Shown here: positions 1 to 64,000 of the stretch, piece by piece
Position numbering within the stretch: position 1 is the first letter of the stretch
How the letters are laid out: every line of letters starts with the position of its first letter
Notes under the pieces: model-generated
What the model was told of the DNA's origin: nothing
The model's input: the letters and a program-made list of their open reading frames with translations, nothing else
Database searches by the model: none
Position numbers and translations under genes: made by a program
Assembly: GCF_016862935.1 (NCBI RefSeq)
Contig: NZ_BONX01000052.1
Coordinates: 62,001-126,000, forward strand
DNA length: 64,000 bases
Reading direction: 5' to 3'
Source: Plantactinospora mayteni
Lineage (GTDB): Bacteria > Actinomycetota > Actinomycetes > Mycobacteriales > Micromonosporaceae

Positions 1-1
1 C

Positions 2-112
2 CCCGACGGGCGAATCATGATCCGCGACCCGTGGGGCGGCGGTTCGTCATACGCGATGGACGTTGACGAATTCCTCGACTACTGGAACGGAAACGCGGTG
101 TTCAAAGAATGA
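2..112 (+). CDS. C-terminal end of an unidentified protein, probably a secreted toxin (5' partial)
   Basis: The frame is open from the left edge to a TGA at 110-112, giving the last 36 residues. These include RDPWGGGSSY and EFLDYWNGNAVF. The Asp-Pro-Trp plus Tyr-Trp-Asn-Gly pattern resembles the end of papain-like or C39-like peptidase domains carried by actinobacterial polymorphic toxins, but too little is present to name the family. A small acidic gene starts inside its stop codon (ATGA overlap), the usual toxin/immunity layout, and ESX genes follow on the same strand. Existence as coding sequence is fairly sure; the toxin assignment is inference. Confidence 0.6.
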   Translation, partial: PDGRIMIRDPWGGGSSYAMDVDEFLDYWNGNAVFKE

Positions 113-393
113 CGGACAACCTACCCCCGGCCCGCTGGCGGCTGACCGGCATGGCAGCCAAGGACGACTCGACCTATACCGTCAGCGTGGTGGACGACGA
201 CGGAGAGACCCGCGAGTACGAGTTCACCGCCGAGAATGTCGACATCGCCGGCAGTCCCGTCCTTCTGGTCTCCGGTTTGGAGTTCGGCGACGACACCATC
301 TGGGATCGCGAGGGTGCGGTCGCCGTTTCCGAGGCGGTACGAGCCTTCCACATAGCCCGCCAACGCACCCTCCGCCTCGGTCGCCCGTCGTAG
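109..393 (+). CDS. small acidic protein, candidate immunity protein for the upstream toxin
   Basis: 94 residues, rich in Asp and Glu, with no signal peptide, membrane segment or cysteine. The ATG lies in the 4-bp ATGA overlap with the upstream stop, so translation is probably coupled. Predicted strands include TYTVSVVDDDGE and REYEFTAENVDI, followed by a C-terminal helix around AVSEAVRAFHIAR, so it looks like a compact beta-rich fold. I recognise no family. The overlap with a probable toxin C-terminus and the acidic composition suggest an immunity protein; a chaperone is the alternative. Confidence 0.6.
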   Translation: MTDNLPPARWRLTGMAAKDDSTYTVSVVDDDGETREYEFTAENVDIAGSPVLLVSGLEFGDDTIWDREGAVAVSEAVRAFHIARQRTLRLGRPS

Positions 394-586
394 CTTCTTC
401 GCGGACACCAACGAGAACCACCCGGCCCCGGGCACGGTCCAAGACGGTCCAAGACGTAGCTCCCGGTCCTGGCCGCCGACGCCGCCAGGGAAACCCGCCA
501 CACCGCACCTGCGGTGCCTCAGGCCCGCGCTCGCTGGTTTCAGCACTCGAGCATCTTCACTGTCTTCGATTGGAGAAGCTGGCTAC

Positions 587-1216
587 GTGTCGAACATCGA
601 GAAGATCAACGCCGAGCCGCATGCGTTGATGGCCGACATCGATCGAGCGCGAGGGCTGACCGACCTGGGCCTGCCGACCTCCGGACTGGTCGCGATCGGC
701 CACTACCTGGGCGTCTTTCCCACCGAGGAGGGCCGGTGGCATCACGAGGTCCGGCGCGGACCCGACATCGAGCGGCTCACCGAGCCCGAGGCCAGGGCCT
801 GGGCGGCACCCGGCGACCCGAGCCACGCACCAGCCACCCTGGATGCCCTGGTCAGCCGCGGCCTGCTGGTGCCGGTCTCCTGGGACGACGCCACCGGGTT
901 CGCCCGCGCCCACCGGCTGCTGCCGCTGCTCTCCGGGCTCGGGCCCGACCCGCAGGAACCGGACAACTGCCGCATCGGCACGTTCGGGAAACCGATCGTC
1001 ACCGTGGACCGGCTCGGCTACGAACTGTGGATCGAAGCGGGCGGCCAGCCGTCGCTGTGGGACGCCTGCCGCAGGTTCGCCGTCACGAACACCGAACCGG
1101 CCCTGATCGACCCGTACGCGGTCCTCCTCGCCCTGCTGGACCGGCTCGACACGCTCACCACCGCCGGGGCGGCCTGCCTCGACCTTGCCGTGCCCGCCGC
1201 TCCGGGATCTGAGTGA
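587..1216 (+). CDS. FPVGHYLG-family protein, ESX/toxin-island accessory (paralog 1)
   Basis: 209 residues from a GTG start with GGAGAAG about 11 bases upstream. No signal peptide or membrane helix. It shares its layout with the next gene (1218-1886) and with 43684-44358. Near residue 40 is an AIGHYLGVFPTEEG segment matching FPVGHYLG in the neighbour. The middle reads ARAHRLLPLLSGLG, followed by a GKPIVTVDRLGYELW strand and a WDACRRF helix. The C-terminal AVLLALLDRLDTLTTAGAACLDL helix/strand pair is also conserved. Function is unknown. Its position between a probable toxin and EccE suggests a cytosolic accessory or chaperone of secreted substrates. Confidence 0.75.
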   Translation: MSNIEKINAEPHALMADIDRARGLTDLGLPTSGLVAIGHYLGVFPTEEGRWHHEVRRGPDIERLTEPEARAWAAPGDPSHAPATLDALVSRGLLVPVSWDDATGFARAHRLLPLLSGLGPDPQEPDNCRIGTFGKPIVTVDRLGYELWIEAGGQPSLWDACRRFAVTNTEPALIDPYAVLLALLDRLDTLTTAGAACLDLAVPAAPGSE

Positions 1217-1217
1217 C

Positions 1218-1886
1218 ATGCCCACCAGCACAGCACCGCTGATGTTCCCCGTCGGCCACTACCTCGGACCGACCGTCGGAGCCTCCGACCCCCTCGCCGG
1301 CCCGCACCGGGTACGCGTCGCCGGACAGATCCGCCCGCTGCCGGGCGGTGACCCGTACACCCTCTGGCTGCTCGCCCACACCGTCGGCGGCGGCCCGCAG
1401 CCCTGGGCCCCGGACCAGATTGCCGAGCCGGCCCAATTCGCCACCCCAGCCCAGATCGCCGATCCGGCGCCGTGGCTGACCCCGGAGCGCTTCGACCGGG
1501 CCGTCGCCCAGCTCGCCGAGCGCCGGCTGCTGCTCGTCGTCGATCCCGACGACCCGGCCGAGGCCACTGCCATGGCGCGGTCGTACCGGTGGAACAGCAT
1601 GCTCCACGGGCACGGCATGCGACTCGAGTGGAACGGCCTCTACGGCATCGGTGGACCCGACGGGCCGTGGATTCTTACCGACAACCTGGCTCATGACATC
1701 TGGCGGTGGGCACCGGTCACCCCCACGCTGTGGGACGTCTGCGAAGCCCTCGCCCCGGCGTACGAGGATCCGCTCGACGACGACGATCCCACCGTGACCG
1801 GGGCCGACGAGTTGCTGCCCTACCTGCTCCGCCGGCTGCATCTGCTGGTCTGCTCCGACGCGGGCTTCCTCGACGAGGCGTACTGA
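1218..1886 (+). CDS. FPVGHYLG-family protein (paralog 2)
   Basis: 222 residues, starting one base after the previous TGA. An upstream in-frame start at 1185 would overlap paralog 1 and add residues absent from the other members. The N-terminus APLMFPVGHYLGPTVG defines the family. Later come ARSYRWNSML, a GPWILTDNLAHDIWRWAP segment and a WDVCEALAPAY helix matching WDACRRF in paralog 1. It ends in a YLLRRLHLLVCSDAGFLDEAY helical region. No catalytic motif or membrane segment is evident. Tandem placement implies duplication and a shared task; function unknown. Confidence 0.75.
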   Translation: MPTSTAPLMFPVGHYLGPTVGASDPLAGPHRVRVAGQIRPLPGGDPYTLWLLAHTVGGGPQPWAPDQIAEPAQFATPAQIADPAPWLTPERFDRAVAQLAERRLLLVVDPDDPAEATAMARSYRWNSMLHGHGMRLEWNGLYGIGGPDGPWILTDNLAHDIWRWAPVTPTLWDVCEALAPAYEDPLDDDDPTVTGADELLPYLLRRLHLLVCSDAGFLDEAY

Positions 1887-1903
1887 GAGGCGGGTGCCAT
1901 AGC

Positions 1904-2464
1904 ATGGGCGGCATGGCGTTGCGGCTGGCCCGGACGAGCGCGGAGGCGCACCTCTACATGGAGCTGCACCCGTGTGAATCCTGTGGGGAGAGCGGCTTCG
2001 CACCAGCCAGCTCGATCGTCGAGGCCGAGGGTGACCTGGCCAGCCGGTACACCGGCAGTTGCCCGTCGTGCGGCACGGCCCGCGAGTTCACGTTCCGGAT
2101 CCCCGACGAGATCCTGCTGCCCGGTGACGAGGACCCGCGGTTCGGCGACGATCGGCCGTCCGAGCTGTTGGACGCGGGCGAGTGGCTGTGGCTGGCGGAC
2201 GCGCTCGCGCGCGACGCGCCGGCCCACCCCAGCGGGGTGGACGCCGAGGATCGCCAGAGCGCCCGGATCGATCTGCTCACCGCGGCCTCGGCCCTCTCCG
2301 AGGTGCTGAAGTTCGTCCCGGCGGGTGCTGACGCGGTGCCGGCGGAGGCGCTGTGGAGCGGCCGGGGTCGTGAGGTCTACGCGGCCGGGCCGGGCCGATT
2401 CCGTCGGCTCCGCCTCGAAGCCGTCCGCGACACCTACCGTGACGTCGCGGCGCGTTTCGGATAG
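1904..2464 (+). CDS. two-CxxC metal-site protein of the HPCxxCGE family (single-domain copy)
   Basis: 186 residues from the ATG at 1904. Early on it has AHLYMELHPCESCGESGF and then a GSCPSCGTAREFTFRIP block. The two Cys-x2-Cys pairs are about 30 residues apart and probably bind Zn. Then follow PSELLDAGEWLWLADAL, a helical ALSEVLKFVPAGADAVPAEALW block and a basic C-terminal helix RFRRLRLEAVRDTYRDV. The same blocks recur in 52334-53317 and twice in 53307-54755, beside the right ESX arm. Function is unknown. Recurrence next to toxin and Ecc genes suggests a substrate adaptor or immunity role. Confidence 0.75.
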   Translation: MGGMALRLARTSAEAHLYMELHPCESCGESGFAPASSIVEAEGDLASRYTGSCPSCGTAREFTFRIPDEILLPGDEDPRFGDDRPSELLDAGEWLWLADALARDAPAHPSGVDAEDRQSARIDLLTAASALSEVLKFVPAGADAVPAEALWSGRGREVYAAGPGRFRRLRLEAVRDTYRDVAARFG

Positions 2465-2847
2465 CGCGGTAGGGCATGGTGCCCTCGGCACCTGACCGGA
2501 CGTAGGCAACGCGGAGCGTGAACGACAAGCTCAGGACCTGCGGGACAGATCGGTATTCGGACGCGCATGACGCTGCCGGGCCGCCGACGGCGGGACGTTC
2601 GACTTCGGATGGATCACGCGGCGGATCGGGCGTCATGGAAACCTCATGTCTTCCGTCCGATCGTGTACGGCGGTGGCGCGAACGCGTCGACCCGGCCGCG
2701 ACGGACAGAGTGAGGATCCCGTGCGCTCTCCCCTGGTGATGGCCACGCTGGCCACGACCGCCGGCAGTAGCTCAGGCGGCGCATCGCCGCGCGACGCGAC
2801 CCGCCCGGTACGGGCAGCGGGTGAACCGGCGGGGCGGGAGGTCAGCC
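2465..2847. other. intergenic region upstream of eccE, no convincing gene
   Basis: 383 bases without a supported gene. A short hairpin lies just after the preceding stop. Short open frames here, including 2646-2861, have no ribosome site and no recognisable product. The region probably holds the promoter of the eccE operon, but I cannot point to a -35/-10 pair with confidence. Confidence 0.5.
2478..2492 (+). terminator. short hairpin after the CxxC gene
   Basis: GGTGCC-CTC-GGCACC, a perfect 6-bp stem with a 3-base loop, 14 bases past the stop at 2464. There is no T-run, so it is at best a weak terminator or processing stem of the kind common in high-GC actinobacteria. Confidence 0.35.
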
Positions 2848-4239
2848 ATGACCGCCGCTGACCGAGGCGCCGCCTCCGGGGCAACGGTCCCGGCGCCCGA
2901 CCGGACGGCCGGGCCGCCGGGCGCCGGCCAGGCCACGCCCGCCGAGCCGGCACGGGTCGCCCCCGGCACCGCGCGGCTCACCGTGGCAGCCGCCCATCAG
3001 GCCGCCGGCCGGACCGCAGCCAGCCGACAGGCAGCCGGCCAGACCATGGCCGCCCGACAGGCCACCGGTCAGACCACCCGGTCGGTCCCGGACGCCCGGC
3101 CTCTGGTCCCAGCCCGGACGACCCCGGCCCGCGCGCCGAACCCCACGACAGTCGCCGCCGGACCGCCGCCGCAGACTGCACCGGACGGCAGCCAGCGCCG
3201 GGAGTTTCTCGCCAACCTCAACCTGGTCCAGGTCGTCTGCTGGCAGGTTGCCGTGCTGGCTGTGGCGCTCGCCGTCCGCCAGCCGGTGCCGGTGCTGGTC
3301 TGCGTGGCGGTCGGTGCGGCGGTACTGGTCGTGCTGACCACCGTACGGATCGGCGGTCGCTGGCTCTACGAGCACGGCGCGCTGGCCGTCGGCTACCTGT
3401 CGCGTACCCGACGCCGCGACCTGCCCGAAGACGCCGGGAAGACTCCGGCGCTGCTGGACCTGCTGATCCCGAACTGCGCGGTACAGGCCGTCGAGACCGG
3501 TCACGGGTTGGCGATGACCGCCAGCCACCGCGGTGGCCTGACCGCCGTGCTGCAACCGCACGGCGGCGGCACGGATCTGATCGACCGGTTGCCCACGCCC
3601 GCGGCACTGGTCCCGCTCGTCGACGGGCAGCAGCGTGCGTTGGGCGTCCAGACGGTGTACCACGCCGGAGTCCGCCGGGACGTCCCGGCGAAGGTGTGGC
3701 TGGCCGTACACGCCACCCGCGGCGTCGACGTTCCCGGCGACGACGAGCTGGCACTGGTCCTGCGCAACGCCATGCGCCGGATGCGACGCATGCTCGGCCG
3801 TGCGGGCGTACCGACCGAGCCGCTGGCCGAGGAGGCGGCGTTCGCGATGCTCGCCGGGCTGGCCCATGTCACCGGGGGACGCAACCAGGTACGCGAGGAC
3901 TGGCGGTTCTGGCGCACCGGGCCCGTCCATCAGGCCGCCTTCGAGCTGCGGGGCTGGCACCGCCTCGCCGACTCGCATGCGCGGCGGTTGGTCGGTGAGC
4001 TGCTCACGGCGCTCACCGGCGTCGCCGTCACGGTGACGCTCGCCGCCCGGTCCGATGACGACGGGCCACGGGTGGACGCCGTGCTGCGCATCGCCGCGAC
4101 CAGCGAGACCGCCATCGAGACGGCACTCGCCACCACGGTGGTACGCGCCACGGCCTGCGGCGTACGCCCCGCTCGACTCGACGGCACGCAGTCCCGTGGC
4201 GTGGCCGCCTCGCTTCCGATCGGAGTGTTTCTGAAGTGA
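2848..4239 (+). CDS. eccE: type VII secretion protein EccE
   Basis: 463 residues. The ATG at 2848 is preceded by GGGAGGTC about 5 bases upstream; an upstream GTG at 2821 lacks this. Residues 1-120 are Ala/Pro/Gln-rich and disordered, with short repeats of the type RQAAGQT. Two adjacent transmembrane helices lie near 127-168, followed by a cytosolic domain with GGLTAVLQPHGGG, PTPAALVPLVD and RRMRRMLGRAGVPTEPL, as in the EccE core. EccE is a membrane component at the periphery of the ESX pore, next to MycP. Its stop overlaps the next gene's GTG by 4 bases, so the two are co-translated. EccB, EccC and EccD are not nearby. Confidence 0.85.
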   Translation: MTAADRGAASGATVPAPDRTAGPPGAGQATPAEPARVAPGTARLTVAAAHQAAGRTAASRQAAGQTMAARQATGQTTRSVPDARPLVPARTTPARAPNPTTVAAGPPPQTAPDGSQRREFLANLNLVQVVCWQVAVLAVALAVRQPVPVLVCVAVGAAVLVVLTTVRIGGRWLYEHGALAVGYLSRTRRRDLPEDAGKTPALLDLLIPNCAVQAVETGHGLAMTASHRGGLTAVLQPHGGGTDLIDRLPTPAALVPLVDGQQRALGVQTVYHAGVRRDVPAKVWLAVHATRGVDVPGDDELALVLRNAMRRMRRMLGRAGVPTEPLAEEAAFAMLAGLAHVTGGRNQVREDWRFWRTGPVHQAAFELRGWHRLADSHARRLVGELLTALTGVAVTVTLAARSDDDGPRVDAVLRIAATSETAIETALATTVVRATACGVRPARLDGTQSRGVAASLPIGVFLK

Positions 4240-5915
4240 CCGCACCTGCCGTAAACGACGGCCCCCACCCGGGCCGGCCCGGCCCCCGGACGCTGCTGGT
4301 CTCGCCCGGGCGGCACGGCGCGTACCAGACAATCGGGGCGGCGCTGCGCGACGTACCGGACGGTGGCGTCGTCTCGGTCGCGGACGGCAGCTACCCGGAG
4401 ACGTTCGAGCTGCTCGACCGCTCGCTGACGGTACGGGCGGTCGACGGTGCGACAGTGGTCCTGGACGGCTCCGGCGGCGACTGGCCGGTGCTGACCGTAC
4501 GGGGCGGGTCGTTGACTCTGGAAGGGGTCGAGGTGCGCGCGAGCGTCGCCGCCATCCAGGTGGAGAACGCGCACCTGACGGTCGAGCGGTGCACGATCAG
4601 CGCCCGGGTGGGCCCGGCGATCAGCGTACGGGGCTGCCCCCGGTTCGCGGTGCGCCGATGCGCCATCTCCGGCTCGGCCCAGGGCATCGTGGTGGAGAGC
4701 TCGTCCGGCCGGGTCGACGACACCTCGGTTGACGACGTGGCCAGCGACGGTGTGGTGGTCGGGCTCGGTGCCGACCCGGAGATCCGCAACTGCACCATCT
4801 CCGACTGCGGGCAGCGCGGCATCTACGTCTACCAGTACGCCCGCCCGGTCATCGAGGGCTGCGACATCTCCGGTACGACCGGCCCGGGCATCGCGGTGGC
4901 GCACCAGAGCCGACCGGTCGTCCGCCGTACCCGGGTGCGGAACGTGCAGGGCGTCGGGATCGCGTTCGGCCCCGGCTGCGCCGGCTCGGTGGAGGAGTGC
5001 CAGCTGGACAACACCGCCGAGCCGAGCATCGAGGTCGCCGAGGGCGCCACGCCGACGGTGACCGAACCCGCACGACACCCCGCCGCCACCGGCGACGTCG
5101 GGCTCGACGACCTCCTCGCCGAACTGGACGGCATGGTCGGCCTGGCCGCGGTGAAGGCGGAGGTCCGGGCGCTGGTGGACGAGATCCAGGTCAACGAGTG
5201 GCGCCGCAAGGCGGGGCTGCCGGTGGGCGGCGTCAGCCACCACCTCATCTTCACCGGGGCGCCCGGCACCGGGAAGACCACGGTGGCCCGCACCTACGGA
5301 AAACTGCTCAAGGCGCTCGGCGTCCTCGCCCGCGGCCAGTTCCACGAGGTCTCCCGACGCGATCTGGTCGGCCAGTACATCGGGCACACCGCGGAGAAGA
5401 CCACGCAGGTCTTCGAGGCGGCCAAGGGCGGGGTGCTCTTCATCGACGAGGCGTACACCCTGTCCAGACAGGCCGGCTCCGGCGGCGACTTCGGCCAGGA
5501 GGTGATCGACACCCTGGTCAAGCTGATGGAGGACCACCGGGACGAGGTCGCGGTGATCGTCGCCGGCTACACCGGGGAGATGTCCGACTTCCTCGCCGTC
5601 AACCCCGGCCTGGCCTCGCGGTTCTCCAAGACCATCGAGTTCGAGAACTACACCCCGGAGGACCTGCTCCAGATCATCGGCCGGATGGTCGCCCAGGGCG
5701 ACTACCTGATGGACGACGACGCGCGCCCGGTGCTGCTGGACTACTTCGACCGGATATCGCGCGACCCCAACTTCGGGAACGCCCGGGACGCCCGCCGGCT
5801 CTTCGAAGGGGTACGCAAGGCGCAGTCACAGCGGCTGCGTGCACTCGGGCGGATGCCGGACGTGACCGAGTTGCGTGCGGTGACCGCCGCGGACGTACGG
5901 ACGGCGAGTGCCTGA
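4236..5915 (+). CDS. right-handed beta-helix plus AAA+ (CbbX/EccA-like) ATPase, ESX-associated
   Basis: 559 residues from GTG at 4236, overlapping eccE. Residues about 20-270 form a parallel beta-helix with repeated short strands such as GIVVESSSGRVDD and RGIYVYQYARPVIEGCDISG, replacing the TPR domain of mycobacterial EccA. Residues about 290-555 are an AAA+ module: Walker A GAPGTGKTTV near 341-350, Walker B VLFIDEAYTL near 402, and an ASRFSKTIEF block. EccA ATPases act on ESX substrates in the cytosol. A near-equal-length paralog lies at 50669-52342. The beta-helix may recognise substrates (inference). Confidence 0.85.
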   Translation: MTAPAVNDGPHPGRPGPRTLLVSPGRHGAYQTIGAALRDVPDGGVVSVADGSYPETFELLDRSLTVRAVDGATVVLDGSGGDWPVLTVRGGSLTLEGVEVRASVAAIQVENAHLTVERCTISARVGPAISVRGCPRFAVRRCAISGSAQGIVVESSSGRVDDTSVDDVASDGVVVGLGADPEIRNCTISDCGQRGIYVYQYARPVIEGCDISGTTGPGIAVAHQSRPVVRRTRVRNVQGVGIAFGPGCAGSVEECQLDNTAEPSIEVAEGATPTVTEPARHPAATGDVGLDDLLAELDGMVGLAAVKAEVRALVDEIQVNEWRRKAGLPVGGVSHHLIFTGAPGTGKTTVARTYGKLLKALGVLARGQFHEVSRRDLVGQYIGHTAEKTTQVFEAAKGGVLFIDEAYTLSRQAGSGGDFGQEVIDTLVKLMEDHRDEVAVIVAGYTGEMSDFLAVNPGLASRFSKTIEFENYTPEDLLQIIGRMVAQGDYLMDDDARPVLLDYFDRISRDPNFGNARDARRLFEGVRKAQSQRLRALGRMPDVTELRAVTAADVRTASA

Positions 5916-6078
5916 CCTGGCCTGGCCCGGAGCCGCTCCCGGCTCGTTCCCGTCCCACGGCAGCAAGCTGCCGCCCCACGCCGGGCCGGAATCCCCGTTG
6001 CCTAGCATGAACGAGACGACCCACAGTGGCACCGGCACGACAGCCAGCGAAGCTCGCCGCCGGAGAGGACACCACCGC

Positions 6079-7911
6079 ATGACGACCGATCCCCCCGACG
6101 GCGAGCTGGTTCCGCTGGGTGTTGGTCCGGTGGCCACCGTGTTGGCGGGCGTGCATGCCACGGCCGGCGAGGCGTTCGCGCTGAAGGTCTTCCCCGGCCG
6201 GATCGACCGGCGCACCCGGGCGGAGCTGAGTCGCGAACTGGCCCGGCTCTCCGCCCTACGCGCGCACGCCCCGGTCCTCGTCGCCGACCGCGTCGAGGAG
6301 CGCCCAGACGGCCGCTGTGCCCTGCGCATGGAGCTGTGCGCACAGTCGTTGCCGGAACTGCTCGACTCGTTCGGCCCGCTCTCCGTGGCGGACACCCTGG
6401 TGCTGGGGACCGTCCTCGCGACGGCGCTGGCAGCCGCCCACGCGGCGGGACTCGTCCACGGCGGGGTCGTCCCCGGGAACGTGCTGTTCCGGCCCTCCGG
6501 CGAGCCGGTGCTGTCCGACTTCGGCCTCACGTTGCGCCACGCGTTTCCCCGCGATCCCCTGCGGACGGCGGACCTCCTGCCGCCGGAAACCGTACGGGAC
6601 GGCACGGCCGACGAGCGATCCGATCTCTACGGCCTCGGCGTGGTGCTCTACCTGGCCCTGTCCGGCCGCTCCCCGCATCAAGGCCCGCCCGGTGAGCGGC
6701 CGGAAGAACGCCTGTTGCGCGTGCTCGGCGACGCAGTGCCACCGCTCGATCGCCCCGGGGTGCCGCCGGAACTGGTGCAGGTCGTCGCGGCGCTCCTGGC
6801 GACGGACCCGGCGGACCGCCCGGTCTCCGCCTCGGCGGTGGCCGCGCACCTGGACGCGCTGCGGGTACGGGTCGCACCGGCGGACCAGCCACCGCCTGCC
6901 GACCATCGGCCAGAGACCACAGGCCAGCAGTCGCCCGCCGACCAACAGCCAGAACCCCCGGACCATCCGTCGCCGGACCCGGATCACCAACCGGCGCCTG
7001 CGGAGCAACGCGGGTTCGACGACTTCGCCACGTCGAGCCCGCCCGAGCCGACACCGCCAGAACCCACGAACCACCCGTCGCCGGACCCGGATCACCGACC
7101 GGCGCCTGCGGAGCAGCGCGGGTTCGACGACTTCCGCACGCCAGGCCCGGTGGAGCCGGCAGCGCCAGCGCCGACAGTGGAGAAGTCGCCGGCCCCGGGA
7201 GCGGAACCGCCCGAGCCCACGGCGGCAGCATCGATCCGGCCGGCGGAACCGCCGGCGACCGTGGCGGAAGCACCAGCGACCGTGGCGGAACCGCCGGCGA
7301 CCGTGGCAGAACCGCCCAGTTCCGGAGTCGAACCACCCGACCGGACGGCGGAACCGCCGGAGACCACAGCCAAGACGCCGGAGACCACAGCCAAGACGCC
7401 GGATCCCGGCGCAGAGGTCTCCAGTCCTGCGGCACCACGGCCGCACGGGGAGCCGATTCTCGTCTTCGGCTCGGAGAAGCGGCTCCGGCGCGCCACCCGT
7501 ACCCGATCCCTGCTGATCGGGGTCGGGGGGTTGGCGCTGCTCGCGGCGGTCGCCGTACCGCTCCTGCTGAACCGGCCCGGCGAGCTCACCGTCCCACCGG
7601 CCCCGGCGGGGGTCGGGGTGGTCGGCACGGCGAGCAGCCCGGCCCCGGTGGTACGGCTGGAACTGGCCGATCCCGCCGATCACGGCAACTTCGTGGAACT
7701 GTCCTGGCAGAGCAACGAGCCGCTGAACTTCGCCGTGATCGTCGCGGCCGAGGGCGAGGCGAACCGGACGATACTGGCGCAGCGGAAAACCACCTATCGG
7801 GTACCCGTGGATCCGGTACGCCGGTACTGCTTCGCGATCCAGGGCACCGACGGCAACCAGGTGTACGAGAGCGACCCGAAGCCGATCCGTGGTGCCCGCT
7901 GCGTGAAGTGA
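6079..7911 (+). CDS. membrane-anchored Ser/Thr kinase-like protein, probable pseudokinase
   Basis: 610 residues from the ATG at 6079, with GGAGAGG 10 bases upstream. The kinase-like domain covers about 15-270. The ATP-binding Lys36 (FALKVF) and the metal-binding Asp147 (SDFG) are kept. The catalytic loop, however, reads H127-GGVVPGN where kinases have HRDxKPxN, so the catalytic Asp and following Lys are Gly and Val. A Pro/Glu-rich linker (about 275-465) contains two copies of AEQRGFDDF. One transmembrane helix near 477-497 is followed by an extracellular FN3-like domain with two Cys. Position after the ESX genes suggests a signalling or scaffold role. Its end is 6 bp from the convergent TgpA stop. 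Confidence 0.8.
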   Translation: MTTDPPDGELVPLGVGPVATVLAGVHATAGEAFALKVFPGRIDRRTRAELSRELARLSALRAHAPVLVADRVEERPDGRCALRMELCAQSLPELLDSFGPLSVADTLVLGTVLATALAAAHAAGLVHGGVVPGNVLFRPSGEPVLSDFGLTLRHAFPRDPLRTADLLPPETVRDGTADERSDLYGLGVVLYLALSGRSPHQGPPGERPEERLLRVLGDAVPPLDRPGVPPELVQVVAALLATDPADRPVSASAVAAHLDALRVRVAPADQPPPADHRPETTGQQSPADQQPEPPDHPSPDPDHQPAPAEQRGFDDFATSSPPEPTPPEPTNHPSPDPDHRPAPAEQRGFDDFRTPGPVEPAAPAPTVEKSPAPGAEPPEPTAAASIRPAEPPATVAEAPATVAEPPATVAEPPSSGVEPPDRTAEPPETTAKTPETTAKTPDPGAEVSSPAAPRPHGEPILVFGSEKRLRRATRTRSLLIGVGGLALLAAVAVPLLLNRPGELTVPPAPAGVGVVGTASSPAPVVRLELADPADHGNFVELSWQSNEPLNFAVIVAAEGEANRTILAQRKTTYRVPVDPVRRYCFAIQGTDGNQVYESDPKPIRGARCVK

Positions 7912-7917
7912 GGCGGA

Positions 7918-10143
7918 TCAGCGGGGTGGCAGCAGCGCACGCGGGTCGAGCAGCGCCCGGAGTCGGGCCCGCCAACCGCGCCGGGCCAGTCCACGACGTA
8001 CCGCCCGCACCGCCGCCCACGCCTGGCGGCCGTCCCGCTCCCCCGGCGCGGCCGGCGCCCACAGTGCCCGGTCGACGATGGCGGCCAGCTCGCGGATGGC
8101 GGTCACCGTGGATCGATCGGCGACGGCGGTCGCGCTGGTCGCCAGGTCGCGTACCGTCATCCCGGCCGACATCAGGACACCGTGTGCGCGAAGTCGGTCC
8201 CGGACCTCCTCCCAGGCGCCCACCACCGCGCCCGTACCCGGGCGGCGCCGGCGGCGCCAGGCCCGTCCGGCCGTCGCCGCGGGTACCCCGACGATCCACA
8301 CCGCCAGCAGCACCACCGGGGCGGCGAGCAGCAGGCGCCACGCCGCGGTGCCCGGCAGGCCGCCACTGTCGGGTCGCTCCACGGCGGCCTGCTGGAGCGC
8401 GACCGACGGGTCGCGGAGCTCCTCCGGTGCGGGAAGCTGCGCCCGTACCTGCGCCGCGGCGGCGGACAGCCCGGCACCGGACGCGGCGCCCGCGGCCGAC
8501 GACACGCCCGCCGGATCCAGCGGTACCCAGCCGATCCCCCGCACGGCGACCTCGGGCCAGGCGAGTACGTCGCCGTTGCGGACCGTGTACCGCCCGTCCG
8601 GGTCGGGACTGGTCGGTGCGCGAAAGCCGACGACCAGGCGCGCCGGGATGCCCCGGATCCGCGCCAGCGCCACGTACGCGGCGGCGAACTGTTCCGTCGT
8701 GCCCCGCCTGGCCTGCAGCAGGAAGTCGGCCAGCTGTGGCCAGGAGTGCCCGGTGGGCAGGTCCTGCCCGGTGGCCAGCCGGTAGTTCTCCCGTAGGAAG
8801 CGTTCCAGCACCAGGGCAGACTGGAAGGACGGGCGCAACCCGCCGGTCGCCCGCTCGGCGAGTTCGGCCACCCCGGACGGCACCGGGCCAACGCCGCCGA
8901 GCCCGCCCGGGGCGAGCGGGTCGATCGCGGCACTCGCGAGCGCCTCGGCGTCGACCGCCGGCTGCCACCAGCTCAACGTGTACCGTGCCGCACCGTCGGA
9001 TCCGGGCAGCAGCAGCGTTCCGTGGTCCTCCTCGACCAGCGGATCGACATCGCGTACCCCGGCGGGCCAGGTCTGGCTCGGCAACCACGGGCCGGCACCG
9101 GCGGCGTACGCGTCGATCTCGGCGGACCGGGCCCGCACCGGTACGGTCACCGCGGGGCCCGGCCGCAGCTCGATACCGAGCCGCCGGTACCGGCCGCCGG
9201 GGTGCCAGTTCACCCCGTCGAAGCCTTCAAGCACCACCAACGGCCACCGGTCCACGCCCTCGCCGCCGCTCACCCGGAACACGGCGGTACCGGGGTGGGC
9301 GAGCCGGTACGCGATCTCGTCCAACGGGCTGGCCACCCGGGTCTCGGCGAGCGGGGCCGTCCGGTCCGCGCCCAGCGAGTATCGCGGCGGTACGGTCGGC
9401 GGCAACAGCCCGGCCAGCATCACCGCCACCCCGGCCAGGGCCACCGCCGGGACGATGCGCGGCAGCAGGGCCGCAGCCGCGCCCCAGGCAGCGACAACTC
9501 GGCCTCCGCGCCGGTGGCCGGCGCTCCGGACCGGGCGAGGGCCGGACCTCGGTGGTCCCGCACGGTCGGACTCAGTCCCGCCGCTGGTGGCAAGCAGGAC
9601 TCCTCCGAGCGCGGCGTAGCCGAGCGCGGCGGCGACCGCCGGGCCGGGCGGCAGCGGGGCGTAGAACTGGCTGAGGAGGGCAACGGCGAAACTCGGTGCG
9701 AGGGCCAGCAACGGGCTGCCCAGCCGGTCCAGCAGCTCGACCCCGAGCACACCGGCGAGCACCACCAGCAGCGGGACGAACAGCAGCAGCTCGGGATCCG
9801 GCCGGGCCGGCCAGGTCGACTGGAGGGCGAGCTGCCAGGAGTCGGTGAAGCCGGCGGCCAGTGCGCGCAGCGTCCGCCCGGTGGGCAGCCCGGCCACCGT
9901 CGTCGACCGGAGCACCGTCTCGACGACGGCCAGCAGGCCGACGACCGCCAGCAGCAGCGGGCGCCAGGGCAGCAGGGCCTTGCGCCGGGCACAGGCCAGC
10001 GTGGCCAGCAGCACCGCCAGCGCCGGTACGCCGATCGGGAACAGCAGCGCGGACACGCCGAAGACCGGTGCGAAGAGCATCCCCACGACGACGGCCGTGA
10101 GTACCACGCACGTGGCGGGTACGGCCCGGGGTAGCGGGCTCAT
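7918..10143 (-). CDS. TgpA-family transglutaminase-like membrane protein (DUF3488/DUF4129), catalytic residues degenerate
   Basis: 741 residues; the ATG overlaps the DUF58 stop by 4 bases. An N-terminal block of about six membrane helices is followed by an extracytoplasmic transglutaminase-like core, one more transmembrane helix (LLLAAPVVLLAVWIVGV) and a cytosolic helical tail. In active members the core has Cys, His and Asp. Here the Cys position is Thr483 (RGTTEQFAAAY), the His position is Leu527 (DVLAWPEV) and Asp543 remains (PLDPAG). The fold motifs GIPARLVVGF and GWVPLDPA are intact, so the domain is probably a structural or binding module. It is the last gene of the operon starting at 16185. 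Confidence 0.85.
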   Translation of the reverse strand: MSPLPRAVPATCVVLTAVVVGMLFAPVFGVSALLFPIGVPALAVLLATLACARRKALLPWRPLLLAVVGLLAVVETVLRSTTVAGLPTGRTLRALAAGFTDSWQLALQSTWPARPDPELLLFVPLLVVLAGVLGVELLDRLGSPLLALAPSFAVALLSQFYAPLPPGPAVAAALGYAALGGVLLATSGGTESDRAGPPRSGPRPVRSAGHRRGGRVVAAWGAAAALLPRIVPAVALAGVAVMLAGLLPPTVPPRYSLGADRTAPLAETRVASPLDEIAYRLAHPGTAVFRVSGGEGVDRWPLVVLEGFDGVNWHPGGRYRRLGIELRPGPAVTVPVRARSAEIDAYAAGAGPWLPSQTWPAGVRDVDPLVEEDHGTLLLPGSDGAARYTLSWWQPAVDAEALASAAIDPLAPGGLGGVGPVPSGVAELAERATGGLRPSFQSALVLERFLRENYRLATGQDLPTGHSWPQLADFLLQARRGTTEQFAAAYVALARIRGIPARLVVGFRAPTSPDPDGRYTVRNGDVLAWPEVAVRGIGWVPLDPAGVSSAAGAASGAGLSAAAAQVRAQLPAPEELRDPSVALQQAAVERPDSGGLPGTAAWRLLLAAPVVLLAVWIVGVPAATAGRAWRRRRRPGTGAVVGAWEEVRDRLRAHGVLMSAGMTVRDLATSATAVADRSTVTAIRELAAIVDRALWAPAAPGERDGRQAWAAVRAVRRGLARRGWRARLRALLDPRALLPPR

Positions 10144-11339
10144 CCGAGCGTCTCGTTCCACCGGCGTACCGCCTGTTCGGCGCTGTCCGCGTGCAGGACC
10201 CGGCACCGGGTCGCCGCGTCGGGCCGGCGGCGCGCCGGCTCCGGCTCGGCAGGGCTTTCGCCGGACGGCCGCCCGGAGCCGTCCCCGGTCCGGCCGAGGA
10301 CGATGACGACGATCATCGGAAACCGATGCCGCAACGCGGTCAACACGGCGAGCGGCGTCTCCCCGGCGGTGACCGCCACCAGGCAGCCGCCGGCCGGGCC
10401 GCTCGTGGCCAGCGACGGCGGCACCAGGCCGGCCGCCCGTACGTCGTCCCGCCCCAGCTCGCACAGCTCGTCGAGCAGCCGGCGCGCCGCGGGTGCCCCG
10501 CCGGCGACAACGAGGTCGAGACCGGCCGAGGTGACCAGGCGGGTGTGGTGGCCCGCCCGGGCTGCGGCGCCGAGCAGGGACGCCGCCAGGTCCACCGCTT
10601 CCTCGAACTCGGCGGCAGTGAGCGGGGCGGGGCGGGTGTCGAGCAGCAGGGTGAACCTCGGCTGTTCCGGATCGGCCAGGTCGCGAACCATCAACCGCCC
10701 CGTCCGGGCGGTCGCCTTCCAGTGCAGGTGCCGTACCTCGTCGCCGGGGACGTACTCCCGGACGTCCAGGAGCTGCGCCGAACCCCGCAGCGCACCGTCG
10801 GTGGGGCCCTCGTGGTGGTGCCGGGGGTAGCCGGCCATCGGCGCCCGCGTCGGAAACTGCCGGGGGTGCACCCACAGGGTCGCCGACTCCCCGACGTGCG
10901 GCTCGCCGCGGGCCAGCCCGAACGGATCCACCCCGTGCAGCGTCAGCGGGCCCACGGTCAGCCTGCCGCGCACGGCGGTCGGCAACTCGTAGTGGTGGAC
11001 CGCCTCAGCACCGGCCGCCAGGGCCCGTACCCGGACGGTCCGGGTCGCGCCCCCGGCCGCGTCGGTGGCCACGAATCCGCTCCGCCGACCACCGCCCGGA
11101 TTGCGGACCCGCAGGCTGGCCAGCGCGGGTCTGCCCCGCTCGACCCGTTCGGGGTAGACCGAGCGCCGCACCTCGACCGGCCGGCGGCGCGCGGTGAGCA
11201 GGACGGCTGCCAGCACGGCGCCGAGCAGTACCGCACCCAACGCGCGCAGCATCGGGTAACCGCCCCAGAACCCGAAGGCGAGCAGCGGCACCGCGACGGC
11301 GAGCACGACGATGCCGCGGCGGGTCAGGCGCACGGTCAA
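10140..11339 (-). CDS. DUF58 (von Willebrand factor A-like) membrane protein
   Basis: 399 residues from a TTG whose TTGA overlaps the MoxR stop; a GTG six bases downstream (11333) is an equal alternative. Two N-terminal membrane helices (IVVLAVAVPLLAFGFW, ALGAVLLGAVLAAVLL) precede a cytosolic DUF58 core with REYVPGDEVRHLHWKATART followed by the MVRDLADPEQP segment typical of the family, and a vWA-like TLLLDTRP strand. DUF58 proteins work with MoxR ATPases and transglutaminase-like proteins, possibly in maturation or assembly of membrane or secreted complexes. It lies between exactly those partners here. Confidence 0.85.
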   Translation of the reverse strand: MTVRLTRRGIVVLAVAVPLLAFGFWGGYPMLRALGAVLLGAVLAAVLLTARRRPVEVRRSVYPERVERGRPALASLRVRNPGGGRRSGFVATDAAGGATRTVRVRALAAGAEAVHHYELPTAVRGRLTVGPLTLHGVDPFGLARGEPHVGESATLWVHPRQFPTRAPMAGYPRHHHEGPTDGALRGSAQLLDVREYVPGDEVRHLHWKATARTGRLMVRDLADPEQPRFTLLLDTRPAPLTAAEFEEAVDLAASLLGAAARAGHHTRLVTSAGLDLVVAGGAPAARRLLDELCELGRDDVRAAGLVPPSLATSGPAGGCLVAVTAGETPLAVLTALRHRFPMIVVIVLGRTGDGSGRPSGESPAEPEPARRRPDAATRCRVLHADSAEQAVRRWNETLG

Positions 11340-12292
11340 CCAGCCGCGCTGGCGGCGGGCGTCGGGACCGAGGCGAGCAGGTCGGCGACGATCTCGACGC
11401 CGGCCCGGCGGTTCATCTCGGCCTCCGGGGTGAGCACGAGCCGGTGGGCCAGTACCGGCCCGGCCACGTCCTTGACGTCGTCGGGCGTGACGAAGTCGCG
11501 TCCCTCGATCGCCGCGAGCGCCCGCGCGGTACGCACCAGCGCGATGCTGCCCCGCACGCTGGCTCCGTACCGCACCGCGGGGTGGTCGCGGGTCGCCGCG
11601 GTGAGCCGGGCGGCGTACTCGTACACCGCTCGGTCAAGGTGCGACGTCCGTACCTCGACGATGGCCTCCCGCAGCGCCGCGACGTCGACGACCGCCGGCA
11701 GGTCGTCCGGGGTCACCCCCGCGCAGTCACCCATCATCACCAGCACCTCGGAGTCGAGGTCGGGGTAGCCCACCGACAGCCGCATCAGAAACCGGTCCAG
11801 CTGCGCCTCGGGCAGTCGGTAGGTGCCTTCCAGCTCGATCGGGTTCTGGGTCGCGATGACCAGGAACGGCCGGGGTACCTCGTGTCCGGTCCCGTCGATC
11901 GTGACCCGCTGTTCGGACATGACCTCCAGCAGCGCCGACTGGGTCTTCGGGGTACCGCGGTTGATCTCGTCGGCCACCACGATGTTCGCGAACACGGCGC
12001 CGGGGTGGAAGGTGAACCGCTCGTCCTTCTGCTGGTAGACGGTGACCCCGGTGATGTCGCTCGGCAGCAGGTCCGGGGTGAACTGGATCCGGCTCCACCG
12101 TCCGCCGATGCTGCGGGCGAGGGCCCGGGCGAGGCTGGTCTTGCCGAGCCCCGGCACGTCCTCGATCAGCAGGTGACCCTCGGCGAGCAGGCCGGCGACG
12201 GCCAGCCGTACGAGCTCGGGCTTGCCGCGGATCACCCGCTGCACGTTCTCGGAGATCCGCGCGGCGATCTCCGCCGGGCTAGAAGCGCTCAC
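11336..12292 (-). CDS. MoxR-family AAA+ ATPase
   Basis: 318 residues from GTG at 12292, preceded by GAGGGCAGG; this GTG overlaps the FN3 gene's stop by 4 bases. Walker A is DVPGLGKTSLAR, Walker B VVADEINRG, and it has sensor I ATQNPIELEGTY with the RLPEAQLDRFLM block characteristic of MoxR. The C-terminal lid is helical and rich in Arg. MoxR proteins are cytosolic chaperone-like ATPases that act with vWA/DUF58 partners, here the next gene. Longer upstream frames in the same phase are read-through of the FN3 gene's opposite codons and have no start signal. Confidence 0.9.
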   Translation of the reverse strand: MSASSPAEIAARISENVQRVIRGKPELVRLAVAGLLAEGHLLIEDVPGLGKTSLARALARSIGGRWSRIQFTPDLLPSDITGVTVYQQKDERFTFHPGAVFANIVVADEINRGTPKTQSALLEVMSEQRVTIDGTGHEVPRPFLVIATQNPIELEGTYRLPEAQLDRFLMRLSVGYPDLDSEVLVMMGDCAGVTPDDLPAVVDVAALREAIVEVRTSHLDRAVYEYAARLTAATRDHPAVRYGASVRGSIALVRTARALAAIEGRDFVTPDDVKDVAGPVLAHRLVLTPEAEMNRRAGVEIVADLLASVPTPAASAAG

Positions 12293-14211
12293 CCTGCCCT
12301 CCACAGGTGGTGATTGGACTCGACGCCGTCGACGGTGACCCAGACGTACGACCCGACGGAATCGTACGGGAAGTCCTCGAAGGTGAGGTTTCCACTGCTG
12401 TCGGTACGCCGGGTGGCGCCCGGATTGAAGTCCGGCCACCTGCTGGAATCCGGCTTGATCAGGTAGGCGGTGTTCGGGCTGAACCCGCGCAGCACGATCC
12501 GGAGGTACGCGCAGTCCGGCTCGTGGCACCTGTCCTCGTACGTGGTGTCGCTGCCCCGGGAGACGGTGACCGACCGGGGTGGTGGTGGCACCGTGGCCCG
12601 TACGGTGGCCGGCGATCCGCGCCCTGCGGAGTTCCGCGCGACCACGGTGATCCGGTAGGTGGTGTCCCGGGTGAGACCGGTGATCGTCGTCGAGCGGGCG
12701 CCGCCGGGCCGGGTGGCCGAGCGGCTGGTCCCGCCCGCGGCCGGCACCCACGTGACCTGGTACGCGCTGACCGCGGCTCCGTTTGCGGCGGCGCCGCTCC
12801 AGGTGACCCGGAGATCGGCGCCCTGGCTGGTCGCGCGCAGGTTCCCCGGCATCCCGGGCGGGCTGGCCGGTATCGAGCGGGGCGTGGAGGCAGTCCGCCG
12901 TGGGGAGCTCGGACCGTCCCCCGTGGACCTGTCCGGGGGCGGCGGGCCGGGGCTGGGCGAGCGCGGGCCGGGATCGGGCCCGGTGGACGGGGGAACCGGG
13001 GTACCCGACGGTCCCTGCCCCTCGTCGCCCGTCACCGGCACCAGCCCGACCGTGCCGCCGGGGTCGACCACCAGCACGTGCCGGCCCTCGGCGCCGTCGA
13101 CGTAGACCCGCTCGTCCTCACCACGGAGCAGCGTGGGTTCACCGGCCTCCGGTGGCAGCGGGGTGCTCCGCTGCTGCTCGCCGGCGCTGTTGTAGGTGAG
13201 CACGGCGTTGCGTTTCAGGTCCAGCAGCACCACGGACGACCCGGCGACGGACGGGGCCGAGTACGTGCCGTCGGGCAGAGCGACCGTGACCGGCGGCGCA
13301 CCGGTCCGGCCCGCGTCCAGCCCGGCGGCGTCGACCAGCTGCATCCGCCGCGCGGTGGGATCGAGGATGGCGACCCGGCCACCGGCGTCGACCGGCGCGA
13401 CGCGTGCGGTGGGCGGGACGTCCAGCCCGATCGGCGTCGGGCGGCCGAGGCCGTGCTCGGTGACCCGGCTCAGCGTGTCCGCCGCGGTGTCGACGAAGAC
13501 CGGCTGCTTGCCGACCACGGTGAGCGCGCCGGTGTGTCCGGCCGGCGCGACGGCCGGGCAGGAGATCCGGTCGGTGCGGGCCGCCAGCCGGCAGAGCACT
13601 CCGGAGTCGACGCGGTGCAGCCAGAGCGTGCCGTCCGGGGTCACGACGGGCTCACCGAGTACGCCGCCGGCCGGAATCGTCGCCGGGGAGTCGCCGAGCC
13701 GCACCACGCGCCCGGCCTCCCGGTAGACCAGGTACGGCCCGCCCGCCACCTCGATGGCGACCGGACGCTCGTCGGTGGGCGGGGTGAGGGTCCGTTCGAC
13801 CGCCAGGCTCGACTTGCCGAACTCGATGACCCGGGAACGGCCGACCACGTAACCGCTCGTGTCGCCCTGCACCACCTGGCTGCCTGGTTCGATGCCGGGC
13901 ACCGCCGCCCGGGCGTCGACCCGGCGTGCGGACCCGTTGACGTGGACGACCTGGCCCAGCGACGGGCTCGCGACCCAGTGGCCGCCCTGGGCGAATCGCA
14001 GCTCCGGGGTCGGCGCGACCGCCCCGGTGGCCGCTGCCGTCACGGCGGCGAGGCTGGCGCCCACCAGCAGCACCAGCGGCAACCGTCGGCGCCACAGCGG
14101 CCCGCGGTCACGCCACGAGCGGGCGTCGCACCAGGCGCGAAGGCGGTGCCGCAGGCGCATGCCGCGCCAGGAGCGTACGAGGTGGCGAAGCGAAATGCCC
14201 AGCTTGGTCAC
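12289..14211 (-). CDS. membrane-anchored FN3-domain protein of the MoxR/DUF58/TgpA operon
   Basis: About 640 residues from GTG at 14211; an ATG at 14160 is possible and neither start has a strong ribosome site. A very basic N-terminus precedes one transmembrane helix (LPLVLLVGASLAAVTAAATG), so most of the chain is extracytoplasmic. The next 300 or so residues contain repeated blade-like units (DGTLWLHRV, VAILDPTARRMQLVD, VVLLDLKRNAVLTYN), consistent with a beta-propeller. After a Pro/Ser/Gly-rich linker comes one FN3 domain, then a compact C-terminal domain with a CHEPDC pair. It is the presumed surface partner of the MoxR system and is transcribed after the two-component genes. Confidence 0.8.
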   Translation of the reverse strand: MTKLGISLRHLVRSWRGMRLRHRLRAWCDARSWRDRGPLWRRRLPLVLLVGASLAAVTAAATGAVAPTPELRFAQGGHWVASPSLGQVVHVNGSARRVDARAAVPGIEPGSQVVQGDTSGYVVGRSRVIEFGKSSLAVERTLTPPTDERPVAIEVAGGPYLVYREAGRVVRLGDSPATIPAGGVLGEPVVTPDGTLWLHRVDSGVLCRLAARTDRISCPAVAPAGHTGALTVVGKQPVFVDTAADTLSRVTEHGLGRPTPIGLDVPPTARVAPVDAGGRVAILDPTARRMQLVDAAGLDAGRTGAPPVTVALPDGTYSAPSVAGSSVVLLDLKRNAVLTYNSAGEQQRSTPLPPEAGEPTLLRGEDERVYVDGAEGRHVLVVDPGGTVGLVPVTGDEGQGPSGTPVPPSTGPDPGPRSPSPGPPPPDRSTGDGPSSPRRTASTPRSIPASPPGMPGNLRATSQGADLRVTWSGAAANGAAVSAYQVTWVPAAGGTSRSATRPGGARSTTITGLTRDTTYRITVVARNSAGRGSPATVRATVPPPPRSVTVSRGSDTTYEDRCHEPDCAYLRIVLRGFSPNTAYLIKPDSSRWPDFNPGATRRTDSSGNLTFEDFPYDSVGSYVWVTVDGVESNHHLWRAG

Positions 14212-14263
14212 CCAACGAGCATAAGAGGCCGGGTACACGATCGGTCCATCATCGATACAACGC

Positions 14264-15523
14264 TCAGGAATCGGAGGTGGGCAGGACGAGTTCGAAGATC
14301 GCGCCACCCTCCTCCGCGTTGTAGACGCGCAGCACACCGCCGTGCGCCTGCGCCACCCAGCGCACGATGGAGAGACCGAGTCCGTTCGACCCGCCGCCGC
14401 TGTTGAACCGGTCGAATTTCTCCTGCGCCATCGCGGCGTCGATGCCCGGTCCGTGGTCGGCGACCATGAGCCGCCCGCCGGCGACGGTGATGTGGACGAT
14501 CGCCGAGTCACCCGGCCGCCGGCCGTGGCGCAGCGCGTTGTTCAGCAGATTGCCGACCGCCCGCTGCATCAGCACGGGGTCGACGTCCACTTTCGTCGGC
14601 GCGGCGGTCACCGTGACCTGCGCCCCGTCAGTCGGGGTCTCCTCCACCATCGTGGTGACCAGTTGGTCCAGCCAGACCGGCTGGATGGCGAGCTGCTCGA
14701 CACCGGCGGCCAGCCGGGCCCGTACCAGCAGCCCGTCGATGATGCTGCCCATCCGCACCGCGAGCTGGACGGTACGCGGCAGCAGGTCGGCGCGCTGGGT
14801 GGGGTGCTCCAGTGCCGTCTCGGCGAGCGCGCGCAGCGCCGCTACCGGCGTACGCAGGTCGTGCGCGGTGTCGGCGAGTAGCACCTCCTGCTGTTCGAGG
14901 GCGGCCGCGGCGGGCCGGAGCGCCCAGCCGGAGAGCAGGTGGCCGGCCACCCCGACGGCGCCCACCAGCAGCACACAGCCGGCGACCGCGAACAGGAGTA
15001 CCCGGTTGTGCCGGTCCCGCTCCGGTCCCGCGTCGACGGCCGCGACCACGGCGCCGATGTACTGCCCCTGGGAGTTGCGGAACGGCTCGGCGCCGACCCG
15101 GACCAGTTCCCCGCCCGTCGCCCGGACGTAGCCGTTGAGCAGGCGGCCGGTGCGCACCGCCTCCGCCGCCAGGCTGGCGAGCAGCGCCGGATCCAGCGGT
15201 ACGCAGCTCTGCTGACTGAAGTGGCCGGTGAACCCGTCGGCGTCGCCGGGCAGGATCGCGAACTGCGGACACCGGGTGTTGAGTTCGTCCTCGCTGACGA
15301 ACGCCGTGATGAGGGTGCCGTCGTACTCGATCAGCCGGGTCACGGTGGAGGTCACCCGGCGCAGCTCGCCGTCGAGCCGTTGCTCCCCCAGGTCCGCGTC
15401 CAGCCGAATCGCGAGCCCGGCGAACACGATCGAACCAGCGGCGGTCACCATGGTGAAGAGCAGCGCGAGCCAGCGGCGCCGTCGGTGCAACCGGGCCGTC
15501 GTCGGGGTGGCCACCGGGGTCAC
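14264..15523 (-). CDS. sensor histidine kinase
   Basis: 419 residues from GTG at 15523, overlapping the response regulator stop by 4 bases. Two transmembrane helices flank an extracytoplasmic sensor of about 120 residues that contains two Cys (NTRCPQF and SQQSCVPL), possibly a disulfide. The H-box is ADTAHDLRTPVAAL. The ATPase domain has N-box NLLNNALRHG, G1 DHGPGID and G2 GLGLSIVRW. It phosphorylates the adjacent OmpR-type regulator. The downstream FN3-MoxR-DUF58-TgpA genes start 52 bases after its stop and are probably co-transcribed. Confidence 0.9.
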   Translation of the reverse strand: MTPVATPTTARLHRRRRWLALLFTMVTAAGSIVFAGLAIRLDADLGEQRLDGELRRVTSTVTRLIEYDGTLITAFVSEDELNTRCPQFAILPGDADGFTGHFSQQSCVPLDPALLASLAAEAVRTGRLLNGYVRATGGELVRVGAEPFRNSQGQYIGAVVAAVDAGPERDRHNRVLLFAVAGCVLLVGAVGVAGHLLSGWALRPAAAALEQQEVLLADTAHDLRTPVAALRALAETALEHPTQRADLLPRTVQLAVRMGSIIDGLLVRARLAAGVEQLAIQPVWLDQLVTTMVEETPTDGAQVTVTAAPTKVDVDPVLMQRAVGNLLNNALRHGRRPGDSAIVHITVAGGRLMVADHGPGIDAAMAQEKFDRFNSGGGSNGLGLSIVRWVAQAHGGVLRVYNAEEGGAIFELVLPTSDS

Positions 15524-16185
15524 CGCGGCCCGGCGAGTCGGTACCCGTGCCCCCGTACGGTGTGGATCAGCTCTGGTTCGCGCAGCTTCACGCGCAGCCG
15601 CCGTACCACCACGTCGACCACGTTGGCCATCGGGTCGGTGCGGGTGTCCCAGCAGTGCTCGATCAGCTCGGCCCGGCCCACCGCCTGCTCCGGCCGGGCG
15701 ATCAGGTATTCGAGCACGGCGAATTCCTTCCCCGTCAGGGTCAGCAGCACGCCGGCGCGGCGGACCTCCCGGCGGGCGCAGTCCACCACGAGGTCGGCGT
15801 GCCGCAGCACCGAGGGGCGCGCCGAGCCGGCCCGCCGGACCAACGCGTGCACCCGGGCCGCCATCTCCGCCACGGCGAACGGCTTCACCAGGTAGTCGTC
15901 GCCGCCCTGGGCGAACCCCGCCACCCGGTCGGCGACACTGTCCCGCGCGGTCAGGAACAGCACCGGTACCGCCCACCCCTGCTGCCGGCGGCGGTGCACG
16001 TATCCGATGGCGTCGCCGTCGGGCAGCATCCGGTCGAACACGACGCAGTCGTACCTCCCGGCGGAAAGCGCCGCGTCGGCGGCGGCGATGTCGGCCGCCT
16101 GGTCGACCCGCAGTCCGGTTCCGAGCAGTTCGGTGGTGACCGCCAGCCGCAGGTTCTCGTCGTCCTCGACCACCATCACGCGCAC
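15520..16185 (-). CDS. OmpR-family response regulator
   Basis: 221 residues from GTG at 16185 with GGGAGG 6 bases upstream. The receiver domain has acidic E7/D8/D9, phosphoacceptor Asp51 (VVFDRMLPDGD), the LFLTARD Thr switch and the DDYLVKPF Lys. A C-terminal winged helix carries LTLTGKEFAVLEYL and HTVRGHGYRLAG. It is first in the operon with its kinase. The protein at 18902-19555 is a close paralog, sharing the FDRMLP.GD and GWxVPVLFLTARD stretches. Divergent from the SARP gene across a 108-bp gap that must hold both promoters. Confidence 0.92.
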   Translation of the reverse strand: MRVMVVEDDENLRLAVTTELLGTGLRVDQAADIAAADAALSAGRYDCVVFDRMLPDGDAIGYVHRRRQQGWAVPVLFLTARDSVADRVAGFAQGGDDYLVKPFAVAEMAARVHALVRRAGSARPSVLRHADLVVDCARREVRRAGVLLTLTGKEFAVLEYLIARPEQAVGRAELIEHCWDTRTDPMANVVDVVVRRLRVKLREPELIHTVRGHGYRLAGPR

Positions 16186-16293
16186 CGGGGCCCTCCCGTG
16201 GATCGTGTCATCGGAACCTCATGTACCGGGACGGATGCTAGTGCCCAGTGAAAGCCGCCGCTGGCGGCGCGGGTCGATCGAGGAGATACGGCA

Positions 16294-18066
16294 TTGGTGC
16301 TCTTCCACGTGCTGGGCCCGCTCGAGGTGCACTGCGCCACCGGCACCCGCTCGATCGGCGCGGGCAAGCGCGCGGCTCTGCTGGCCATCCTGCTGACGAA
16401 GCCTAACGTCTGGTTGACGACCGACGAGTTGATCGCGACCATCTGGCCGGAACAGGCCGTGCCGACCTCGGCAGAGGCCAACCTGAAGACCTATGTCTGG
16501 ACGTTGCGCCGGGGCCTGCCGGACCACAACGGTGGCCCGCGGATCGAGAGCCGTCCCGGCGGGTACCGGATCCGGATCGGTCGCGGTGAGCTGGACGTCG
16601 ACCGGGTCGGCGAACTCGCCGAGCAGGCCCGGCTCGCCTCGGCGGGTGGTGACCCCGGCACCGCGGCCGCCCGGCTCGAACAGGCGCTGCGGATGTGGCG
16701 CGGGCGGCCGTTCGCGGAGCTCGACGGGGCGGCGGCCACAGAGGTGCTGACCAACCTCGACGACCTGCGCCTGGGGTTGGCGGAACGGCTCGCCGAGGCC
16801 CAGCTCGCGGCGGGTCACGGGCAGGACGCCCTGATCACGCTGCGGGCGATCACCGTGGACGCCCCGCTGCGGGAGGCGGCCTGGGCACAGCTGATCCGGG
16901 TACTTCACGTGACGGGCCGGCGGGCCGAGGCACTGGCCGCGTACCGCCAGGCCCGGGAGTTCCTCTCCGCCGAGCTGGGAGTCGAACCGGGAACCGCGCT
17001 CACCGAGGCGCACCGGCTGGCGCTGGGCGATTCGCACCGGACGGCGCTCGGCGGCACCCCTGTCGGGTCGGTACGCCGGGAGCTGCCCCGGGACGTACCG
17101 CTCGCCGGTCGCCGGGCCGAGCTGGCCGCCGTACGCCGGGCCGCGCACGACGCCGTGCCCGTGGTGCTGGTGGAGGGCATGGCCGGGGTGGGTAAGACCG
17201 CGCTCGTGGTACACGCGGCCCACCAGTTGGCGGCGGACCATCCGGACGGACAGTTCTTCGTACGCCTGGGGGACGCCGGTCACCCCGGTACGTCCGGAGC
17301 GGCGGCCGCGCTGGACCGGCTGCTGCGCGGCGTCGGCGTACCCGACTCGGAGATCCCGCGCGACCTGGACGAACGGTCCGCGTTGTGGCGCTCGGAGCTG
17401 GCCCGGCGGCGCGTACTGCTGGTGTTGGACGACGTCCCCGACCCTGATGCGCTGGCACCGCTGCTGCCCGCCGCTCCCGGCTGCCTGGCCCTGGTCACCA
17501 CGCGGAACCGCGGCTGGCATCCGGGCGGCGCGACCCGGATCAGGCTGGCACCGCTGGGAGCGGAGGACTCGGCCGCGTTGTTCCGGTCCGCGCTCGGTGG
17601 GCGGGGTGCGGACGCGGACCAGCGGACCCTGCTCGCCGTCGGGCAGCGCTGCGGTGGGCTTCCGGCCGCGCTGCGCGACGCCGCCGCCCGGTTGCAGTGC
17701 CGACCGCACTGGACACCGCGGCGGCTGGTCGAGGAGCTGGACGACGATCCGTGCCGGGTGCTCTCCGACGCGGTACGACGCTCGATGGTCGACTCCGGTC
17801 GCCGACTGGCCGGTCGGGAGCTGGCGGCGTGGTACGCCCTCGGCGACCTGCCGGGCGAGTTCGGACCCCCCGCCGCCGCACGGGCGCTGGGGGTCACGGT
17901 GGGCGCGGCGCGACTGGCCCTGGAGACGCTGGTCGACCAGGGCCTACTGGACGTCGCCAGCGCGGACCGCTACCGCAGCCACGTCCTGGTCCGGCATCTG
18001 GCCCGGTGTACGGCGCCGGCCGGCCGCCCGCTTCGGGAACACCACCGTGACCGCCGGGTCGCCTGA
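16294..18066 (+). CDS. SARP-type transcriptional regulator with NB-ARC ATPase domain (AfsR-like)
   Basis: 590 residues. AGGAG at 16281-16285 sits 8 bases before a TTG at 16294; a GTG at 16297 is nearly equivalent. Order: OmpR-type winged helix (1-95, WLTTDELIATIWPE), bacterial transcriptional activation domain (100-245, AQLIRVLHVTGRRAEALAAYR), then an NB-ARC/STAND module with P-loop EGMAGVGKTALVV and Walker B VLLVLDDVPD, and a short winged-helix end. SARPs activate secondary metabolism or development genes; no biosynthetic cluster is in the window. It lacks the TPR array of full AfsR. Confidence 0.85.
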   Translation: MVLFHVLGPLEVHCATGTRSIGAGKRAALLAILLTKPNVWLTTDELIATIWPEQAVPTSAEANLKTYVWTLRRGLPDHNGGPRIESRPGGYRIRIGRGELDVDRVGELAEQARLASAGGDPGTAAARLEQALRMWRGRPFAELDGAAATEVLTNLDDLRLGLAERLAEAQLAAGHGQDALITLRAITVDAPLREAAWAQLIRVLHVTGRRAEALAAYRQAREFLSAELGVEPGTALTEAHRLALGDSHRTALGGTPVGSVRRELPRDVPLAGRRAELAAVRRAAHDAVPVVLVEGMAGVGKTALVVHAAHQLAADHPDGQFFVRLGDAGHPGTSGAAAALDRLLRGVGVPDSEIPRDLDERSALWRSELARRRVLLVLDDVPDPDALAPLLPAAPGCLALVTTRNRGWHPGGATRIRLAPLGAEDSAALFRSALGGRGADADQRTLLAVGQRCGGLPAALRDAAARLQCRPHWTPRRLVEELDDDPCRVLSDAVRRSMVDSGRRLAGRELAAWYALGDLPGEFGPPAAARALGVTVGAARLALETLVDQGLLDVASADRYRSHVLVRHLARCTAPAGRPLREHHRDRRVA

Positions 18067-18129
18067 GGCGGGCGGCACACCGATGACCGCCGATCCGGGC
18101 AACCGCACGAGTGGCCGAGGAGGAGCCCC

Positions 18130-18864
18130 ATGACCGTCAACCCGCTGACCACTCTCCGGGACCGGTGCTCACCGGCCCGGCCCGCTCGCCCGTCCGTGCC
18201 GCACCGGTACGGGCAGCCGCTGGTGTTGTCGACCCATGCCGCGATCACGGCGGCACTGGCGGCAGCGAACCACGACGTCCTCATCGCCAGCACGCAGTGC
18301 ACGGCCGGGAACGAGCCGCTCGGCATGCTCCGGCGCATCGACCACGAGAACCTGCGGCGCGGGGTGCGTTACCGCGTGCTGTTCCCCGACCGTGCCCGTA
18401 CCGTCCCGGCGCTGGCCCTCCAGCTGGGCAGCCTCGCCATGGCCGGTGCCGAGGTACGTACCGCGTCCGACGTCCCGACGGACGCGACGGTGGTCGACGG
18501 GGCGGTGGCCATGCTCCCCTTCGAACTGCCGGACAGCCGGTCGGGTGACGTCGCGGTGTTCCACCTGCCCAGTGTGGTGAGCGCGGTCGTCGAACTCTTC
18601 GAGCAGGTCTGGCCCTCGGCCGTGTCGCTCATGGCGTCGGACGTACCGGACCAGGCCGGGCTGACCGAGCGGGAGCGGGAACTGCTCAGGCTGCTCTCGG
18701 TGGGCTGCACCGACGAGTCGGCGGCGAACCGGCTCGGCGTCTCGGTGCGTACCGTTCGCCGGACGATGTCCGGGATCATGAACCGGCTCGGCGCCCGCAG
18801 TCGGTTCCAGGCTGGGATCAAGGCGGCCGACCGCGGCTGGCTGGTACGGCGACCGGTCCGGTGA
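18130..18864 (+). CDS. LuxR-type (helix-turn-helix) transcriptional regulator
   Basis: 244 residues from ATG at 18130 with a strong AGGAGGAG site. The C-terminal LuxR HTH is clear: LTERERELLRLLSVGCTDES, then AANRLGVSVRTVRRTMSGIM. The N-terminal 180 residues resemble the phospholipase-D-like ligand domain seen in actinobacterial LuxR proteins, with LIASTQCTAGNEPLGMLRRI and RGVRYRVLFPDRAR, rather than a receiver domain, and no phosphoacceptor Asp is seen. It is co-directional with the SARP gene 63 bases upstream and the response regulator downstream. Targets unknown. Confidence 0.85.
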   Translation: MTVNPLTTLRDRCSPARPARPSVPHRYGQPLVLSTHAAITAALAAANHDVLIASTQCTAGNEPLGMLRRIDHENLRRGVRYRVLFPDRARTVPALALQLGSLAMAGAEVRTASDVPTDATVVDGAVAMLPFELPDSRSGDVAVFHLPSVVSAVVELFEQVWPSAVSLMASDVPDQAGLTERERELLRLLSVGCTDESAANRLGVSVRTVRRTMSGIMNRLGARSRFQAGIKAADRGWLVRRPVR

Positions 18865-18901
18865 CCCCGATGGACGCGCCGGCCGGATACCGTGTGCGGT
18901 T

Positions 18902-19555
18902 GTGCGGGTACTGATCACCGAGGACGACGACATTCTCCGGTTGGCCCTGGACGCGTCGCTGCGGGGTGCCGGGTTCGCCGTGGACACCGTGATCGACCTG
19001 CCCGAGGCTGACGAGGCGCTGAGCGTCAACGACTACGACTGCGCGGTGTTCGACCGGATGCTGCCGGCCGGCGACTCGCTGCGCTACGTGGCGGGCCGCC
19101 GGCGAACCGGGTGGGACGTGCCGGTGCTGTTCCTCACCGCGCGGGACGCGGTGAGCGACCGGATCGACGGACTGGCCTGGGGCGACGACTACCTGGTCAA
19201 GCCGTTCGCGGCCGCCGAGCTGGTCGCCCGGGTGGGCAGCCTGTGCCGGCGGGGCGACACCGGCCGAGCCCCGGTGCTGCGGCACGGCGACATCGAGCTG
19301 GACGTCGGAAGGCACGAGGTCCGGCGCGCGGGCCGGCTACTCGCCCTCACCGTCAAGGAGTTCAAGGTGCTCGAACGGTTGCTGGCCGCGGGCGGCGAAC
19401 CGGTCCGCCGCGCCGAGTTGATCGCGGTCGCCTGGGACGAGCTGGTCCCGCCCACGTCGAACGTGCTCGATGTGCTGATCGCGCAGCTGCGGCGCAAGCT
19501 CGGCACGCCACCGGTGCTGCACACCGTACGCGGAGTCGGTCACCTGCTGCGCTGA
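18902..19555 (+). CDS. OmpR-family response regulator without an adjacent kinase
   Basis: 217 residues from GTG at 18902. Receiver with E7/D8/D9, Asp51 (AVFDRMLPAGD), LFLTARDAV and DDYLVKPF; winged helix with LALTVKEFKVLERLL and HTVRGVGHLLR. It is a paralog of 15520-16185. The segment before DDYLVKPF (GLAWGDD) is one residue shorter than the usual GLxxGADD, which may alter the alpha4-beta5 signalling face. No histidine kinase is adjacent, so it is either orphan or served by the kinase at 14264-15523 (inference). Confidence 0.88.
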   Translation: MRVLITEDDDILRLALDASLRGAGFAVDTVIDLPEADEALSVNDYDCAVFDRMLPAGDSLRYVAGRRRTGWDVPVLFLTARDAVSDRIDGLAWGDDYLVKPFAAAELVARVGSLCRRGDTGRAPVLRHGDIELDVGRHEVRRAGRLLALTVKEFKVLERLLAAGGEPVRRAELIAVAWDELVPPTSNVLDVLIAQLRRKLGTPPVLHTVRGVGHLLR

Positions 19556-19556
19556 C

Positions 19557-19573
19557 TCCCGCCGCTGGCGGGA
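19557..19573. terminator. hairpin between convergent genes
   Basis: TCCCGCC-GCT-GGCGGGA, a perfect 7-bp stem just after the stop at 19555 and before the convergent ABC ATPase stop at 19619. There is no T-run. It could act in either direction. Confidence 0.45.
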
Positions 19574-19618
19574 CCACCCCGCCCCACCTCGCCGCCGGAC
19601 CGGCCGGACGGCCGCCGG

Positions 19619-20749
19619 TCAGTCCCGGGTCAGCAGGTAGGCCCGATCCGGGTCGATCCGCACGTTGACGTTGGTGCCCTCGGCGAGGGCCTCCCGGGGA
19701 TCGGCGCCGGGGTCGGTCACGGCCAACGTGCCGCTGGTGGTCTCGATCTCGTAGTCCACGGCCGGTCCGTGGAACGTCGAGCGGAGCACGACGCCGATGC
19801 CGGTCCGGCCGTCGGTGACGGGCGTCAGCTTCATGGTCTCCGGCCGGGCCATCAGGTAGGCGTTGTCGTCGTTCGCCGACACCGTCGGGTGGGCCGCCGC
19901 GGTCAACCGCTGACCGAGGGCGTGCACCACGGCCCGGCCGTCGCTGACACTCTCCGGCACCACCTCGATGAAGTTGGCCCGCCCGATGAAGTCCGCGACG
20001 AAGACACTCGCCGGGCGCAGGTAGATCTCCCCCGGCACGGCCACCTGCTCGACCCGTCCCTGGTTCATCACCACGATCCGGTCCGACATGCTCATCGCCT
20101 CGTCCTGGTCGTGCGTGACGTAGATGCTGGTGATCTCGAACATCCGCTGGATCCGGCGGATCTCCGCGCGCATCGAGCCCCGCAACTTGGCGTCCAGGTT
20201 GGACAGCGGTTCGTCGAAGAGCAGCACCTTCGGCTGCACGACCAGGGCCCGGGCCAGGGCGACCCGCTGCTGCTGGCCGCCGGAGAGCTCGTGCGGGCTC
20301 CGGTCCTCCAGACCGACCAGGTTCATACTGGTCAGCGCCATCCGCATGCTGGTGGCGACCTCCTCCCGGCTACGCCGACGCAGCCTGAGCCCGTACGCGA
20401 TGTTCTCGCCGACCGTGAGGTGCGGAAAGAGCGCGTAGCTCTGGAACACCATCGCCATCGGACGCCGCTGCGGGGGCATCGAGTCGATCACCTTTTCGTC
20501 GAGCCGGATCTGCCCGCTGGTGGCGTCCTCGAATCCGGCGACCATCCGCAGCGTGGTGGTCTTGCCGCACCCCGACGGCCCGAGCAGCGTGATGAACTCG
20601 CCCGGGGAGACGTCGAGGTCGACCGCGTCGACGGCGGTGACCGTGCCGGTACGGCTGGCGAACGTCTTGGTCAACGCCTCCAGACGCAGGCGTCCGGTGC
20701 CGGCACCGGCGGACTCGGCGACGGCCAGGTCGGGCACCACAACGGTCAT
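19619..20749 (-). CDS. ABC transporter ATP-binding protein (FbpC/PotA type)
   Basis: 376 residues from ATG at 20749, overlapping the permease stop by 4 bases. Walker A GPSGCGKTTTLR, Q-loop AMVFQSYALF, signature LSGGQQQRVALARAL, Walker B VLLFDEPLSNLDAKLR and His switch YVTHDQDEAMS are all intact. A C-terminal TOBE-type beta domain (about 250-376) contains LMARPETMKL. It energises the two-domain permease encoded upstream for import of the ligand of the lipoprotein at 22497-23558. Last gene of the operon. Confidence 0.92.
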   Translation of the reverse strand: MTVVVPDLAVAESAGAGTGRLRLEALTKTFASRTGTVTAVDAVDLDVSPGEFITLLGPSGCGKTTTLRMVAGFEDATSGQIRLDEKVIDSMPPQRRPMAMVFQSYALFPHLTVGENIAYGLRLRRRSREEVATSMRMALTSMNLVGLEDRSPHELSGGQQQRVALARALVVQPKVLLFDEPLSNLDAKLRGSMRAEIRRIQRMFEITSIYVTHDQDEAMSMSDRIVVMNQGRVEQVAVPGEIYLRPASVFVADFIGRANFIEVVPESVSDGRAVVHALGQRLTAAAHPTVSANDDNAYLMARPETMKLTPVTDGRTGIGVVLRSTFHGPAVDYEIETTSGTLAVTDPGADPREALAEGTNVNVRIDPDRAYLLTRD

Positions 20750-22500
20750 CGTTTCGGCCTTTCGTTGTCGGTGGCGACGCGGTTCAGGTTGGCGCCCGCG
20801 CCGACGATGAGACGGATGAGCGCGAAGGCCGCCAGCACGATGGCGGTCAGCACGGTGCAGTAGGCGAACGCCACCCCGTACCGGCCGGTGCTGGCGGCGC
20901 TCAGCACCTGGGAGGTGATGATCTTCGTCTCCGGCGTGACCAGCAGGACGATCGTCGAGATCGAGGTCATGCTGCGGGCGAAGCTGTAGCTCAGGCCGGT
21001 CAGCAGCGCCGGCCGCATCAGTGGCAGGGTGACCCGCCGGAAGGTGTGGAGCGGACCCGCTCCGAGGTCCGTCGATGCCTGCTCGATCTGCGGATGGATC
21101 TGGGTCAGGGCCGCGACCGCGGTGCGCTGGCCGGCGGGGAGACTCCGGATGACGTATGCGACGACGATCGCCGCCGCCCCGCCTGCGATGGCGCTGCCGC
21201 CGACCAGGCTGGGGAAGACCTCGACCGGGCCGAGCCACCGCTCCGGCCGGTACGCGAGCACGAAACCGATCCCCAGCACCGTGCCCGGTACAGCGACCCC
21301 GAGCGTCCCGGCCAAGTCCAGCAGCCCGGCGGCCCGGCGCAGGTGCCGGACCACGAGCCAGGCGATGACCAGCCCGAAGACCGCCGCGATCGGGGTGGCG
21401 AGGGCCGCGAACATGACGGTGTCGAGCACGGCTTCCCGCCCCACCCCGGCGACCACCTCCCGGAGGTACTCCAGGGTCAACGTGTTGTCCACGCCGAAGA
21501 CCCGGGTCACCGAACCGAGCAGCACCGTGCCGTAGATGCTGACGATGAGTGCCGCGGCCAGGAGCGCGAGACCGAAGATCGGCCACCGTACCCAGTTGTC
21601 GATCAGGTGCACGCTGCCCGACGGCCGCCCGGTGATGGTGGTTCGGACCTTGCGGTTCAGCCAGTACCGCTGCGCGACGTACAACCCGAGCGAGGGCACG
21701 AGCAGGATGACGCAGTAGACGGCGGCGCTGGTGGTGTCGTACTCGCCGGTGACCGCCAGGTAGGCCCGGCTGGCCAGCACCGTGTAGTCACCGCCGAGGA
21801 CGAGCGGGTTGGCCAGGTCGGCGATCGCCTCCACGAAGAGCAGTAGGAATGGCGCCACCAGCCCCGGTGCCAACAGCGGCAGGATGACCGTGCGCAGGGT
21901 CCGCCACCGGCTGGCCCCGAGGTTCATCGCGGCCTCCTCCAGTGCCGGGTCCAACCCGCGGAGCATGCCGAGCAGGCCGAGGTACGCCACCGGGAAAAGC
22001 GACAGGGAGAGCACGAAGACCAGTCCGTCGAGCCCGTAGATGTCGTACTCCAGGCCGAGGAGGCCGTTGCTGATCACGCCCCGCCGGCCGTAGAGCACGA
22101 CGGTGGCGGTGGCGACCGCGAACGGCGGGCTGACGATCGGCACCAGCGCCACCACGTGCAGGATCCGTTTGCCCGGTACGGCGAGGCGGGTCTGGACGAA
22201 GGCGAAGAGGAACCCGAGCGCCGTCCCGCAGAGCCCGACCAGGCCGCCCAGGACCAGCGTGTTGCGCAGGATCGTCAGGTCGACCGGGGAGCTGAAGAAG
22301 CGCGCGTAACGCGGCAACGCCTCCGGGCCGAACGCCGCCGCGAGGACGGCGACGAGCGGGACGACGCTGCCGACCGCCACCAGACCGACGCAGGCGACGA
22401 GCAACAGTCGGATGCCGAGGTCGAGCCGCCGCCGGCGCCGGCGGCGCGGTGGCGCCGCCGGGCCGGGGGCCAGCTCCGGTTCGTGGATCAGGGCGGTCAT
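20746..22500 (-). CDS. ABC transporter permease, duplicated (FbpB/AfuB type)
   Basis: 584 residues from ATG at 22500, overlapping the substrate-binding gene by 4 bases. A basic cytosolic N-terminus leads into about twelve membrane helices arranged as two homologous permease halves. Each half carries an EAA-type loop (EEAAMNLGASRWRTLRTVILP and, in the second half, EQASTDLGAGPLHTFRRVTLP). This fused layout is standard for Fe3+ and hexose-phosphate importers of the FbpB/AfuB class, so no second permease gene is needed. Confidence 0.9.
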   Translation of the reverse strand: MTALIHEPELAPGPAAPPRRRRRRRLDLGIRLLLVACVGLVAVGSVVPLVAVLAAAFGPEALPRYARFFSSPVDLTILRNTLVLGGLVGLCGTALGFLFAFVQTRLAVPGKRILHVVALVPIVSPPFAVATATVVLYGRRGVISNGLLGLEYDIYGLDGLVFVLSLSLFPVAYLGLLGMLRGLDPALEEAAMNLGASRWRTLRTVILPLLAPGLVAPFLLLFVEAIADLANPLVLGGDYTVLASRAYLAVTGEYDTTSAAVYCVILLVPSLGLYVAQRYWLNRKVRTTITGRPSGSVHLIDNWVRWPIFGLALLAAALIVSIYGTVLLGSVTRVFGVDNTLTLEYLREVVAGVGREAVLDTVMFAALATPIAAVFGLVIAWLVVRHLRRAAGLLDLAGTLGVAVPGTVLGIGFVLAYRPERWLGPVEVFPSLVGGSAIAGGAAAIVVAYVIRSLPAGQRTAVAALTQIHPQIEQASTDLGAGPLHTFRRVTLPLMRPALLTGLSYSFARSMTSISTIVLLVTPETKIITSQVLSAASTGRYGVAFAYCTVLTAIVLAAFALIRLIVGAGANLNRVATDNERPKR

Positions 22501-23558
22501 GACTTCGGCGCCTGGGCCACTTCAGCGTCGAACCGCCGGTTCAGCGCGGTCTTCGCCGCACCCGCCGCGACCGCGTCGTATTCGACCAGCCTGATCGTGC
22601 TGAGATCCACGACCTTCTCCGAGACCTTCGCGCCCGGATTGGTCGGGAACTGGTACGACTTCACCGTCGGCCCGATCTCCTGTGCCTCGACCGTCAACGC
22701 CCAGTCGACGAACTTCCGGCCGCTCTCCGGGTTCTTGGCGCCGCTGACCAGCGCCACCCCACCGGTCTCGTAGCCGGTTCCCTCGGACGGGAAGGAGACC
22801 ACCAGGTCGGGGAAGCCCGCTTCCTTTGCCGCCACGCAGTCGTGGGAGAAGATCACCCCGACCGCCACCTCGCCACGGGCCGTCATCTGGGCGGGTGCCG
22901 CACCGGACTTGGTGTACTGCAACACGTTCGGGTGCAGCCGGCGCATGTACTCCAGCGCCTTGTTCTGGTCGCCGCCGACGAGCAGCACCTGGGTCCAGAG
23001 CGCGGTGTACGCCGTGCCCGAGGTGGACGGATGGGCGATACCGACGTCCTTGGCCAGTTTCGAATCGAGCAGGTCAGCCCAGGAGTCCGGCACCTCGATC
23101 CCGGCCTCTCGTAGCAACTTCGGGTTGCTACAGAACCCGAGCGCCCCGACGTAGACGCCGGTCCAGAGCCCGGACGCGTCCTTGTACTTGGCCGGGATCG
23201 CGTCGGCGTTCGGCGAGGCGTACGCCTCCAGCATCCCCTCCGCGGCGCCGGCGGCGTAGCCGTCGGCCGGGCCGCCGTACCAGACGTCGAACTCCGCGTT
23301 GCCCTTACCGGCCTTGATCCGGGCCAACGCCTCGCCGCTGGAGAGCCGTACGAAGTCGGCCCTGACCCCGGTCGTCTCGCTGAACTGGGCCGTGGTCGCC
23401 GCGCACCACTCCTCCGTCCCGCCGCACACGACGTGCACGACGCCGCCGTCCGCCGTACCACCGGAGCCGTTGCCCGGCTCCCGGGCGCAGCCGGCGACCA
23501 GGGCGAGGACCGCCGCGCACCCCAGCCAGCTCACGCCGCGCCGAAATCGACTCGTCAT
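22497..23558 (-). CDS. ABC transporter substrate-binding lipoprotein (AfuA/FbpA class)
   Basis: 353 residues. The ATG at 23558 follows GGGAGG by 8 bases. The signal peptide ends in lipobox LVAGC, so the mature protein is lipid-anchored outside the cell. The fold is a type II periplasmic binding protein with CGGTEEWCAA, a GNAEFDVWYGGP segment, HPSTSGTAYTALW and an SGRKFVDWAL hinge region. The class binds Fe3+, 2-aminoethylphosphonate or sugar phosphates; the ligand cannot be decided from motifs. The upstream two-component system may sense the same ligand. Confidence 0.9.
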   Translation of the reverse strand: MTSRFRRGVSWLGCAAVLALVAGCAREPGNGSGGTADGGVVHVVCGGTEEWCAATTAQFSETTGVRADFVRLSSGEALARIKAGKGNAEFDVWYGGPADGYAAGAAEGMLEAYASPNADAIPAKYKDASGLWTGVYVGALGFCSNPKLLREAGIEVPDSWADLLDSKLAKDVGIAHPSTSGTAYTALWTQVLLVGGDQNKALEYMRRLHPNVLQYTKSGAAPAQMTARGEVAVGVIFSHDCVAAKEAGFPDLVVSFPSEGTGYETGGVALVSGAKNPESGRKFVDWALTVEAQEIGPTVKSYQFPTNPGAKVSEKVVDLSTIRLVEYDAVAAGAAKTALNRRFDAEVAQAPKS

Positions 23559-23657
23559 CGAATCCCGACCTCCCAGGTTGTCGCAATGTTGCGGCCAGGT
23601 TAGAGGCGAGTGACAGAGGATCCGGTAACACATCCGTGAGCCCTGGTGACACCGCCG

Positions 23658-24398
23658 TTACCTGGATCCGCCCTCAGGGGCGTCGCCGAGGGAGTCCGGC
23701 ATCAGATAGCCGACACCGCGCAGGGTGCGGATGCACTCCGCTCCGTCCGGGGTCGCCGCCAACCGGGAGCGCAGCCGGTAGACGGTGGACTTGACCACGT
23801 CCCGGCCGCCGATCAGGTCGGTCGTCCCCCACACCGCGCGGAGCAGGTCCTGCCAGGACTGCGGGGTGCCGCGTCGGGCCGCGAGGTGGGCGAGCAGCTT
23901 GAACTCGGTGTACGGCAGGTTGAGCTGACGGCCGGCGAGTACGACGGTCCGGTTGGTCAGGTCGATCACCAGTTTGCCGACCCGGATCGCGGAGCCGGTG
24001 TCGCGGCGCCGGCGTACCAGCGCCTGGGCCCGCAGCGCCACCTCGCGGGGGTGGAACGGCTTCGTCACGTAGTCGTCGGCCCCGTGCTCCAGCCCGGCGA
24101 TCACGTCGTCCTGTTGGGACAGTGCGGTGAGCAGCATGATCGGGACCTCGGACCGGGCGCGGATCAGCTGGCAGAGGCTCAACCCGTCCATGGTCGGCAT
24201 GAGCACGTCCAGCACGACCAGGTCGATCGGCCGGGTCCGCAGCAGGTGCAGCGCGGTCGCGCCGTCGTACGCGACGACCACGGAGAACCCCTGGGTCTGT
24301 AGGGCGAACTCGATGATCACCGTCATCTGCGGTTCGTCGTCGACGACCAGGGCCGTCGGACCGGACCGGTCGGGCCGGGCTTCGACCGGACCGGTCAC
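23658..24398 (-). CDS. OmpR-family response regulator
   Basis: 246 residues from GTG at 24398, overlapping the kinase stop by 4 bases. Receiver: VVDDEPQMT, phosphoacceptor in VVLDVLMPTMDG, MLLTALS and DDYVTKPFHP. Winged helix: LPYTEFKLLAHLA and IRTLRGVGYLMP. It pairs with the kinase encoded just upstream and lies 99 bp before the lipoprotein gene of the ABC importer on the same strand, so it probably controls that importer (inference). Confidence 0.92.
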   Translation of the reverse strand: MTGPVEARPDRSGPTALVVDDEPQMTVIIEFALQTQGFSVVVAYDGATALHLLRTRPIDLVVLDVLMPTMDGLSLCQLIRARSEVPIMLLTALSQQDDVIAGLEHGADDYVTKPFHPREVALRAQALVRRRRDTGSAIRVGKLVIDLTNRTVVLAGRQLNLPYTEFKLLAHLAARRGTPQSWQDLLRAVWGTTDLIGGRDVVKSTVYRLRSRLAATPDGAECIRTLRGVGYLMPDSLGDAPEGGSR

Positions 24399-25219
24399 GA
24401 CCCGGTACCGGCCGGCGCGGTCCGGGGCAGGGTGAAGAGGAATGTGGTTCCCCGCCGCGACGCGGTGTGCACCATGATCTCGCCTCCGTGTAGCTCCACT
24501 ATCGTCTTGGTGATGACCAGGCCGAGCCCGGTCCCGTCGGCCAGCGGTCGGCCGGTGGCGAACCGGTGGAACAGCCGGTGGCGCTCCTCCCGGCTCATGC
24601 CTGCCCCGTCGTCGGTCACGTAGACGGCGATCCCGGTGTCGATCGGCGTTACCCTGACGTCGATGCTGCCACCGGTGGTGGTGAACCGGCTGGCGTTGGA
24701 GAGCAGGTTGGTCAACGCCTGGGCCAGCAGCATCGGATCGGCCTCGATCCGCAGCGTCACCTGCGGGGCGTCCAGGCTGACCCGCTGCTGCCGCTGCGCG
24801 CAGAGTGGACGCATCGCCGTGACGACGTCCCGGGCGACCACTGACAGGTCCACCCGTTCCAGTTTCGGGGTGAAGAGTCCCGACTCGATCTTCGCCTGGA
24901 TCAGCAGGCTCTCACAGAGCCCGATCACCTGGGTGGACTGGTGGTCGAGCACCTGGAGTAGCCGGCGCTGCGCCGGAGTCAGCGGGCCCGGCATCCCCTC
25001 TCGGAGCAGGTCCACCGCCCCTTTGATCATGCTGAGCGGGGTCCGCAGTTCGTGGCTGAGCGAGGTCACCTGGTCGGCCCGCCCCTGCACCGACTGCTCC
25101 AGTTCGACGAGCTCGGCCCGGAGCCTGCCGCGGGTGCGGCGGCCGCGCAGCGCCATCAGACCGGCGCCGGTGAACCCACCCGCCAGCACCGCGAGCGTCA
25201 CGAGCCACATCGATCCCAT
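24395..25219 (-). CDS. membrane-bound histidine kinase with minimal sensor
   Basis: 274 residues from ATG at 25219. One N-terminal transmembrane helix (WLVTLAVLAGGFTGAGLMAL) leads directly through a short coiled coil (LRAELVELEQSVQGR) to H-box SLSHELRTPLSMIKG. N-box NLLSNASRFTT, G1 DDGAGMS and G2 GTGLGLVITK are intact. There is almost no extracytoplasmic sensor, so the signal may come from the membrane or from the neighbouring ABC importer. First gene of the kinase-regulator-importer run. Confidence 0.9.
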   Translation of the reverse strand: MGSMWLVTLAVLAGGFTGAGLMALRGRRTRGRLRAELVELEQSVQGRADQVTSLSHELRTPLSMIKGAVDLLREGMPGPLTPAQRRLLQVLDHQSTQVIGLCESLLIQAKIESGLFTPKLERVDLSVVARDVVTAMRPLCAQRQQRVSLDAPQVTLRIEADPMLLAQALTNLLSNASRFTTTGGSIDVRVTPIDTGIAVYVTDDGAGMSREERHRLFHRFATGRPLADGTGLGLVITKTIVELHGGEIMVHTASRRGTTFLFTLPRTAPAGTGS

Positions 25220-25419
25220 CTCTCGGCCGAAGTCCGGGTTTCAGCTGCCCATCAGCTCCTCGGCGCGCACGCGTCACGATCGGCCGGGGTGGCAGGGAGC
25301 TGGATTACCGGTGACATCGATGTGCCCTCTTTCCGAGAGTGCAGGCGAATGCACAGGATCAAGTATGCGCCCAGTGGTGATCGCGGATGGTCCCCCCGTC
25401 TACCGGACCATCGTCGCCG

Positions 25420-26232
25420 TCAGTCCGGCAACCAGGACAACGAGGCACCGCCGCAGATCACGAGATGCTGGCCAGTTATCGCGCCGGCGTCAGGGCCGAG
25501 GAGGAACGTGACCAGGCCCGCGACCTCCTCCGGACGGATCAGTCGGCCCAGTGGAGGTACTTTGGGCGGCGTACCGGACCGGGCGGGATCGTTCAGCATC
25601 GGGCTGTCAGTGGGGCCCGGCGCGACGACGTTCACGGTGATCCCGCGAGGCAGCAGCTCCATGGCCCACGACCGGGACAGCCCGACGAGCGCGGCCTTGG
25701 TGGCCGCGTAATGGCTCTTACCGGCAGCCCCTTCCCTGGTCCGGCTACCGATTAGGACCACCCGGCCGCCGGGCACGAGTTGCCCGCTGAGCGCGTTGAC
25801 GAGGTGACTGGCGGCGGCGACGTTCACCTGCCACATCGCGGCGGCGTCGGCCGGGTCCAAGGCACCGAGCCTAGCGGTACGTTGCAGACCGGCGGAGTGG
25901 ACGATGGCGTTGACGCCGCCGCTCACAGTTGTCAGGGTCTGGCCAAGCGCATCGAGGTCGGTCAGGTCGACGCGCAGCCAGGACCATCTGGGGTTGGCTG
26001 ACCCGCCGGTTTCAGCAGAGTGGCGCACCGTGCTGGGCGGCGGCCTTCGGGAGATTCCGGTGACCCGCCAACCCTCGGTCAACAGCCGGCGTACCACGGC
26101 GAGGCCGATTCCCGAGCTCGCCCCCGTCACTACCGCGTGCTTGCCGGCTGAGGTGCCGGGACTTCTGGTCGCCTGGGCGGGCTGCCCGAGGGTCGAGCCC
26201 GGACCACTAGCGCCGAAAGCTGCATTCGTCAT
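25420..26232 (-). CDS. short-chain dehydrogenase/reductase (SDR)
   Basis: 270 residues from ATG at 26232, with GGAAGG 9 bases upstream. The first 35 residues are a flexible extension. Classical SDR motifs follow: NAD(P) loop TGASSGIGLAV, an NAIVHSAG block, catalytic Ser in VVLIGSRTREG and Y-x3-K as HYAATKAAL. The C-terminus has VAPGPTDSPM and a GAITGQHLVICGG end typical of FabG-like members. The Arg after the nucleotide-binding strand (ISRRPPP) favours NADP(H). Substrate unknown. Separated from the upstream esterase gene by a strong hairpin. Confidence 0.88.
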   Translation of the reverse strand: MTNAAFGASGPGSTLGQPAQATRSPGTSAGKHAVVTGASSGIGLAVVRRLLTEGWRVTGISRRPPPSTVRHSAETGGSANPRWSWLRVDLTDLDALGQTLTTVSGGVNAIVHSAGLQRTARLGALDPADAAAMWQVNVAAASHLVNALSGQLVPGGRVVLIGSRTREGAAGKSHYAATKAALVGLSRSWAMELLPRGITVNVVAPGPTDSPMLNDPARSGTPPKVPPLGRLIRPEEVAGLVTFLLGPDAGAITGQHLVICGGASLSWLPD

Positions 26233-26290
26233 CAAATCGCCTTCCGGCATGAATCCTGAGATCGGGCTCCAGCCGAGCAGTCGGGCCGGT

Positions 26291-26326
26291 GGGTGGCCCC
26301 GAGGAGCGTGCTCCCCGGGGCCGCCC
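26291..26326 (-). terminator. strong GC-rich hairpin terminator
   Basis: A 17-bp inverted repeat (26291-26307 against 26310-26326) with two mismatches; the left arm contains GGCCCCGAGGAGC and the right arm GCTCCCCGGGGCC. It lies about 40 bases downstream of the esterase stop and upstream of the SDR start. No T-run, but the stem is the strongest in the window. Confidence 0.65.
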
Positions 26327-26364
26327 CCAGCACCAGCACATGACGTGTCTGCCCGGCTCGACCC

Positions 26365-28143
26365 CTACGGACCTACGTAGACGTTGTTTCCCTCCGCGTC
26401 CTTCTGCCACAGCTCGTACCAGTCCCAGATGAGCTCCATTTCCTCTGGAATGATGCTGTGACCACGGCCCTTTGTAACGGTGTAACGCACGACGTTCACC
26501 CCGTCCTCGTTGTTCCATTTTGAGGTGACGAAGCGACCGGACATTTCCTCCGAAGCTGCGGTGGTCGGGGTTCCGAGCGCATCATTCCGGTTGATCCAGT
26601 AGCTGATCATGCCGCCCACCGGCGGCGTCGACGGCTGGTAGGGCCAGAAGTCGAACTCCCCCATTGCCATGTAGTACGGTAGCGTTTCGCCGTCGTAGTT
26701 CGTCGATGTGGATGGGAACGACGTCGCGCCGACCGCAGTGAAGTTCTGCGAAAGCGCGAGGTTCCTGCCGACCGCCTGGGACATCGCGGCGCCGTTGGAC
26801 TGTCCACCGATGTAGACGCGGCTCTCATCGACGTTGTAGTTCGTCTTCAGCTCGTCCAGCAGCAGCCCGAAGAACGTGTGGTCGCTGCTGGTCGGAGCCG
26901 TAGCCCACGACGTCGCCCTCCCGTTGTTGGTCGAGGTCGGATGCACCAGGATGAAGCCTTCCCGGTCGGCGACCTCCCACCAGCGCGAGTAGTCGAACAT
27001 CATGTACATCGTCATGCCGGAGCCGTGCAGAGAGAACACGAGCGGCACGTCCTTGCCGCGCGCCGCGGCGACCTTGGCCTTGTGCGGCACGTAGACCAGG
27101 TACTCGCGAAGCCGTCCGTCGACCACCATCGTCTGGTAAGTGACGCCGAGCTCGTCGAGGTCCTGACGCGACCCGATGGTGTTGCCACCGACGTTGCCGC
27201 CGTAGCGGGTGTAGCTGGACAGGAAGTCATAGATCTTCTTGTCGAGTTGCCGCTCCTTCGGCTCGTTCTCGCGGATATTCTTCTTCTCCAGCACGCCCAC
27301 CGCGACCCGGGAGGTCTCAGCGACGTAGCCGTACAGCATGTTCGGCTTCTGCTCGAAGATCTTCCCGCCTTCGAACCCGGTGCCCTTCGAACTGGTCTGG
27401 TTGGCGTCCTTCCAGTAGTCGATGACGTCGTCCGACGCCTGGGACTGCCGGGAGTTGATGATCCAGACCGGCACGGGCACGTCGGCACTGGCGACCAGGT
27501 CGCCGTTCCAGTCCGGCGTGGGGTAGAAGTTGCTGTTCATCGAGGCCAGGTACTGCGTATCGATGTCACTGGCGTCGACGAACGCAGCCGCGGCAACCAG
27601 GATGGGGTCGTCCATGACGAGCTTCTGCAGGACCGACCCGGCGGTGTCGTAGCCGACCACGTAGTAGCTCTCCGACGGTTGGTACCAGTCACCGCGTCCG
27701 TCGACCCCGTTCGCGCCGATGTTGGTGTAGGCGGTCTCGATGTAGGACTGCTCCTCAGCGGCCGTCCCCCACTCACCGGACGCGCCCGGCTCGAGCACGT
27801 AGAGGACCAGCTTCTCCTTGTCCGCACGTTCGATCCAGCCGCTCTTCGCCAGCCAGCTCACGGTCTCTTCACCCTCAGGTGTATTCAGGACCACGATGTA
27901 GCTGCCCAGGTAGGCGTCCTTCGAGGCATAGATCTTCGCTGTACGACCTCCGGTCCCCGCCACCGTCCGCTCGAACAGACCGCTGACTCCCATCCTGATG
28001 CCTCTCATGGGGTCGTACGCCGGAACCGTCGTCTCGAGCGTTCGCACCTCAGGCGGTTCCGGCTGCGCCGGCGGGCCGGCGTGCGCTATCCCAGGGGTCA
28101 GCACGGCGGTGGCCAGCAGCACAGACATGACAGCCTTTCGCAT
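26365..28143 (-). CDS. secreted PHB-depolymerase-like esterase
   Basis: 592 residues. The ATG at 28143 is 6 bases after GGAGG. A Sec signal peptide (MRKAVMSVLLATAVLTPGIAHA) is followed by two parts: about 40-330, a domain with EGEETVSWLAKSGW and YYVVGYDTAGS, and about 350-590, an alpha/beta hydrolase of the PHB depolymerase/feruloyl esterase type. The latter has oxyanion segment LVFSLHGSG, lipase box GGQSNGA with nucleophile Ser, a probable acid in GEFDFWPY and His in KGRGHSI. Base composition looks less GC-rich than neighbours, hinting at transfer. The polymer substrate is unknown. Confidence 0.85.
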   Translation of the reverse strand: MRKAVMSVLLATAVLTPGIAHAGPPAQPEPPEVRTLETTVPAYDPMRGIRMGVSGLFERTVAGTGGRTAKIYASKDAYLGSYIVVLNTPEGEETVSWLAKSGWIERADKEKLVLYVLEPGASGEWGTAAEEQSYIETAYTNIGANGVDGRGDWYQPSESYYVVGYDTAGSVLQKLVMDDPILVAAAAFVDASDIDTQYLASMNSNFYPTPDWNGDLVASADVPVPVWIINSRQSQASDDVIDYWKDANQTSSKGTGFEGGKIFEQKPNMLYGYVAETSRVAVGVLEKKNIRENEPKERQLDKKIYDFLSSYTRYGGNVGGNTIGSRQDLDELGVTYQTMVVDGRLREYLVYVPHKAKVAAARGKDVPLVFSLHGSGMTMYMMFDYSRWWEVADREGFILVHPTSTNNGRATSWATAPTSSDHTFFGLLLDELKTNYNVDESRVYIGGQSNGAAMSQAVGRNLALSQNFTAVGATSFPSTSTNYDGETLPYYMAMGEFDFWPYQPSTPPVGGMISYWINRNDALGTPTTAASEEMSGRFVTSKWNNEDGVNVVRYTVTKGRGHSIIPEEMELIWDWYELWQKDAEGNNVYVGP

Positions 28144-28514
28144 TGTCATCCTCCAATCTTCGACGTGTCGCGTAGGCAGAATTGATCCTGTCCCAGCCTT
28201 CTTCATACGCACTCGTGGCGAATCGGCAGATCGATGCCAGGCAGGAACCCGTGGAATCGCGGGCGCGCATCTGTCAATTCGTCGAATTGTTCGCTGAGTG
28301 GCGAGTGTCGAGGATCAACTGGGTTGAGTGGGTGTTCGAAAAGGTCATGGCCCACCGTGCCGCCCCCTGGTGAGGGCGCGTTATCGGACGCCGTCTGGGT
28401 CTCGGCCCGCTACGGGTGGCCTTCTCGAACACCTTCTAGGGTCGCGGGGTTACCGCGTGGCCGATGGTCTGGGCGGGGGTGTCGCCCTGAGCCGGTTCGG
28501 GCCCTCGGCGCCGG
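28144..28514. other. intergenic region with an IS-like inverted repeat, no gene
   Basis: 371 bases without a supported gene. It holds the esterase promoter, a 14-bp inverted repeat pair (see 28331-28433) and the 3' flank of the BNR gene. Short frames here match nothing I recognise. Confidence 0.5.
28331..28433. repeat. 103-bp MITE-like or insertion-sequence remnant with 14-bp inverted ends
   Basis: Left end GGTGTTCGAAAAGG (28331-28344) and right end CCTTCTCGAACACC (28420-28433) are reverse complements with one mismatch. The interior is too short to encode a transposase. The pattern fits a miniature element or the joined ends of a deleted insertion sequence. No target duplication is obvious. 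Confidence 0.45.
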
Positions 28515-29759
28515 TCACCGAGGTGCCCAGCCGATCTGATCTGCTCGCAGCCGGACGTGTTTGATCGCCTGTCGGTAATAGGTGAACGCAACGTGCAGAT
28601 CCCCGTCCGCTGTCTGCTGCACGGACGGATAGGAGTACTCGCGGTTGAGGCCGTCCCGGGAGTTGTTCGTCAGGCAGTAGCCGTCGCCGACCTCCAGGTC
28701 CCGGCGTACCGGCCAGGTGGCTCCGTCGTCGGTGGAGAAGGTGAGGGACAGGGGCGCGCGAGGCGCTCCCCAGAAGGCGGTCGGGTCCCCCGGCACCTGC
28801 GGCGGCCCGGCGACTGTCGGCTGCCGTTCGCCGACGGTGTGGCCGGGCGGCTCCGCGAGTCCGTCGTCGTCGATCTCGTCGTAGAGGGAGACCCGCCGGT
28901 CGGTCGCGTTGGCGGCGCTGCTGTGGTTGTAGACGAGTGCCAGCCGGCCGCCGGCCAGCCGGACGTACTGGATCGACGAGTTGTTGTTCGGCAACCCGGT
29001 CGGGGTCGGTGCCGACCAGGTCTCGCCCCCGTCGTCGGAGCGGCTGGCGTAGACGAAGTCCGCCCAGCGGCTGCGGAACAGCGCCCGCAGGGAGCCGTCG
29101 TCGGCCGGTTGGATGTTCATGTGTACGCATCCGGTGCTGTGCGGCACCGGGATGTCCCGCCAGCTGCGCCCCTGGTCGTCGGAGATCATGACCGAGCTGG
29201 TGTCGTGGTCGCCGACCCACTTGCGGCCAGGCGTACGAACACAGTGGAACACCGGCAACAGCCAACGTCCGGAGTCGAGCACCAGGATCGGCTGGCGGAC
29301 GAATACTCCGCCCTCATCGGTGGCTGGGAACAGCGTCCGGGTGGGAGACCAGGTGTGGCCGTCGTCGGTCGAGACCCGGTAGCGGATCTCGGAGGTGTCC
29401 TGGTTGCCCGCGAGCTGAGCGGTGTGGAGCAGCCACAGGTCTCCGGTCGGTGCGGGGAACAGGACGGGATTCTGCTCGGAGCGGGTCGGGTCGTCGGAGA
29501 GCTGTACCGGCGTGGACCAGGTGTCGGAGCCGGCGGTCAACCGGGACATCCAGATCGAGATGTCGGCCACCCCTTCCTGTGTACCGCCGAACCAGACGCA
29601 GCCGAGGTCCCCGTTGGCCAGCGGCATCAGGTTGGCGGAGTGGTTCTGCACGGCGGGGACGGGCAGGAAGGCATCGGCCCGGCCGGGTTGGTCGGTCCGG
29701 TCCCGGAGCACGCCATCGGTGCGCAACCGGTCGGGTGTGGTGGAAAGGGGTGTGGCCAC
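28515..29759 (-). CDS. BNR/Asp-box repeat protein of the sialidase-like superfamily (no signal peptide)
   Basis: 414 residues from GTG at 29759, preceded by AAGGAG; a GTG at 29786 overlapping the aldolase stop is an alternative. At least four Asp-boxes (STDDGHTWSP, SDDQGRSWRD, SDDGGETWSA, STDDGATWPV) mark a six-bladed propeller. The usual sialidase Arg-Ile-Pro motif near the N-terminus is not seen, and there is no secretion signal, so it probably acts in the cytosol on imported oligosaccharides and need not be a true sialidase. Encoded at the end of the sugar-acid operon. Confidence 0.8.
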   Translation of the reverse strand: MATPLSTTPDRLRTDGVLRDRTDQPGRADAFLPVPAVQNHSANLMPLANGDLGCVWFGGTQEGVADISIWMSRLTAGSDTWSTPVQLSDDPTRSEQNPVLFPAPTGDLWLLHTAQLAGNQDTSEIRYRVSTDDGHTWSPTRTLFPATDEGGVFVRQPILVLDSGRWLLPVFHCVRTPGRKWVGDHDTSSVMISDDQGRSWRDIPVPHSTGCVHMNIQPADDGSLRALFRSRWADFVYASRSDDGGETWSAPTPTGLPNNNSSIQYVRLAGGRLALVYNHSSAANATDRRVSLYDEIDDDGLAEPPGHTVGERQPTVAGPPQVPGDPTAFWGAPRAPLSLTFSTDDGATWPVRRDLEVGDGYCLTNNSRDGLNREYSYPSVQQTADGDLHVAFTYYRQAIKHVRLRADQIGWAPR

Positions 29760-29782
29760 GGACGTCTCCTTGGGTGCCGGTG

Positions 29783-30559
29783 TCACGGGTGCGGGCGGCT
29801 GGCACGGACGGTGCCGAGGTGGGCGCGTGCGGCCTGTTCCAGGTGCACCAGATCGGAGGAGACGCTGGCGAAGGTGTACCCCTCGGCGAGCCGCTTGGCG
29901 GCGTTCTCCCCGTCCGGAGTGTGTATCCCGGCGGCCACCCCCGCGTCGGCGGCGGCCTCCCGGATCCGTACCAGAGCCGCCTCGAACACCTCGGCCACGG
30001 CGGGATCGTTCGGGTACGCCCCACCCACGGCGAGGCAGAGATCGGATGGCCCGACATAGACCCCGTCCAGACCGCGGGTACGGCAGATCTCCTCGACGTT
30101 CTCCAGACCGGCCGGCGTCTCGATCATCGCGAGGACCAGGGTGGTGGCGTCGGCCTCGGCCGGCTTCGGTCCGATCCTCAGGGCCGAACGCATCGGTCCG
30201 TAGGAGCGCCGGCCGGCGGGCGGGTAGCGGGTGGCGGCGACCGCCTCGGCCGCCTGCTCGGCGGAGTCGACGAGCGGGACGATCACGCCGGTGGCGCCCG
30301 CGTCGAGCGCCCGACCGATCGGGGCCGGATCGTTGGCCTCGACCCGGACCAGCCCGACCGAGGTGCCGCCCGCGTCGATCGCGGTCAGCCCGGCGAGGAG
30401 TCCGGAGTAGCCGAGCAGCCCGTGCTGGCCGTCCAGGCAGACGTAGTCGTACCCGATGCGGGCGATCCGCTCGGTGGCGACCGGCGAGTCGAGGGTCACC
30501 CAGTAGCCGACGACCTGTTCCCGGGCCCTGATCCGGGTAGCGAACTCGAGGGGGTTCAT
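29783..30559 (-). CDS. HpcH/HpaI-family class II aldolase
   Basis: 258 residues from ATG at 30559 with GGAG 7 bases upstream. TIM-barrel family signatures: YDYVCLDGQHG (the DxQHG subgroup, where HpaI itself has DGEH), IVPLVDSAEQA, metal-ligand Glu in LAMIETPAGLENV and Asp in VYVGPSDLCLAVG. Enzymes of this family cleave 2-keto-3-deoxy sugar acids or 4-hydroxy-2-oxo acids to pyruvate or an alpha-keto product plus an aldehyde. Neighbours suggest a sugar-acid substrate; the exact one is unknown. Confidence 0.88.
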   Translation of the reverse strand: MNPLEFATRIRAREQVVGYWVTLDSPVATERIARIGYDYVCLDGQHGLLGYSGLLAGLTAIDAGGTSVGLVRVEANDPAPIGRALDAGATGVIVPLVDSAEQAAEAVAATRYPPAGRRSYGPMRSALRIGPKPAEADATTLVLAMIETPAGLENVEEICRTRGLDGVYVGPSDLCLAVGGAYPNDPAVAEVFEAALVRIREAAADAGVAAGIHTPDGENAAKRLAEGYTFASVSSDLVHLEQAARAHLGTVRASRPHP

Positions 30560-30572
30560 CACAACTCCAAAC

Positions 30573-31607
30573 TCACCGGTTGTACGCGGGCATCGGGCCA
30601 CGGAGGCGGGTGCCGACGGCGTCGCAGGCGTCGATCACATCGCTGGGCAGCGGGCCGGCCTGGGCCGCGGCGAGGTTGGCGCTCAACTGCTCCTCGTTGG
30701 AGGCGCCGAGCAGCAGCGCGTCCACTCCGTCCCGCCCGAGCAGCCAGCGCAGGGACAGTTCCACCAGACCGATGCCCGACTCCCCGGCGACCCGGGCGAG
30801 CGCGGTGACCGCCTCGAAGAGCTGCGGGTCCCAGTAGCGCTGCCGGTACATGCCGGCGAGCCGAGAGTCGCCGAACCGGCCGCTGCTCGGCTCCTCGCCG
30901 AGGTGGTGCCGCCCGGTGAGGAGGCCACCGGCGAGCGGGTTGTAGACCATGGTCAGCAGCCCGCCGATGGGCGCGAACTCCAGGTACTCCTCCTCGACCC
31001 GGCGGGCGACGAGGTTGTAGAGCTGCTGGGCGACGACCGGGCGAGGCGCCCCCACCGCCTCGGCGGCGTGGTTGACTTCCGCGATCTGCCAGGCGGCGAA
31101 GTTGGACACTCCGAGCGCCCGGATCTTTCCCTCGGTGACCAGGTCCGCGACGGCACCGAGCGTCTCCCGGATCGGGGTACGCCGGTCCGGCTGGTGCAGG
31201 TAGAACAGGTCGACGTGGTCCACCTTCAACCGCCGGAGGCTGCCGTCGAGACTGGCCCGCAGGCCGGGCGCGGAGAGCGGGGCGTGGTCACCGTGGTCGG
31301 GGTGGGGCATGCCGGCCTTGGTGGCCAGCACGATCCGGTCCCGTCGGCCGGGGAGCAGGTCACCGAGGAGATCCTCGGTGACGCCTGTGGCGTAGGCGTT
31401 GGCGGTGTCCACCCCGGTCATCCCGGCGTCCAGAGCCAGGTCCAGCAGCCGAGCCGCGCCCGTGGCGTCCACGGTGTCGCCGAAGGTCATGGTGCCCAGC
31501 ACGAGCCGGGACAGCGGTACGTCGACGCCGGGCAGCCGCGCCGACGGCGCACTCGTGGTGTCGGGCGGGCTCGTCGGCTGGTCGGCCCGTGGGGGAAGAC
31601 TCGTCAT
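30573..31607 (-). CDS. aldo/keto reductase
   Basis: 344 residues from ATG at 31607, overlapping the ABC ATPase stop by 4 bases. TIM-barrel AKR with the catalytic tetrad visible: Asp and Tyr in GVDTANAYATG, Lys in LATKAGMP and His in FYLHQPDRR. The RALGVSNFAAWQI block and C-terminal LLGASNEEQL NADP-binding segment are typical. The first 27 residues are a Pro/Ser-rich extension. Located between the importer and the aldolase, it probably reduces or oxidises a sugar intermediate. Confidence 0.9.
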   Translation of the reverse strand: MTSLPPRADQPTSPPDTTSAPSARLPGVDVPLSRLVLGTMTFGDTVDATGAARLLDLALDAGMTGVDTANAYATGVTEDLLGDLLPGRRDRIVLATKAGMPHPDHGDHAPLSAPGLRASLDGSLRRLKVDHVDLFYLHQPDRRTPIRETLGAVADLVTEGKIRALGVSNFAAWQIAEVNHAAEAVGAPRPVVAQQLYNLVARRVEEEYLEFAPIGGLLTMVYNPLAGGLLTGRHHLGEEPSSGRFGDSRLAGMYRQRYWDPQLFEAVTALARVAGESGIGLVELSLRWLLGRDGVDALLLGASNEEQLSANLAAAQAGPLPSDVIDACDAVGTRLRGPMPAYNR

Positions 31608-32479
31608 CGGGCTGCTTCCTGGGCTGTCTCCGGACGGGCGTCGCCGGCCGTCGCCTCCGGTGGTCGCGTGCCGGCCCGGACCATGGCCCGGGGCTTTCGC
31701 CCGCGCATGGTGGTCGGATCGAGGGCGGCCCGCCGCAACGCCCGCGTCACCTGCGCACGCGGGGAGGTGAGGACGTCGGTGGTGGCGCCGCTCTCGACGA
31801 CCTTTCCCTCGCTCATCACGACGATGTTCCGGCTGAGCTGCCGGACCACGCCGAGGTTGTGCGAGATGATCATGTACGCCAGATGTGTCTCCGCCTGGAT
31901 CTGCCGCAGCAACTCCAGCACCTGCGCCTGCACCGAGACGTCCAGAGCGCTGGTCGCCTCATCGCACACCAGCAGCTCGGGTCGGCTCGCCAGCGCACGG
32001 GCAATGCCGATCCGCTGCCGCTGCCCGCCGGAGAACTCGGCCGGTCGGCGGTGCAACGCGCTGCTCGGCAGACCGACCAGATCGATCAGCCGGGCGGCCT
32101 CCGCCGCCCGTCCGTTCCGGGAGCGCACGCCGCGCAGCCGCAGTGGCTCGGCGACGATGTCCTGCGCGGACAGGTGCGGGTCGAGCGAGCCGTACGGGTC
32201 CTGGAAAACCATCTGGATTCTGGACCGGAGTGGTCGGAGCTGCCGTTCGTTGAGCCGGGCGATGTCCGTACCGTCGACCAGGATGCGTCCGGCGGTGGGG
32301 GTGAGCAGTCGCACGATGGAGCGGGCGACGGTGGACTTGCCACAGCCGGACTCGCCGACGATGCCGAGCGTTTCGCCGCGCGCGACGGTGAAGCTGACGT
32401 TGTCGACCGCCCGGAAGGTGCCGTGCGGTACGGGATAGTCGACCACCAGCCCGTCGACTTCGAGGAATGGACGGGTCAT
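31604..32479 (-). CDS. peptide/opine-type ABC importer ATPase 2 (DppF/OppF-like)
   Basis: 291 residues from ATG at 32479. Walker A GESGCGKSTVAR, Q-loop MVFQDPYGSLDP, signature FSGGQRQRIGIARAL, Walker B LLVCDEATSALD and IISHNLGVV. The C-terminus has an Arg-rich tail (RALRRAALDPTTMRGRK) instead of the usual short OppF zinc/Cys tail. Overlaps its neighbours on both sides by 4 bases, so expression is tightly coupled. Confidence 0.92.
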   Translation of the reverse strand: MTRPFLEVDGLVVDYPVPHGTFRAVDNVSFTVARGETLGIVGESGCGKSTVARSIVRLLTPTAGRILVDGTDIARLNERQLRPLRSRIQMVFQDPYGSLDPHLSAQDIVAEPLRLRGVRSRNGRAAEAARLIDLVGLPSSALHRRPAEFSGGQRQRIGIARALASRPELLVCDEATSALDVSVQAQVLELLRQIQAETHLAYMIISHNLGVVRQLSRNIVVMSEGKVVESGATTDVLTSPRAQVTRALRRAALDPTTMRGRKPRAMVRAGTRPPEATAGDARPETAQEAAR

Positions 32480-33438
32480 CGGGTTTCTCCCGTCTCGGCC
32501 GACGCCGTCGCCGATCTCCCGGCCGGCGCTGCGGCACCGGCATCCGGATCCTCGTCCCAGCTGCCCAGCGTGGGCACCGCCGCCAGCAGGGCGCGGGTGT
32601 AGTCGTCCCGTGGTTCGCCCACGACCTGCTCCACCTCACCCGACTCGACGAACCGACCGTCCCGCATGACGTACACGCGGTCCGAGACGAGCCGGGCCAC
32701 GCCGAGATCATGGGTGATCATGAGGATGCCGACGCCGCTGTTCTCCTGTAGATCCAGCAGCAGGTCGAGGATTCCGGCCTGGACGGTCACGTCCAGGGCC
32801 GAGGTGGGCTCGTCGGCCACCAACAGGACGGGCTCGCCGGCCAGCGCGATGGCGATGATCACCCGTTGCAGCATGCCGCCGGAGAGTTGGTACGGATAGC
32901 TGGACAGTTGCCGCCGGGGGTGGGGAATGCGTACCTGTTCCAGCAGGTGAACGGCTCGGTCGGTGGCCGCGGCCCGGGACAGCTCGGGGCGCCGCAGCCG
33001 GACCGCCTCGACGAGTTGCCGGCCGATGGTGTGCACCGGGCTGAGCGCGGTCATCGGGTCCTGCGGGATGAGTGAGACCGTCCGGCCCCGGATCTTCTCG
33101 ATGGCTCGGGGCTCGGCGATCACGTCGACACCCTGGAACTGGACGGTGCCGGAGATGACGGCGAGGCCGGGTGGAAGCAGGCGCAGGATGCCCATCGCCG
33201 TGGTGGACTTGCCCGATCCGGACTCGCCGATGATGGTCACCGTCTCGCCCCGGTGGATGGTGAAGGTGATGCCGTCGACGGTACGGATCACGCCCGCCTC
33301 GGTGATGAGTTCGATCTGCAGGTCCGCCACCGTGAGCAAGGGCGTACCCGTTGCGCCGGTGGCGGTGGGTTGCCCGGCGGCGTTGGTTGTTCCGCTGTCG
33401 CCTCCGGCGGTTGCCGCGGCGATCTTGGTGGCCGTCAT
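32476..33438 (-). CDS. peptide/opine-type ABC importer ATPase 1 (DppD/OppD-like)
   Basis: 320 residues from ATG at 33438. A Thr/Ala/Gly-rich N-terminal extension of about 30 residues precedes the ATPase. Walker A GESGSGKSTTAMG, Q-loop SLIPQDPMTALSP, signature LSGGMLQRVIIAIAL, Walker B LLVADEPTSALD and MITHDLGVARL are intact. C-terminal DDYTRALLAAVP is the conserved OppD/F dimer tail. Pairs with the DppF-like ATPase. Confidence 0.92.
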   Translation of the reverse strand: MTATKIAAATAGGDSGTTNAAGQPTATGATGTPLLTVADLQIELITEAGVIRTVDGITFTIHRGETVTIIGESGSGKSTTAMGILRLLPPGLAVISGTVQFQGVDVIAEPRAIEKIRGRTVSLIPQDPMTALSPVHTIGRQLVEAVRLRRPELSRAAATDRAVHLLEQVRIPHPRRQLSSYPYQLSGGMLQRVIIAIALAGEPVLLVADEPTSALDVTVQAGILDLLLDLQENSGVGILMITHDLGVARLVSDRVYVMRDGRFVESGEVEQVVGEPRDDYTRALLAAVPTLGSWDEDPDAGAAAPAGRSATASAETGETR

Positions 33439-34367
33439 GTGTCACTTCCCTTCCGGCGGCGTACCCGGTCGCGCAACCCGTCGCCGAACAGGTTCACCCC
33501 GACCACCAGGATGGCGATCACCAGTCCGGGCATGGTCACCAGCCACCACGACGTGGTGACGAAGTCCTGGCCGTCGGAGATGATCCGGCCCCAGGTCGCG
33601 AACGGCCGCTGCGGACCGGCGCCGAGATAGCTCAGCGCGCTCTCCAGCAGTACCGCCTGGGCCAGCAGCAGCAGGACCACCACGGTGGCCCGCTTGATGA
33701 CGTTCGGCAGGACGTGCCGGACCAGGATGGCGATCCGGTGCAGGCCGAGCACCCGGGCCGCGGCAACGTACGGCTTCTCCCGCTCGACCAGCACGAGCGA
33801 GCGGGTCAGCCGGGCGACCTCGGGCCACTGGGCGACCGCGATAACGAAGGTGATCACCGGAATCGACGAGCCGAAGAGGGCCACCACCAGCAGCAGCATC
33901 ATCAGCAGCGGCAGGGAGAGCTGGGCTTCGAGCAGCCGGGACACGGCCGAGTCGACCCAGCCGCCGAGGAAGCCGGCCGCCGATCCGGCGACGATCCCGA
34001 TGATTCCCGAGACGACGACGGCGAGCACGCCGACGGTGAGGGAGACCTGACCGCCGTGCAGGATCCGGGAGAGCAGGTCGCGGCCGAGCTGGTCGGTGCC
34101 GAGTAGATGCCCGCCGGTGAGCGGCGGCAGCAGCCGGGCAGTGAGTTGCTGCTGGTCCGGTCCAGGGAGCGGCAGGACGTTGGCCAGCGCCACTGGCAGG
34201 ATCACCAGGAGCGCGCAGGTCGCGCCGATCCACATCTTCGCGTGCGCGCTGCGCCGCTGCCGGGTCGCGGTGGCCCGGCTCAACTGCTTCGCGGTCACCA
34301 TGCTGGGCCGGTCGGCCGCCAGCGCCGCTGTGGCGGAGGAGGTGGAGGTCGCGGTGTCGGTGCTCAC
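33435..34367 (-). CDS. peptide/opine-type ABC importer permease (DppC-like)
   Basis: 310 residues from GTG at 34367, overlapping the DppB-like stop by 4 bases. The N-terminus is Ser/Thr-rich, then about six membrane helices. Family blocks: HLLGTDQLGRDLLSRILHG near 95, and EAA loop YVAAARVLGLHRIAILVRHVLPN. The longer in-frame extension upstream of 34367 overlaps the DppB gene and is not coding. Confidence 0.92.
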   Translation of the reverse strand: MSTDTATSTSSATAALAADRPSMVTAKQLSRATATRQRRSAHAKMWIGATCALLVILPVALANVLPLPGPDQQQLTARLLPPLTGGHLLGTDQLGRDLLSRILHGGQVSLTVGVLAVVVSGIIGIVAGSAAGFLGGWVDSAVSRLLEAQLSLPLLMMLLLVVALFGSSIPVITFVIAVAQWPEVARLTRSLVLVEREKPYVAAARVLGLHRIAILVRHVLPNVIKRATVVVLLLLAQAVLLESALSYLGAGPQRPFATWGRIISDGQDFVTTSWWLVTMPGLVIAILVVGVNLFGDGLRDRVRRRKGSDT

Positions 34368-35299
34368 GAGGTGGCCCCCTTCCCGAGTCGGACCCGCGGA
34401 TCGAGCAGCGGATAGGCCAGGTCGACGAGGAGTTGGACGAGAACCGCCAGGGCGGCGGTGACCAGCACCGTCGCGGTGATCAACGGATAGTCGCGGGTTT
34501 CCAGCGCCCGTACCACGAGGGAGCCGACCCCGGGCCAGCCGAAGACGACCTCCACGACGACGACGCCGTTGAGCATGGCCGCGAACCGGGTGCCCAGCGC
34601 GGTCAGCACCGGGATGGCCGAGTTGCGCATCGCGTACCGCCAGGTGAGCGCACCGTTCGACAGGCCGCGCGCACGGGCGACAACCAGATAGGGTGCGTTC
34701 AGGTTGGCCACCATGTCGCGACGGACCATGCGGGAGATGAGCGCGATCTGCAGGATCGCCACCGTGACCGTGGGCAGCACCAGCCCGTCCCAGCCGGCGA
34801 AGCCGGCGGCCGGCAACACCGGGATCAGCACCGCGAAGATCGTGAGCAGCATGATGCCGCTCCAGAAGTCCGGCATGGACTGGGCGGCGATGGTGACGAC
34901 GTTGGCGCCGAACTCGCGGGCGGTGTCGGCGTTGCGGGCCATCCACACGCCGAGGGGTACGGCGATGACCGTGGTGAGCAGGATCGACGTGACCGCCAGG
35001 GTGATGGTGTACGGCAGGCGGCTGAGCACCACGTCCAGGGCCGAGCTCTGGAACGAGAAGGAGGTCCCCAGGTCACCGGTGAACAGGTGCTTGATGAAGA
35101 TCCAGTACTGGTTGATCAGCGGCTTGTCCAGCCCGAACTGGGCGCGGACCCGGTCGAGCTCCGCCGCGGTGGCCACCGGGCTGGACAGGGCTGCGGCGGG
35201 GTCGCCGGGCGCCAGGCGGATCAGGAAGAAGACCCCGGAGACCGTCAGGAACACGGTCAGGGCACTCTGCGTGATCCGCCTGGCGAGATACCGGAACAC
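34364..35299 (-). CDS. peptide/opine-type ABC importer permease (DppB-like)
   Basis: 311 residues from GTG at 35299, 2 bases after the substrate-binding gene's stop. Six membrane helices, the first being ITQSALTVFLTVSGVFFLIRL with the LAPGDPAAAL loop; FTGDLGTSFSF and the EAA block YLVVARARGLSNGALTWRYAM are diagnostic of DppB/OppB. The chain ends in YPLLDPRVRLG as usual. Confidence 0.92.
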   Translation of the reverse strand: MFRYLARRITQSALTVFLTVSGVFFLIRLAPGDPAAALSSPVATAAELDRVRAQFGLDKPLINQYWIFIKHLFTGDLGTSFSFQSSALDVVLSRLPYTITLAVTSILLTTVIAVPLGVWMARNADTAREFGANVVTIAAQSMPDFWSGIMLLTIFAVLIPVLPAAGFAGWDGLVLPTVTVAILQIALISRMVRRDMVANLNAPYLVVARARGLSNGALTWRYAMRNSAIPVLTALGTRFAAMLNGVVVVEVVFGWPGVGSLVVRALETRDYPLITATVLVTAALAVLVQLLVDLAYPLLDPRVRLGKGATS

Positions 35300-35301
35300 G
35301 G

Positions 35302-36894
35302 TCAGGCCCCCAGCCGCACGTTCAGGACGTCGTAGTTGTTGGCCGGGGTGAGGGCGATCCCCTCGACCTGGCTGCGACGGGCGGTGACGGCCTTCGGAAC
35401 GAACGCCCACAGACACGGCCACGTGTCCCAGATGGCCTTCTGCGCGTCGGCCAGCAGCTTGTCACGGGCGGTCCGGTCCACTTCGGACTGCGCCTTCACC
35501 ACCAGATCCGTGATCGCGGGATAGACGTAACCGTGATACGTGTCGCGGGTGGCCTCCTTCGCGGCGGTGCCCGCGTACATGCCCTGCATCATGGTGGACG
35601 CGAGCCCGGTCGGGCTGGGGAAGCCATTGCCCAGGATGTCCCAGTCGCCGGCCCGGCCCTGCCGCCACTTCAGGATGTCGCCGCCCGGCTCGAACTGCTG
35701 CAACGTGGCCTTGACGCCGACGTCACCGAGCATCTGGGCGACCGCCTCCATGACCGAGGCGTCGTTGGCGAACTCGCCGCTCTCCCAGATGATCTTTACT
35801 TCAAGGTTCTTCACCCCGAGGCTGTCGAGCATCTGCTTCGCCTTGGTCGGGTCGTAGACGTACTCGCCGGTCTTCACCGCACCGGCGAGGGTCAGCGGGA
35901 CCGGACCCGCCGCGGCCGTGACCACGCCACCGAGGACGTTGTCGATCAGTGCCGGACCGTTGATCGCGTGCGACAGAGCCTGCCGAACCTGCGGGTTGGC
36001 CAGCGGGTGCGACCTGGGCTTCCGGAAGTTGTAGAAGAGCTGGTTGAGCCGGGTGCCGTCGACCGTCTCCACCTTGATGTCGGACAGACCGGCGAGTTGC
36101 TTCACGGCATCCGGTGAGACCGAGTCGATCACGTCGACCTGGCCGCTGCGCAGGGCGACCACCCTGCTGGATTCCTCCGGCATGAACCGGACCTCGATGG
36201 TGTCGATCTTCGCGGCGATGCCCCAGTACTTGGGGTTTCTCTTGAGGGTGTACTCGCCGGTGCCCCGGTTGGCCGCCGTGACGACGTACGGGCCGGAGCC
36301 GACCCCGTCCTGGAGTTCCTGCGGCTGGTTCGCCCCGGCCGGCGTGATGAGGATGTTCGCCATCACGTAGTCCAGCGTGGGGAACGGGCTCTCGGTCTCG
36401 AGGGTGAAGGTCTTGTCGTCGACCGGCACCACCTTCGGCCACTCGGGGAAGAACGAGGCCAGGAACGAGCCGTTGACCTGCTGGTACATCGTCAGCGCGG
36501 TCACCACGTCGTCGATCTTGACGGGGGTGCCGTCGGAGTAGGCGAGGTTGTCCCGCAGCTTGACGGTCCACTGGGTGGGGGCGGTCAGCTCGAACTTCTC
36601 GGCAAGGACGAGCTGCGGGGTGAGCTTCTCGTCGATGCGGGTGAGGGCCTGCCGGACAGCTCGCTGGACGGTCACCGCGGCGTCGAACTGGTTCAGCTTG
36701 TTGTCGAGGCTCACGAGGGAGCGGTTCAGGGCCAGGGTGAGGGTGCCGCCAGCGGCACCACCGGCGCCACCGGCCCCGGTCGGGCTCGAGCAGGCGGTCA
36801 GGGTGCCGCCGAACGCGGCCAGGCCGCCGGCAAGCGCGATCCCGCGGAGCAGGGAACGGCGTGACAACTCGGGCGGAGGTGTATGGATGCTCAT
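35302..36894 (-). CDS. Tat-exported substrate-binding lipoprotein, SBP family 5 (DppA-like)
   Basis: 530 residues from ATG at 36894. Twin-arginine signal (SRRSLLRG) followed by lipobox LTAC, so export is probably by Tat with lipid anchoring. SBP_bac_5 features: LRDNLAYSDGTPVKIDDVV, GPYVVTAANRGTGEYTLKRN and RQALSHAINGPALID. Such proteins bind peptides, but also nickel, opines and oligosaccharides; the neighbouring sugar-acid enzymes favour a carbohydrate ligand here (inference). First gene of the minus-strand operon that runs to 28515. Confidence 0.92.
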   Translation of the reverse strand: MSIHTPPPELSRRSLLRGIALAGGLAAFGGTLTACSSPTGAGGAGGAAGGTLTLALNRSLVSLDNKLNQFDAAVTVQRAVRQALTRIDEKLTPQLVLAEKFELTAPTQWTVKLRDNLAYSDGTPVKIDDVVTALTMYQQVNGSFLASFFPEWPKVVPVDDKTFTLETESPFPTLDYVMANILITPAGANQPQELQDGVGSGPYVVTAANRGTGEYTLKRNPKYWGIAAKIDTIEVRFMPEESSRVVALRSGQVDVIDSVSPDAVKQLAGLSDIKVETVDGTRLNQLFYNFRKPRSHPLANPQVRQALSHAINGPALIDNVLGGVVTAAAGPVPLTLAGAVKTGEYVYDPTKAKQMLDSLGVKNLEVKIIWESGEFANDASVMEAVAQMLGDVGVKATLQQFEPGGDILKWRQGRAGDWDILGNGFPSPTGLASTMMQGMYAGTAAKEATRDTYHGYVYPAITDLVVKAQSEVDRTARDKLLADAQKAIWDTWPCLWAFVPKAVTARRSQVEGIALTPANNYDVLNVRLGA

Positions 36895-36944
36895 CGTAAG
36901 CCCTCGATTTCTCTACACGCATCGGCATCGCGGCGGATGACTTA

Positions 36945-36995
36945 GATGTGTCAGCCGGGTTAAGGGGCCTGTTAGGCCGCTCACTCTGACACGTC
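36945..36995. promoter_or_regulatory. candidate operator in the divergent promoter region
   Basis: GATGTGTCAG (36945-36954) and CTGACACGTC (36986-36995) form an inverted repeat with one mismatch, enclosing a GGCC-TGTTA-GGCC dyad. A TAGATCTA palindrome lies 16 bases further on (37012-37019). The site sits between the divergent SBP gene and the kinase/PdxA gene. The DeoR-type regulator two genes away is the obvious candidate to bind here. Confidence 0.45.
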
Positions 36996-37146
36996 TGCGC
37001 GGCGCACGCAATAGATCTAGCGCAAGTCGCGCAGGTATGCGATTCTGGGGCGGCTCGGCACCGTGTCCGCCGGTCGGCAGGCACTCTCGACGCCGCCCTG
37101 CGGGGGTCGAGGCCAGAAACGCTGGACATCGGCTTATGGAGGTCTT

Positions 37147-39498
37147 ATGGAGGGGCCGAACGACGACCGGCTGCTGGCCCTCGCCGATGACCTGACCGGC
37201 GCAGGCGAAGTTGCCGCCGCCCTCATGTTGCTCGAAACGCGCATCACGGTGCGTCTGCTGACCGACCCTGCGTCGGTTACGCCGGCATTGCCGACCGATG
37301 ACGACGCCGGCTCCCCGCTCGGACCTCTGGTGGTGGACCTGGACTCCCGGCACCGACCCGCGGCAGACGTGACCAGCCTCGTCCGGGCGGCGCTCGTCCA
37401 CCACCAGCCGCCCCTCGTCCTCGCGAAGGTCGACTCACTGCTGCGCGGTAGTCCGAGGGCGATCGTTCAGGCGTTGCGCGCGGACCGCGCTCCGGTTGTC
37501 GTCGCCACCGCGTTACCGTCCGCCGACCGCGTCGTGCTCGACGGCGTGGTACGGCTGTCCGGAGTGCCGCTGCACCAGACCGACGCCTGGCGGATGGAGC
37601 CCGGCGATGCGCCGGAATCGGTGCCGGCGGCCCTCGCCCCGGTGCCGACCCGGGTGGTCGGCCTCGACACCGTCCGGTCGCCCCGACTACCCGCCGTGCT
37701 GGGCTCGATCATCGACGCGAACGTGGTACCCGTCTGCGACGCCGAAACCGATACCGACCTCGACCGGGTCACCACCTCGGCGCTGACCCTGCCTTCGGTC
37801 CGCTTCGTCGGCTCAGCTGGGCTCGCCGCCGCCCTGGCCCGATCGCTCGCCCGGTTCGACCCCGACGGGCAGCCGGCCAAGCCGGTGCCCTCCGGCCGTT
37901 CGCACCCGGTGCTCGTCGTCGTCGGCACGGCCGAACCCGTGGCCGTCGAGCAAGCTCGCCGGCTGGTGGCCGCCGGACTCAGCCGGGTACGACTCGTCGC
38001 CGAAGCCCTCGACCACGACGACCAGCGGTCGGCCGCCGTGACCCGGATCCGTACCGCCCTCGACGCCGGGCAGGCCGTGGTGACCCTCGACCCGCCGGGC
38101 GACCGTCGCACCGCGACGCGTACCACCGCCCGGCGACTGGCGGAGGTCGTCGCCGAGGCGCTCCGCACCCGCCCGGCGGCGCGCTCACCGGTGGACCTGG
38201 TCCTGACCGGCGGCGAGACCGCCCGTCGGGTGCTCGACGCACTTGGCATCGACACGCTGACCCCGGTCGGCCTGGTGCACCCGGGTGCAGTCCACTGCGT
38301 CACCGAGGACGGCCGGGCCGTTGTCACCAGGGCGGGCAGCTTTGGAGACCCCGATTCCCTGCTCGACATCGTGCGATTCCTGCACCGCACCCCCATGCCG
38401 ACCCGCCCGATCCCGGGTGGCGGCCAGACGAGAGGTACTGCCATGAGCACCGTCGCCCATTCCGCCAACCAGCGTCCGCTGGCCGACGAACCGGCCCCGT
38501 CGCCGGCGCCGATCATCGCGGTGACCATGGGCGACGGCGCGGGCGTCGGGCCCGAAGTTGTCGTCGGCGCCCTGGTGACCCCGGAGGTCGCCGGCCTGTG
38601 CCGCCCCGTCGTGATCGGCGACGCCGCCCGGCTGCGCGCCGCCGCCGCGATCCTGCGCGTGGAGGTGGACATCGCGCCCGTCGAGACGGTGGCCGACGCC
38701 GTGTTCGAGCCGGGGCGGATCAACGTCATCGACCTCGGACTGCTGCCGGCCGACCTGCCGTGGGGCAAGCTGTCGGCCGCCGCCGGCGAGGCTGCCTACC
38801 AGTACATCCGGGTCGCCGGAGACCTGGCGATGAAGGGCGAGGTGCAGGGCATCTGCACCGCCCCGCTGAACAAGGAGGCGCTGCACGCCGCAGGCCACAT
38901 CTACCCCGGGCACACCGAACTGCTGGCGCACCTGACCGGCACCGACGAGGTGTCGATGATGCTCGCCACGCCCAAGGTAAGCGTGATCCACGTGACCACC
39001 CACCTCGGGTTGATCGACGCCGTACACAAGATCGAACCGGGTCTGGTGGAGCGTACGGTCCGCCGTGGGCACGAGGCGATGGTCCGCTCGGGCATCGCCA
39101 ACCCACGGATCGGGGTCTGCGGGATCAACCCGCACGCGGGCGAGAACGGGCTGTTCGGGTACGGCGAGGAGGACGCGAAGATCGTCCCGGCGATCGCGGT
39201 GTTGCGGGCGGACGGCATCGACGCCCGTGGTCCGATCCCCGCGGATACGGCCTTCTTCGTCGCGGGGCGGGGTGACTACGATCTGATCGTGGCGATGTAC
39301 CACGACCAGGGACACGGCCCGGTCAAGATTCTCGGTATCGAGGCCGGCGTCAACATCACCGTGGGGCTGCCCGTGATCCGCACCTCCGTTGATCACGGCA
39401 CCGCGTTCGACATTGCCGGCAAGGGTGTCGCCGAGGTCGGCAGCATGATCGAAGCGCTACGCCAGGCGGCCCTGATGGCGCCTACTCCTGCCGCCTGA
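37147..39498 (+). CDS. fused four-carbon acid sugar kinase (DUF1537) and PdxA-type 4-phosphate dehydrogenase
   Basis: 783 residues. The ATG at 37147 follows GGAGG by 4 bases. Residues about 1-425 are a DtnK/OtnK-like kinase, with LALADDLTGAGEVAAAL at the N-terminus and VLTGGETARRVLDALG near 355. Residues about 433-783 are a PdxA/PdxA2 dehydrogenase with VTMGDGAGVGPEVV, TAPLNKEALHAAGH, metal-binding His in YPGHTELLAHL and MYHDQGHGPVKIL. Separate enzymes of this kind phosphorylate D-threonate or erythronate and oxidise the product to dihydroxyacetone phosphate plus CO2. Fusing both steps is unusual. The linker contains a possible internal start. Confidence 0.88.
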   Translation: MEGPNDDRLLALADDLTGAGEVAAALMLLETRITVRLLTDPASVTPALPTDDDAGSPLGPLVVDLDSRHRPAADVTSLVRAALVHHQPPLVLAKVDSLLRGSPRAIVQALRADRAPVVVATALPSADRVVLDGVVRLSGVPLHQTDAWRMEPGDAPESVPAALAPVPTRVVGLDTVRSPRLPAVLGSIIDANVVPVCDAETDTDLDRVTTSALTLPSVRFVGSAGLAAALARSLARFDPDGQPAKPVPSGRSHPVLVVVGTAEPVAVEQARRLVAAGLSRVRLVAEALDHDDQRSAAVTRIRTALDAGQAVVTLDPPGDRRTATRTTARRLAEVVAEALRTRPAARSPVDLVLTGGETARRVLDALGIDTLTPVGLVHPGAVHCVTEDGRAVVTRAGSFGDPDSLLDIVRFLHRTPMPTRPIPGGGQTRGTAMSTVAHSANQRPLADEPAPSPAPIIAVTMGDGAGVGPEVVVGALVTPEVAGLCRPVVIGDAARLRAAAAILRVEVDIAPVETVADAVFEPGRINVIDLGLLPADLPWGKLSAAAGEAAYQYIRVAGDLAMKGEVQGICTAPLNKEALHAAGHIYPGHTELLAHLTGTDEVSMMLATPKVSVIHVTTHLGLIDAVHKIEPGLVERTVRRGHEAMVRSGIANPRIGVCGINPHAGENGLFGYGEEDAKIVPAIAVLRADGIDARGPIPADTAFFVAGRGDYDLIVAMYHDQGHGPVKILGIEAGVNITVGLPVIRTSVDHGTAFDIAGKGVAEVGSMIEALRQAALMAPTPAA
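38431..38445 (+). promoter_or_regulatory. possible internal ribosome site and start for the PdxA half
   Basis: AGAGG at 38431-38435 lies 7 bases before an in-frame ATG at 38443, exactly at the junction between the kinase and PdxA domains. Translation from it would give a free PdxA-type enzyme of about 351 residues alongside the fusion. Confidence 0.4.
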
Positions 39499-39531
39499 CA
39501 TGGTTGGGAACTTGACGACAAGGAGCCGGTG

Positions 39532-40326
39532 GTGACGGCGGCGCTGAACTCGCGAGCTCGACGCGACGAGATCGTACGACTGGCCATGACCACAGGTCTG
39601 GCCACTGTGGAGGAGCTGGCCGGCACGTTCGACGTGACGGCCTCGACGATCCGCCGCGACCTCGCCCTGCTGACCTCCGAGGGACGGCTGACCCGCACCC
39701 TGGGTGGAGCCATCGCCCCCAACGCACATCCCGAGGCGTCGTTACGGCAACGCACCGGCGAGGCATTCGAGGCGAAGCGGGGCATCGCCCGCTGGGCCGC
39801 GGCGCAGATTCGCCCCGGCGAGACCGTCCTGCTCGACGCCGGGTCGACCGTGGGTGCGCTCGCCCATGAGTTGCGCTCGGCAACCGCGCTGACCGTGGCG
39901 ACCACCGGCCTCACGGCCCTTCAGGAACTCGCCGACGTGGACGCCGTGCACGTCGAATGCCTGGGCGGGACGCTACGGCATCTCAGCCAGGGATTCGTCG
40001 GCCCACTGGCCGAGGCGGCGCTGGAGAGGATGACCTTCGACCGCGCCTTCCTCGGCGCCGACGGGGTCACCCCCGACGGCGGGATCTGCGAAGCGGATCT
40101 GCAGCAGACCCGGCTCAAGGAGCTGATGGCGCGCCACGCCGACCAGGTCTACGTCCTCGCGCACGCGGGAAAGCTCCTCCGCCAGCCATTCCACGCCTGG
40201 GCTCCGCTGTCGCGCAAGTGGACCCTCGTCACCGACCACCAGGCGGATTCCGCCGTCATCGCGGCCTTCGCCGCCAACGGCGTCGAGGTGGTCATCGTCG
40301 ATCCCGACGGACACCGCATCAACTGA
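39532..40326 (+). CDS. DeoR-family transcriptional repressor
   Basis: 264 residues; AGGAG 6 bases before a GTG at 39532 (a GTG at 39529 is too close). N-terminal winged HTH: ARRDEIVRLAMTTG, then ATVEELAGTFDVTASTIRRD and the GRLTRTLGGAI wing. The DeoR sensor domain (about 75-250) has LDAGSTVGALAHEL, TTGLTALQELA and FLGADGVTPDGGI, the phosphosugar-binding pattern. It starts 33 bases after the kinase/PdxA gene and probably responds to a phosphorylated pathway intermediate. Confidence 0.92.
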   Translation: MTAALNSRARRDEIVRLAMTTGLATVEELAGTFDVTASTIRRDLALLTSEGRLTRTLGGAIAPNAHPEASLRQRTGEAFEAKRGIARWAAAQIRPGETVLLDAGSTVGALAHELRSATALTVATTGLTALQELADVDAVHVECLGGTLRHLSQGFVGPLAEAALERMTFDRAFLGADGVTPDGGICEADLQQTRLKELMARHADQVYVLAHAGKLLRQPFHAWAPLSRKWTLVTDHQADSAVIAAFAANGVEVVIVDPDGHRIN

Positions 40327-40419
40327 GGTTCACCGGGTGCCATTACCGGGTCACAGTCACCATGCTGGGCGTATGTTACGCGGTGGCCATCGATGCCCTG
40401 CTGGATGATGGGCGGGGCC

Positions 40420-40693
40420 CGGCACGACCACACATTCGTCAGCGCAATCCTCGAACACCTCTGCCGCGGTGATGACGCGTTCTTCGCCGTGTGCGACCAG
40501 TTCGGCCCGCCCGCCTACACCGCCGACTTCGCCCGCTGCATGCTGCAGCTGGTCGACCCCACGCGGTTCGGGGGTGGCGGCACACATCCTGGGCGAACTC
40601 GACCTCGCCGGCCGAGCGCGACTGGTGACCGTCGACTCCGACCACATCGCCGACCGGTATCCAACGGCCCGACCAAACTCCGAGCTGCGCGAC
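40420..40693 (+). pseudogene. remnant of a dTDP-4-dehydrorhamnose reductase (RmlD-like) C-terminus
   Basis: One frame reads FVSAILEHLCRGDDAFFAV then DQFGPPAYTADFARCMLQLV, closely matching the C-terminal RmlD block (DQxGxPTYTxDLA). After PTRFGG the similarity moves to the next frame as AHILGELDLAGRARLVTVDS and ends in YPTARPNSEL, the conserved RmlD tail. The join lacks the expected intervening residues, so there is a small deletion plus frameshift. The first two thirds of the gene are absent. A pseudogene fragment; I have not excluded another epimerase-family source. Confidence 0.5.
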
Positions 40694-40732
40694 CGCTACG
40701 ATCAGCGCGCCGAGTTCGTCCGATCGGGTCGG

Positions 40733-42136
40733 CTATCGTCCGGTTGGCTGGAACACCACCTTCCCGTCCTCGACGCGGGCCGTACCAGTCACCGCGAAAC
40801 TGACGGAATCCCGGTACTGGGTCGGCGACAGGAAGCCGCGGGCCGTACCGGTCGCCTCGGCGGTCCCCCGCCGCGTGTTGGTCACCCGGACCTGCTTCCC
40901 GTCCCGGCTGAGCGCCACGGCGATGGTGGGGTACGTCTCGATCCGCCAGGAGACATCGGTGACCGTGTAGAACGTGTAGCTGGAGAACGGGCAACCGTCC
41001 GGCGAGAGCTCCGTGCTGGCGGCACACCTGTCGACGTACGCCTTGACCGCCTGCTCCACCTCGCCGCGCGCGGACTCCCTGACCGTCGTCGCCAGCGTGA
41101 CCTCGGCGCCCCGGCCGCCTACCGCCGCGGTCACCGGCGCCGCCGCCAGCAGCGGCTGGTCGGGCAGGCTGACGGTGTAACTGCCGGGGAAGGCGCTCAG
41201 CCGGCCACCGCCGCCGCCCCCCGCGTCGGACCAGCCGACCGGCACGCCGTTGACCAGGACCTGTTCCGTGCCGTCAGCGGAGATCCGTAGCGTGGAGAGC
41301 GCGCCATCGGTGATCCGCCAGCGTGGGAAGAGTCCGGCGGTCCGCCCGGCCGGTTCCAGGACGAGAGTCGCCGTGAACCGCTCTCCGCCAGCGGTGTAGG
41401 CGACGGTGGCCACGGTGAGGTCGTCTCCGCCGTCCGCCGCTTCGTTCCCGGCCTCACGTTCGACGGTTTCGAGCTTCTCGACCCGCACCTCACCGGGCGG
41501 CTGGTAGCCGTCGGCCGTCAGGACAGCGTCGGTGAGCAGTGGGCTGGTGAGCGTGCCGTCGCCCGGCTCCCCGCTGTCTGGCTCCCCGTCGCCCCTCGGT
41601 GGCTCGGGCTCGGCTGGCTGGTCGCCGTTCGGCGGGTTCAGGGCGCGTAGGGCGGCGGCCGCGTCGCGGTCGGCCAGCGCGGTGAAGTACGCCTCGATCG
41701 TCGGCTCGGGCCCGAATGCCACCGACCGTACGACAGCCAGCGCCACCACCCCCGCGCAGAGCACCCCGACCACCGCCGCGATGGTGACGCGTAGCCCGCG
41801 CCGCCCCGGCCCCGGCGCCCGAAGCGGCAGGAAGGCCCGCTCGGGGTCGACCCCGGGATCCGCCAGTGGAACGGGTCCGCGTGCGGGATCCGCTGGCCGG
41901 CTCTGCCCGCCCGGGTCGCCGGCCGCCGGATCTGCGGCGTCTTCAGGATCTGCGTCGCCCTTCCGGTCGAGGTCCCGGCCGCAGTTTCCGCAGAAGCGGC
42001 TGGCCGGCGGGCTCTCGGCGGTGCAATCGGGGCAGGCACGGGTCGGATCGCCGACCGCGGCCCCACACCGCAGGCACCGCTGCTGTCCGGGCAGCAGCAC
42101 GGTACGGCAGGCCGGGCAGGCATCCAGCGTCCTCAA
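40733..42136 (-). CDS. zinc-ribbon membrane protein of the coupling-ATPase operon
   Basis: 467 residues from TTG at 42136 with GAGGAG 9 bases upstream. Residues 1-56 hold a double zinc ribbon of four CxxC pairs (ACPAC, RCLRCG, ACPDC, FCGNCG). A disordered Asp/Pro-rich stretch leads to one transmembrane helix (VTIAAVVGVLCAGVVALAVV, about 117-136), so the remaining 330 residues are outside. The outer part begins with EAYFTALADRDAAAAL, an NTF2-like helix, and continues as beta-rich repeats; a CPFSSYTFYTVTDVSW segment resembles YfhO-type envelope domains. Last gene of the operon. Role unknown. Confidence 0.8.
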   Translation of the reverse strand: MRTLDACPACRTVLLPGQQRCLRCGAAVGDPTRACPDCTAESPPASRFCGNCGRDLDRKGDADPEDAADPAAGDPGGQSRPADPARGPVPLADPGVDPERAFLPLRAPGPGRRGLRVTIAAVVGVLCAGVVALAVVRSVAFGPEPTIEAYFTALADRDAAAALRALNPPNGDQPAEPEPPRGDGEPDSGEPGDGTLTSPLLTDAVLTADGYQPPGEVRVEKLETVEREAGNEAADGGDDLTVATVAYTAGGERFTATLVLEPAGRTAGLFPRWRITDGALSTLRISADGTEQVLVNGVPVGWSDAGGGGGGRLSAFPGSYTVSLPDQPLLAAAPVTAAVGGRGAEVTLATTVRESARGEVEQAVKAYVDRCAASTELSPDGCPFSSYTFYTVTDVSWRIETYPTIAVALSRDGKQVRVTNTRRGTAEATGTARGFLSPTQYRDSVSFAVTGTARVEDGKVVFQPTGR

Positions 42137-42140
42137 CGGG

Positions 42141-42575
42141 TCACTCCTCGGTTTCGAACTGCTGCTCGTGGTTGGCCGGGTCAGCCGACCGACGCGTCAT
42201 CGCCTCGGCGGCGAACTCGTCCCGTCGGTCACGCCGGGCCTGTTCGATCCGCCGCTGTTCCGGCGACGGCTCCCGATGGTCACAGGTCGCCAACGCCCGC
42301 CACGCGTTCGCCGCGTTCCGCAGGTCGACGTGCCACTGGATGCCGGAGATCGGATCGGTCGACCTGTACAGAGCGGCGTCGTGCGCGTACCAGAGCAGGG
42401 TCAGCTCGAAGCGCAGCGCCTCATGCACGGGCCAGCACGGCGGGAGCACGACCCAGGGCGCGTACTCCCGTTCAACCCAGTCGACCCAGCGGACGAACCG
42501 GGCCCACAGGTCCTCGTACGCCTCATCGGTCGCGTCGTCCCACGCCCAGGGCGCCGGGGCCGCGCTGTCAGTCAC
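42141..42575 (-). CDS. DUF4913-like protein next to a conjugation-type ATPase operon
   Basis: 144 residues from ATG at 42575, overlapping the upstream small gene by 4 bases. Trp-rich: LWARFVRWVDWVEREYAPW, LPPCWPVHEALRFELTLLW and GIQWHVDLRNAANAW. This matches my memory of DUF4913, found beside TraG/VirD4-like genes in actinobacterial mobile elements. No membrane segment. The charged C-terminus (EQARRDRRDEFAAEAM) is helical. Probably a cytosolic partner of the coupling ATPase. Confidence 0.75.
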   Translation of the reverse strand: MTDSAAPAPWAWDDATDEAYEDLWARFVRWVDWVEREYAPWVVLPPCWPVHEALRFELTLLWYAHDAALYRSTDPISGIQWHVDLRNAANAWRALATCDHREPSPEQRRIEQARRDRRDEFAAEAMTRRSADPANHEQQFETEE

Positions 42576-42850
42576 TGACCCGCCTCTCGGTCTTTCCCAC
42601 TCTGGCCAGGGTCGGTACGCCGCTGCTGCGGGTCGATGACACGGCCACGTACTACTTGTGTTTTCCTGGTTGTGCCGTCGTGTTCCCGGCCGGTGGTGGT
42701 GTTGGGGGGTCGGGTGCTGCTTTTCGACTCGTTCTGTCTGGTCAGATCGCGGTTGGGGTTGTACGGCCGGTTCGACGAACCCTTCCCACGGGAATCCTGG
42801 ATCCGGCCGTCACCGTCCTGCGTTCCGCGACGTTCGGGCGAGTCACTCAT
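42572..42850 (-). CDS. small disordered hydrophilic protein
   Basis: 92 residues from ATG at 42850 with GGAG about 9 bases upstream; its TGA overlaps the DUF4913 start. It is almost wholly polar (Arg, Gln, Asn, Asp, Ser, Gly) with no hydrophobic core, helix or cysteine, so it is probably intrinsically disordered. The overlap and ribosome site argue that it is real. Function unknown; an adaptor or substrate tail for the operon's ATPase is conceivable. Confidence 0.6.
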   Translation of the reverse strand: MSDSPERRGTQDGDGRIQDSRGKGSSNRPYNPNRDLTRQNESKSSTRPPNTTTGREHDGTTRKTQVVRGRVIDPQQRRTDPGQSGKDREAGQ

Positions 42851-42901
42851 TGCCCGCGCTCCTTCCTACGATGTTCGGACCTGGTTGGTAGCCGGGCCGG
42901 C

Positions 42902-43684
42902 TTACCGGCCTGAGCCCGGATCGGAACGTCCGCCCTGGTCGGAACTCGGTTCCCGACCCCGCTGTGGCCGGGGGTGCTGTGTTCGGCCCGGCTCCGCCCC
43001 GGCGGTCCGGCGCTGGGCGTTGGGGGGCCGCCTGGCGTCAGCCTGCTTGACGCGGGGAAGCTTGTCGGTCGCGTCCCGGTCCAGAGCTGTCGGTTGTCCG
43101 GGCGCGGCCTGCTGCTCCGACAGTGGTTTGGTCGGCTTCTGGCTGACGTCGTTCATCAGGAGCTGTCCGGTACTGAGCCTGCCGAGCTTGAGAGTGTCTC
43201 TCTTGCCGATGTCTTCTTCAGGTTTCTGGCTGCTGCCTTTGGCGAGCTTGACGAAGTACTCGCCGATGCTGGCGCCGAGTCCGGCGGTCACCATCACGCC
43301 GACCAGGGGAATGGCGGGCGCGATGCCCGCCCCCACCGCCCCGCCCGCCATGGCCAGAGCCGTCTTGACGACGCGCGCCGCGGCAAGCGCGATCAGCTGA
43401 TCCGGGTCCTGATTGTCGCCGCTGCCTGGGCGGGTCATCATGGCGTCGGCGACGGCCTCGCCGGCCTGTCCGACGAGGGCGCCGACCGCGGCACCCGTCA
43501 TCGGACCCAACGGTGTGTGCTGACCGATGACGAATCCGAGGCCGGCTCCCAGCAAGGGCGCCCCGATACTGACCAACTGCGCCCTGAACACCGGTGGCTT
43601 CCAGTCAGCCTTCTCCCGGCCGCTCGGGGGGCGCTGTGCCGCTCGCGGGTCCGGGTGTTGTCGCTGGGGCTCGAACTGCTGCAT
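42902..43684 (-). CDS. glycine-rich membrane protein of the coupling-ATPase operon
   Basis: 260 residues from ATG at 43684 (TGATG overlap with the upstream gene; a GTG one codon earlier is possible). After a 30-residue polar start, four or five short Gly/Ala-rich hydrophobic segments (VSIGAPLLGAGLGFVIG, GAAVGALVGQAGEAVADAM, VVKTALAMAGGAVGAGIA, LVGVMVTAGLGASIG) cover about 38-150. The remaining 110 residues are Gln/Pro/Arg-rich and disordered. The glycine-zipper look suggests oligomerising membrane helices, possibly a channel or pilin-like part. No family recognised. Confidence 0.7.
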   Translation of the reverse strand: MQQFEPQRQHPDPRAAQRPPSGREKADWKPPVFRAQLVSIGAPLLGAGLGFVIGQHTPLGPMTGAAVGALVGQAGEAVADAMMTRPGSGDNQDPDQLIALAAARVVKTALAMAGGAVGAGIAPAIPLVGVMVTAGLGASIGEYFVKLAKGSSQKPEEDIGKRDTLKLGRLSTGQLLMNDVSQKPTKPLSEQQAAPGQPTALDRDATDKLPRVKQADARRPPNAQRRTAGAEPGRTQHPRPQRGREPSSDQGGRSDPGSGR

Positions 43685-44358
43685 CACGTCGCACCATGCG
43701 TGATGTCGATCCGTACGGCGTTGACGGTCAGCAGGGGCCGCAGGCCGTCGAGTAGGGCAGCAAGGATCGCGCGAGGTTCCGTCCCCCGTCCGTCCTCGGA
43801 GCCGTCGGCCAGATCGCTGTCGCCGAACCGGCTACAGGCGGCCCACAGGTTGTCGTCGAGATGCGCCTGGTGCCACATCAGGAAGAGGGGGCCGGTGACC
43901 TCCACGATCGGGGCGCCCGGCAGGCCGATACCCCACGACTCGGGGTGCTCCGCGGAGTTTCCCAGCCCCATCAGCGTCGGGAATATGTTGTGTCGACGAG
44001 CGAAGTCGACGGCGGCCTCGGACTGAGGATCGATCTCGGCGAGCAGCCCCTTGCCGATGAGCACATCAAGTGTCCGGTCAAGACCGAACGAGTACTCATG
44101 GTTCGGTAACGCCTCGAGCAGAACCGCCCGGGTCCAGGGCACATCGGTCGGCGACGGACGCGGCAGTCCGTGTGCGACACCCCAGGCGAAGACCTCGTTC
44201 TCGGTCAGGGACACCGTCGTGTTCCCGAGGCGGACGTCATGGTGGACCGGACCGTCGGGAGAGTGGACCTCGCCCAGGAACATGCCGACCGGAAACAGGA
44301 GAGGGTAAGCGGTGTGAGCAGCGAAGGGGCGGGTGCTGGTCGATGCGTGTGTGCTCAC
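43684..44358 (-). CDS. FPVG-family protein (paralog 3)
   Basis: 224 residues from GTG at 44358, overlapping the coupling-ATPase stop by 4 bases. LLFPVGMFLGEVHSPDGPVH aligns with FPVGHYLG of 1218-1886 and with the start of 587-1216. ENEVFAWGVAHGLPRPS corresponds to EARAWAAPGDPSH in paralog 1. VDFARRHNIFPTLMGLG matches FARAHRLLPLLSGLG, and LWAACSRFGDSDL matches LWDACRRFAVTN. It ends in AILAALLDGLRPLLTVNAVR. A member inside this operon links it to the toxin-side genes 42 kb away. Confidence 0.78.
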   Translation of the reverse strand: MSTHASTSTRPFAAHTAYPLLFPVGMFLGEVHSPDGPVHHDVRLGNTTVSLTENEVFAWGVAHGLPRPSPTDVPWTRAVLLEALPNHEYSFGLDRTLDVLIGKGLLAEIDPQSEAAVDFARRHNIFPTLMGLGNSAEHPESWGIGLPGAPIVEVTGPLFLMWHQAHLDDNLWAACSRFGDSDLADGSEDGRGTEPRAILAALLDGLRPLLTVNAVRIDITHGAT

Positions 44359-45782
44359 GGTGCGTACCCCTTCAGGGCGGCGAATTCGGGGATCAGGCCG
44401 GCTGGGCGGGTCTCCACCTGGCGGGGTTCGTCGCTGCGGTAGAAGAGCCAGGCGTGGCCGGGCGGCAGCATCTGGATCATCTGCACCGGCAGGGCCGGGC
44501 GGTAGAGGCTGCCGACGCTGGTGCTGGTGTGCGCACTCCGTCCCCAGTCGCCGTTGCCCGGATCAGGCAGCCGGCCCAGACCGCCGCCGGCCGTACCGGT
44601 CTCGGCCTGGACCCGCTGCGTCCGGGACGGGTTCTGGTACGACGCGTTCGTCTCCCGCTGCTCACCCGCCCAGGCCGAGACGTTGGACAGGTCCTGGCTG
44701 TTCGACATCCCGCCGAAGATGAGCTTCGCGGTGGTCGCGGCGAGGATCGCGGCCTGCTGCTCGACGCCGTACCGGGCGCGCAGTTGGGCCAGGCTCTGCA
44801 CCGCCCACATGGTGACGATGCCGCGCCCGCCGCCCTCGCTGACCAGCGACGGCAGGCTCTGCAACGGCGCTATGTTGGCCACCTCGTCCAGGGCCAGCAG
44901 CAGCGGCGGGTCCAGCCGGCCGCCGGGTCGCCGGGCGGCGAGCTCGGCGGCGCGTTGGGCGATGCTGTCCACCAGGGCGACCACCAGTGGGGCGATCGCC
45001 TGCTGATAGTGCGACGGTCCGATCAGGAACAACGCGGACCTGCTGGTGAGGAAGTGGTCGATGTCCAGGTCGGTCGCCGCGCAGGAGCGCAGCACCGTCG
45101 GCTCGGCAGTCGCCTCCAGGCAGTTGCGGGCGACCGAGAAGAAGCTGCCGCGTTCACGGTCGCCGAGCAACTGCACGGCTTCCAGGTCGTCGGCCCACAT
45201 CGTCGCCGTGCTGTCGGACAGCCGCAGGATCGCCACCGGATCACGAACCTCCTGCCGGGCCAACCACCGGCGTACGTCGGCCAGCGGTCGCCCGCTCAGC
45301 GCCGCCGCGTGGAAGTACGCCCGCAGGATGCCGGCACCGCCGGCCCGCCAGTGGTCCCCGCCCCCCTCGATGCCCTTCCCGGCGACGGCGGTCATCGCGG
45401 CCACCCGCCGGTAGCAGACCGCGGGGTCGGCGCACCCGGCCAGCGGCGACCAGCGCAGCGAGTGCTCCGGGTACTCACTGCCGAACGGGTCGTACACCCG
45501 CACGTTTCCGCCGTGCGGGGTGGCGATCGCGCGTCTCCGGTTGCCGGTGAACTGGAGGATGTCCCCCCGGGTCGAGGTGACCACCACCGGTCCGTTCCAT
45601 CCCAGCACGCTGGGCACGATCAGTCCGGAGGTCTTGCCGTACCGGGGTGGGCCGACGATGCCGACCGAGTCCTCCGGCGCGCTCCAGAACCGGGTGTATC
45701 CGCCAAGGTGGTTCCAGCCGAGGAAGACGTTGGCCCGGGGACGGACGTCGAACGAGGGGATCGCCGGCCAGGCTGAACGCAC
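44355..45782 (-). CDS. TraG/VirD4-like type IV coupling ATPase without N-terminal membrane domain
   Basis: 475 residues from GTG at 45782, 3 bases after the M48 gene. Walker A is GPPRYGKTSG at 44-53, then PSVLGWNGPVVVTSTRGDIL, WSPLAGCADP and Walker B PPLLLALDEVANIAPLQSLP, followed by GIVTMWAVQSLAQLRARYG. These are hallmarks of VirD4/TraG hexameric motors. The transmembrane helices normally preceding Walker A by some 150 residues are missing, so the protein looks soluble and must dock on another membrane protein, perhaps the M48-type or Gly-rich neighbour. No relaxase or VirB4 gene is nearby. Confidence 0.85.
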   Translation of the reverse strand: MRSAWPAIPSFDVRPRANVFLGWNHLGGYTRFWSAPEDSVGIVGPPRYGKTSGLIVPSVLGWNGPVVVTSTRGDILQFTGNRRRAIATPHGGNVRVYDPFGSEYPEHSLRWSPLAGCADPAVCYRRVAAMTAVAGKGIEGGGDHWRAGGAGILRAYFHAAALSGRPLADVRRWLARQEVRDPVAILRLSDSTATMWADDLEAVQLLGDRERGSFFSVARNCLEATAEPTVLRSCAATDLDIDHFLTSRSALFLIGPSHYQQAIAPLVVALVDSIAQRAAELAARRPGGRLDPPLLLALDEVANIAPLQSLPSLVSEGGGRGIVTMWAVQSLAQLRARYGVEQQAAILAATTAKLIFGGMSNSQDLSNVSAWAGEQRETNASYQNPSRTQRVQAETGTAGGGLGRLPDPGNGDWGRSAHTSTSVGSLYRPALPVQMIQMLPPGHAWLFYRSDEPRQVETRPAGLIPEFAALKGYAP

Positions 45783-45785
45783 GGC

Positions 45786-47129
45786 TCAGTCCTCACGCAG
45801 CGAGCCGACCATCGCCACCGGCAGCGGTGCCGCCGGAGCGTCGCGATCAGGCAGCGGGTACGTCTCGCCGCGTGCCTCCAGCCGCTCCAACCGCAGCTCG
45901 TACGGCGGGTGGCTGGCGCAGACCGCGTCGTCCCAGCCGCCTCCCCCCGTCTCGAAGGAGCGGCGCAACCGGGTCAGCACCCGCCGCATGCCGGCCCGGT
46001 GGCCGGCGAGCGCGGCTCCGGCGTCGGCCCGGTACTCGCTGGCCCGGGCATCGAAGCTCTGCGACGGCACGACCAGGAACCGGACCGTCAGGGTCACCGG
46101 CCAGGCGATCAGCATGACCAGCAGCTTGACCAGCGGGTGCGGGAAAACCCGCAGTAGATAGTTGGCGGCGCTGAACAACAGGTAGAGCGGTAGCGCGAGG
46201 CCCCGGACGAAGACCCGGCTGACCGGGTCACCGTTGCGCCAGTGCACCAGTTCGTGCGCGAAGAGCGCGGCGACCGCCTCGCGGTCGTAGTTGAACTCGT
46301 CCAGCAGCCCCTGGCTGAGCACGATGTGCCGGGTGTGTGCCATGGCCCGGGGCGTGCGGTCGGGGTCGATCAGGATCATCGGGATGCTGGACAGGCCGAG
46401 CGCCGCGCCGACCTGGCGGGCGATCGGCAACAGCAGCGCCGCCTCCCGCCGGCTGAGCCGGCGGGCGCCGCCGATCCGGAGCAGCCACGGTTCGCAGCTC
46501 ACCCGGTAGAGGGTGTAGACGACCGCCAGGGTCACACCCGCCACGCACTGCCCGATGAGCATCAGGGGTGCGTCGACCGGGTTGGAGAGCCAGGGCATCG
46601 CGAGGCCGGCGAGGAAGACGGCCGCGATCTGTAGCGGGAACGTGACGATCGCGACGACGATCCCGCCGCTGACCAGGATGCTGATCGCTCCGCCCAGACC
46701 GACCTGCTCCGGCAGGATGTCGCCGCCGGACAACTGGCTGATGAGGTCTTCCGCACTTCGGAACAGTCCCGCCGTACCCGGACCGCCGAGGAAGAGCAGG
46801 CCGATCGCCTGCACCAGGTAGAACAGCAGGAACAAGCCGGTGAACAGGACCGCCAGCGGTACGTTCAGCCAGGCGCCGGCGAACGCGCCGAGCGCCGCCC
46901 GCCAGTCGCGCAGCGCGGCGACGCGCAGCCACCCGACGATGCTGGGATAGCCCGGGGGTCGGTGCGCGAAGAGCCGGTCGACCCATCTGGTCGGGGTCTG
47001 TGGAGCGGAGCCGTCCGGGCCCGGTGCGCCGTCCGGCGCCACCGTGTCGTCCGAACCGGGTACGGAGGCCGGCGGCACATCGCCATTGACTGTGGCCGAC
47101 CCCGGTTCGGGTTGGTGAGTTGCCCCCAC
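45786..47129 (-). CDS. M48-type integral membrane metalloprotease with extended N-terminus
   Basis: 447 residues from GTG at 47129 with GGGAGGAACC just upstream. Residues 1-75 are Pro/Asp-rich; several membrane helices follow (LAVLFTGLFLLFYLVQAIGL, ISILVSGGIVVAIVTF, and others). The zinc site is HELVH with His292, Glu293 and His296, and the third ligand is the Glu of DARASEYRADAGA. RHIVLSQGLLDE and a CASHPPYELRLERLE end are as in HtpX. HtpX-like proteases degrade membrane proteins, but this one leads an operon with a coupling ATPase, so it may process secretion components. Confidence 0.85.
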   Translation of the reverse strand: MGATHQPEPGSATVNGDVPPASVPGSDDTVAPDGAPGPDGSAPQTPTRWVDRLFAHRPPGYPSIVGWLRVAALRDWRAALGAFAGAWLNVPLAVLFTGLFLLFYLVQAIGLLFLGGPGTAGLFRSAEDLISQLSGGDILPEQVGLGGAISILVSGGIVVAIVTFPLQIAAVFLAGLAMPWLSNPVDAPLMLIGQCVAGVTLAVVYTLYRVSCEPWLLRIGGARRLSRREAALLLPIARQVGAALGLSSIPMILIDPDRTPRAMAHTRHIVLSQGLLDEFNYDREAVAALFAHELVHWRNGDPVSRVFVRGLALPLYLLFSAANYLLRVFPHPLVKLLVMLIAWPVTLTVRFLVVPSQSFDARASEYRADAGAALAGHRAGMRRVLTRLRRSFETGGGGWDDAVCASHPPYELRLERLEARGETYPLPDRDAPAAPLPVAMVGSLRED

Positions 47130-47303
47130 GGTTCCTCCCGACACGATTCGTCGACCCGCGCTACCCGCCGGCCGACCTGGTAAACGCGCACAGCCAAGCA
47201 CGACGACGGCGGGATTTGTGTTCTGCCGAACTAATGAGGAACACTCTGAGAACGCGGTGGACACTCGCCCGCGTCATTGGCCCCCGCCGGAAAGCGCGAT
47301 GCC

Positions 47304-49676
47304 GTGACTACCTCTCCAGACGAATTCCCGTACGCCGAGTTGGGTGAGGTCCTCTACCGCTGTCGCCGTACGGCCGGGCTGTCCCTGCGTACGCTCGCCC
47401 GCAAGCTCAACATGAGTGCCCATAGCGGACTCGTCGACTACGAGCGGGGCAAGCGGCTCATCCCGGAGGACCTGCTGACCAGGTACGAACGGATCTTCGA
47501 AGACGGTGGCGAGTTACGTCGACTCCGGACCGCCGTACTGGCGGCCCAGGCCGGACGGTCCGCCACCCGCTACCGGATCGCGCAGCTTCCTGCTGACCTG
47601 CCCGATTTCGTCGGCCGGAAGGCCGAACTCGACATGCTGCGGGCGGCAGCCGAGGCCGCGCGACCGGCACCGGGACTGCTGGTGGTCACCGGCCCGCCGG
47701 GGATGGGCAAGACCAGTCTCGCCGTACACCTGGCGCACCGCCTCGCCGGCCGTTACCCGGACGGTCAGCTCTACCTCGACCTGCGCGGCGCGGACGAATC
47801 GCCGGTGCCGCCCGCCGACGCCCTGCGGTGGCTACTGCGCGGGCTCGACGTCGCCGATCGCCAACCGACAACCGACACCGCCGAACTGGCGGCCTGGTAC
47901 CGGTCGATTCTTGATGGCCGGAGAGTTCTGTTGTTGCTCGACAACGTGGCCGACGAGGGCCAGGTGCGCCCGCTGTTGCCCGGTGCCGCCGGGGTGCTGG
48001 CCGTGCTGACCAGCCGCAACCCGCTGCTCGGCCTGGACGGTGCCGTCCGCTGCCAACTGGACTCGTTGTCCACGGCGGAGTCCGTCGACCTCATCGGCCG
48101 GGTTGTCGGCGCCGACCGGGTGGCCAACGAGCCGGAGGCCGCTGTCCGGATCGCCGGCAGCTGCGCCGGCCTGCCGCTCGCCACCCGGATCGCCGCGGCC
48201 CGGTTGGGCAACTGGCCCCGGTGGTCGCTCGCCGACTGCGCCCGGATGCTCGCCGCGGAACAGCGCCGGTTGACCTGGCTGTCGACCGGCGATCGGGCGG
48301 TGCGGGGCACATTCGAGATGTCGTACCGCGCCCTGTCCGACCCGGCCCGCCGACTGTTTCGCCGGCTGGCCCTGCTACCCGTACCGGAATGCGGGCTGGT
48401 CGCGGCGGGCGTGCTGGCCGGCACCTCCGAGTCCGGGGCGGACTCCCTGATGACCAACCTGGTCAACGTCGGATTGGTCCAGCCGGCCCTGGTCGGAAAC
48501 CGGTACCGGCTGCACGATCTGACCGCGCTCTACGCCAGCGACCGGCTGTCCGCGGAGGAGGACGAGCGGGCGACCCGGACCGCGGAGGAGGCGTACCTCG
48601 ACTGGCTGTTGGGCACCGCGCAGGACGCGGCGACCCAGCTCGACGAGAGTGGAGCCAATTCCGGTACGTCCGTCTTCGCCGGATCCCCCGACGCGGTTCG
48701 GTGGCTGGACACCGAACGGGTGACGGTACGCGCCGGGATAGCTCGGGCGGCTGCCCTCGACCTGGCTGATCTGGTCTATCCGCTGATGGCCACCCTGCCC
48801 TGGTTCTACGACCTGCGCTGTCACTGGCAGGACCAGCGGGACCTGGCCGAGACCACGTTGGAACTGGCCCGCCGCCGAGGCGACGCCACCACGGAGGTGA
48901 TGGCCCTCAACGGCATCGCGTTGGCCTGGACGCCACTGCGCCGTCCCGACGAGGTCATCCGGTGGAGTGTGCGGGCCGTCTCCCTGGCCCGGCGGGTCGA
49001 CGCCGTGGAAGAGGAGACCTGGGCGCTGGATCGCTGGGGGATGGCGCTCACCGAACTCGGGCGGTACGAGGAGGCGCGCGTTGTGCTGCTCCGGGCGGCC
49101 GCGCTCGCCCAGGAGTACGGCGACTGGTGGATGGTGGGCGGCGCGTTGAACCGCCTCGGCCACGTGTCGTACGAGGCTCGGCGCCACGAGTCGGCCATCG
49201 ACGCGTACGACCAGGCGTTACTCGTCTTCCGGGAACTGGACCGCCCGCGTGGCGAGGCGATGGCGCGGCTCGGACTCGGCCGGGCGCTGGCCGCGCTCGG
49301 GCGCCCCGACGAGGCGGTCACGTACCAGCGGACCGCGGTCGCGCTGTTCGCCGGTGCGGATGACGGTTGGGGCCTGGCCCGCGCCCACCAGGAGTTGGCC
49401 GCCGCGCTGCGAGCGTTGGGGCAGTACCAGGCCGCCGCCGAGCGCCTGCGGCTGGCAGCCGGGCTCTTCGCGGATCACGGTGACCGCCATGCGCAGGCGC
49501 GAACTCTGCTGGCACTCGTGGAGTTGGCGGTGGCGGAGAGCCGGTACGGCGAAGCGTCGTGTTGCCGCGACGAGGCGTTGGCGGTCTTGGCGGGTCTCAC
49601 CGATCCAGAGGCGCGGGATCTGCGTGCGGCACTCGCGGTACCGGCTGGGGCGCCTGGGCCGGCGGCTGACCGGTGA
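47304..49676 (+). CDS. XRE-HTH / NB-ARC / TPR regulator (STAND ATPase)
   Basis: 790 residues from GTG at 47304. Residues about 10-65 form an XRE helix-turn-helix (GLSLRTLARKLN, SHSGLVDYERGKRL-like, in sequence SAHSGLVDYERGKRLIPED). NB-ARC ATPase: P-loop TGPPGMGKTSLAV near 130, Walker B VLLLLDNVAD, and GLPLATRIAAARLG. After a winged helix comes a TPR array (about 520-770) with repeated helix pairs such as ALNRLGHVSYEARRHESAID. Divergent from the M48/coupling-ATPase operon across 174 bases, so it probably controls that operon. Confidence 0.88.
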   Translation: MTTSPDEFPYAELGEVLYRCRRTAGLSLRTLARKLNMSAHSGLVDYERGKRLIPEDLLTRYERIFEDGGELRRLRTAVLAAQAGRSATRYRIAQLPADLPDFVGRKAELDMLRAAAEAARPAPGLLVVTGPPGMGKTSLAVHLAHRLAGRYPDGQLYLDLRGADESPVPPADALRWLLRGLDVADRQPTTDTAELAAWYRSILDGRRVLLLLDNVADEGQVRPLLPGAAGVLAVLTSRNPLLGLDGAVRCQLDSLSTAESVDLIGRVVGADRVANEPEAAVRIAGSCAGLPLATRIAAARLGNWPRWSLADCARMLAAEQRRLTWLSTGDRAVRGTFEMSYRALSDPARRLFRRLALLPVPECGLVAAGVLAGTSESGADSLMTNLVNVGLVQPALVGNRYRLHDLTALYASDRLSAEEDERATRTAEEAYLDWLLGTAQDAATQLDESGANSGTSVFAGSPDAVRWLDTERVTVRAGIARAAALDLADLVYPLMATLPWFYDLRCHWQDQRDLAETTLELARRRGDATTEVMALNGIALAWTPLRRPDEVIRWSVRAVSLARRVDAVEEETWALDRWGMALTELGRYEEARVVLLRAAALAQEYGDWWMVGGALNRLGHVSYEARRHESAIDAYDQALLVFRELDRPRGEAMARLGLGRALAALGRPDEAVTYQRTAVALFAGADDGWGLARAHQELAAALRALGQYQAAAERLRLAAGLFADHGDRHAQARTLLALVELAVAESRYGEASCCRDEALAVLAGLTDPEARDLRAALAVPAGAPGPAADR

Positions 49677-49748
49677 ACCTTCTCCAACCTGGACAGCGCG
49701 GCGCCCACGAGCGCGTCGCTCCTGTCACTCGCGGTCATCGCGTCCGGT

Positions 49749-49850
49749 TCATCCCTTGACGCTTCCGGCGGTCATACCGGAGACAATGAACCGTTGCAGA
49801 AGGAGGTAGAACGGCACGGCCGGCAGTGTGTACATGGGGGCGACGGACAT
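49749..49850 (-). pseudogene. C-terminal remnant of a carbohydrate ABC transporter permease
   Basis: The minus strand reads MSVAPMYTLPAVPFYLLLQR then FIVSGMTAGSVKG and a stop. The ending with Q-R-F-I-V-x-G-x-T-A-G-x-V-K-G is the conserved tail of MalG/MsmG-type sugar permeases. Nothing upstream (above 49850) continues the frame, so only about 34 codons remain. Confidence 0.7.
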
Positions 49851-49911
49851 GCACCGCACCGAATCCAACCGCTACACAGGATGAAAGAGGCTCATCGCAC
49901 CTCCCCGCCGC

Positions 49912-49935
49912 CCGCCCGGCACTGTAGCCGGGCGG
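49912..49935 (-). terminator. GC hairpin
   Basis: CCGCCCGGC-ACTGTA-GCCGGGCGG, a perfect 9-bp stem with a 6-base loop, just downstream (minus strand) of the glycosidase remnant's stop. Probably its original terminator. No T-run. Confidence 0.55.
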
Positions 49936-49953
49936 AACGGCGGTGTTCTTCAG

Positions 49954-50055
49954 TCAGCGAGGTACGGCCACGACGGTGAAGCGGTAGGTGCCCGAACCGA
50001 TCTCGTAGACGACGGCGTCGTCCTCGACGCTGACCCGTCGGGCACCGCGCGGATC
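49954..50055 (-). pseudogene. C-terminal remnant resembling a GH78-type glycosidase
   Basis: The minus strand reads RRVSVEDDAVVYEIGSGTYR then FTVVAVPR and stop. The VGSG/IGSGTYRF ending resembles alpha-L-rhamnosidase-like C-terminal beta domains. Further upstream the frame is broken (FLGEKRVRMLIRA lies in another phase). Family assignment is tentative. Confidence 0.4.
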
Positions 50056-50229
50056 AGCATCCGGACTCGCTTCTCACCGAGGAACCGCCAGGCGTAGGGG
50101 CTGGTGAAAGACTCCGCGAACCTCTACATGTCGCAGTTGATCTTCACCGGGTCTGATGACACGCCGGCGAACTGCCGCTCGAACTCATCCCCGGCGGAGC
50201 AAGCCCGCACCCGTCCGGCTTCGACGAGA

Positions 50230-50359
50230 TCATGCCGAAACCCTGGCCACCGCCACCGTCGACCGGCTCCTGCACCATGCCCACGTCGTCGTGACCCAGC
50301 GTGACAGCTACCGCTTCAACCAAGCCATCGCCGGGCATGGCGTCAAAGCCTTGCACTAA
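50230..50359 (+). pseudogene. istB: C-terminal remnant of an IS21-family IstB ATP-binding protein
   Basis: The frame reads ETLATATVDRLLHHAHVVVT then QRDSYRFNQAIAGHGVKAL and stops at TAA. DRLLHHAHV with a SYR a few residues later is the standard C-terminal motif of IstB. The ATPase core and istA are absent, so the element is dead. Confidence 0.65.
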
Positions 50360-50424
50360 CCTCAGCACCACCCCGCGGCGGGCAACGGCTTGGTCGACAC
50401 CGCAATGGAGGCCGGCGCCAGCGT

Positions 50425-50550
50425 GAGGCCGGTGCCAGCATGCTGAAGCCCGCAGCGAAATCACAGTGGGGGTACGGCGACATCGTCCATGCACCGGATG
50501 GAACCATCGTCACCCTCGCCTCGTCGTCCAAGAAGGACACCGGCCGACCA
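50425..50550 (+). pseudogene. C-terminal remnant of a VOC (glyoxalase/bleomycin-resistance-like) protein
   Basis: The frame reads SMLKPAAKSQWGYGDIVHAP then DGTIVTLASSSKKDTG. The pattern GYG-x-V-x-APDGT plus LASSSKKDTG is the end of a common actinobacterial VOC family. An 18-base near-duplication (GAGGCCGG...CCAGC twice) sits at its left end. The frame then drifts without a proper stop before the next gene. Confidence 0.5.
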
Positions 50551-50668
50551 GGGCCGGGATGGCAACGTACTCGCCCGGCATGCCGACCTGATCTGGATCG
50601 GACTCGGGTGCGATAAGGTCGGCACGGCTCTACCGATCCGCCGCCGGTTCCCCGACCCCCACGGAGCG

Positions 50669-52342
50669 ATGACGCACACCCTGCTGGTTTCGGCCACCCA
50701 GTCCGACGCGTACCCCTCCATCGCGGACGCGCTCGACGGGGCGCCGGACGGTGCCACCATTCTGGTGACCCCAGGGGAATATCTGGAACACCTACGCATC
50801 AAGCAGCGGAGCGTGGTCATCGGGGTCACCGGAGGGCCCGGGTCGGTCACCATCCGCGCCCGCCAGGCCGACGAGTCCATCCTGGAGTGCCGAGACGCCA
50901 CCGTCGAGCTGCGCGAACTCGTGCTGGCCGCGGGTGACGCCCCGGCCGTGGTGGTCTTCGGCGGCACCATCCGGGTGGTCGACACCGAGGTCTCCGCCGG
51001 CCGGGCCGTGGCGATCCAGGTGGGCTCGCACAGCGAGTTCGAGTTCACCCGGGTCCGGGTCACCAACGCCCAGCGCGGCATCCTCTGGGACAACTGCGCC
51101 GGCACGGCGGTCGGATGCGAGATCACCAACATCGTCGAGGACGGGCTGCTCATCCGCTCCGCCGATCCGACGATCCGCAACTGTACGGTCGCCGGGTGCG
51201 GCTACCGCGGCATCTACGTCTACGACTATGCCCGTCCCGTACTGGAGAACTGCGAGGTGGCCAGTTCCGGGGTGGGTATCGCGGTCGCCCAGGGCAGCTC
51301 CCCGACCCTGCGGCGCTGCCGGGTACACGACGTACGCGGGCAGGGCATCACCATCGGCCCCGGCTGCGGCGGGCTGGTCGAGGACTGTCATACCGAACGC
51401 ACCGCCGCACCGGGCATCCAGCTCGATCCCGGCGCGACCGCCCGGGTGACCGCCAGCCAACGTGGCCTACCCCGCTCGGTCGGCGCGGGTGACGTACCGG
51501 CGGTCCGGAGCGATCCACAGCGGATCGAGGAACTCACCGCCGAGCTGGACCGGCTGATCGGCCTGCCCGGGGTGAAGGCCGAGGTACGGGCGATCATCGA
51601 CGAGATCCAGGTCAACGAGTGGCGGCGCAGCGGCGGCCTCTCCGTCACGCCGAGCAGCAACCACCTGATCTTCGCTGGCGCTCCCGGCACCGGAAAGACC
51701 ACCGTCGCCCGGATCTACGGCCAGCTCCTCGCCGCGCTCGGCGTGCTGCCCAGGGGTGGATTCCGCGAGGTGAGCCGGCGGGATCTGGTCGGCCAGTACC
51801 TCGGCCACACCGCCGAGAAGACCTCGGCCGCGTTCGAGGCGGCGCTGGGCGGGGTGCTCTTCATCGACGAGGCGTACACCCTGTCCCGCACGTTCGGCTC
51901 CGGCGGCGACTTCGGTCAGGAGGCGATCGACACGCTGGTCAAGCTGATGGAGGACCACCGCCACGAGATCGTGGTGATCGTCGCCGGCTACACCGACGAG
52001 ATGGCCGACTTCCTGGCCGCCAACCCGGGGCTCGCCTCGCGGTTCAGCCGGGCCATCGAGTTCGAGAACTACACCGCCGCCGAGCTGGCCGAGATCCTCG
52101 TCACCATGGCCGAGAACCACGAGTACGCCCTGGGCCCGGAGTTGGTGGTCGCGGCCCGGAGCCATTTCCAGACCGTCCGCCGGAACAAGGACTTCGGCAA
52201 CGCCCGGGACGCGCGCAAGCTCTTCGAGGGTATGCGCAAGACCCAGGCCCAACGGCTACGCCAGTTACGGCGGGTGCCGTCGGCCGAGGAGCTGCAACTG
52301 ATCACCCTGGACGACTTCGCCCTCGTAACCCGGTCAGGCTGA
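50669..52342 (+). CDS. beta-helix plus AAA+ (EccA-like) ATPase, paralog of 4236-5915
   Basis: 557 residues from ATG at 50669; the in-frame extension back to 50489 runs through the VOC remnant and lacks homology. Residues about 1-260 are a parallel beta-helix (ILVTPGEYLEHLRIKQRSV; YRGIYVYDYARPVLENCEV). The AAA+ module follows, with Walker A GAPGTGKTTV near 336, Walker B VLFIDEAYTL near 396 and LASRFSRAIEFENYT. The AAA+ half is very close to the left-arm copy while the beta-helix has diverged, suggesting separate substrate sets. Convergent with the CxxC gene; the stops overlap by 9 bases. Confidence 0.85.
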   Translation: MTHTLLVSATQSDAYPSIADALDGAPDGATILVTPGEYLEHLRIKQRSVVIGVTGGPGSVTIRARQADESILECRDATVELRELVLAAGDAPAVVVFGGTIRVVDTEVSAGRAVAIQVGSHSEFEFTRVRVTNAQRGILWDNCAGTAVGCEITNIVEDGLLIRSADPTIRNCTVAGCGYRGIYVYDYARPVLENCEVASSGVGIAVAQGSSPTLRRCRVHDVRGQGITIGPGCGGLVEDCHTERTAAPGIQLDPGATARVTASQRGLPRSVGAGDVPAVRSDPQRIEELTAELDRLIGLPGVKAEVRAIIDEIQVNEWRRSGGLSVTPSSNHLIFAGAPGTGKTTVARIYGQLLAALGVLPRGGFREVSRRDLVGQYLGHTAEKTSAAFEAALGGVLFIDEAYTLSRTFGSGGDFGQEAIDTLVKLMEDHRHEIVVIVAGYTDEMADFLAANPGLASRFSRAIEFENYTAAELAEILVTMAENHEYALGPELVVAARSHFQTVRRNKDFGNARDARKLFEGMRKTQAQRLRQLRRVPSAEELQLITLDDFALVTRSG

Positions 52343-53317
52343 GGTTTCGGTCACCAAACCGGCTTCGGAGCCCTCATCGCGCAACGCCCGGACCACCCGG
52401 TCCAGCACCTCGTCGTCCAGGTCGACCGGCCACTCGTAGTCCTGTTCCTCGATGTGCGCGAGCAGTTCGGGTTCGGGTGGTACGCCGTACCGCTCGGCGA
52501 AGTAGGCCAGCGACTCCGACCAGACCCAGTGACCATCGCTGCGCAGGTGCGCCGGCACCACCTCAGGCTGCGCCGGGTCGAACGGGTCCGGGTCAAGGCC
52601 CCAGCAGGCCAGGACCATCGGCGCCCCACGAAGGTAGCCGGCCACCGCTGCCCGTTCGGCCTCCGCCAGCAGCCGGTCGGGGAGCGCCACACGCCCGGCA
52701 CCGTCCCTGGGAGGCACGGCTCCGGAGAACCGCGGCCGGTCGCCGGGCCTCCTGGCTACCCCCGTCACCTGCTCCGCCTCGGCCAGCAACCGGCGGTACG
52801 CCGCCCGGCTCGCCGCCAGCCGCAGCCGGCTGAACCGGTCCGGGTCCCGCTCCCGGACCGCGCGGCCCCGGTCCGACCAGAACGCCGACTCCGGGACCTG
52901 GTCGGCGCCCTCCGGGACGAACTTCAGCACCTCGTCCAGAGCGGCGGCTGCGGCTCGGCGGTCGACCCGGACCCGTACGCGCTCGTCCTCCGACAGTCCG
53001 GTCAGGTCGGCTGGTCCGCCGCCGAAACTGTCGGCGACCCAGCACCACTCCCCGGCGTCAAGCAGTTCCGACGGGTCGGCGCTGTCCGACCACACCGCCC
53101 CGGAGAGCGCACCGGCCAGTTCGGGCAGGCGGAACTCCAGCAGGCGCGGACGGCCGCAGCCGGCGCAGTCCTCCGAATACCGGACGACCCAGCCACCGTC
53201 CACTCGACGCACACTGCTGCCGCCTGGCTCCGACTCGCCGCACTCGCAGGGGTGTAACCGCAGGTAAAGCTCGATCTCCTCGGTGCTGTGCGCGAGCGGC
53301 GGCATGTCACCGACCAT
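52334..53317 (-). CDS. two-CxxC family protein with C-terminal extension
   Basis: 327 residues from ATG at 53317 (an ATG at 53305 would avoid the 11-bp overlap with the gene upstream). Residues 1-190 match 1904-2464: EIELYLRLHPCECGESEP, a DCAGCGRPRLLEFRLP pair, PSELLDAGEWCWVAD, and LDEVLKFVPEGADQVPESAFW. The extra 130 residues contain PDRLLAEAERAAVAGYL, GHWVWSESLAYFAERYGVPP and an acidic DLDDEVLDRVVRALRDEG end. First CxxC reads CECGE, so the first pair is C-x-C rather than C-x2-C. Function unknown. Confidence 0.78.
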   Translation of the reverse strand: MVGDMPPLAHSTEEIELYLRLHPCECGESEPGGSSVRRVDGGWVVRYSEDCAGCGRPRLLEFRLPELAGALSGAVWSDSADPSELLDAGEWCWVADSFGGGPADLTGLSEDERVRVRVDRRAAAAALDEVLKFVPEGADQVPESAFWSDRGRAVRERDPDRFSRLRLAASRAAYRRLLAEAEQVTGVARRPGDRPRFSGAVPPRDGAGRVALPDRLLAEAERAAVAGYLRGAPMVLACWGLDPDPFDPAQPEVVPAHLRSDGHWVWSESLAYFAERYGVPPEPELLAHIEEQDYEWPVDLDDEVLDRVVRALRDEGSEAGLVTETSA

Positions 53318-54755
53318 AGCGCGCCAGGAAACTCTCCACCCGACGCCAGCATCGGTCCCGCTCGGCGGTCAACCGTTCCCGGTCGAACCGGTCGGGGTCA
53401 AGCTGGTAGCGCCGGTGGCCGGAGGCCGTACGGACCGCGTCGGCCGGAACCCGGTCGGCACCGGGCGGGATGAACTTCAGCGCCTCCTCGATCGCGCTCG
53501 CGGCGCCGACGAGCAACCGAACCACCGCCTCGTCATCGGTGCCCGCGGGCTCCCGGTCGGCCCGCGTGTGGTCGGCCACCTTCCCGTCGTCGGTGCCCGC
53601 CGGCTCCCCGTCCTCGACCCCCGTCAGGCGGGCCGGCTCCCCGCCCGAAGATGCCTGCGCCCCGTCCGGGCGTGACGGCTCCTCCCGTGCCGGCTGCTCC
53701 TCCCGGCGTGCCGGCTCCTCGTCCGGGTCGGCCGGGACGCCGAGCAGGTCGAGCACCGTGCGGTAGTCGTCCGCGACGTCCAGCCACTGGCCGGCGTCGA
53801 TCACCTCGGACGGTCCGTCCTCCGGGTAGCTGAACCGGTAGGGCGAGTCCGGCACGACGCCGGACCGCTGGGGAAGACGCATGGTGACCGCGCGCTGCCG
53901 GGCGCAGTCGTCGCAGGATCCGGCATAGCGGACCAGGATTCCCGCCTCGTCGTCCTGAAGGATCTCCATCTGCCCGCGGGGGAAGGACGCGCAGCCGCAC
54001 ACGCACGGGTGCAGGTCCAGGTAGAGATGGGCCTCGGCGAGGGTGCGTACCCGGATCGGCTCGCCGTCGGCCGTCGCCTCGGCGGCCTCCGCACCGGTCG
54101 GCGGAGCCTCCTGGTCGGCGAGCGAATCCGGCCGGTCGAACCGGGCGACGACGTCGTCCAGTTGGCGGCGGTACTCGGCGCGGACCGTGTCGAGCCGGGA
54201 TCGGCGGAACAGCTCGGGTTGCTCGGCCCTCAGCAGCCGCCCGAGGTCGGTCCAGAACGCCGTGGCCGGCACTTCGTCGTCCTCCGCCGGGCCGCCGTCG
54301 ACCGGTGGTGAGAGGAACTTCGCCACCTCGTCCGCCGCCGCCCGCGCGGCGTCCCAGGCGCCGAAGATCGCCCGGTACGTCCCGTCGTCCGGTGGCGCCC
54401 CGTCGAGTTGGGCCAGCCCGGTGTGGGCCATGCCGGCGTTGGCAAGCTCCAGCAGGCACCACTGCCCGGCGTCGATCAGCGTCGACCTGCCGTCCCCGTA
54501 GCGCAGGCGCGACTCCTCCCGGGCCTCGGCGGAGGGCACGGGTACGGACACCTCGACCGTGTGGTGTTGGTCCTCGTACGGCCCGTCGAAGCGGAGAAGA
54601 TAGGTGTCGCCGAACCGGTGCAGGCTGGTGAAGCGGTCGAAGTCGATCCACTCGTCGCCGGGCGGCAGGCTCAGCTCGACGAAGGCGTACGCCTCGGCGA
54701 GCGTCCGCGCTTCCACCGGGGTGCCGGACCCGGGCGGGGTGGGGTTCGCGACCAC
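53307..54755 (-). CDS. tandem two-domain CxxC-family protein
   Basis: 482 residues from GTG at 54755, one base after the giant gene's stop. Two copies of the family fold. Copy 1 (about 15-210) has lost its cysteines (LAEAYAFVELSLPPGDEWID) but keeps IDAGQWCLLELANAG and DEVAKFLSPPVDGGP. Copy 2 (about 230-482) keeps LAEAHLYLDLHPCVCGCASF, SCDDCARQRAVTMRLP, EVIDAGQWLDVADD and IEEALKFIPPGADRVPADAV, with a disordered Glu/Arg/Pro-rich insert between them. Coupled to the toxin-like giant, so it may be its immunity or escort protein (inference). Confidence 0.78.
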   Translation of the reverse strand: MVANPTPPGSGTPVEARTLAEAYAFVELSLPPGDEWIDFDRFTSLHRFGDTYLLRFDGPYEDQHHTVEVSVPVPSAEAREESRLRYGDGRSTLIDAGQWCLLELANAGMAHTGLAQLDGAPPDDGTYRAIFGAWDAARAAADEVAKFLSPPVDGGPAEDDEVPATAFWTDLGRLLRAEQPELFRRSRLDTVRAEYRRQLDDVVARFDRPDSLADQEAPPTGAEAAEATADGEPIRVRTLAEAHLYLDLHPCVCGCASFPRGQMEILQDDEAGILVRYAGSCDDCARQRAVTMRLPQRSGVVPDSPYRFSYPEDGPSEVIDAGQWLDVADDYRTVLDLLGVPADPDEEPARREEQPAREEPSRPDGAQASSGGEPARLTGVEDGEPAGTDDGKVADHTRADREPAGTDDEAVVRLLVGAASAIEEALKFIPPGADRVPADAVRTASGHRRYQLDPDRFDRERLTAERDRCWRRVESFLARYGR

Positions 54756-54756
54756 C

Positions 54757-57700
54757 TCAGTCCCCGAGCGGTAGTGGACGGTCCGGCAGGGTCAGCGGCC
54801 CGGCCTGGAACGGTGGCGGCCGGTCCGCCTCAGGCAGGCTCTCACCGATCCGCTCCAACTGCTGTAGTCGGTGGAAGATCGTAACGGTCCGCCTCCTCAG
54901 GTGGTCGGTGTCGAAGGCGAAGACCGCCAACTGCTCCTCGGGCGCCGTGCCGAGGGTACGTTTGCGCAGCTCTTTTCGGGCCTGGGAGACGAGCGTCTCG
55001 TTGCCATCGTACGAGAGGTTGGATGCCTCCTGGGCGGCGATGAAGGTCACCACCTGCGCGGCGGAGGCGACGGGGTTGGAGACCGTACCGGCCGCCGCGG
55101 CAGCGATGGTGCCCGCCGCCTGCGTGGTTATCGTGCCGGCGAACTTCGTCAGCCGGGCGCGGGCGCTGGGCAGGCCCGCCGGCGCCGCGCCGACCCGGTC
55201 CATCTCCTGCTCAAGCCAGGCACGCACGCCGGTTGCGATGTCGTCGGGCGAGCCGGTCGGATCGACCCGGAGCATGTGGGTCACATCGGAGTTCACCCGG
55301 TACGCCATCAGCGTGTTGCCGTCGGTCTGGCCGGTGCCCAACTCGAACGTGAGCATCTCCGGCCGTCCCTTGACGCCCCGGAAGAGAACCCGGAACGTGT
55401 GATCGCTGTCTGGAACGGGCTCGACGCGCCCGTTGCGCGGCAGGTCCCGGAACGCCGCCACCCTGCCGGCGACATCGTCGGGCAGGCGGTGATCCGGAAC
55501 CCGGCCCAGCTCGGCGGCCAGCGCCTCCACCTGCGGCTTGGTTCGGCCGTCCTGGGTCAGTCGCTCCTCGATCCGCCGTACGTGGTCCTCCAGGTCCCGT
55601 ACTGCCGCGCGCTGCTCGGCGAGCGCCCGCCGCAGGTCCTGTGGGGACACGTCGTCGTCCTTGACGTCGAATTCCTTCCGCAGCGAAATGTCGTTCTTCC
55701 GCATGTCGTGGTACCGGGCATTCCACCGGGTCACCAGGTGTCCGGTCGCGGTGATGCCGGCCAGGGCCCCGATCCACGGTCCGCTGACGGCAGCGAGCGC
55801 CGCCGCACCGGCCAGGCCGACGCCGGCGGGCATGACGTCCTCCAACATCCGGCGACGTGCCGGCAGTGTCTGCTGCCGGTCGAAGAGGATGTTGTCGCAG
55901 GCGTGTCGCAGCCACCGCTCGATCTCCTCCGGCGCAGCCTTGGTGTTGACGGTGAACTCGAAATGGCCTCGCTTGAGCCGGCGGGTCACCGGCACCAGAG
56001 GCCGGTCACCCTCGACGGTGTCGGCGAAGGTGAGGGAGAGCGTCACGTCCCGCTTGATGCCGAACCGATCCGACCGGTAGACCCAGGTGTCGGTGTTTCC
56101 CTCTCGTGACCTGCGCCTCTCCGCGTCGAGATCACGGTCCAAGCGATGCTCAAGCCCTCGGTTGACCTCGTTGACGCCCCTCGTCACGGCAAGCTTGGCC
56201 GGCGCGAGTCCTGGGAACCTCCCCGTGCTGGCGGCCGGTCTGGTCCCGCCGACGGCCACGTCGATCGCCCGGGTGACCGACTCACCGCCCCGGACCAGCG
56301 CGACGATCTGATTGGCCACCGATCGCCGATCGGCGGCGGGCAGCCGGCTGGTGTGCTTCGTGTCGTGGTTCTCCCGCCGGTCTTCCAGATCCTTCTCACG
56401 GCGCCCGGCGGCGCGGTCGATTCCGGCCTGCACCGCCGAGCGGACGGTGGCTGAGATGCCGGTGGCGACTCCGAGGTTTTCCCGGACCTGTTCTCCCGCT
56501 GGCACGGTTGGCGAGACGCTGGTGACGGTGCTGGTCACGGCCTTCTCCACGTGGCCGGCGATCCCGGCCTCGCCCTGGCTGATCTTCTCCTGGCGGTCCG
56601 CCACCTCCTTGACCGCTTCCCGGGCTACCTCCTCGAACTTGTCGTCCGGGAGGTGGCGAAGGTCCGGCGGTACCCGGAGGACGACCTCGCTCTCGGCGAA
56701 CTCCACCTCGATCTTCGTCGGGTCGTCGGTGTGCACGACCTCGACCCGGACCCGGGCGTCGTTACCCTCACCCGCGATCTTGAACCGGTACCGCTCGTCA
56801 TCGCCGCGGTGCCGGACCCGGCGGAGGTGCTTGTCCTCCTTCGCCACCTTGGGGTCCGCCTTCAGCTCGGCGTCGAGCTTCTCGATCGCCGTGCGGAGAC
56901 GCCTCCGGAGGTCCGTGGCCTGTTTCGGGTCGATCGGAGGTGGTGTCGGAGCCGGTGCGGGCGTCGGCTGGGCCGATGGACGACTGACCAGGTCCGGCCT
57001 GCCGACCGTACCGGCGGCCAGTTCGACTGCCTCGTCGAAGCCGCGGTCCACCAGGTCGCGTAGGCCGTCGCCGGTGTCAAGCTTCCCGCGGTCGGCCCGC
57101 AGGGCGAGTTGACGAGCGTGCTCACCGCTCAGCTTGTCGCGCTTACCGTCAGCGGCGAGGGCCTCCTGACCGGCCACCTCCGCCGCGCCGATCACTGCGG
57201 TCTTGACGGCCATCGCGGGAACGCCGACAGCGTCCGCGACCCAGAGCATCGTGAGGGTGCCGGTGACGGTCGGCACGCTCACCAGGGCCTTGTCCCGCAG
57301 GCGGCGGGACACCTCCGCAGGCCGGACACCCTGTTCATCGATCTTTCTCGTGAGGCTCGCCCGCAACTCGTTCCGGAGATGCGACAGCCCTCGGGGCAAC
57401 CTCGGCGTCGCACCCGTACGGTCCACCAGGTTGGGGTCCACGACCAGGGTGAAGTGCCGGTCCACCGACGTGTTCTCGATGGAGAAGCTCTGCGGGGCCG
57501 AGCTGCCCCGCGTGGTGGAGGGAGCGGACCGGACTTCGATCGTGAACGGCGCCTGTCCCTTCTTGGCCCATCCCTCCGGCTCCACCTGGAAGAGGGCGCC
57601 CCGTCCCCCGGGCACCGGCTTGATCCGGGTGCTGTCGTTCAGGAGGCCGGTCTGGAGAACACTCCGGGTAACCGCGACGGCGGGATCTGAGCTGAACTCC

Positions 57701-60700
57701 CAGCGCGCCTCCTCGGTCAACGTCCGTTGCGCCGCGGGGGACAGATGTTCCCGCGCCAGCCGTTGGCGGTCCTCCGCGCCGGGGAAGCCCTCGCGAAGCC
57801 CGTACCGCTCGACGAAGTCGCGGATCCTGGCCCTGAACCGGATCTGATCGGGTCCGGTCGGCGCCGACGAGGCGAGGTGGGCCAATGCCTCGAACTCGCC
57901 GAGGCGTCCCACGTCCGAGTCGGTCAGCGCGGGACGGCGGCCGGGCGGCTGGTCTGCCAGGGCCGGCACCGTGGGAGTGATCTGCACCATCGTCGGCCTG
58001 GACGTGTCGGCCCGGCTGACCCGCGCGTTGACGTGCAGGACCGCCTGGGTCACGGTCAGTGCCAGGTCAGCCCGATTCAGGTCGTCGAGCTGGTCATGGA
58101 AGAACGTCAGCTCGTGCTTCCGGTGCTGGTCGAGCTGGAGTGCGAAGGCGTCGCCCGGTCCCTGAGCCGCGGTGCGCAGGTCGAGCTGGTAGGGCGCCCC
58201 GACCTCGGGCCGGACCTCGACGACTCCGGGGGTCGTCGGTGGCGAGATGTCCCGGATCCCGGGCACACCGCGCAACGCACCGACAACCTGCTGCTGGAGC
58301 ACGTCGTTCAGCCGTTCGGCGAGTCGGCCGTCCACGTCGGTCGACCGGGGCGGCAACCAGTCGGCGACGCCGGTCAGGTCCAGTCCGGTCAGATCGATCG
58401 GGGTCCTGGTTACGTCGACCTTCTCCTGGGCGGGCGTGCCGGATGCCGGATGCGCGGGCGGCGGGGAGACCTTCACCTCCACCCGGTACGCCTGCACCGT
58501 CAGTTCGCCGCGCGCCAGCGCCCGGTGCAGCGCGTCCCTCAGGTGTGGATGGTTCCGCAGGTGCTCGTGCAACCGGCGGCTGCTCCGCAGCACGTGCCGG
58601 ATATGCGCTGGGCTGCCCTGCTCGGCGATGCTGCCGTCCGCCAGCAGATCCCGGCGGCTCGGTGATTCGGTTTCCAGCACCACCAGTCGCTGGTTGTCCG
58701 GGTCGAACCCGGCGACCGCGAACTCGCCCGGCCAGCGCTCCCCGGAGACGCCCTGGGTCAGCTGGGCGTCACCGCTGATGCCGAAGTCCGCCGCGAGGAT
58801 GTGCCGGGCCGCCGTCCGGGGCGTCTCGCTTCCGGCCTTCCTGCGCTCCGCCACCGTCCGGGTCACCGTGGCCGGATCGGCGAGCCGCTGCTTCGGTCCG
58901 GGCGTCCCGGCCATGACCGGGTGCTGGACCGGCTTGGTACGGGCGAGGAGCGGATCCGGGATCCGCTGGTTGGTCGATGCCGACACGAGCCGGAAGGTGC
59001 GGTCGTCGCGGTACGTTCTCTTGACGTCGTCCTGGTCGTGGTGCAGCCGCCCGGTCGCGTCGTCCCGGAAGCTGCCAGGTGGATCGCCGCGCCGGTGCAG
59101 CCGGTTCTGCGAGTCCCGGTAGGTGCCCACCTGGTCGTCGTCGGTCCGTCGGTCGCCCCTCAGGTCCGGCGGCAGCGGCCTCGCGGTCCGTTCCGTGGAC
59201 CTGGTGGAGGTGCCGAGCCGGCCGGACGGGTCGAAGGTGCGCCAGCTTCCGTCCGGTCGCTTCTTCGGCCGGTGGGGCGTGCCGCGCTCGGGCTCGGCCA
59301 CCACCACGCTGCCGTCCGGGTAGGTCCACACCTTCGCGCTGGCGCCGACGACGTCCTTCCCCAGCGTCCTGGCGAGCACGGAGGCGAGGGACGGCTGCCC
59401 CGGGAGGCCGATCCCCGAGTAGTTCGACACCAGGACGATCTGGCCGCTGTCCAGCTTGAGTTCGGTACGCAGTGCCTTCGCGGCCTCGGCGAAGTCACGC
59501 CCGCTCATCCGGGCGGTACCGAGGTTCACCTCTCCGCCGTCCGGGCCGCGGGAACTGGTCAGGACGATCTTGACCACGTTGGGCTCGGGACGTATCGCGG
59601 CGGCGTACCGGGAGGGCACGTGTCCACCGGTCAGATCGAACCCTGCCGGGATGGCTCGCATGGTGGCGCGTACCGCGTCGATGGCGTTCTGGCCCGTCAC
59701 CAGCGGTGGCTGGTTGCCCGTACCGGGCTGACTCCCGGGCGCGTCCGGAACGGTCCGTCCGAGGCCGTCCGCGTCGTCCGCCGGGTGGTGGGTGGTCGGC
59801 TCCTCGGGTCGGGTGGACACCGCCGGATCGGCGTCCGGGTGCACCGTGGTCGGGTCGCCATCCGGGTTGAGGGGCAGTGCCCACACCTGGTCGGTCTTCT
59901 GCTGGTAGAGGGGCGCCTGGTCGGAGATCTCGCCGCTCTGTGGTTCGACCCAGACGACTGTGCCGTGCTGGTTGACGGCGGCCCACATGTGGGAGCCGCC
60001 CTCCGGCCAACTGGTGACGACGACGGTGGCGGCGCCGTGGCCCTGGGCCAGCAGGCGGGATCTGACGGTGTCGAGGCCGCGGGCGCCGGCGCCCTGGTGG
60101 GTGAATGTGCCGCCGAGCCATCGTTCGGTGCGGGTGGTGCCGTTGGCGACGCCGCCGGGGAGGTCGTGGTTGAGGGATCCCGAGACGCTGGGGTTGCCGT
60201 ACCAGGTGGACAGGAAGGCGCGGACGGTGTCGGTGCAGTTGGTGGCGCGGCCGGGTCGGGTGGGGCCGCCGTCGTTGAGGTAGGCGACCCACCGGGAGGG
60301 GTGTCGGGGGTCGGGGTGCCGGACCGGGGTCCGCTGCCCGTCGTCGACGGGGACGCGGCTGCTCAGTTCCCGCTCGTCCCAGGCCGAGGCGGGGTCGAGG
60401 TCGTCGGCGGGGGCGGGCCGGTACGCCAGCGGACCAGGGGGTGTGGCCGCGTCGGTGACCGGCGCGGCGGGTCGGCGGTACGGGAGGTGGTGCTCGGGGT
60501 GTGCCGTGGCGGCCACGCCGAGCAGACCGGTGCTGGCGGCTGCGGTCGGCCCTTGGTCGGTGGCGGCGATCGGGGCTGGGGTTGGCCGGGCGTCGGTGCC
60601 GGTCGAGGTTGTGGTCGGGCCCGTGCCGGTCGGGCTGCCGGCCGGGCCATTGTTGCTGCTGGAGGGGCCGTTGCCGCTGCCGGCCGGCCCGGGGTTGCCG

Positions 60701-62598
60701 CTGTTCGCCGGGCCAGGGCTGCCGGTGCTGGCCGGGCCAGGGTTCGTCGGCCCAGAGTTGGTCGGTCCGGGGTTCGTCGGGCCAGAGTTGGTCGGCCCGG
60801 GGTTCGTCGGGCCAGAGTTGGTCGGCCCGGGGTTGCCGCTGTTCGCCGGGGCAGGGTTGACCGGGGCGGGCGCCGAGGGCGTACCGGCCTGGCCTACCGG
60901 GGTGGTCGAGACCTGCCCGGAGGCGGGGGCGGTCGACGTTGGCGTCGGTCCGGTTGACGTTGGCGGGGTGCTGGCCGGGGGGAGGTAGCCCCCAGCCGTG
61001 GCAGCCGGCGGGGTGACGCTGGTCGGGCCGGGTGCACCTGTCGGAGTGGGTCCGGTCGAGGCCGGTGGGGTGACGCTGGTCGGGCCGGTCGAGGCGGGTC
61101 CGACGGCGGGCGGTGCCGACGGCTGCTGCCGGCCGGTGGCGGGGTGCTGGTCGGGGTGGGCCGGCGGCACCGGCTCCGGCGGCGGTGGCTTCGGCGGATC
61201 CGGGGCGGTGGGCCGTGTGTCCACGCCGCCGCCGGGTGCCGGCCCGGGACGGCCGGGGTCGCCTGCGGTCGGGGGATCGGGTTGGGTGGGCGCCGGAGTG
61301 CCGGGCTGGCCGGGGCCGGGTTGACTCGGCTGCGGCTGCGGCTGCGCGGGCTGGCCGGGCTGCGCCGGAGGGCCGGCCGGGTCGGAGCCGTCCGGCCCGC
61401 CCGGTGCGGGTTGCCCGCCGCCCGAGGGGTTGGGCGGGGCGGGGACGGGTGTTCTCGGCTGGGCCGGGCCAGGGCCGCTGGGCTGCCCGCTTCCAGAGCC
61501 ACCGGGGGGTGCCGGGACGGGCGTGCCGACCGGAGGAGCGCTCACCCCGCCCGAGTCCTGCTCCCCCGTCGGCGCGGGCGACGCGGGTGGCGGCCCGGTC
61601 GGGGCGACCGGCACCGGAAGCGGCTTGAGGGGAAAACTGGGGGTCGGAATGGCCGGGACGGCCGGCGTCTTGGCGAACTTGTCGAGCGCGTCGTCGCGGC
61701 CCTGGCCGAGTCGGCCGTGCAGTCCCTCGGCCGCCGCGTTGTTGACGAACCCGTCGGTGTCGATGCTCCAGTCACCGGTACGCAGACCGTTCACCCCGGC
61801 GCCGCCCAGTGCCTCCGCCCCCGCCTCGTGGGCGCCGTCGATTCCGGTGCGGAGAGCGTCACCGAGCAGGTTCTTCGGGGTGCGGTGACCCAGTGCGTTC
61901 GCGAACGGTCCGGTAGCGGCCGCCAACCCCCCGATGAAGATCCCGGCAAACGTCGCCCAGCCGGTGTTCTCGGCGTCCCATTCCGGCCGGGTGCCCTTGA
62001 GGGCCTGGATACCCTGCACGGTCAGATCGGTGGCCAGCTCCTGCAAACCCTCGAAGATCGCGGCCCGCAGCACGAACTGCCCAAGGGACTGCGCGGCCCG
62101 GGATTGCAGCCAGCGGAACACCGCGCTGATCGCGGCGCGGGCGATACCGATCGGCCCGGCCGCGGCGGCCAGCGCCGCGCCGAAAGTGAAGAACGACAGC
62201 ACGATGATCGCGAAGATCTCCAGGCAGCAGGTGATGACCGCGATCAGGACCGAGAGCTTCTCGTACTCGATGTCCAACGCGGCCTGGTCCGCTGCCTGCG
62301 CCACCTGCTGGGTCAACGCGGCCAGTTGCGGCATGGCCTGGTCGACCACCTTGCTGAACTCGGCCTGGAACATCAGCCCGGACGGCCCGGCCCAGGACTC
62401 GGCCAGGGCGTTGCGCTCCGCGGACGCCTCCGCCACCGTCTGGCTCAGCCCGACGCCAGCCTCCCGCCACGCCTGCGCCAACTGCCGGACGAGGTCCTCG
62501 TTCGCCTCCGGCCAGGACGAACCCCCGGTGGACAGCCAGACCAGCAGGTTCCACACCTGCTGCCAGGGCTCACCCCAGTCAGGTGGCTCGATGGCCAT
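54757..62598 (-). CDS. giant CpnT-like ESX-linked protein with central papain-fold (Tox-PL) toxin domain
   Basis: 2613 residues from ATG at 62598. Residues 1-110 are a WXG100-like helical hairpin (SWAGPSG with Trp69 and Gly71), then hydrophobic helices about 112-165. About 315-690 is Pro/Ser/Thr-rich with a GPTNPGPTNS repeat. A Tox-PL (glutamine-deamidase type) domain covers about 735-900: Cys788 (ATNCTDTVRAFL), His870 (GGSHMWAAVN) and Glu885 (WVEPQSGE), where Asp is usual. After it come about 1700 residues including at least four diverged modules, each a beta region ending in a hydrophobic helical stretch (about 1675-1820, 1935-2060, 2183-2293, 2400-2530). Probable secreted effector; the toxin is not at the C-terminus as normal. 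Confidence 0.85.
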   Translation of the reverse strand: MAIEPPDWGEPWQQVWNLLVWLSTGGSSWPEANEDLVRQLAQAWREAGVGLSQTVAEASAERNALAESWAGPSGLMFQAEFSKVVDQAMPQLAALTQQVAQAADQAALDIEYEKLSVLIAVITCCLEIFAIIVLSFFTFGAALAAAAGPIGIARAAISAVFRWLQSRAAQSLGQFVLRAAIFEGLQELATDLTVQGIQALKGTRPEWDAENTGWATFAGIFIGGLAAATGPFANALGHRTPKNLLGDALRTGIDGAHEAGAEALGGAGVNGLRTGDWSIDTDGFVNNAAAEGLHGRLGQGRDDALDKFAKTPAVPAIPTPSFPLKPLPVPVAPTGPPPASPAPTGEQDSGGVSAPPVGTPVPAPPGGSGSGQPSGPGPAQPRTPVPAPPNPSGGGQPAPGGPDGSDPAGPPAQPGQPAQPQPQPSQPGPGQPGTPAPTQPDPPTAGDPGRPGPAPGGGVDTRPTAPDPPKPPPPEPVPPAHPDQHPATGRQQPSAPPAVGPASTGPTSVTPPASTGPTPTGAPGPTSVTPPAATAGGYLPPASTPPTSTGPTPTSTAPASGQVSTTPVGQAGTPSAPAPVNPAPANSGNPGPTNSGPTNPGPTNSGPTNPGPTNSGPTNPGPASTGSPGPANSGNPGPAGSGNGPSSSNNGPAGSPTGTGPTTTSTGTDARPTPAPIAATDQGPTAAASTGLLGVAATAHPEHHLPYRRPAAPVTDAATPPGPLAYRPAPADDLDPASAWDERELSSRVPVDDGQRTPVRHPDPRHPSRWVAYLNDGGPTRPGRATNCTDTVRAFLSTWYGNPSVSGSLNHDLPGGVANGTTRTERWLGGTFTHQGAGARGLDTVRSRLLAQGHGAATVVVTSWPEGGSHMWAAVNQHGTVVWVEPQSGEISDQAPLYQQKTDQVWALPLNPDGDPTTVHPDADPAVSTRPEEPTTHHPADDADGLGRTVPDAPGSQPGTGNQPPLVTGQNAIDAVRATMRAIPAGFDLTGGHVPSRYAAAIRPEPNVVKIVLTSSRGPDGGEVNLGTARMSGRDFAEAAKALRTELKLDSGQIVLVSNYSGIGLPGQPSLASVLARTLGKDVVGASAKVWTYPDGSVVVAEPERGTPHRPKKRPDGSWRTFDPSGRLGTSTRSTERTARPLPPDLRGDRRTDDDQVGTYRDSQNRLHRRGDPPGSFRDDATGRLHHDQDDVKRTYRDDRTFRLVSASTNQRIPDPLLARTKPVQHPVMAGTPGPKQRLADPATVTRTVAERRKAGSETPRTAARHILAADFGISGDAQLTQGVSGERWPGEFAVAGFDPDNQRLVVLETESPSRRDLLADGSIAEQGSPAHIRHVLRSSRRLHEHLRNHPHLRDALHRALARGELTVQAYRVEVKVSPPPAHPASGTPAQEKVDVTRTPIDLTGLDLTGVADWLPPRSTDVDGRLAERLNDVLQQQVVGALRGVPGIRDISPPTTPGVVEVRPEVGAPYQLDLRTAAQGPGDAFALQLDQHRKHELTFFHDQLDDLNRADLALTVTQAVLHVNARVSRADTSRPTMVQITPTVPALADQPPGRRPALTDSDVGRLGEFEALAHLASSAPTGPDQIRFRARIRDFVERYGLREGFPGAEDRQRLAREHLSPAAQRTLTEEARWEFSSDPAVAVTRSVLQTGLLNDSTRIKPVPGGRGALFQVEPEGWAKKGQAPFTIEVRSAPSTTRGSSAPQSFSIENTSVDRHFTLVVDPNLVDRTGATPRLPRGLSHLRNELRASLTRKIDEQGVRPAEVSRRLRDKALVSVPTVTGTLTMLWVADAVGVPAMAVKTAVIGAAEVAGQEALAADGKRDKLSGEHARQLALRADRGKLDTGDGLRDLVDRGFDEAVELAAGTVGRPDLVSRPSAQPTPAPAPTPPPIDPKQATDLRRRLRTAIEKLDAELKADPKVAKEDKHLRRVRHRGDDERYRFKIAGEGNDARVRVEVVHTDDPTKIEVEFAESEVVLRVPPDLRHLPDDKFEEVAREAVKEVADRQEKISQGEAGIAGHVEKAVTSTVTSVSPTVPAGEQVRENLGVATGISATVRSAVQAGIDRAAGRREKDLEDRRENHDTKHTSRLPAADRRSVANQIVALVRGGESVTRAIDVAVGGTRPAASTGRFPGLAPAKLAVTRGVNEVNRGLEHRLDRDLDAERRRSREGNTDTWVYRSDRFGIKRDVTLSLTFADTVEGDRPLVPVTRRLKRGHFEFTVNTKAAPEEIERWLRHACDNILFDRQQTLPARRRMLEDVMPAGVGLAGAAALAAVSGPWIGALAGITATGHLVTRWNARYHDMRKNDISLRKEFDVKDDDVSPQDLRRALAEQRAAVRDLEDHVRRIEERLTQDGRTKPQVEALAAELGRVPDHRLPDDVAGRVAAFRDLPRNGRVEPVPDSDHTFRVLFRGVKGRPEMLTFELGTGQTDGNTLMAYRVNSDVTHMLRVDPTGSPDDIATGVRAWLEQEMDRVGAAPAGLPSARARLTKFAGTITTQAAGTIAAAAAGTVSNPVASAAQVVTFIAAQEASNLSYDGNETLVSQARKELRKRTLGTAPEEQLAVFAFDTDHLRRRTVTIFHRLQQLERIGESLPEADRPPPFQAGPLTLPDRPLPLGD
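60741..60830. repeat. three tandem 30-bp repeats in the giant gene
   Basis: Unit GGTTCGTCGGGCCAGAGTTG plus GTCGGCCCGG, three near-identical copies at 60741-60770, 60771-60800 and 60801-60830. On the coding strand each unit gives ten residues of the GPTNPGPTNS type. The copy number is likely variable between strains. Confidence 0.85.
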
Positions 62599-62905
62599 TT
62601 TCGCCGAGCAGCTTCCGCGTCCGCAGGTCCACCTCGATCAGAGTGTCCACACTGGTCGACGCGACGGCGCCGAACGCGCTCACCGACTCGGCGATCCGGG
62701 TCAGCGCCACCTTCAACTCGGCGGTGGCGGCGAAGCTGTTCCGATACTCCTGCCCGATCTCGTCGTTACCCCACGGGTCGCCCGCCGCGTCCAGCGCGGC
62801 GACCGCCCGGGCCATGGCCGTCGACAACCGCTCGCCCACGCCGTTGAGCCGACCGGCGGCGGTGAGCGCGGCGTCCGGGTCCGGCACATGCGTCACGTAA
62901 CTCAT
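62579..62905 (-). CDS. WXG100/EspC-like small ESX protein
   Basis: 108 residues from ATG at 62905; it overlaps the giant gene's start by 20 bases. Two long helices separated by a turn with DPWGNDEIGQEYRNSF, a W-G-N/D-D form of the WXG motif common in actinobacterial EspC-like proteins. The C-terminal helix VDTLIEVDLRTRKLL follows. Such proteins are ESX substrates or dimer partners that carry larger effectors, so the obvious partner is the WXG-like N-terminus of the giant protein. Confidence 0.8.
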   Translation of the reverse strand: MSYVTHVPDPDAALTAAGRLNGVGERLSTAMARAVAALDAAGDPWGNDEIGQEYRNSFAATAELKVALTRIAESVSAFGAVASTSVDTLIEVDLRTRKLLGENGHRAT

Positions 62906-62923
62906 CGAGCACCCCGTTTTCGC

Positions 62924-63334
62924 TCACCGGCCCGCGTCTTCCCCCGGCAGTTGTTCGACCATGCGGCGGATCGCACCGTTGAAGTCGTTGTTGCGGAAGG
63001 CGGTCAGGGACTCCTCCGACACGTAGGGACTGCACGTGTCGAGCACCCGGCGCTCCGCCTCCTCCGCCGCCACCCTGATCGTCGCCTCGATCTCCTCGGC
63101 CAACTGGCGCGCGTCGGCGTGCTCGAAGACCTGCGGGGTGAGTTCCAGCCGCCGCAACCGGCCGTCCGGACCAACGGTGGCGGTGATCGAGCGGTCCGCC
63201 GAGGTCGCCGTCACGGTTACCGCCTGAACCCGGGTGGAGATGTCACCGAGCGCCGAGCTGGCCTGGCGAAGCTGGGCGGTGAGCTGTTCGGCTCGGGCTC
63301 GCAACGCGGCGACCTGCTCACCGTCCACAGTCAT
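62924..63334 (-). CDS. YbaB/EbfC-family protein (EspL-like)
   Basis: 136 residues from ATG at 63332-63334. N-terminal helix (VAALRARAEQLTAQLRQAS), then the YbaB core strands TVTATSADRSITATVGPDGR and LRRLELTPQVFEHADARQLA, then a helix EEIEATIRVAAEEAERRVL. The C-terminus (YVSEESLTAFRNNDFNGAIR) is an extra helix. YbaB-type proteins bind DNA, but in ESX loci the EspL branch acts as a chaperone for secreted proteins. The position before the WXG protein fits the latter. Confidence 0.82.
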   Translation of the reverse strand: MTVDGEQVAALRARAEQLTAQLRQASSALGDISTRVQAVTVTATSADRSITATVGPDGRLRRLELTPQVFEHADARQLAEEIEATIRVAAEEAERRVLDTCSPYVSEESLTAFRNNDFNGAIRRMVEQLPGEDAGR

Positions 63335-63380
63335 GGAACAACGGTACTGGAGGCCGATCAGCAGCCGCTACCCTCTGGAC

Positions 63381-64000
63381 ATGCCCAGCCCTCCCGTGGC
63401 CGTCGCGCTGATCGGCGTACTGACCGGGCTGCCGGCGCCGCCGGCCGCCGCCCCGGCCACGCTCGGTTGTCCCACCGCGGCGAACGCCACCTCGACTGTC
63501 GCCCGTGAGCCAACCTGGTCGCATCACTGGCTGGCGCCCGGCCGGCTCGCCCCGCACACCGGGGCGGGGATCACGGTCGCGGTGGTGGACACCGGTGTGA
63601 ACACCAGTCATCCGCAGCTCGCCGGCAGGATCGCGAAGGGGTACGACGTGATCCGTGACCGGGCCGGGGCCACGGTCGACCACACCGGACACGGCACCGC
63701 GGTGGCCAGCATCATCGCCGCCAAGCCGATGCCGAACACCGCACTGATGGGCCTCGCCCCGGGGGTACGGATCCTGCCCGTCCGGGTAAGTGACTGCGCC
63801 CGTACGGTCCTCGACCGGGACGTCGATCCGGTACGCCTGGCGGACGGGATCCGGTGGGCGGCGGACAACGGCGCACGGGTCATCAACGTGTCGCTGGCCG
63901 TACCGGAGAGCCACGGGCGACTGCGCGCCGCTGTGGAACACGCCCTGCGCCGCGACGCCGTGGTGGTCGCGGCGACCGGCGACGCGCGGAGCAGCGCGAC
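63381..64000 (+). CDS. mycP: mycosin-type S8 subtilisin-like protease (3' partial)
   Basis: 206 residues seen from ATG at 63381; the frame runs off the window. Signal peptide to about 25 (VAVALIGVLTGLPAPPAAA). Catalytic Asp in VAVVDTGVNTSHPQL and His in DHTGHGTAVASIIA; the Ser lies outside. Where subtilases have the oxyanion Asn (AAxGN) this reads VVVAATGDARSS, so the Asn appears to be Asp. Mycosins stabilise and regulate ESX complexes. Divergent from the YbaB-like gene by 46 bases; EccB/C/D probably follow to the right. Confidence 0.85.
   Translation, partial: MPSPPVAVALIGVLTGLPAPPAAAPATLGCPTAANATSTVAREPTWSHHWLAPGRLAPHTGAGITVAVVDTGVNTSHPQLAGRIAKGYDVIRDRAGATVDHTGHGTAVASIIAAKPMPNTALMGLAPGVRILPVRVSDCARTVLDRDVDPVRLADGIRWAADNGARVINVSLAVPESHGRLRAAVEHALRRDAVVVAATGDARSSA

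Follow-up and report, generated by a model that had tools for sequence, protein, structure and literature searches.

An operon of Plantactinospora mayteni linking an M48 membrane protease, a VirD4-type ATPase and a zinc-ribbon membrane protein

BlaR1/MecR1 sensor-transducers join a transmembrane metalloprotease to an extracellular sensor domain; their protease belongs to family M56 and their sensor domain is penicillin-binding. A peptidase is also part of the EACC1 two-gene conflict system presented as System 4 in section 33 of PMC7159879, which, as laid out in that section, uses a caspase peptidase and carries the EACC1 gene first. Among VirD4-type ATPases, the available portions of the accounts of pIP501 TraJ/TraI describe a VirD4-like protein with a separate putative membrane anchor (PMC13037476, PMC12857230). 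In this work, we analyzed an operon in the window (the whole stretch of 64,000 nucleotides under study) in which an M48 membrane protease is encoded next to a VirD4-type ATPase. A search of open-licence papers by title and start of abstract, with parts of PMC8195603 among the texts covered, found no description of an M48-VirD4 or M48-EACC1 operon.

Gene content of the operon

The preliminary description had proposed a seven-gene operon; all seven ORFs were found on the minus strand between 40733 and 47129 (Table 1) and, from the M48 gene onwards, their junctions measure 3, -4, -4, 51, -4 and 4 bp, the same tight or overlapping spacing with one 51-bp gap that it had reported. The preferred M48 start, at 47129, lies downstream of a GGAGG-like site, and the sequence between this start and 47264, a possible 5' extension, lacks coding bias (GC at the three codon positions 0.62/0.64/0.56 vs 0.73/0.51/0.90 in M48). 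Genes at the fetched loci were called by codon usage, a procedure that short or odd genes can escape: it overlooked dis92 and several operon genes of locus L019, which were recovered by manual inspection.

Table 1. Genes of the operon and the divergent gene, with positions in the window
Feature	Position	Strand	Basis or remark
M48 (HtpX/Ste24-like) membrane metalloprotease	45786..47129	-	PF01435 4.1e-16 (profile search of window proteins); HELVH and EYRAD motifs; ~5 hydrophobic segments
TM-less TraG/VirD4-type ATPase	44355..45782	-	Family matches, motifs, alignment, tree
FPVG protein	43684..44358	-	Model: two tandem beta-hairpin + winged-helix (RRE/PqqD-like) domains
Gly-rich membrane protein, low-complexity tail	42902..43687	-	~2 hydrophobic segments
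dis92, 92-residue low-complexity ORF	42572..42850	-	Own AAGGAG site
Small soluble protein (called DUF4913-like)	42141..42575	-	Kin usually downstream of VirD4-type genes
Zinc-ribbon protein: double zinc ribbon - TM - NTF2-like - beta-sandwich - NTF2-like	40733..42136	-	DZR 2.6e-7 and model
Divergent HTH - NB-ARC - TPR (AfsR-like STAND) gene	47277..49676	+	Domain matches; alternative start 47304 possible

The M48 protein has the HExxH motif, the downstream glutamate and the membrane segments of an M48 peptidase, its closest solved structures by sequence are Ste24p and HtpX, and the H, E, H and second E residues are all invariant in a nine-row alignment. The ATPase matches TraG-D_C (8.3e-23) and T4SS-DNA_transf (1.4e-22), retains GPPRYGKT and LLALDE, and has TrwB and Cag5 among its matches; the Walker motifs are invariant in the nine ATPases aligned. 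Hydrophobicity predicts zero transmembrane segments and Walker A starts at residue 44, in agreement with the earlier view of a coupling ATPase devoid of its membrane domain.

As regards the smaller proteins, FPVG models as two putative RRE/PqqD-like domains in tandem (pLDDT 90.0, pTM 0.85). The Gly-rich protein, whose Gly-zipper match (0.006) lies below cut-off, has weak matches at L018 and L019. The codon bias of dis92 is weak (GC3 0.70), and at the two loci compared (G028 and Longispora) one longer Gly-rich gene occupies that place and no dis92 counterpart was seen. dis92 is in phase with the Gly-rich gene and might be a detached tail of its product, but two stops intervene and it has its own ribosome-binding site. 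The DUF4913-like label had to be dropped: the window protein has no Pfam match to DUF4913 (PF16259), and its relative at L027 reaches 17.3 bits against a cut-off of 25. Of 15 stretches surrounding other VirD4-type genes, 9 gave a tblastn match to the window protein.

Domain matches to HTH, NB-ARC and TPR confirmed the divergent STAND gene, described before as a regulator. Divergent HTH-NTPase genes also stand at two of the eight other loci, those of G028 (NACHT) and Longispora (NB-ARC); the counterparts recognised by their domains are those at L019 and L020. One match, of 31%, was obtained among the three divergent genes. In the other six genomes of the genus, screened with a view to comparing the insertion site, nothing matched the flanking regulator gene (39529-40326) at E 1e-40.

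Conserved neighbours and the zinc-ribbon protein

The M48 gene lies directly upstream of the ATPase gene in 9/9 loci of this ATPase group, with a zinc-ribbon gene downstream in eight and the end of the contig in the ninth. In contrast, 15 stretches surrounding other VirD4-type ATPases (with flanks of only ~1-1.5 kb for 11 of them) gave no M48 match at E 0.1; the M48-ATPase adjacency thus exceeds chance. The combination recurs in eight other genomes, and the gene-neighbourhood check that had been suggested accordingly returned a syntenic unit at all nine loci. Identity of the ATPase to its counterparts is 60-74% for seven of these eight loci and 50% for the most distant one (L025, in G165); the weaker rows of the distribution also include G018, whose contig ends inside the operon, and the fragmented G167 and G283.

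Thirteen further loci encode M48 together with a zinc-ribbon-type TM/extracellular protein and show no ATPase match in the stretches examined; in eleven of them the two form a single fused polypeptide lacking the zinc ribbon, and in two they are adjacent genes. Protease motifs are intact in the nine operon loci and in all eleven fusions, a count from which the M48 of L087, without HExxH, was left out. Of the ten zinc-ribbon proteins encoded separately, nine have two CxxC pairs (three of these nine have four) and that of L087 has one pair, while none occurs in 11/11 fusions; covalent fusion therefore seems to replace the zinc ribbon. Because these 13 loci carry the pair or the fusion with no ATPase match, the gene content indicates that M48 and the TM/extracellular protein are the core, to which the ATPase would be an add-on. 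Hence the preliminary interpretation stands as to a conserved unit distinct from conjugation, but not as to its "ATPase plus M48" core. The FPVG, Gly-rich and DUF4913-like genes are optional across loci. An EACC1 gene follows the M48 fusion in 8/8 loci tested; a profile search gave no EACC1 match among the operon proteins of the window, and the sole match in the P. mayteni genome is sub-threshold and on another contig.

In its structure model (pLDDT 82.9, pTM 0.66), the zinc-ribbon protein has a TM segment followed by NTF2-like domains that may be VirB8/TcpC-like, but other NTF2-like matches score equal or better; at G028 a ricin-type lectin (Ricin_B_lectin 5.7e-28) replaces the NTF2 part. A rival reading is a minimal T4SS-derived export machine, in which the ATPase would pump protein through a membrane channel of M48, Gly-rich and zinc-ribbon proteins, the paired NTF2-like domains would act like VirB8/TcpC and M48 would trim the substrate. 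We consider such a machine unlikely.

Mobile-element, defence and type VII context

A TrwC-type relaxase (PF08751, the one relaxase family searched) has no match in the P. mayteni assembly (G000), nor in the other genomes with long-type loci (G018, G028 and G170). VirB4 (TIGR00929) matches in P. mayteni fall below cut-off and lie on contigs C88 and C6, none being on the operon's contig C52. The operon had been said to contain neither relaxase nor VirB4 and not to be a normal conjugation system, and both statements agree with these searches, as neither component accompanies it in its own genome. These TrwC-type relaxase and VirB4 searches also disfavour a degraded ICE for the long-type loci. 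The ATPase family, the VirD4-neighbour gene and the plasmid-borne relatives would be expected if the operon were what is left of an integrative conjugative element in decay, but its motifs are intact, it is tight and conserved, the ATPase identities are as given above and the TrwC relaxase is absent from those four genomes, which makes decay highly improbable.

A link to mobile elements nevertheless stays alive, since the plasmid-like contigs of two relatives (G236 and G283) carry the M48/ATPase/zinc-ribbon triad beside a MobF/TrwC relaxase and a separate VirD4. Besides, a third locus has a weakly TraB-like gene nearby (E 2e-11, well short of the model cut-off), the distribution is patchy (8/354 family genomes), and the STAND/NACHT genes, like the EACC1 neighbour of the relatives, recall conflict systems. 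All this could suit a DNA-directed module of plasmids and chromosomes, serving conjugation help, exclusion, interference or defence, whose motor, at the membrane, would handle DNA entering or leaving the cell and whose protease would remove a transfer or phage protein. However, PADLOC, by which a library defence system was rejected, returned among the operon proteins a weak mad8 match alone (ATPase, 9e-4), and the four long-type loci belong to genomes without TrwC-type relaxase, so that we hold a DNA-directed role to be quite unlikely.

Two type VII secretion clusters flank the operon region. They had been missed previously, as had the FPVG paralogues there and the plasmid-like relatives with a relaxase. 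EccB, EccC, EccD, mycosin and WXG100 are present in these clusters and none of them was found within the operon. Next to the operon and its divergent gene stands an ESX-type cluster, which yielded no further FPVG gene; the left cluster contains two FPVG paralogues, one of 33% (E 4e-19) and one of 28% (E 6e-8). This might be expected if the operon served the neighbouring type VII cluster as an accessory, the two sharing FPVG as substrate adaptor. In Longispora and G018, however, the operon FPVG is the sole FPVG gene found among the best 27 candidates scored per genome, and the flanks fetched for other operon loci contain, as recognised Ecc-like gene, only a weakly EccC/TraB-like ATPase at L024; a type VII accessory is therefore very unlikely. 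The FPVG family is a candidate peptide-binding adaptor for type VII secretion loci of Micromonosporaceae.

Proposed function and comparison with known systems

Taking the evidence together, we tentatively view the operon as a regulated membrane sensor-protease complex with an added VirD4-type motor and an FPVG peptide adaptor, a reading that is possible rather than probable. It is suggested by the M48-ATPase-zinc-ribbon order, the M48 fusions, the CxxC pattern and the kept protease and Walker motifs, and also by the lectin swap at G028, the EACC1 neighbours, the FPVG fold and a weak M56/BlaR1 similarity, below cut-off in both fusions scanned (E values of 0.00036 and 0.0074). The extracellular NTF2-like domains, or the ricin-type lectin in one relative, would sense an envelope or extracellular cue, and the cytoplasmic zinc ribbon would dock the TM protein to M48, the active site of which would lie on the cytoplasmic side. 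This would amount to a split BlaR1-like design; at 11 other loci a single polypeptide contains both parts. The soluble ATPase ring might dock on this complex with the double RRE-like FPVG as its peptide-recognising adaptor, both bringing protein substrates to the protease or moving products away, and the divergent STAND gene would control operon expression.

A bolder idea, which we regard as rather improbable, is that the operon encodes a membrane protease powered by ATP, with a VirD4-type motor ring in the role that the AAA+ unfoldase has in FtsH-like machines. The double RRE-like adaptor would read peptide tags, an exchangeable extracellular sensor would gate M48, and the system would have moved between plasmids and chromosomes, for the most part inside a single family (Micromonosporaceae, judging by the Longispora member). 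If the motor truly serves the protease, conjugation coupling ATPases would be reusable for membrane protein handling, outside DNA secretion.

Each half of FPVG has a predicted fold that may correspond to that of RRE proteins (PqqD, MccB, TbiB1), from which FPVG differs by its two tandem copies, by a sequence identity of about 4-23% among the matches listed, and in that no RiPP pathway was recognised. With VirD4/TraG coupling proteins the ATPase has in common the RecA-like motor, the TraG-D_C and TrwB_AAD_bind matches and the Walker motifs; in contrast to them, it lacks the N-terminal TM domain, forms a separate tree group and, in the P. mayteni genome, is accompanied by neither TrwC relaxase nor VirB4. 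As in pIP501 TraJ/TraI, a VirD4-type ATPase is thought to depend on another protein for membrane attachment, whereas pIP501 is a full conjugation system, in the available portions of whose description an M48 protease is absent (PMC13037476, PMC12857230). The EACC1 system, as far as the text of PMC7159879 sets it out, resembles the M48 loci in its membrane-associated peptidase protein with a variable, sometimes extracellular, C-terminal domain, and EACC1 adjoins the M48 fusions; here, however, M48 stands instead of the caspase, EACC1 comes after M48 and not first, the ATPase-containing operon of the window has no recognised EACC1 gene, and neither "M48" nor "VirD4" occurs in the main text of that article, as available. 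The M48-NTF2 fusion and EACC1 pair is a candidate metallopeptidase-based version of the described conflict system. HtpX and Ste24 are likewise HExxH...E membrane proteases, but the M48 described here is genetically linked or fused to an extracellular NTF2-type domain and accompanied by a motor ATPase gene. Like BlaR1/MecR1, the M48 system combines a TM metalloprotease with a putative extracellular sensor domain, the protease being M48 and not M56, and an NTF2-like or lectin domain replacing the penicillin-binding one.

Composition and conservation of the operon

All seven ORFs of the preliminary description were found in place on the minus strand (Table), with 47129 as the best start for the M48 gene, and the tight or overlapping junctions were borne out by intergenic distances of 3, -4, -4, 51, -4 and 4 bp. 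Pfam confirmed the M48 protease (motifs HELVH and EYRAD), the coupling ATPase (TraG-D_C/T4SS-DNA_transf) and the double zinc ribbon of the last protein, ZnR; the ATPase, described as lacking its membrane domain, has no TM segment and keeps intact Walker motifs. Two labels were not sustained by Pfam: Gly-zipper-like, with a Pfam score under the family cut-off, and DUF4913-like, with no Pfam match for the window protein at E 0.1. FPVG and the 92-residue ORF likewise gave no Pfam match at E 0.1. The divergent gene carries HTH, NB-ARC and TPR domains (Pfam); the AfsR model was its top NCBIfam match, but far under that model's cut-off.

The ATPase query matched 8 of 354 family genomes at E 1e-100 (own genome, G000, counted; Longispora albida, G170, also belongs to this family, Micromonosporaceae), and one further match, G028, lies in a different family of the same order. 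The next-best ATPases showed 30-43% identity, the top one in 41 relatives reaching 1.6e-73; phylum-wide, four next-best ATPases reached E 1e-60 (39-43%; 396 genomes searched). The neighbourhood search that had been proposed for the ATPase and M48, for which 10-20 kb were read around each locus, placed M48 directly upstream of the ATPase at all nine loci, of which the window holds one; by called coordinates the two genes are no more than 8 bp apart or share no more than 8 bp. The ZnR gene follows downstream in eight; the contig of the ninth, G018, stops before that point. FPVG occurs in four loci (window, G018, G028 and Longispora), here called the long type, the other five, of M48-ATPase-ZnR only, being the short type. 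A DUF4913-like gene is present in three (window, G028, Longispora), as is a divergent HTH-NTPase gene, of NB-ARC type in the window and Longispora and of NACHT type in G028. In Longispora, the ZnR end is overlapped by a gene whose product looks secreted and carries an I36 domain of peptidase-inhibitor type.

M48 was absent at E 0.1 from all 15 stretches around other VirD4-type ATPases (flanks of ~1-1.5 kb in 11 of them). In an unrooted tree of 26 ATPases, in which some non-operon rows are fragments, a branch supported at 100/100 set the nine operon ATPases apart, and long and short types separated, save the distant L025 (G165). DUF4913-like matches appeared in 9/15 control stretches (E 6e-8 to 0.016), usually directly after the VirD4-type gene, which points to a VirD4-neighbourhood gene retained in three long operons.

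Coordinates of the operon and other features in the window, its flanks (L030, L031) and two fetched loci
Feature	Position	Remarks
Seven-gene operon	window 40733-47129	minus strand
Left ESX-type cluster	window 1-5915 with L030
Right ESX-type cluster	window 50489-64000 with L031
EccA/SpoVK-type AAA ATPases	window 4236-5915, 50489-52342	fused to right-handed beta-helix
LHPC-motif family members	window 1904-2464, 52334-53317, 53307-54755
Long ORF	window 37147-39498	appears to combine sugar-acid kinase and PdxA-type dehydrogenase parts
2613-residue protein	window 54757-62598	WXG100-like N-terminus; papain-fold glutamine deamidase domain (Gln_amidase 2.2e-22)
2424-residue large protein	begins L030 at 12727
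Lectin protein in ZnR place, G028	L019:12679-13656
I36-domain protein, Longispora	L020:13746-14693

The protease and its surface partner

A profile built from the nine operon M48 proteins was run at E 1e-40 on 249 genomes of the order, a sample outside which most triad genomes (M48, ATPase and ZnR) lie, and matched 16 places spread over 15 of them; phylum-wide, it matched 2/296 genomes (own genome and G009). The 16 places comprise three triads, two M48/ZnR neighbours without ATPase (L076, L087) and 11 fusions (L077-L086, L088), each a polypeptide of 707-777 residues that runs from M48 through a TM segment into the ZnR extracellular part. No ATPase match at E 1e-3 was obtained in the 13 non-triad loci (11.7-17 kb scanned for eight, ~4 kb for five), which show that the protease core manages without the motor. 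The ATPase and M48, earlier put forward as the basis of the unit, thus give way to a core of M48 and surface protein.

Protease motifs are retained in 11/11 fusions and the CxxC pair in none. Among the ten ZnR proteins encoded separately, the ribbon is complete in nine, with two CxxC pairs or, in double ribbons, four; the L087 protein has a single pair. On a plain reading, the ribbon would dock the separate ZnR protein onto the protease. Against this counts L087 (also L095; genome G148), whose M48 lacks HExxH and is paired with a halved ribbon, so that one CxxC pair outlasts the active protease. G028 encodes, in the ZnR place, a zinc ribbon-TM-ricin-type lectin protein (lectin 5.7e-28), as if the outer domain were swappable.

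An EACC1 gene directly follows the fusion in all eight tested (9.6e-9 to 4.8e-11, all above cut-off), that is, in 8 of the 11 fusions, L082-L084 being left out. The main text of the EACC1 conflict-system paper (PMC7159879) names neither M48 nor VirD4. At L089-L093 and L096, the M48-NTF2 fusion and EACC1 appear to make up an EACC1 pair of metallopeptidase type that is so far undescribed; an aldo/keto reductase-like gene lies beside them in five of these six loci.

We tentatively propose that the operon may be a sensor-protease complex to which a VirD4-type motor and a peptide adaptor were added, the protein contacts being part of the proposal. An export role for the operon is a serious rival, albeit an unlikely one.

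FPVG and the flanking type VII secretion clusters

Two ESX-type clusters flank the non-T7SS stretch of the window; EccB, EccC and EccD occur in both, mycosin and EccE (under cut-off) in the left one, and no second EccE, for the right cluster, was found across 122 kb. The left cluster holds two FPVG genes homologous to that of the operon. FPVG was found in 38/121 family genomes, often as arrays, and 12 of 27 FPVG loci read have a relative of this contig's T7SS-linked genes within ~1.5 kb. In the G018 and Longispora genomes no FPVG was found beyond the operon copy, so a T7SS partner is seemingly not needed by the operon.

An LHPC-motif family, with no Pfam family above cut-off, is often near FPVG genes and at times duplicated. 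At five FPVG loci of one genus (L059, L060, L062, L066, L071) the start of a nearby gene matches HsdM (scanned at L060 only), and several also have, near FPVG, a gene of TPR or HTH-like kind together with a Gly-rich one.

Mobility genes and kinship of the operon

A DNA-directed role is likewise a serious rival, though we consider it improbable. Two short-type loci lie on plasmid-like contigs: G236 C1, which self-repeats with a period of ~21.9 kb, as expected of a circular molecule assembled beyond its end, and G283 C40. The former has a relaxase of MobF type, a ParA-type gene and, apart from the triad ATPase, a VirD4-type protein of 536 residues; on the latter a TrwC relaxase is accompanied by a VirD4-type protein of 593 residues, again distinct from the triad ATPase. 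The triad ATPase is therefore not the sole coupling-type protein there. The 10-kb operon contig of G167 has a weakly TraB-like gene; the TrwC relaxases of G165 and G167 sit on contigs other than the operon's, and none was found in the four long-type genomes, our own among them, or in G112. The stated absence of VirB4 from the operon holds, the own-genome VirB4-like matches lying on C88 and C6, not C52, and all under cut-off. Such sub-cut-off matches occurred in eight of nine genomes searched (G000, G018, G028, G170, G236, G283, G167, G112), one in G028 being ~33 kb away from the operon, and control genomes often match too.

Returning to the sensor-protease proposal, every operon part falls in a known family or fold. 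No description of the triad, the M48 fusion with EACC1 or the double RRE-like FPVG was found in the literature searched. A categorically new motor-protease would be the bold case; we rate the operon as akin to membrane peptidase signalling or conflict modules.
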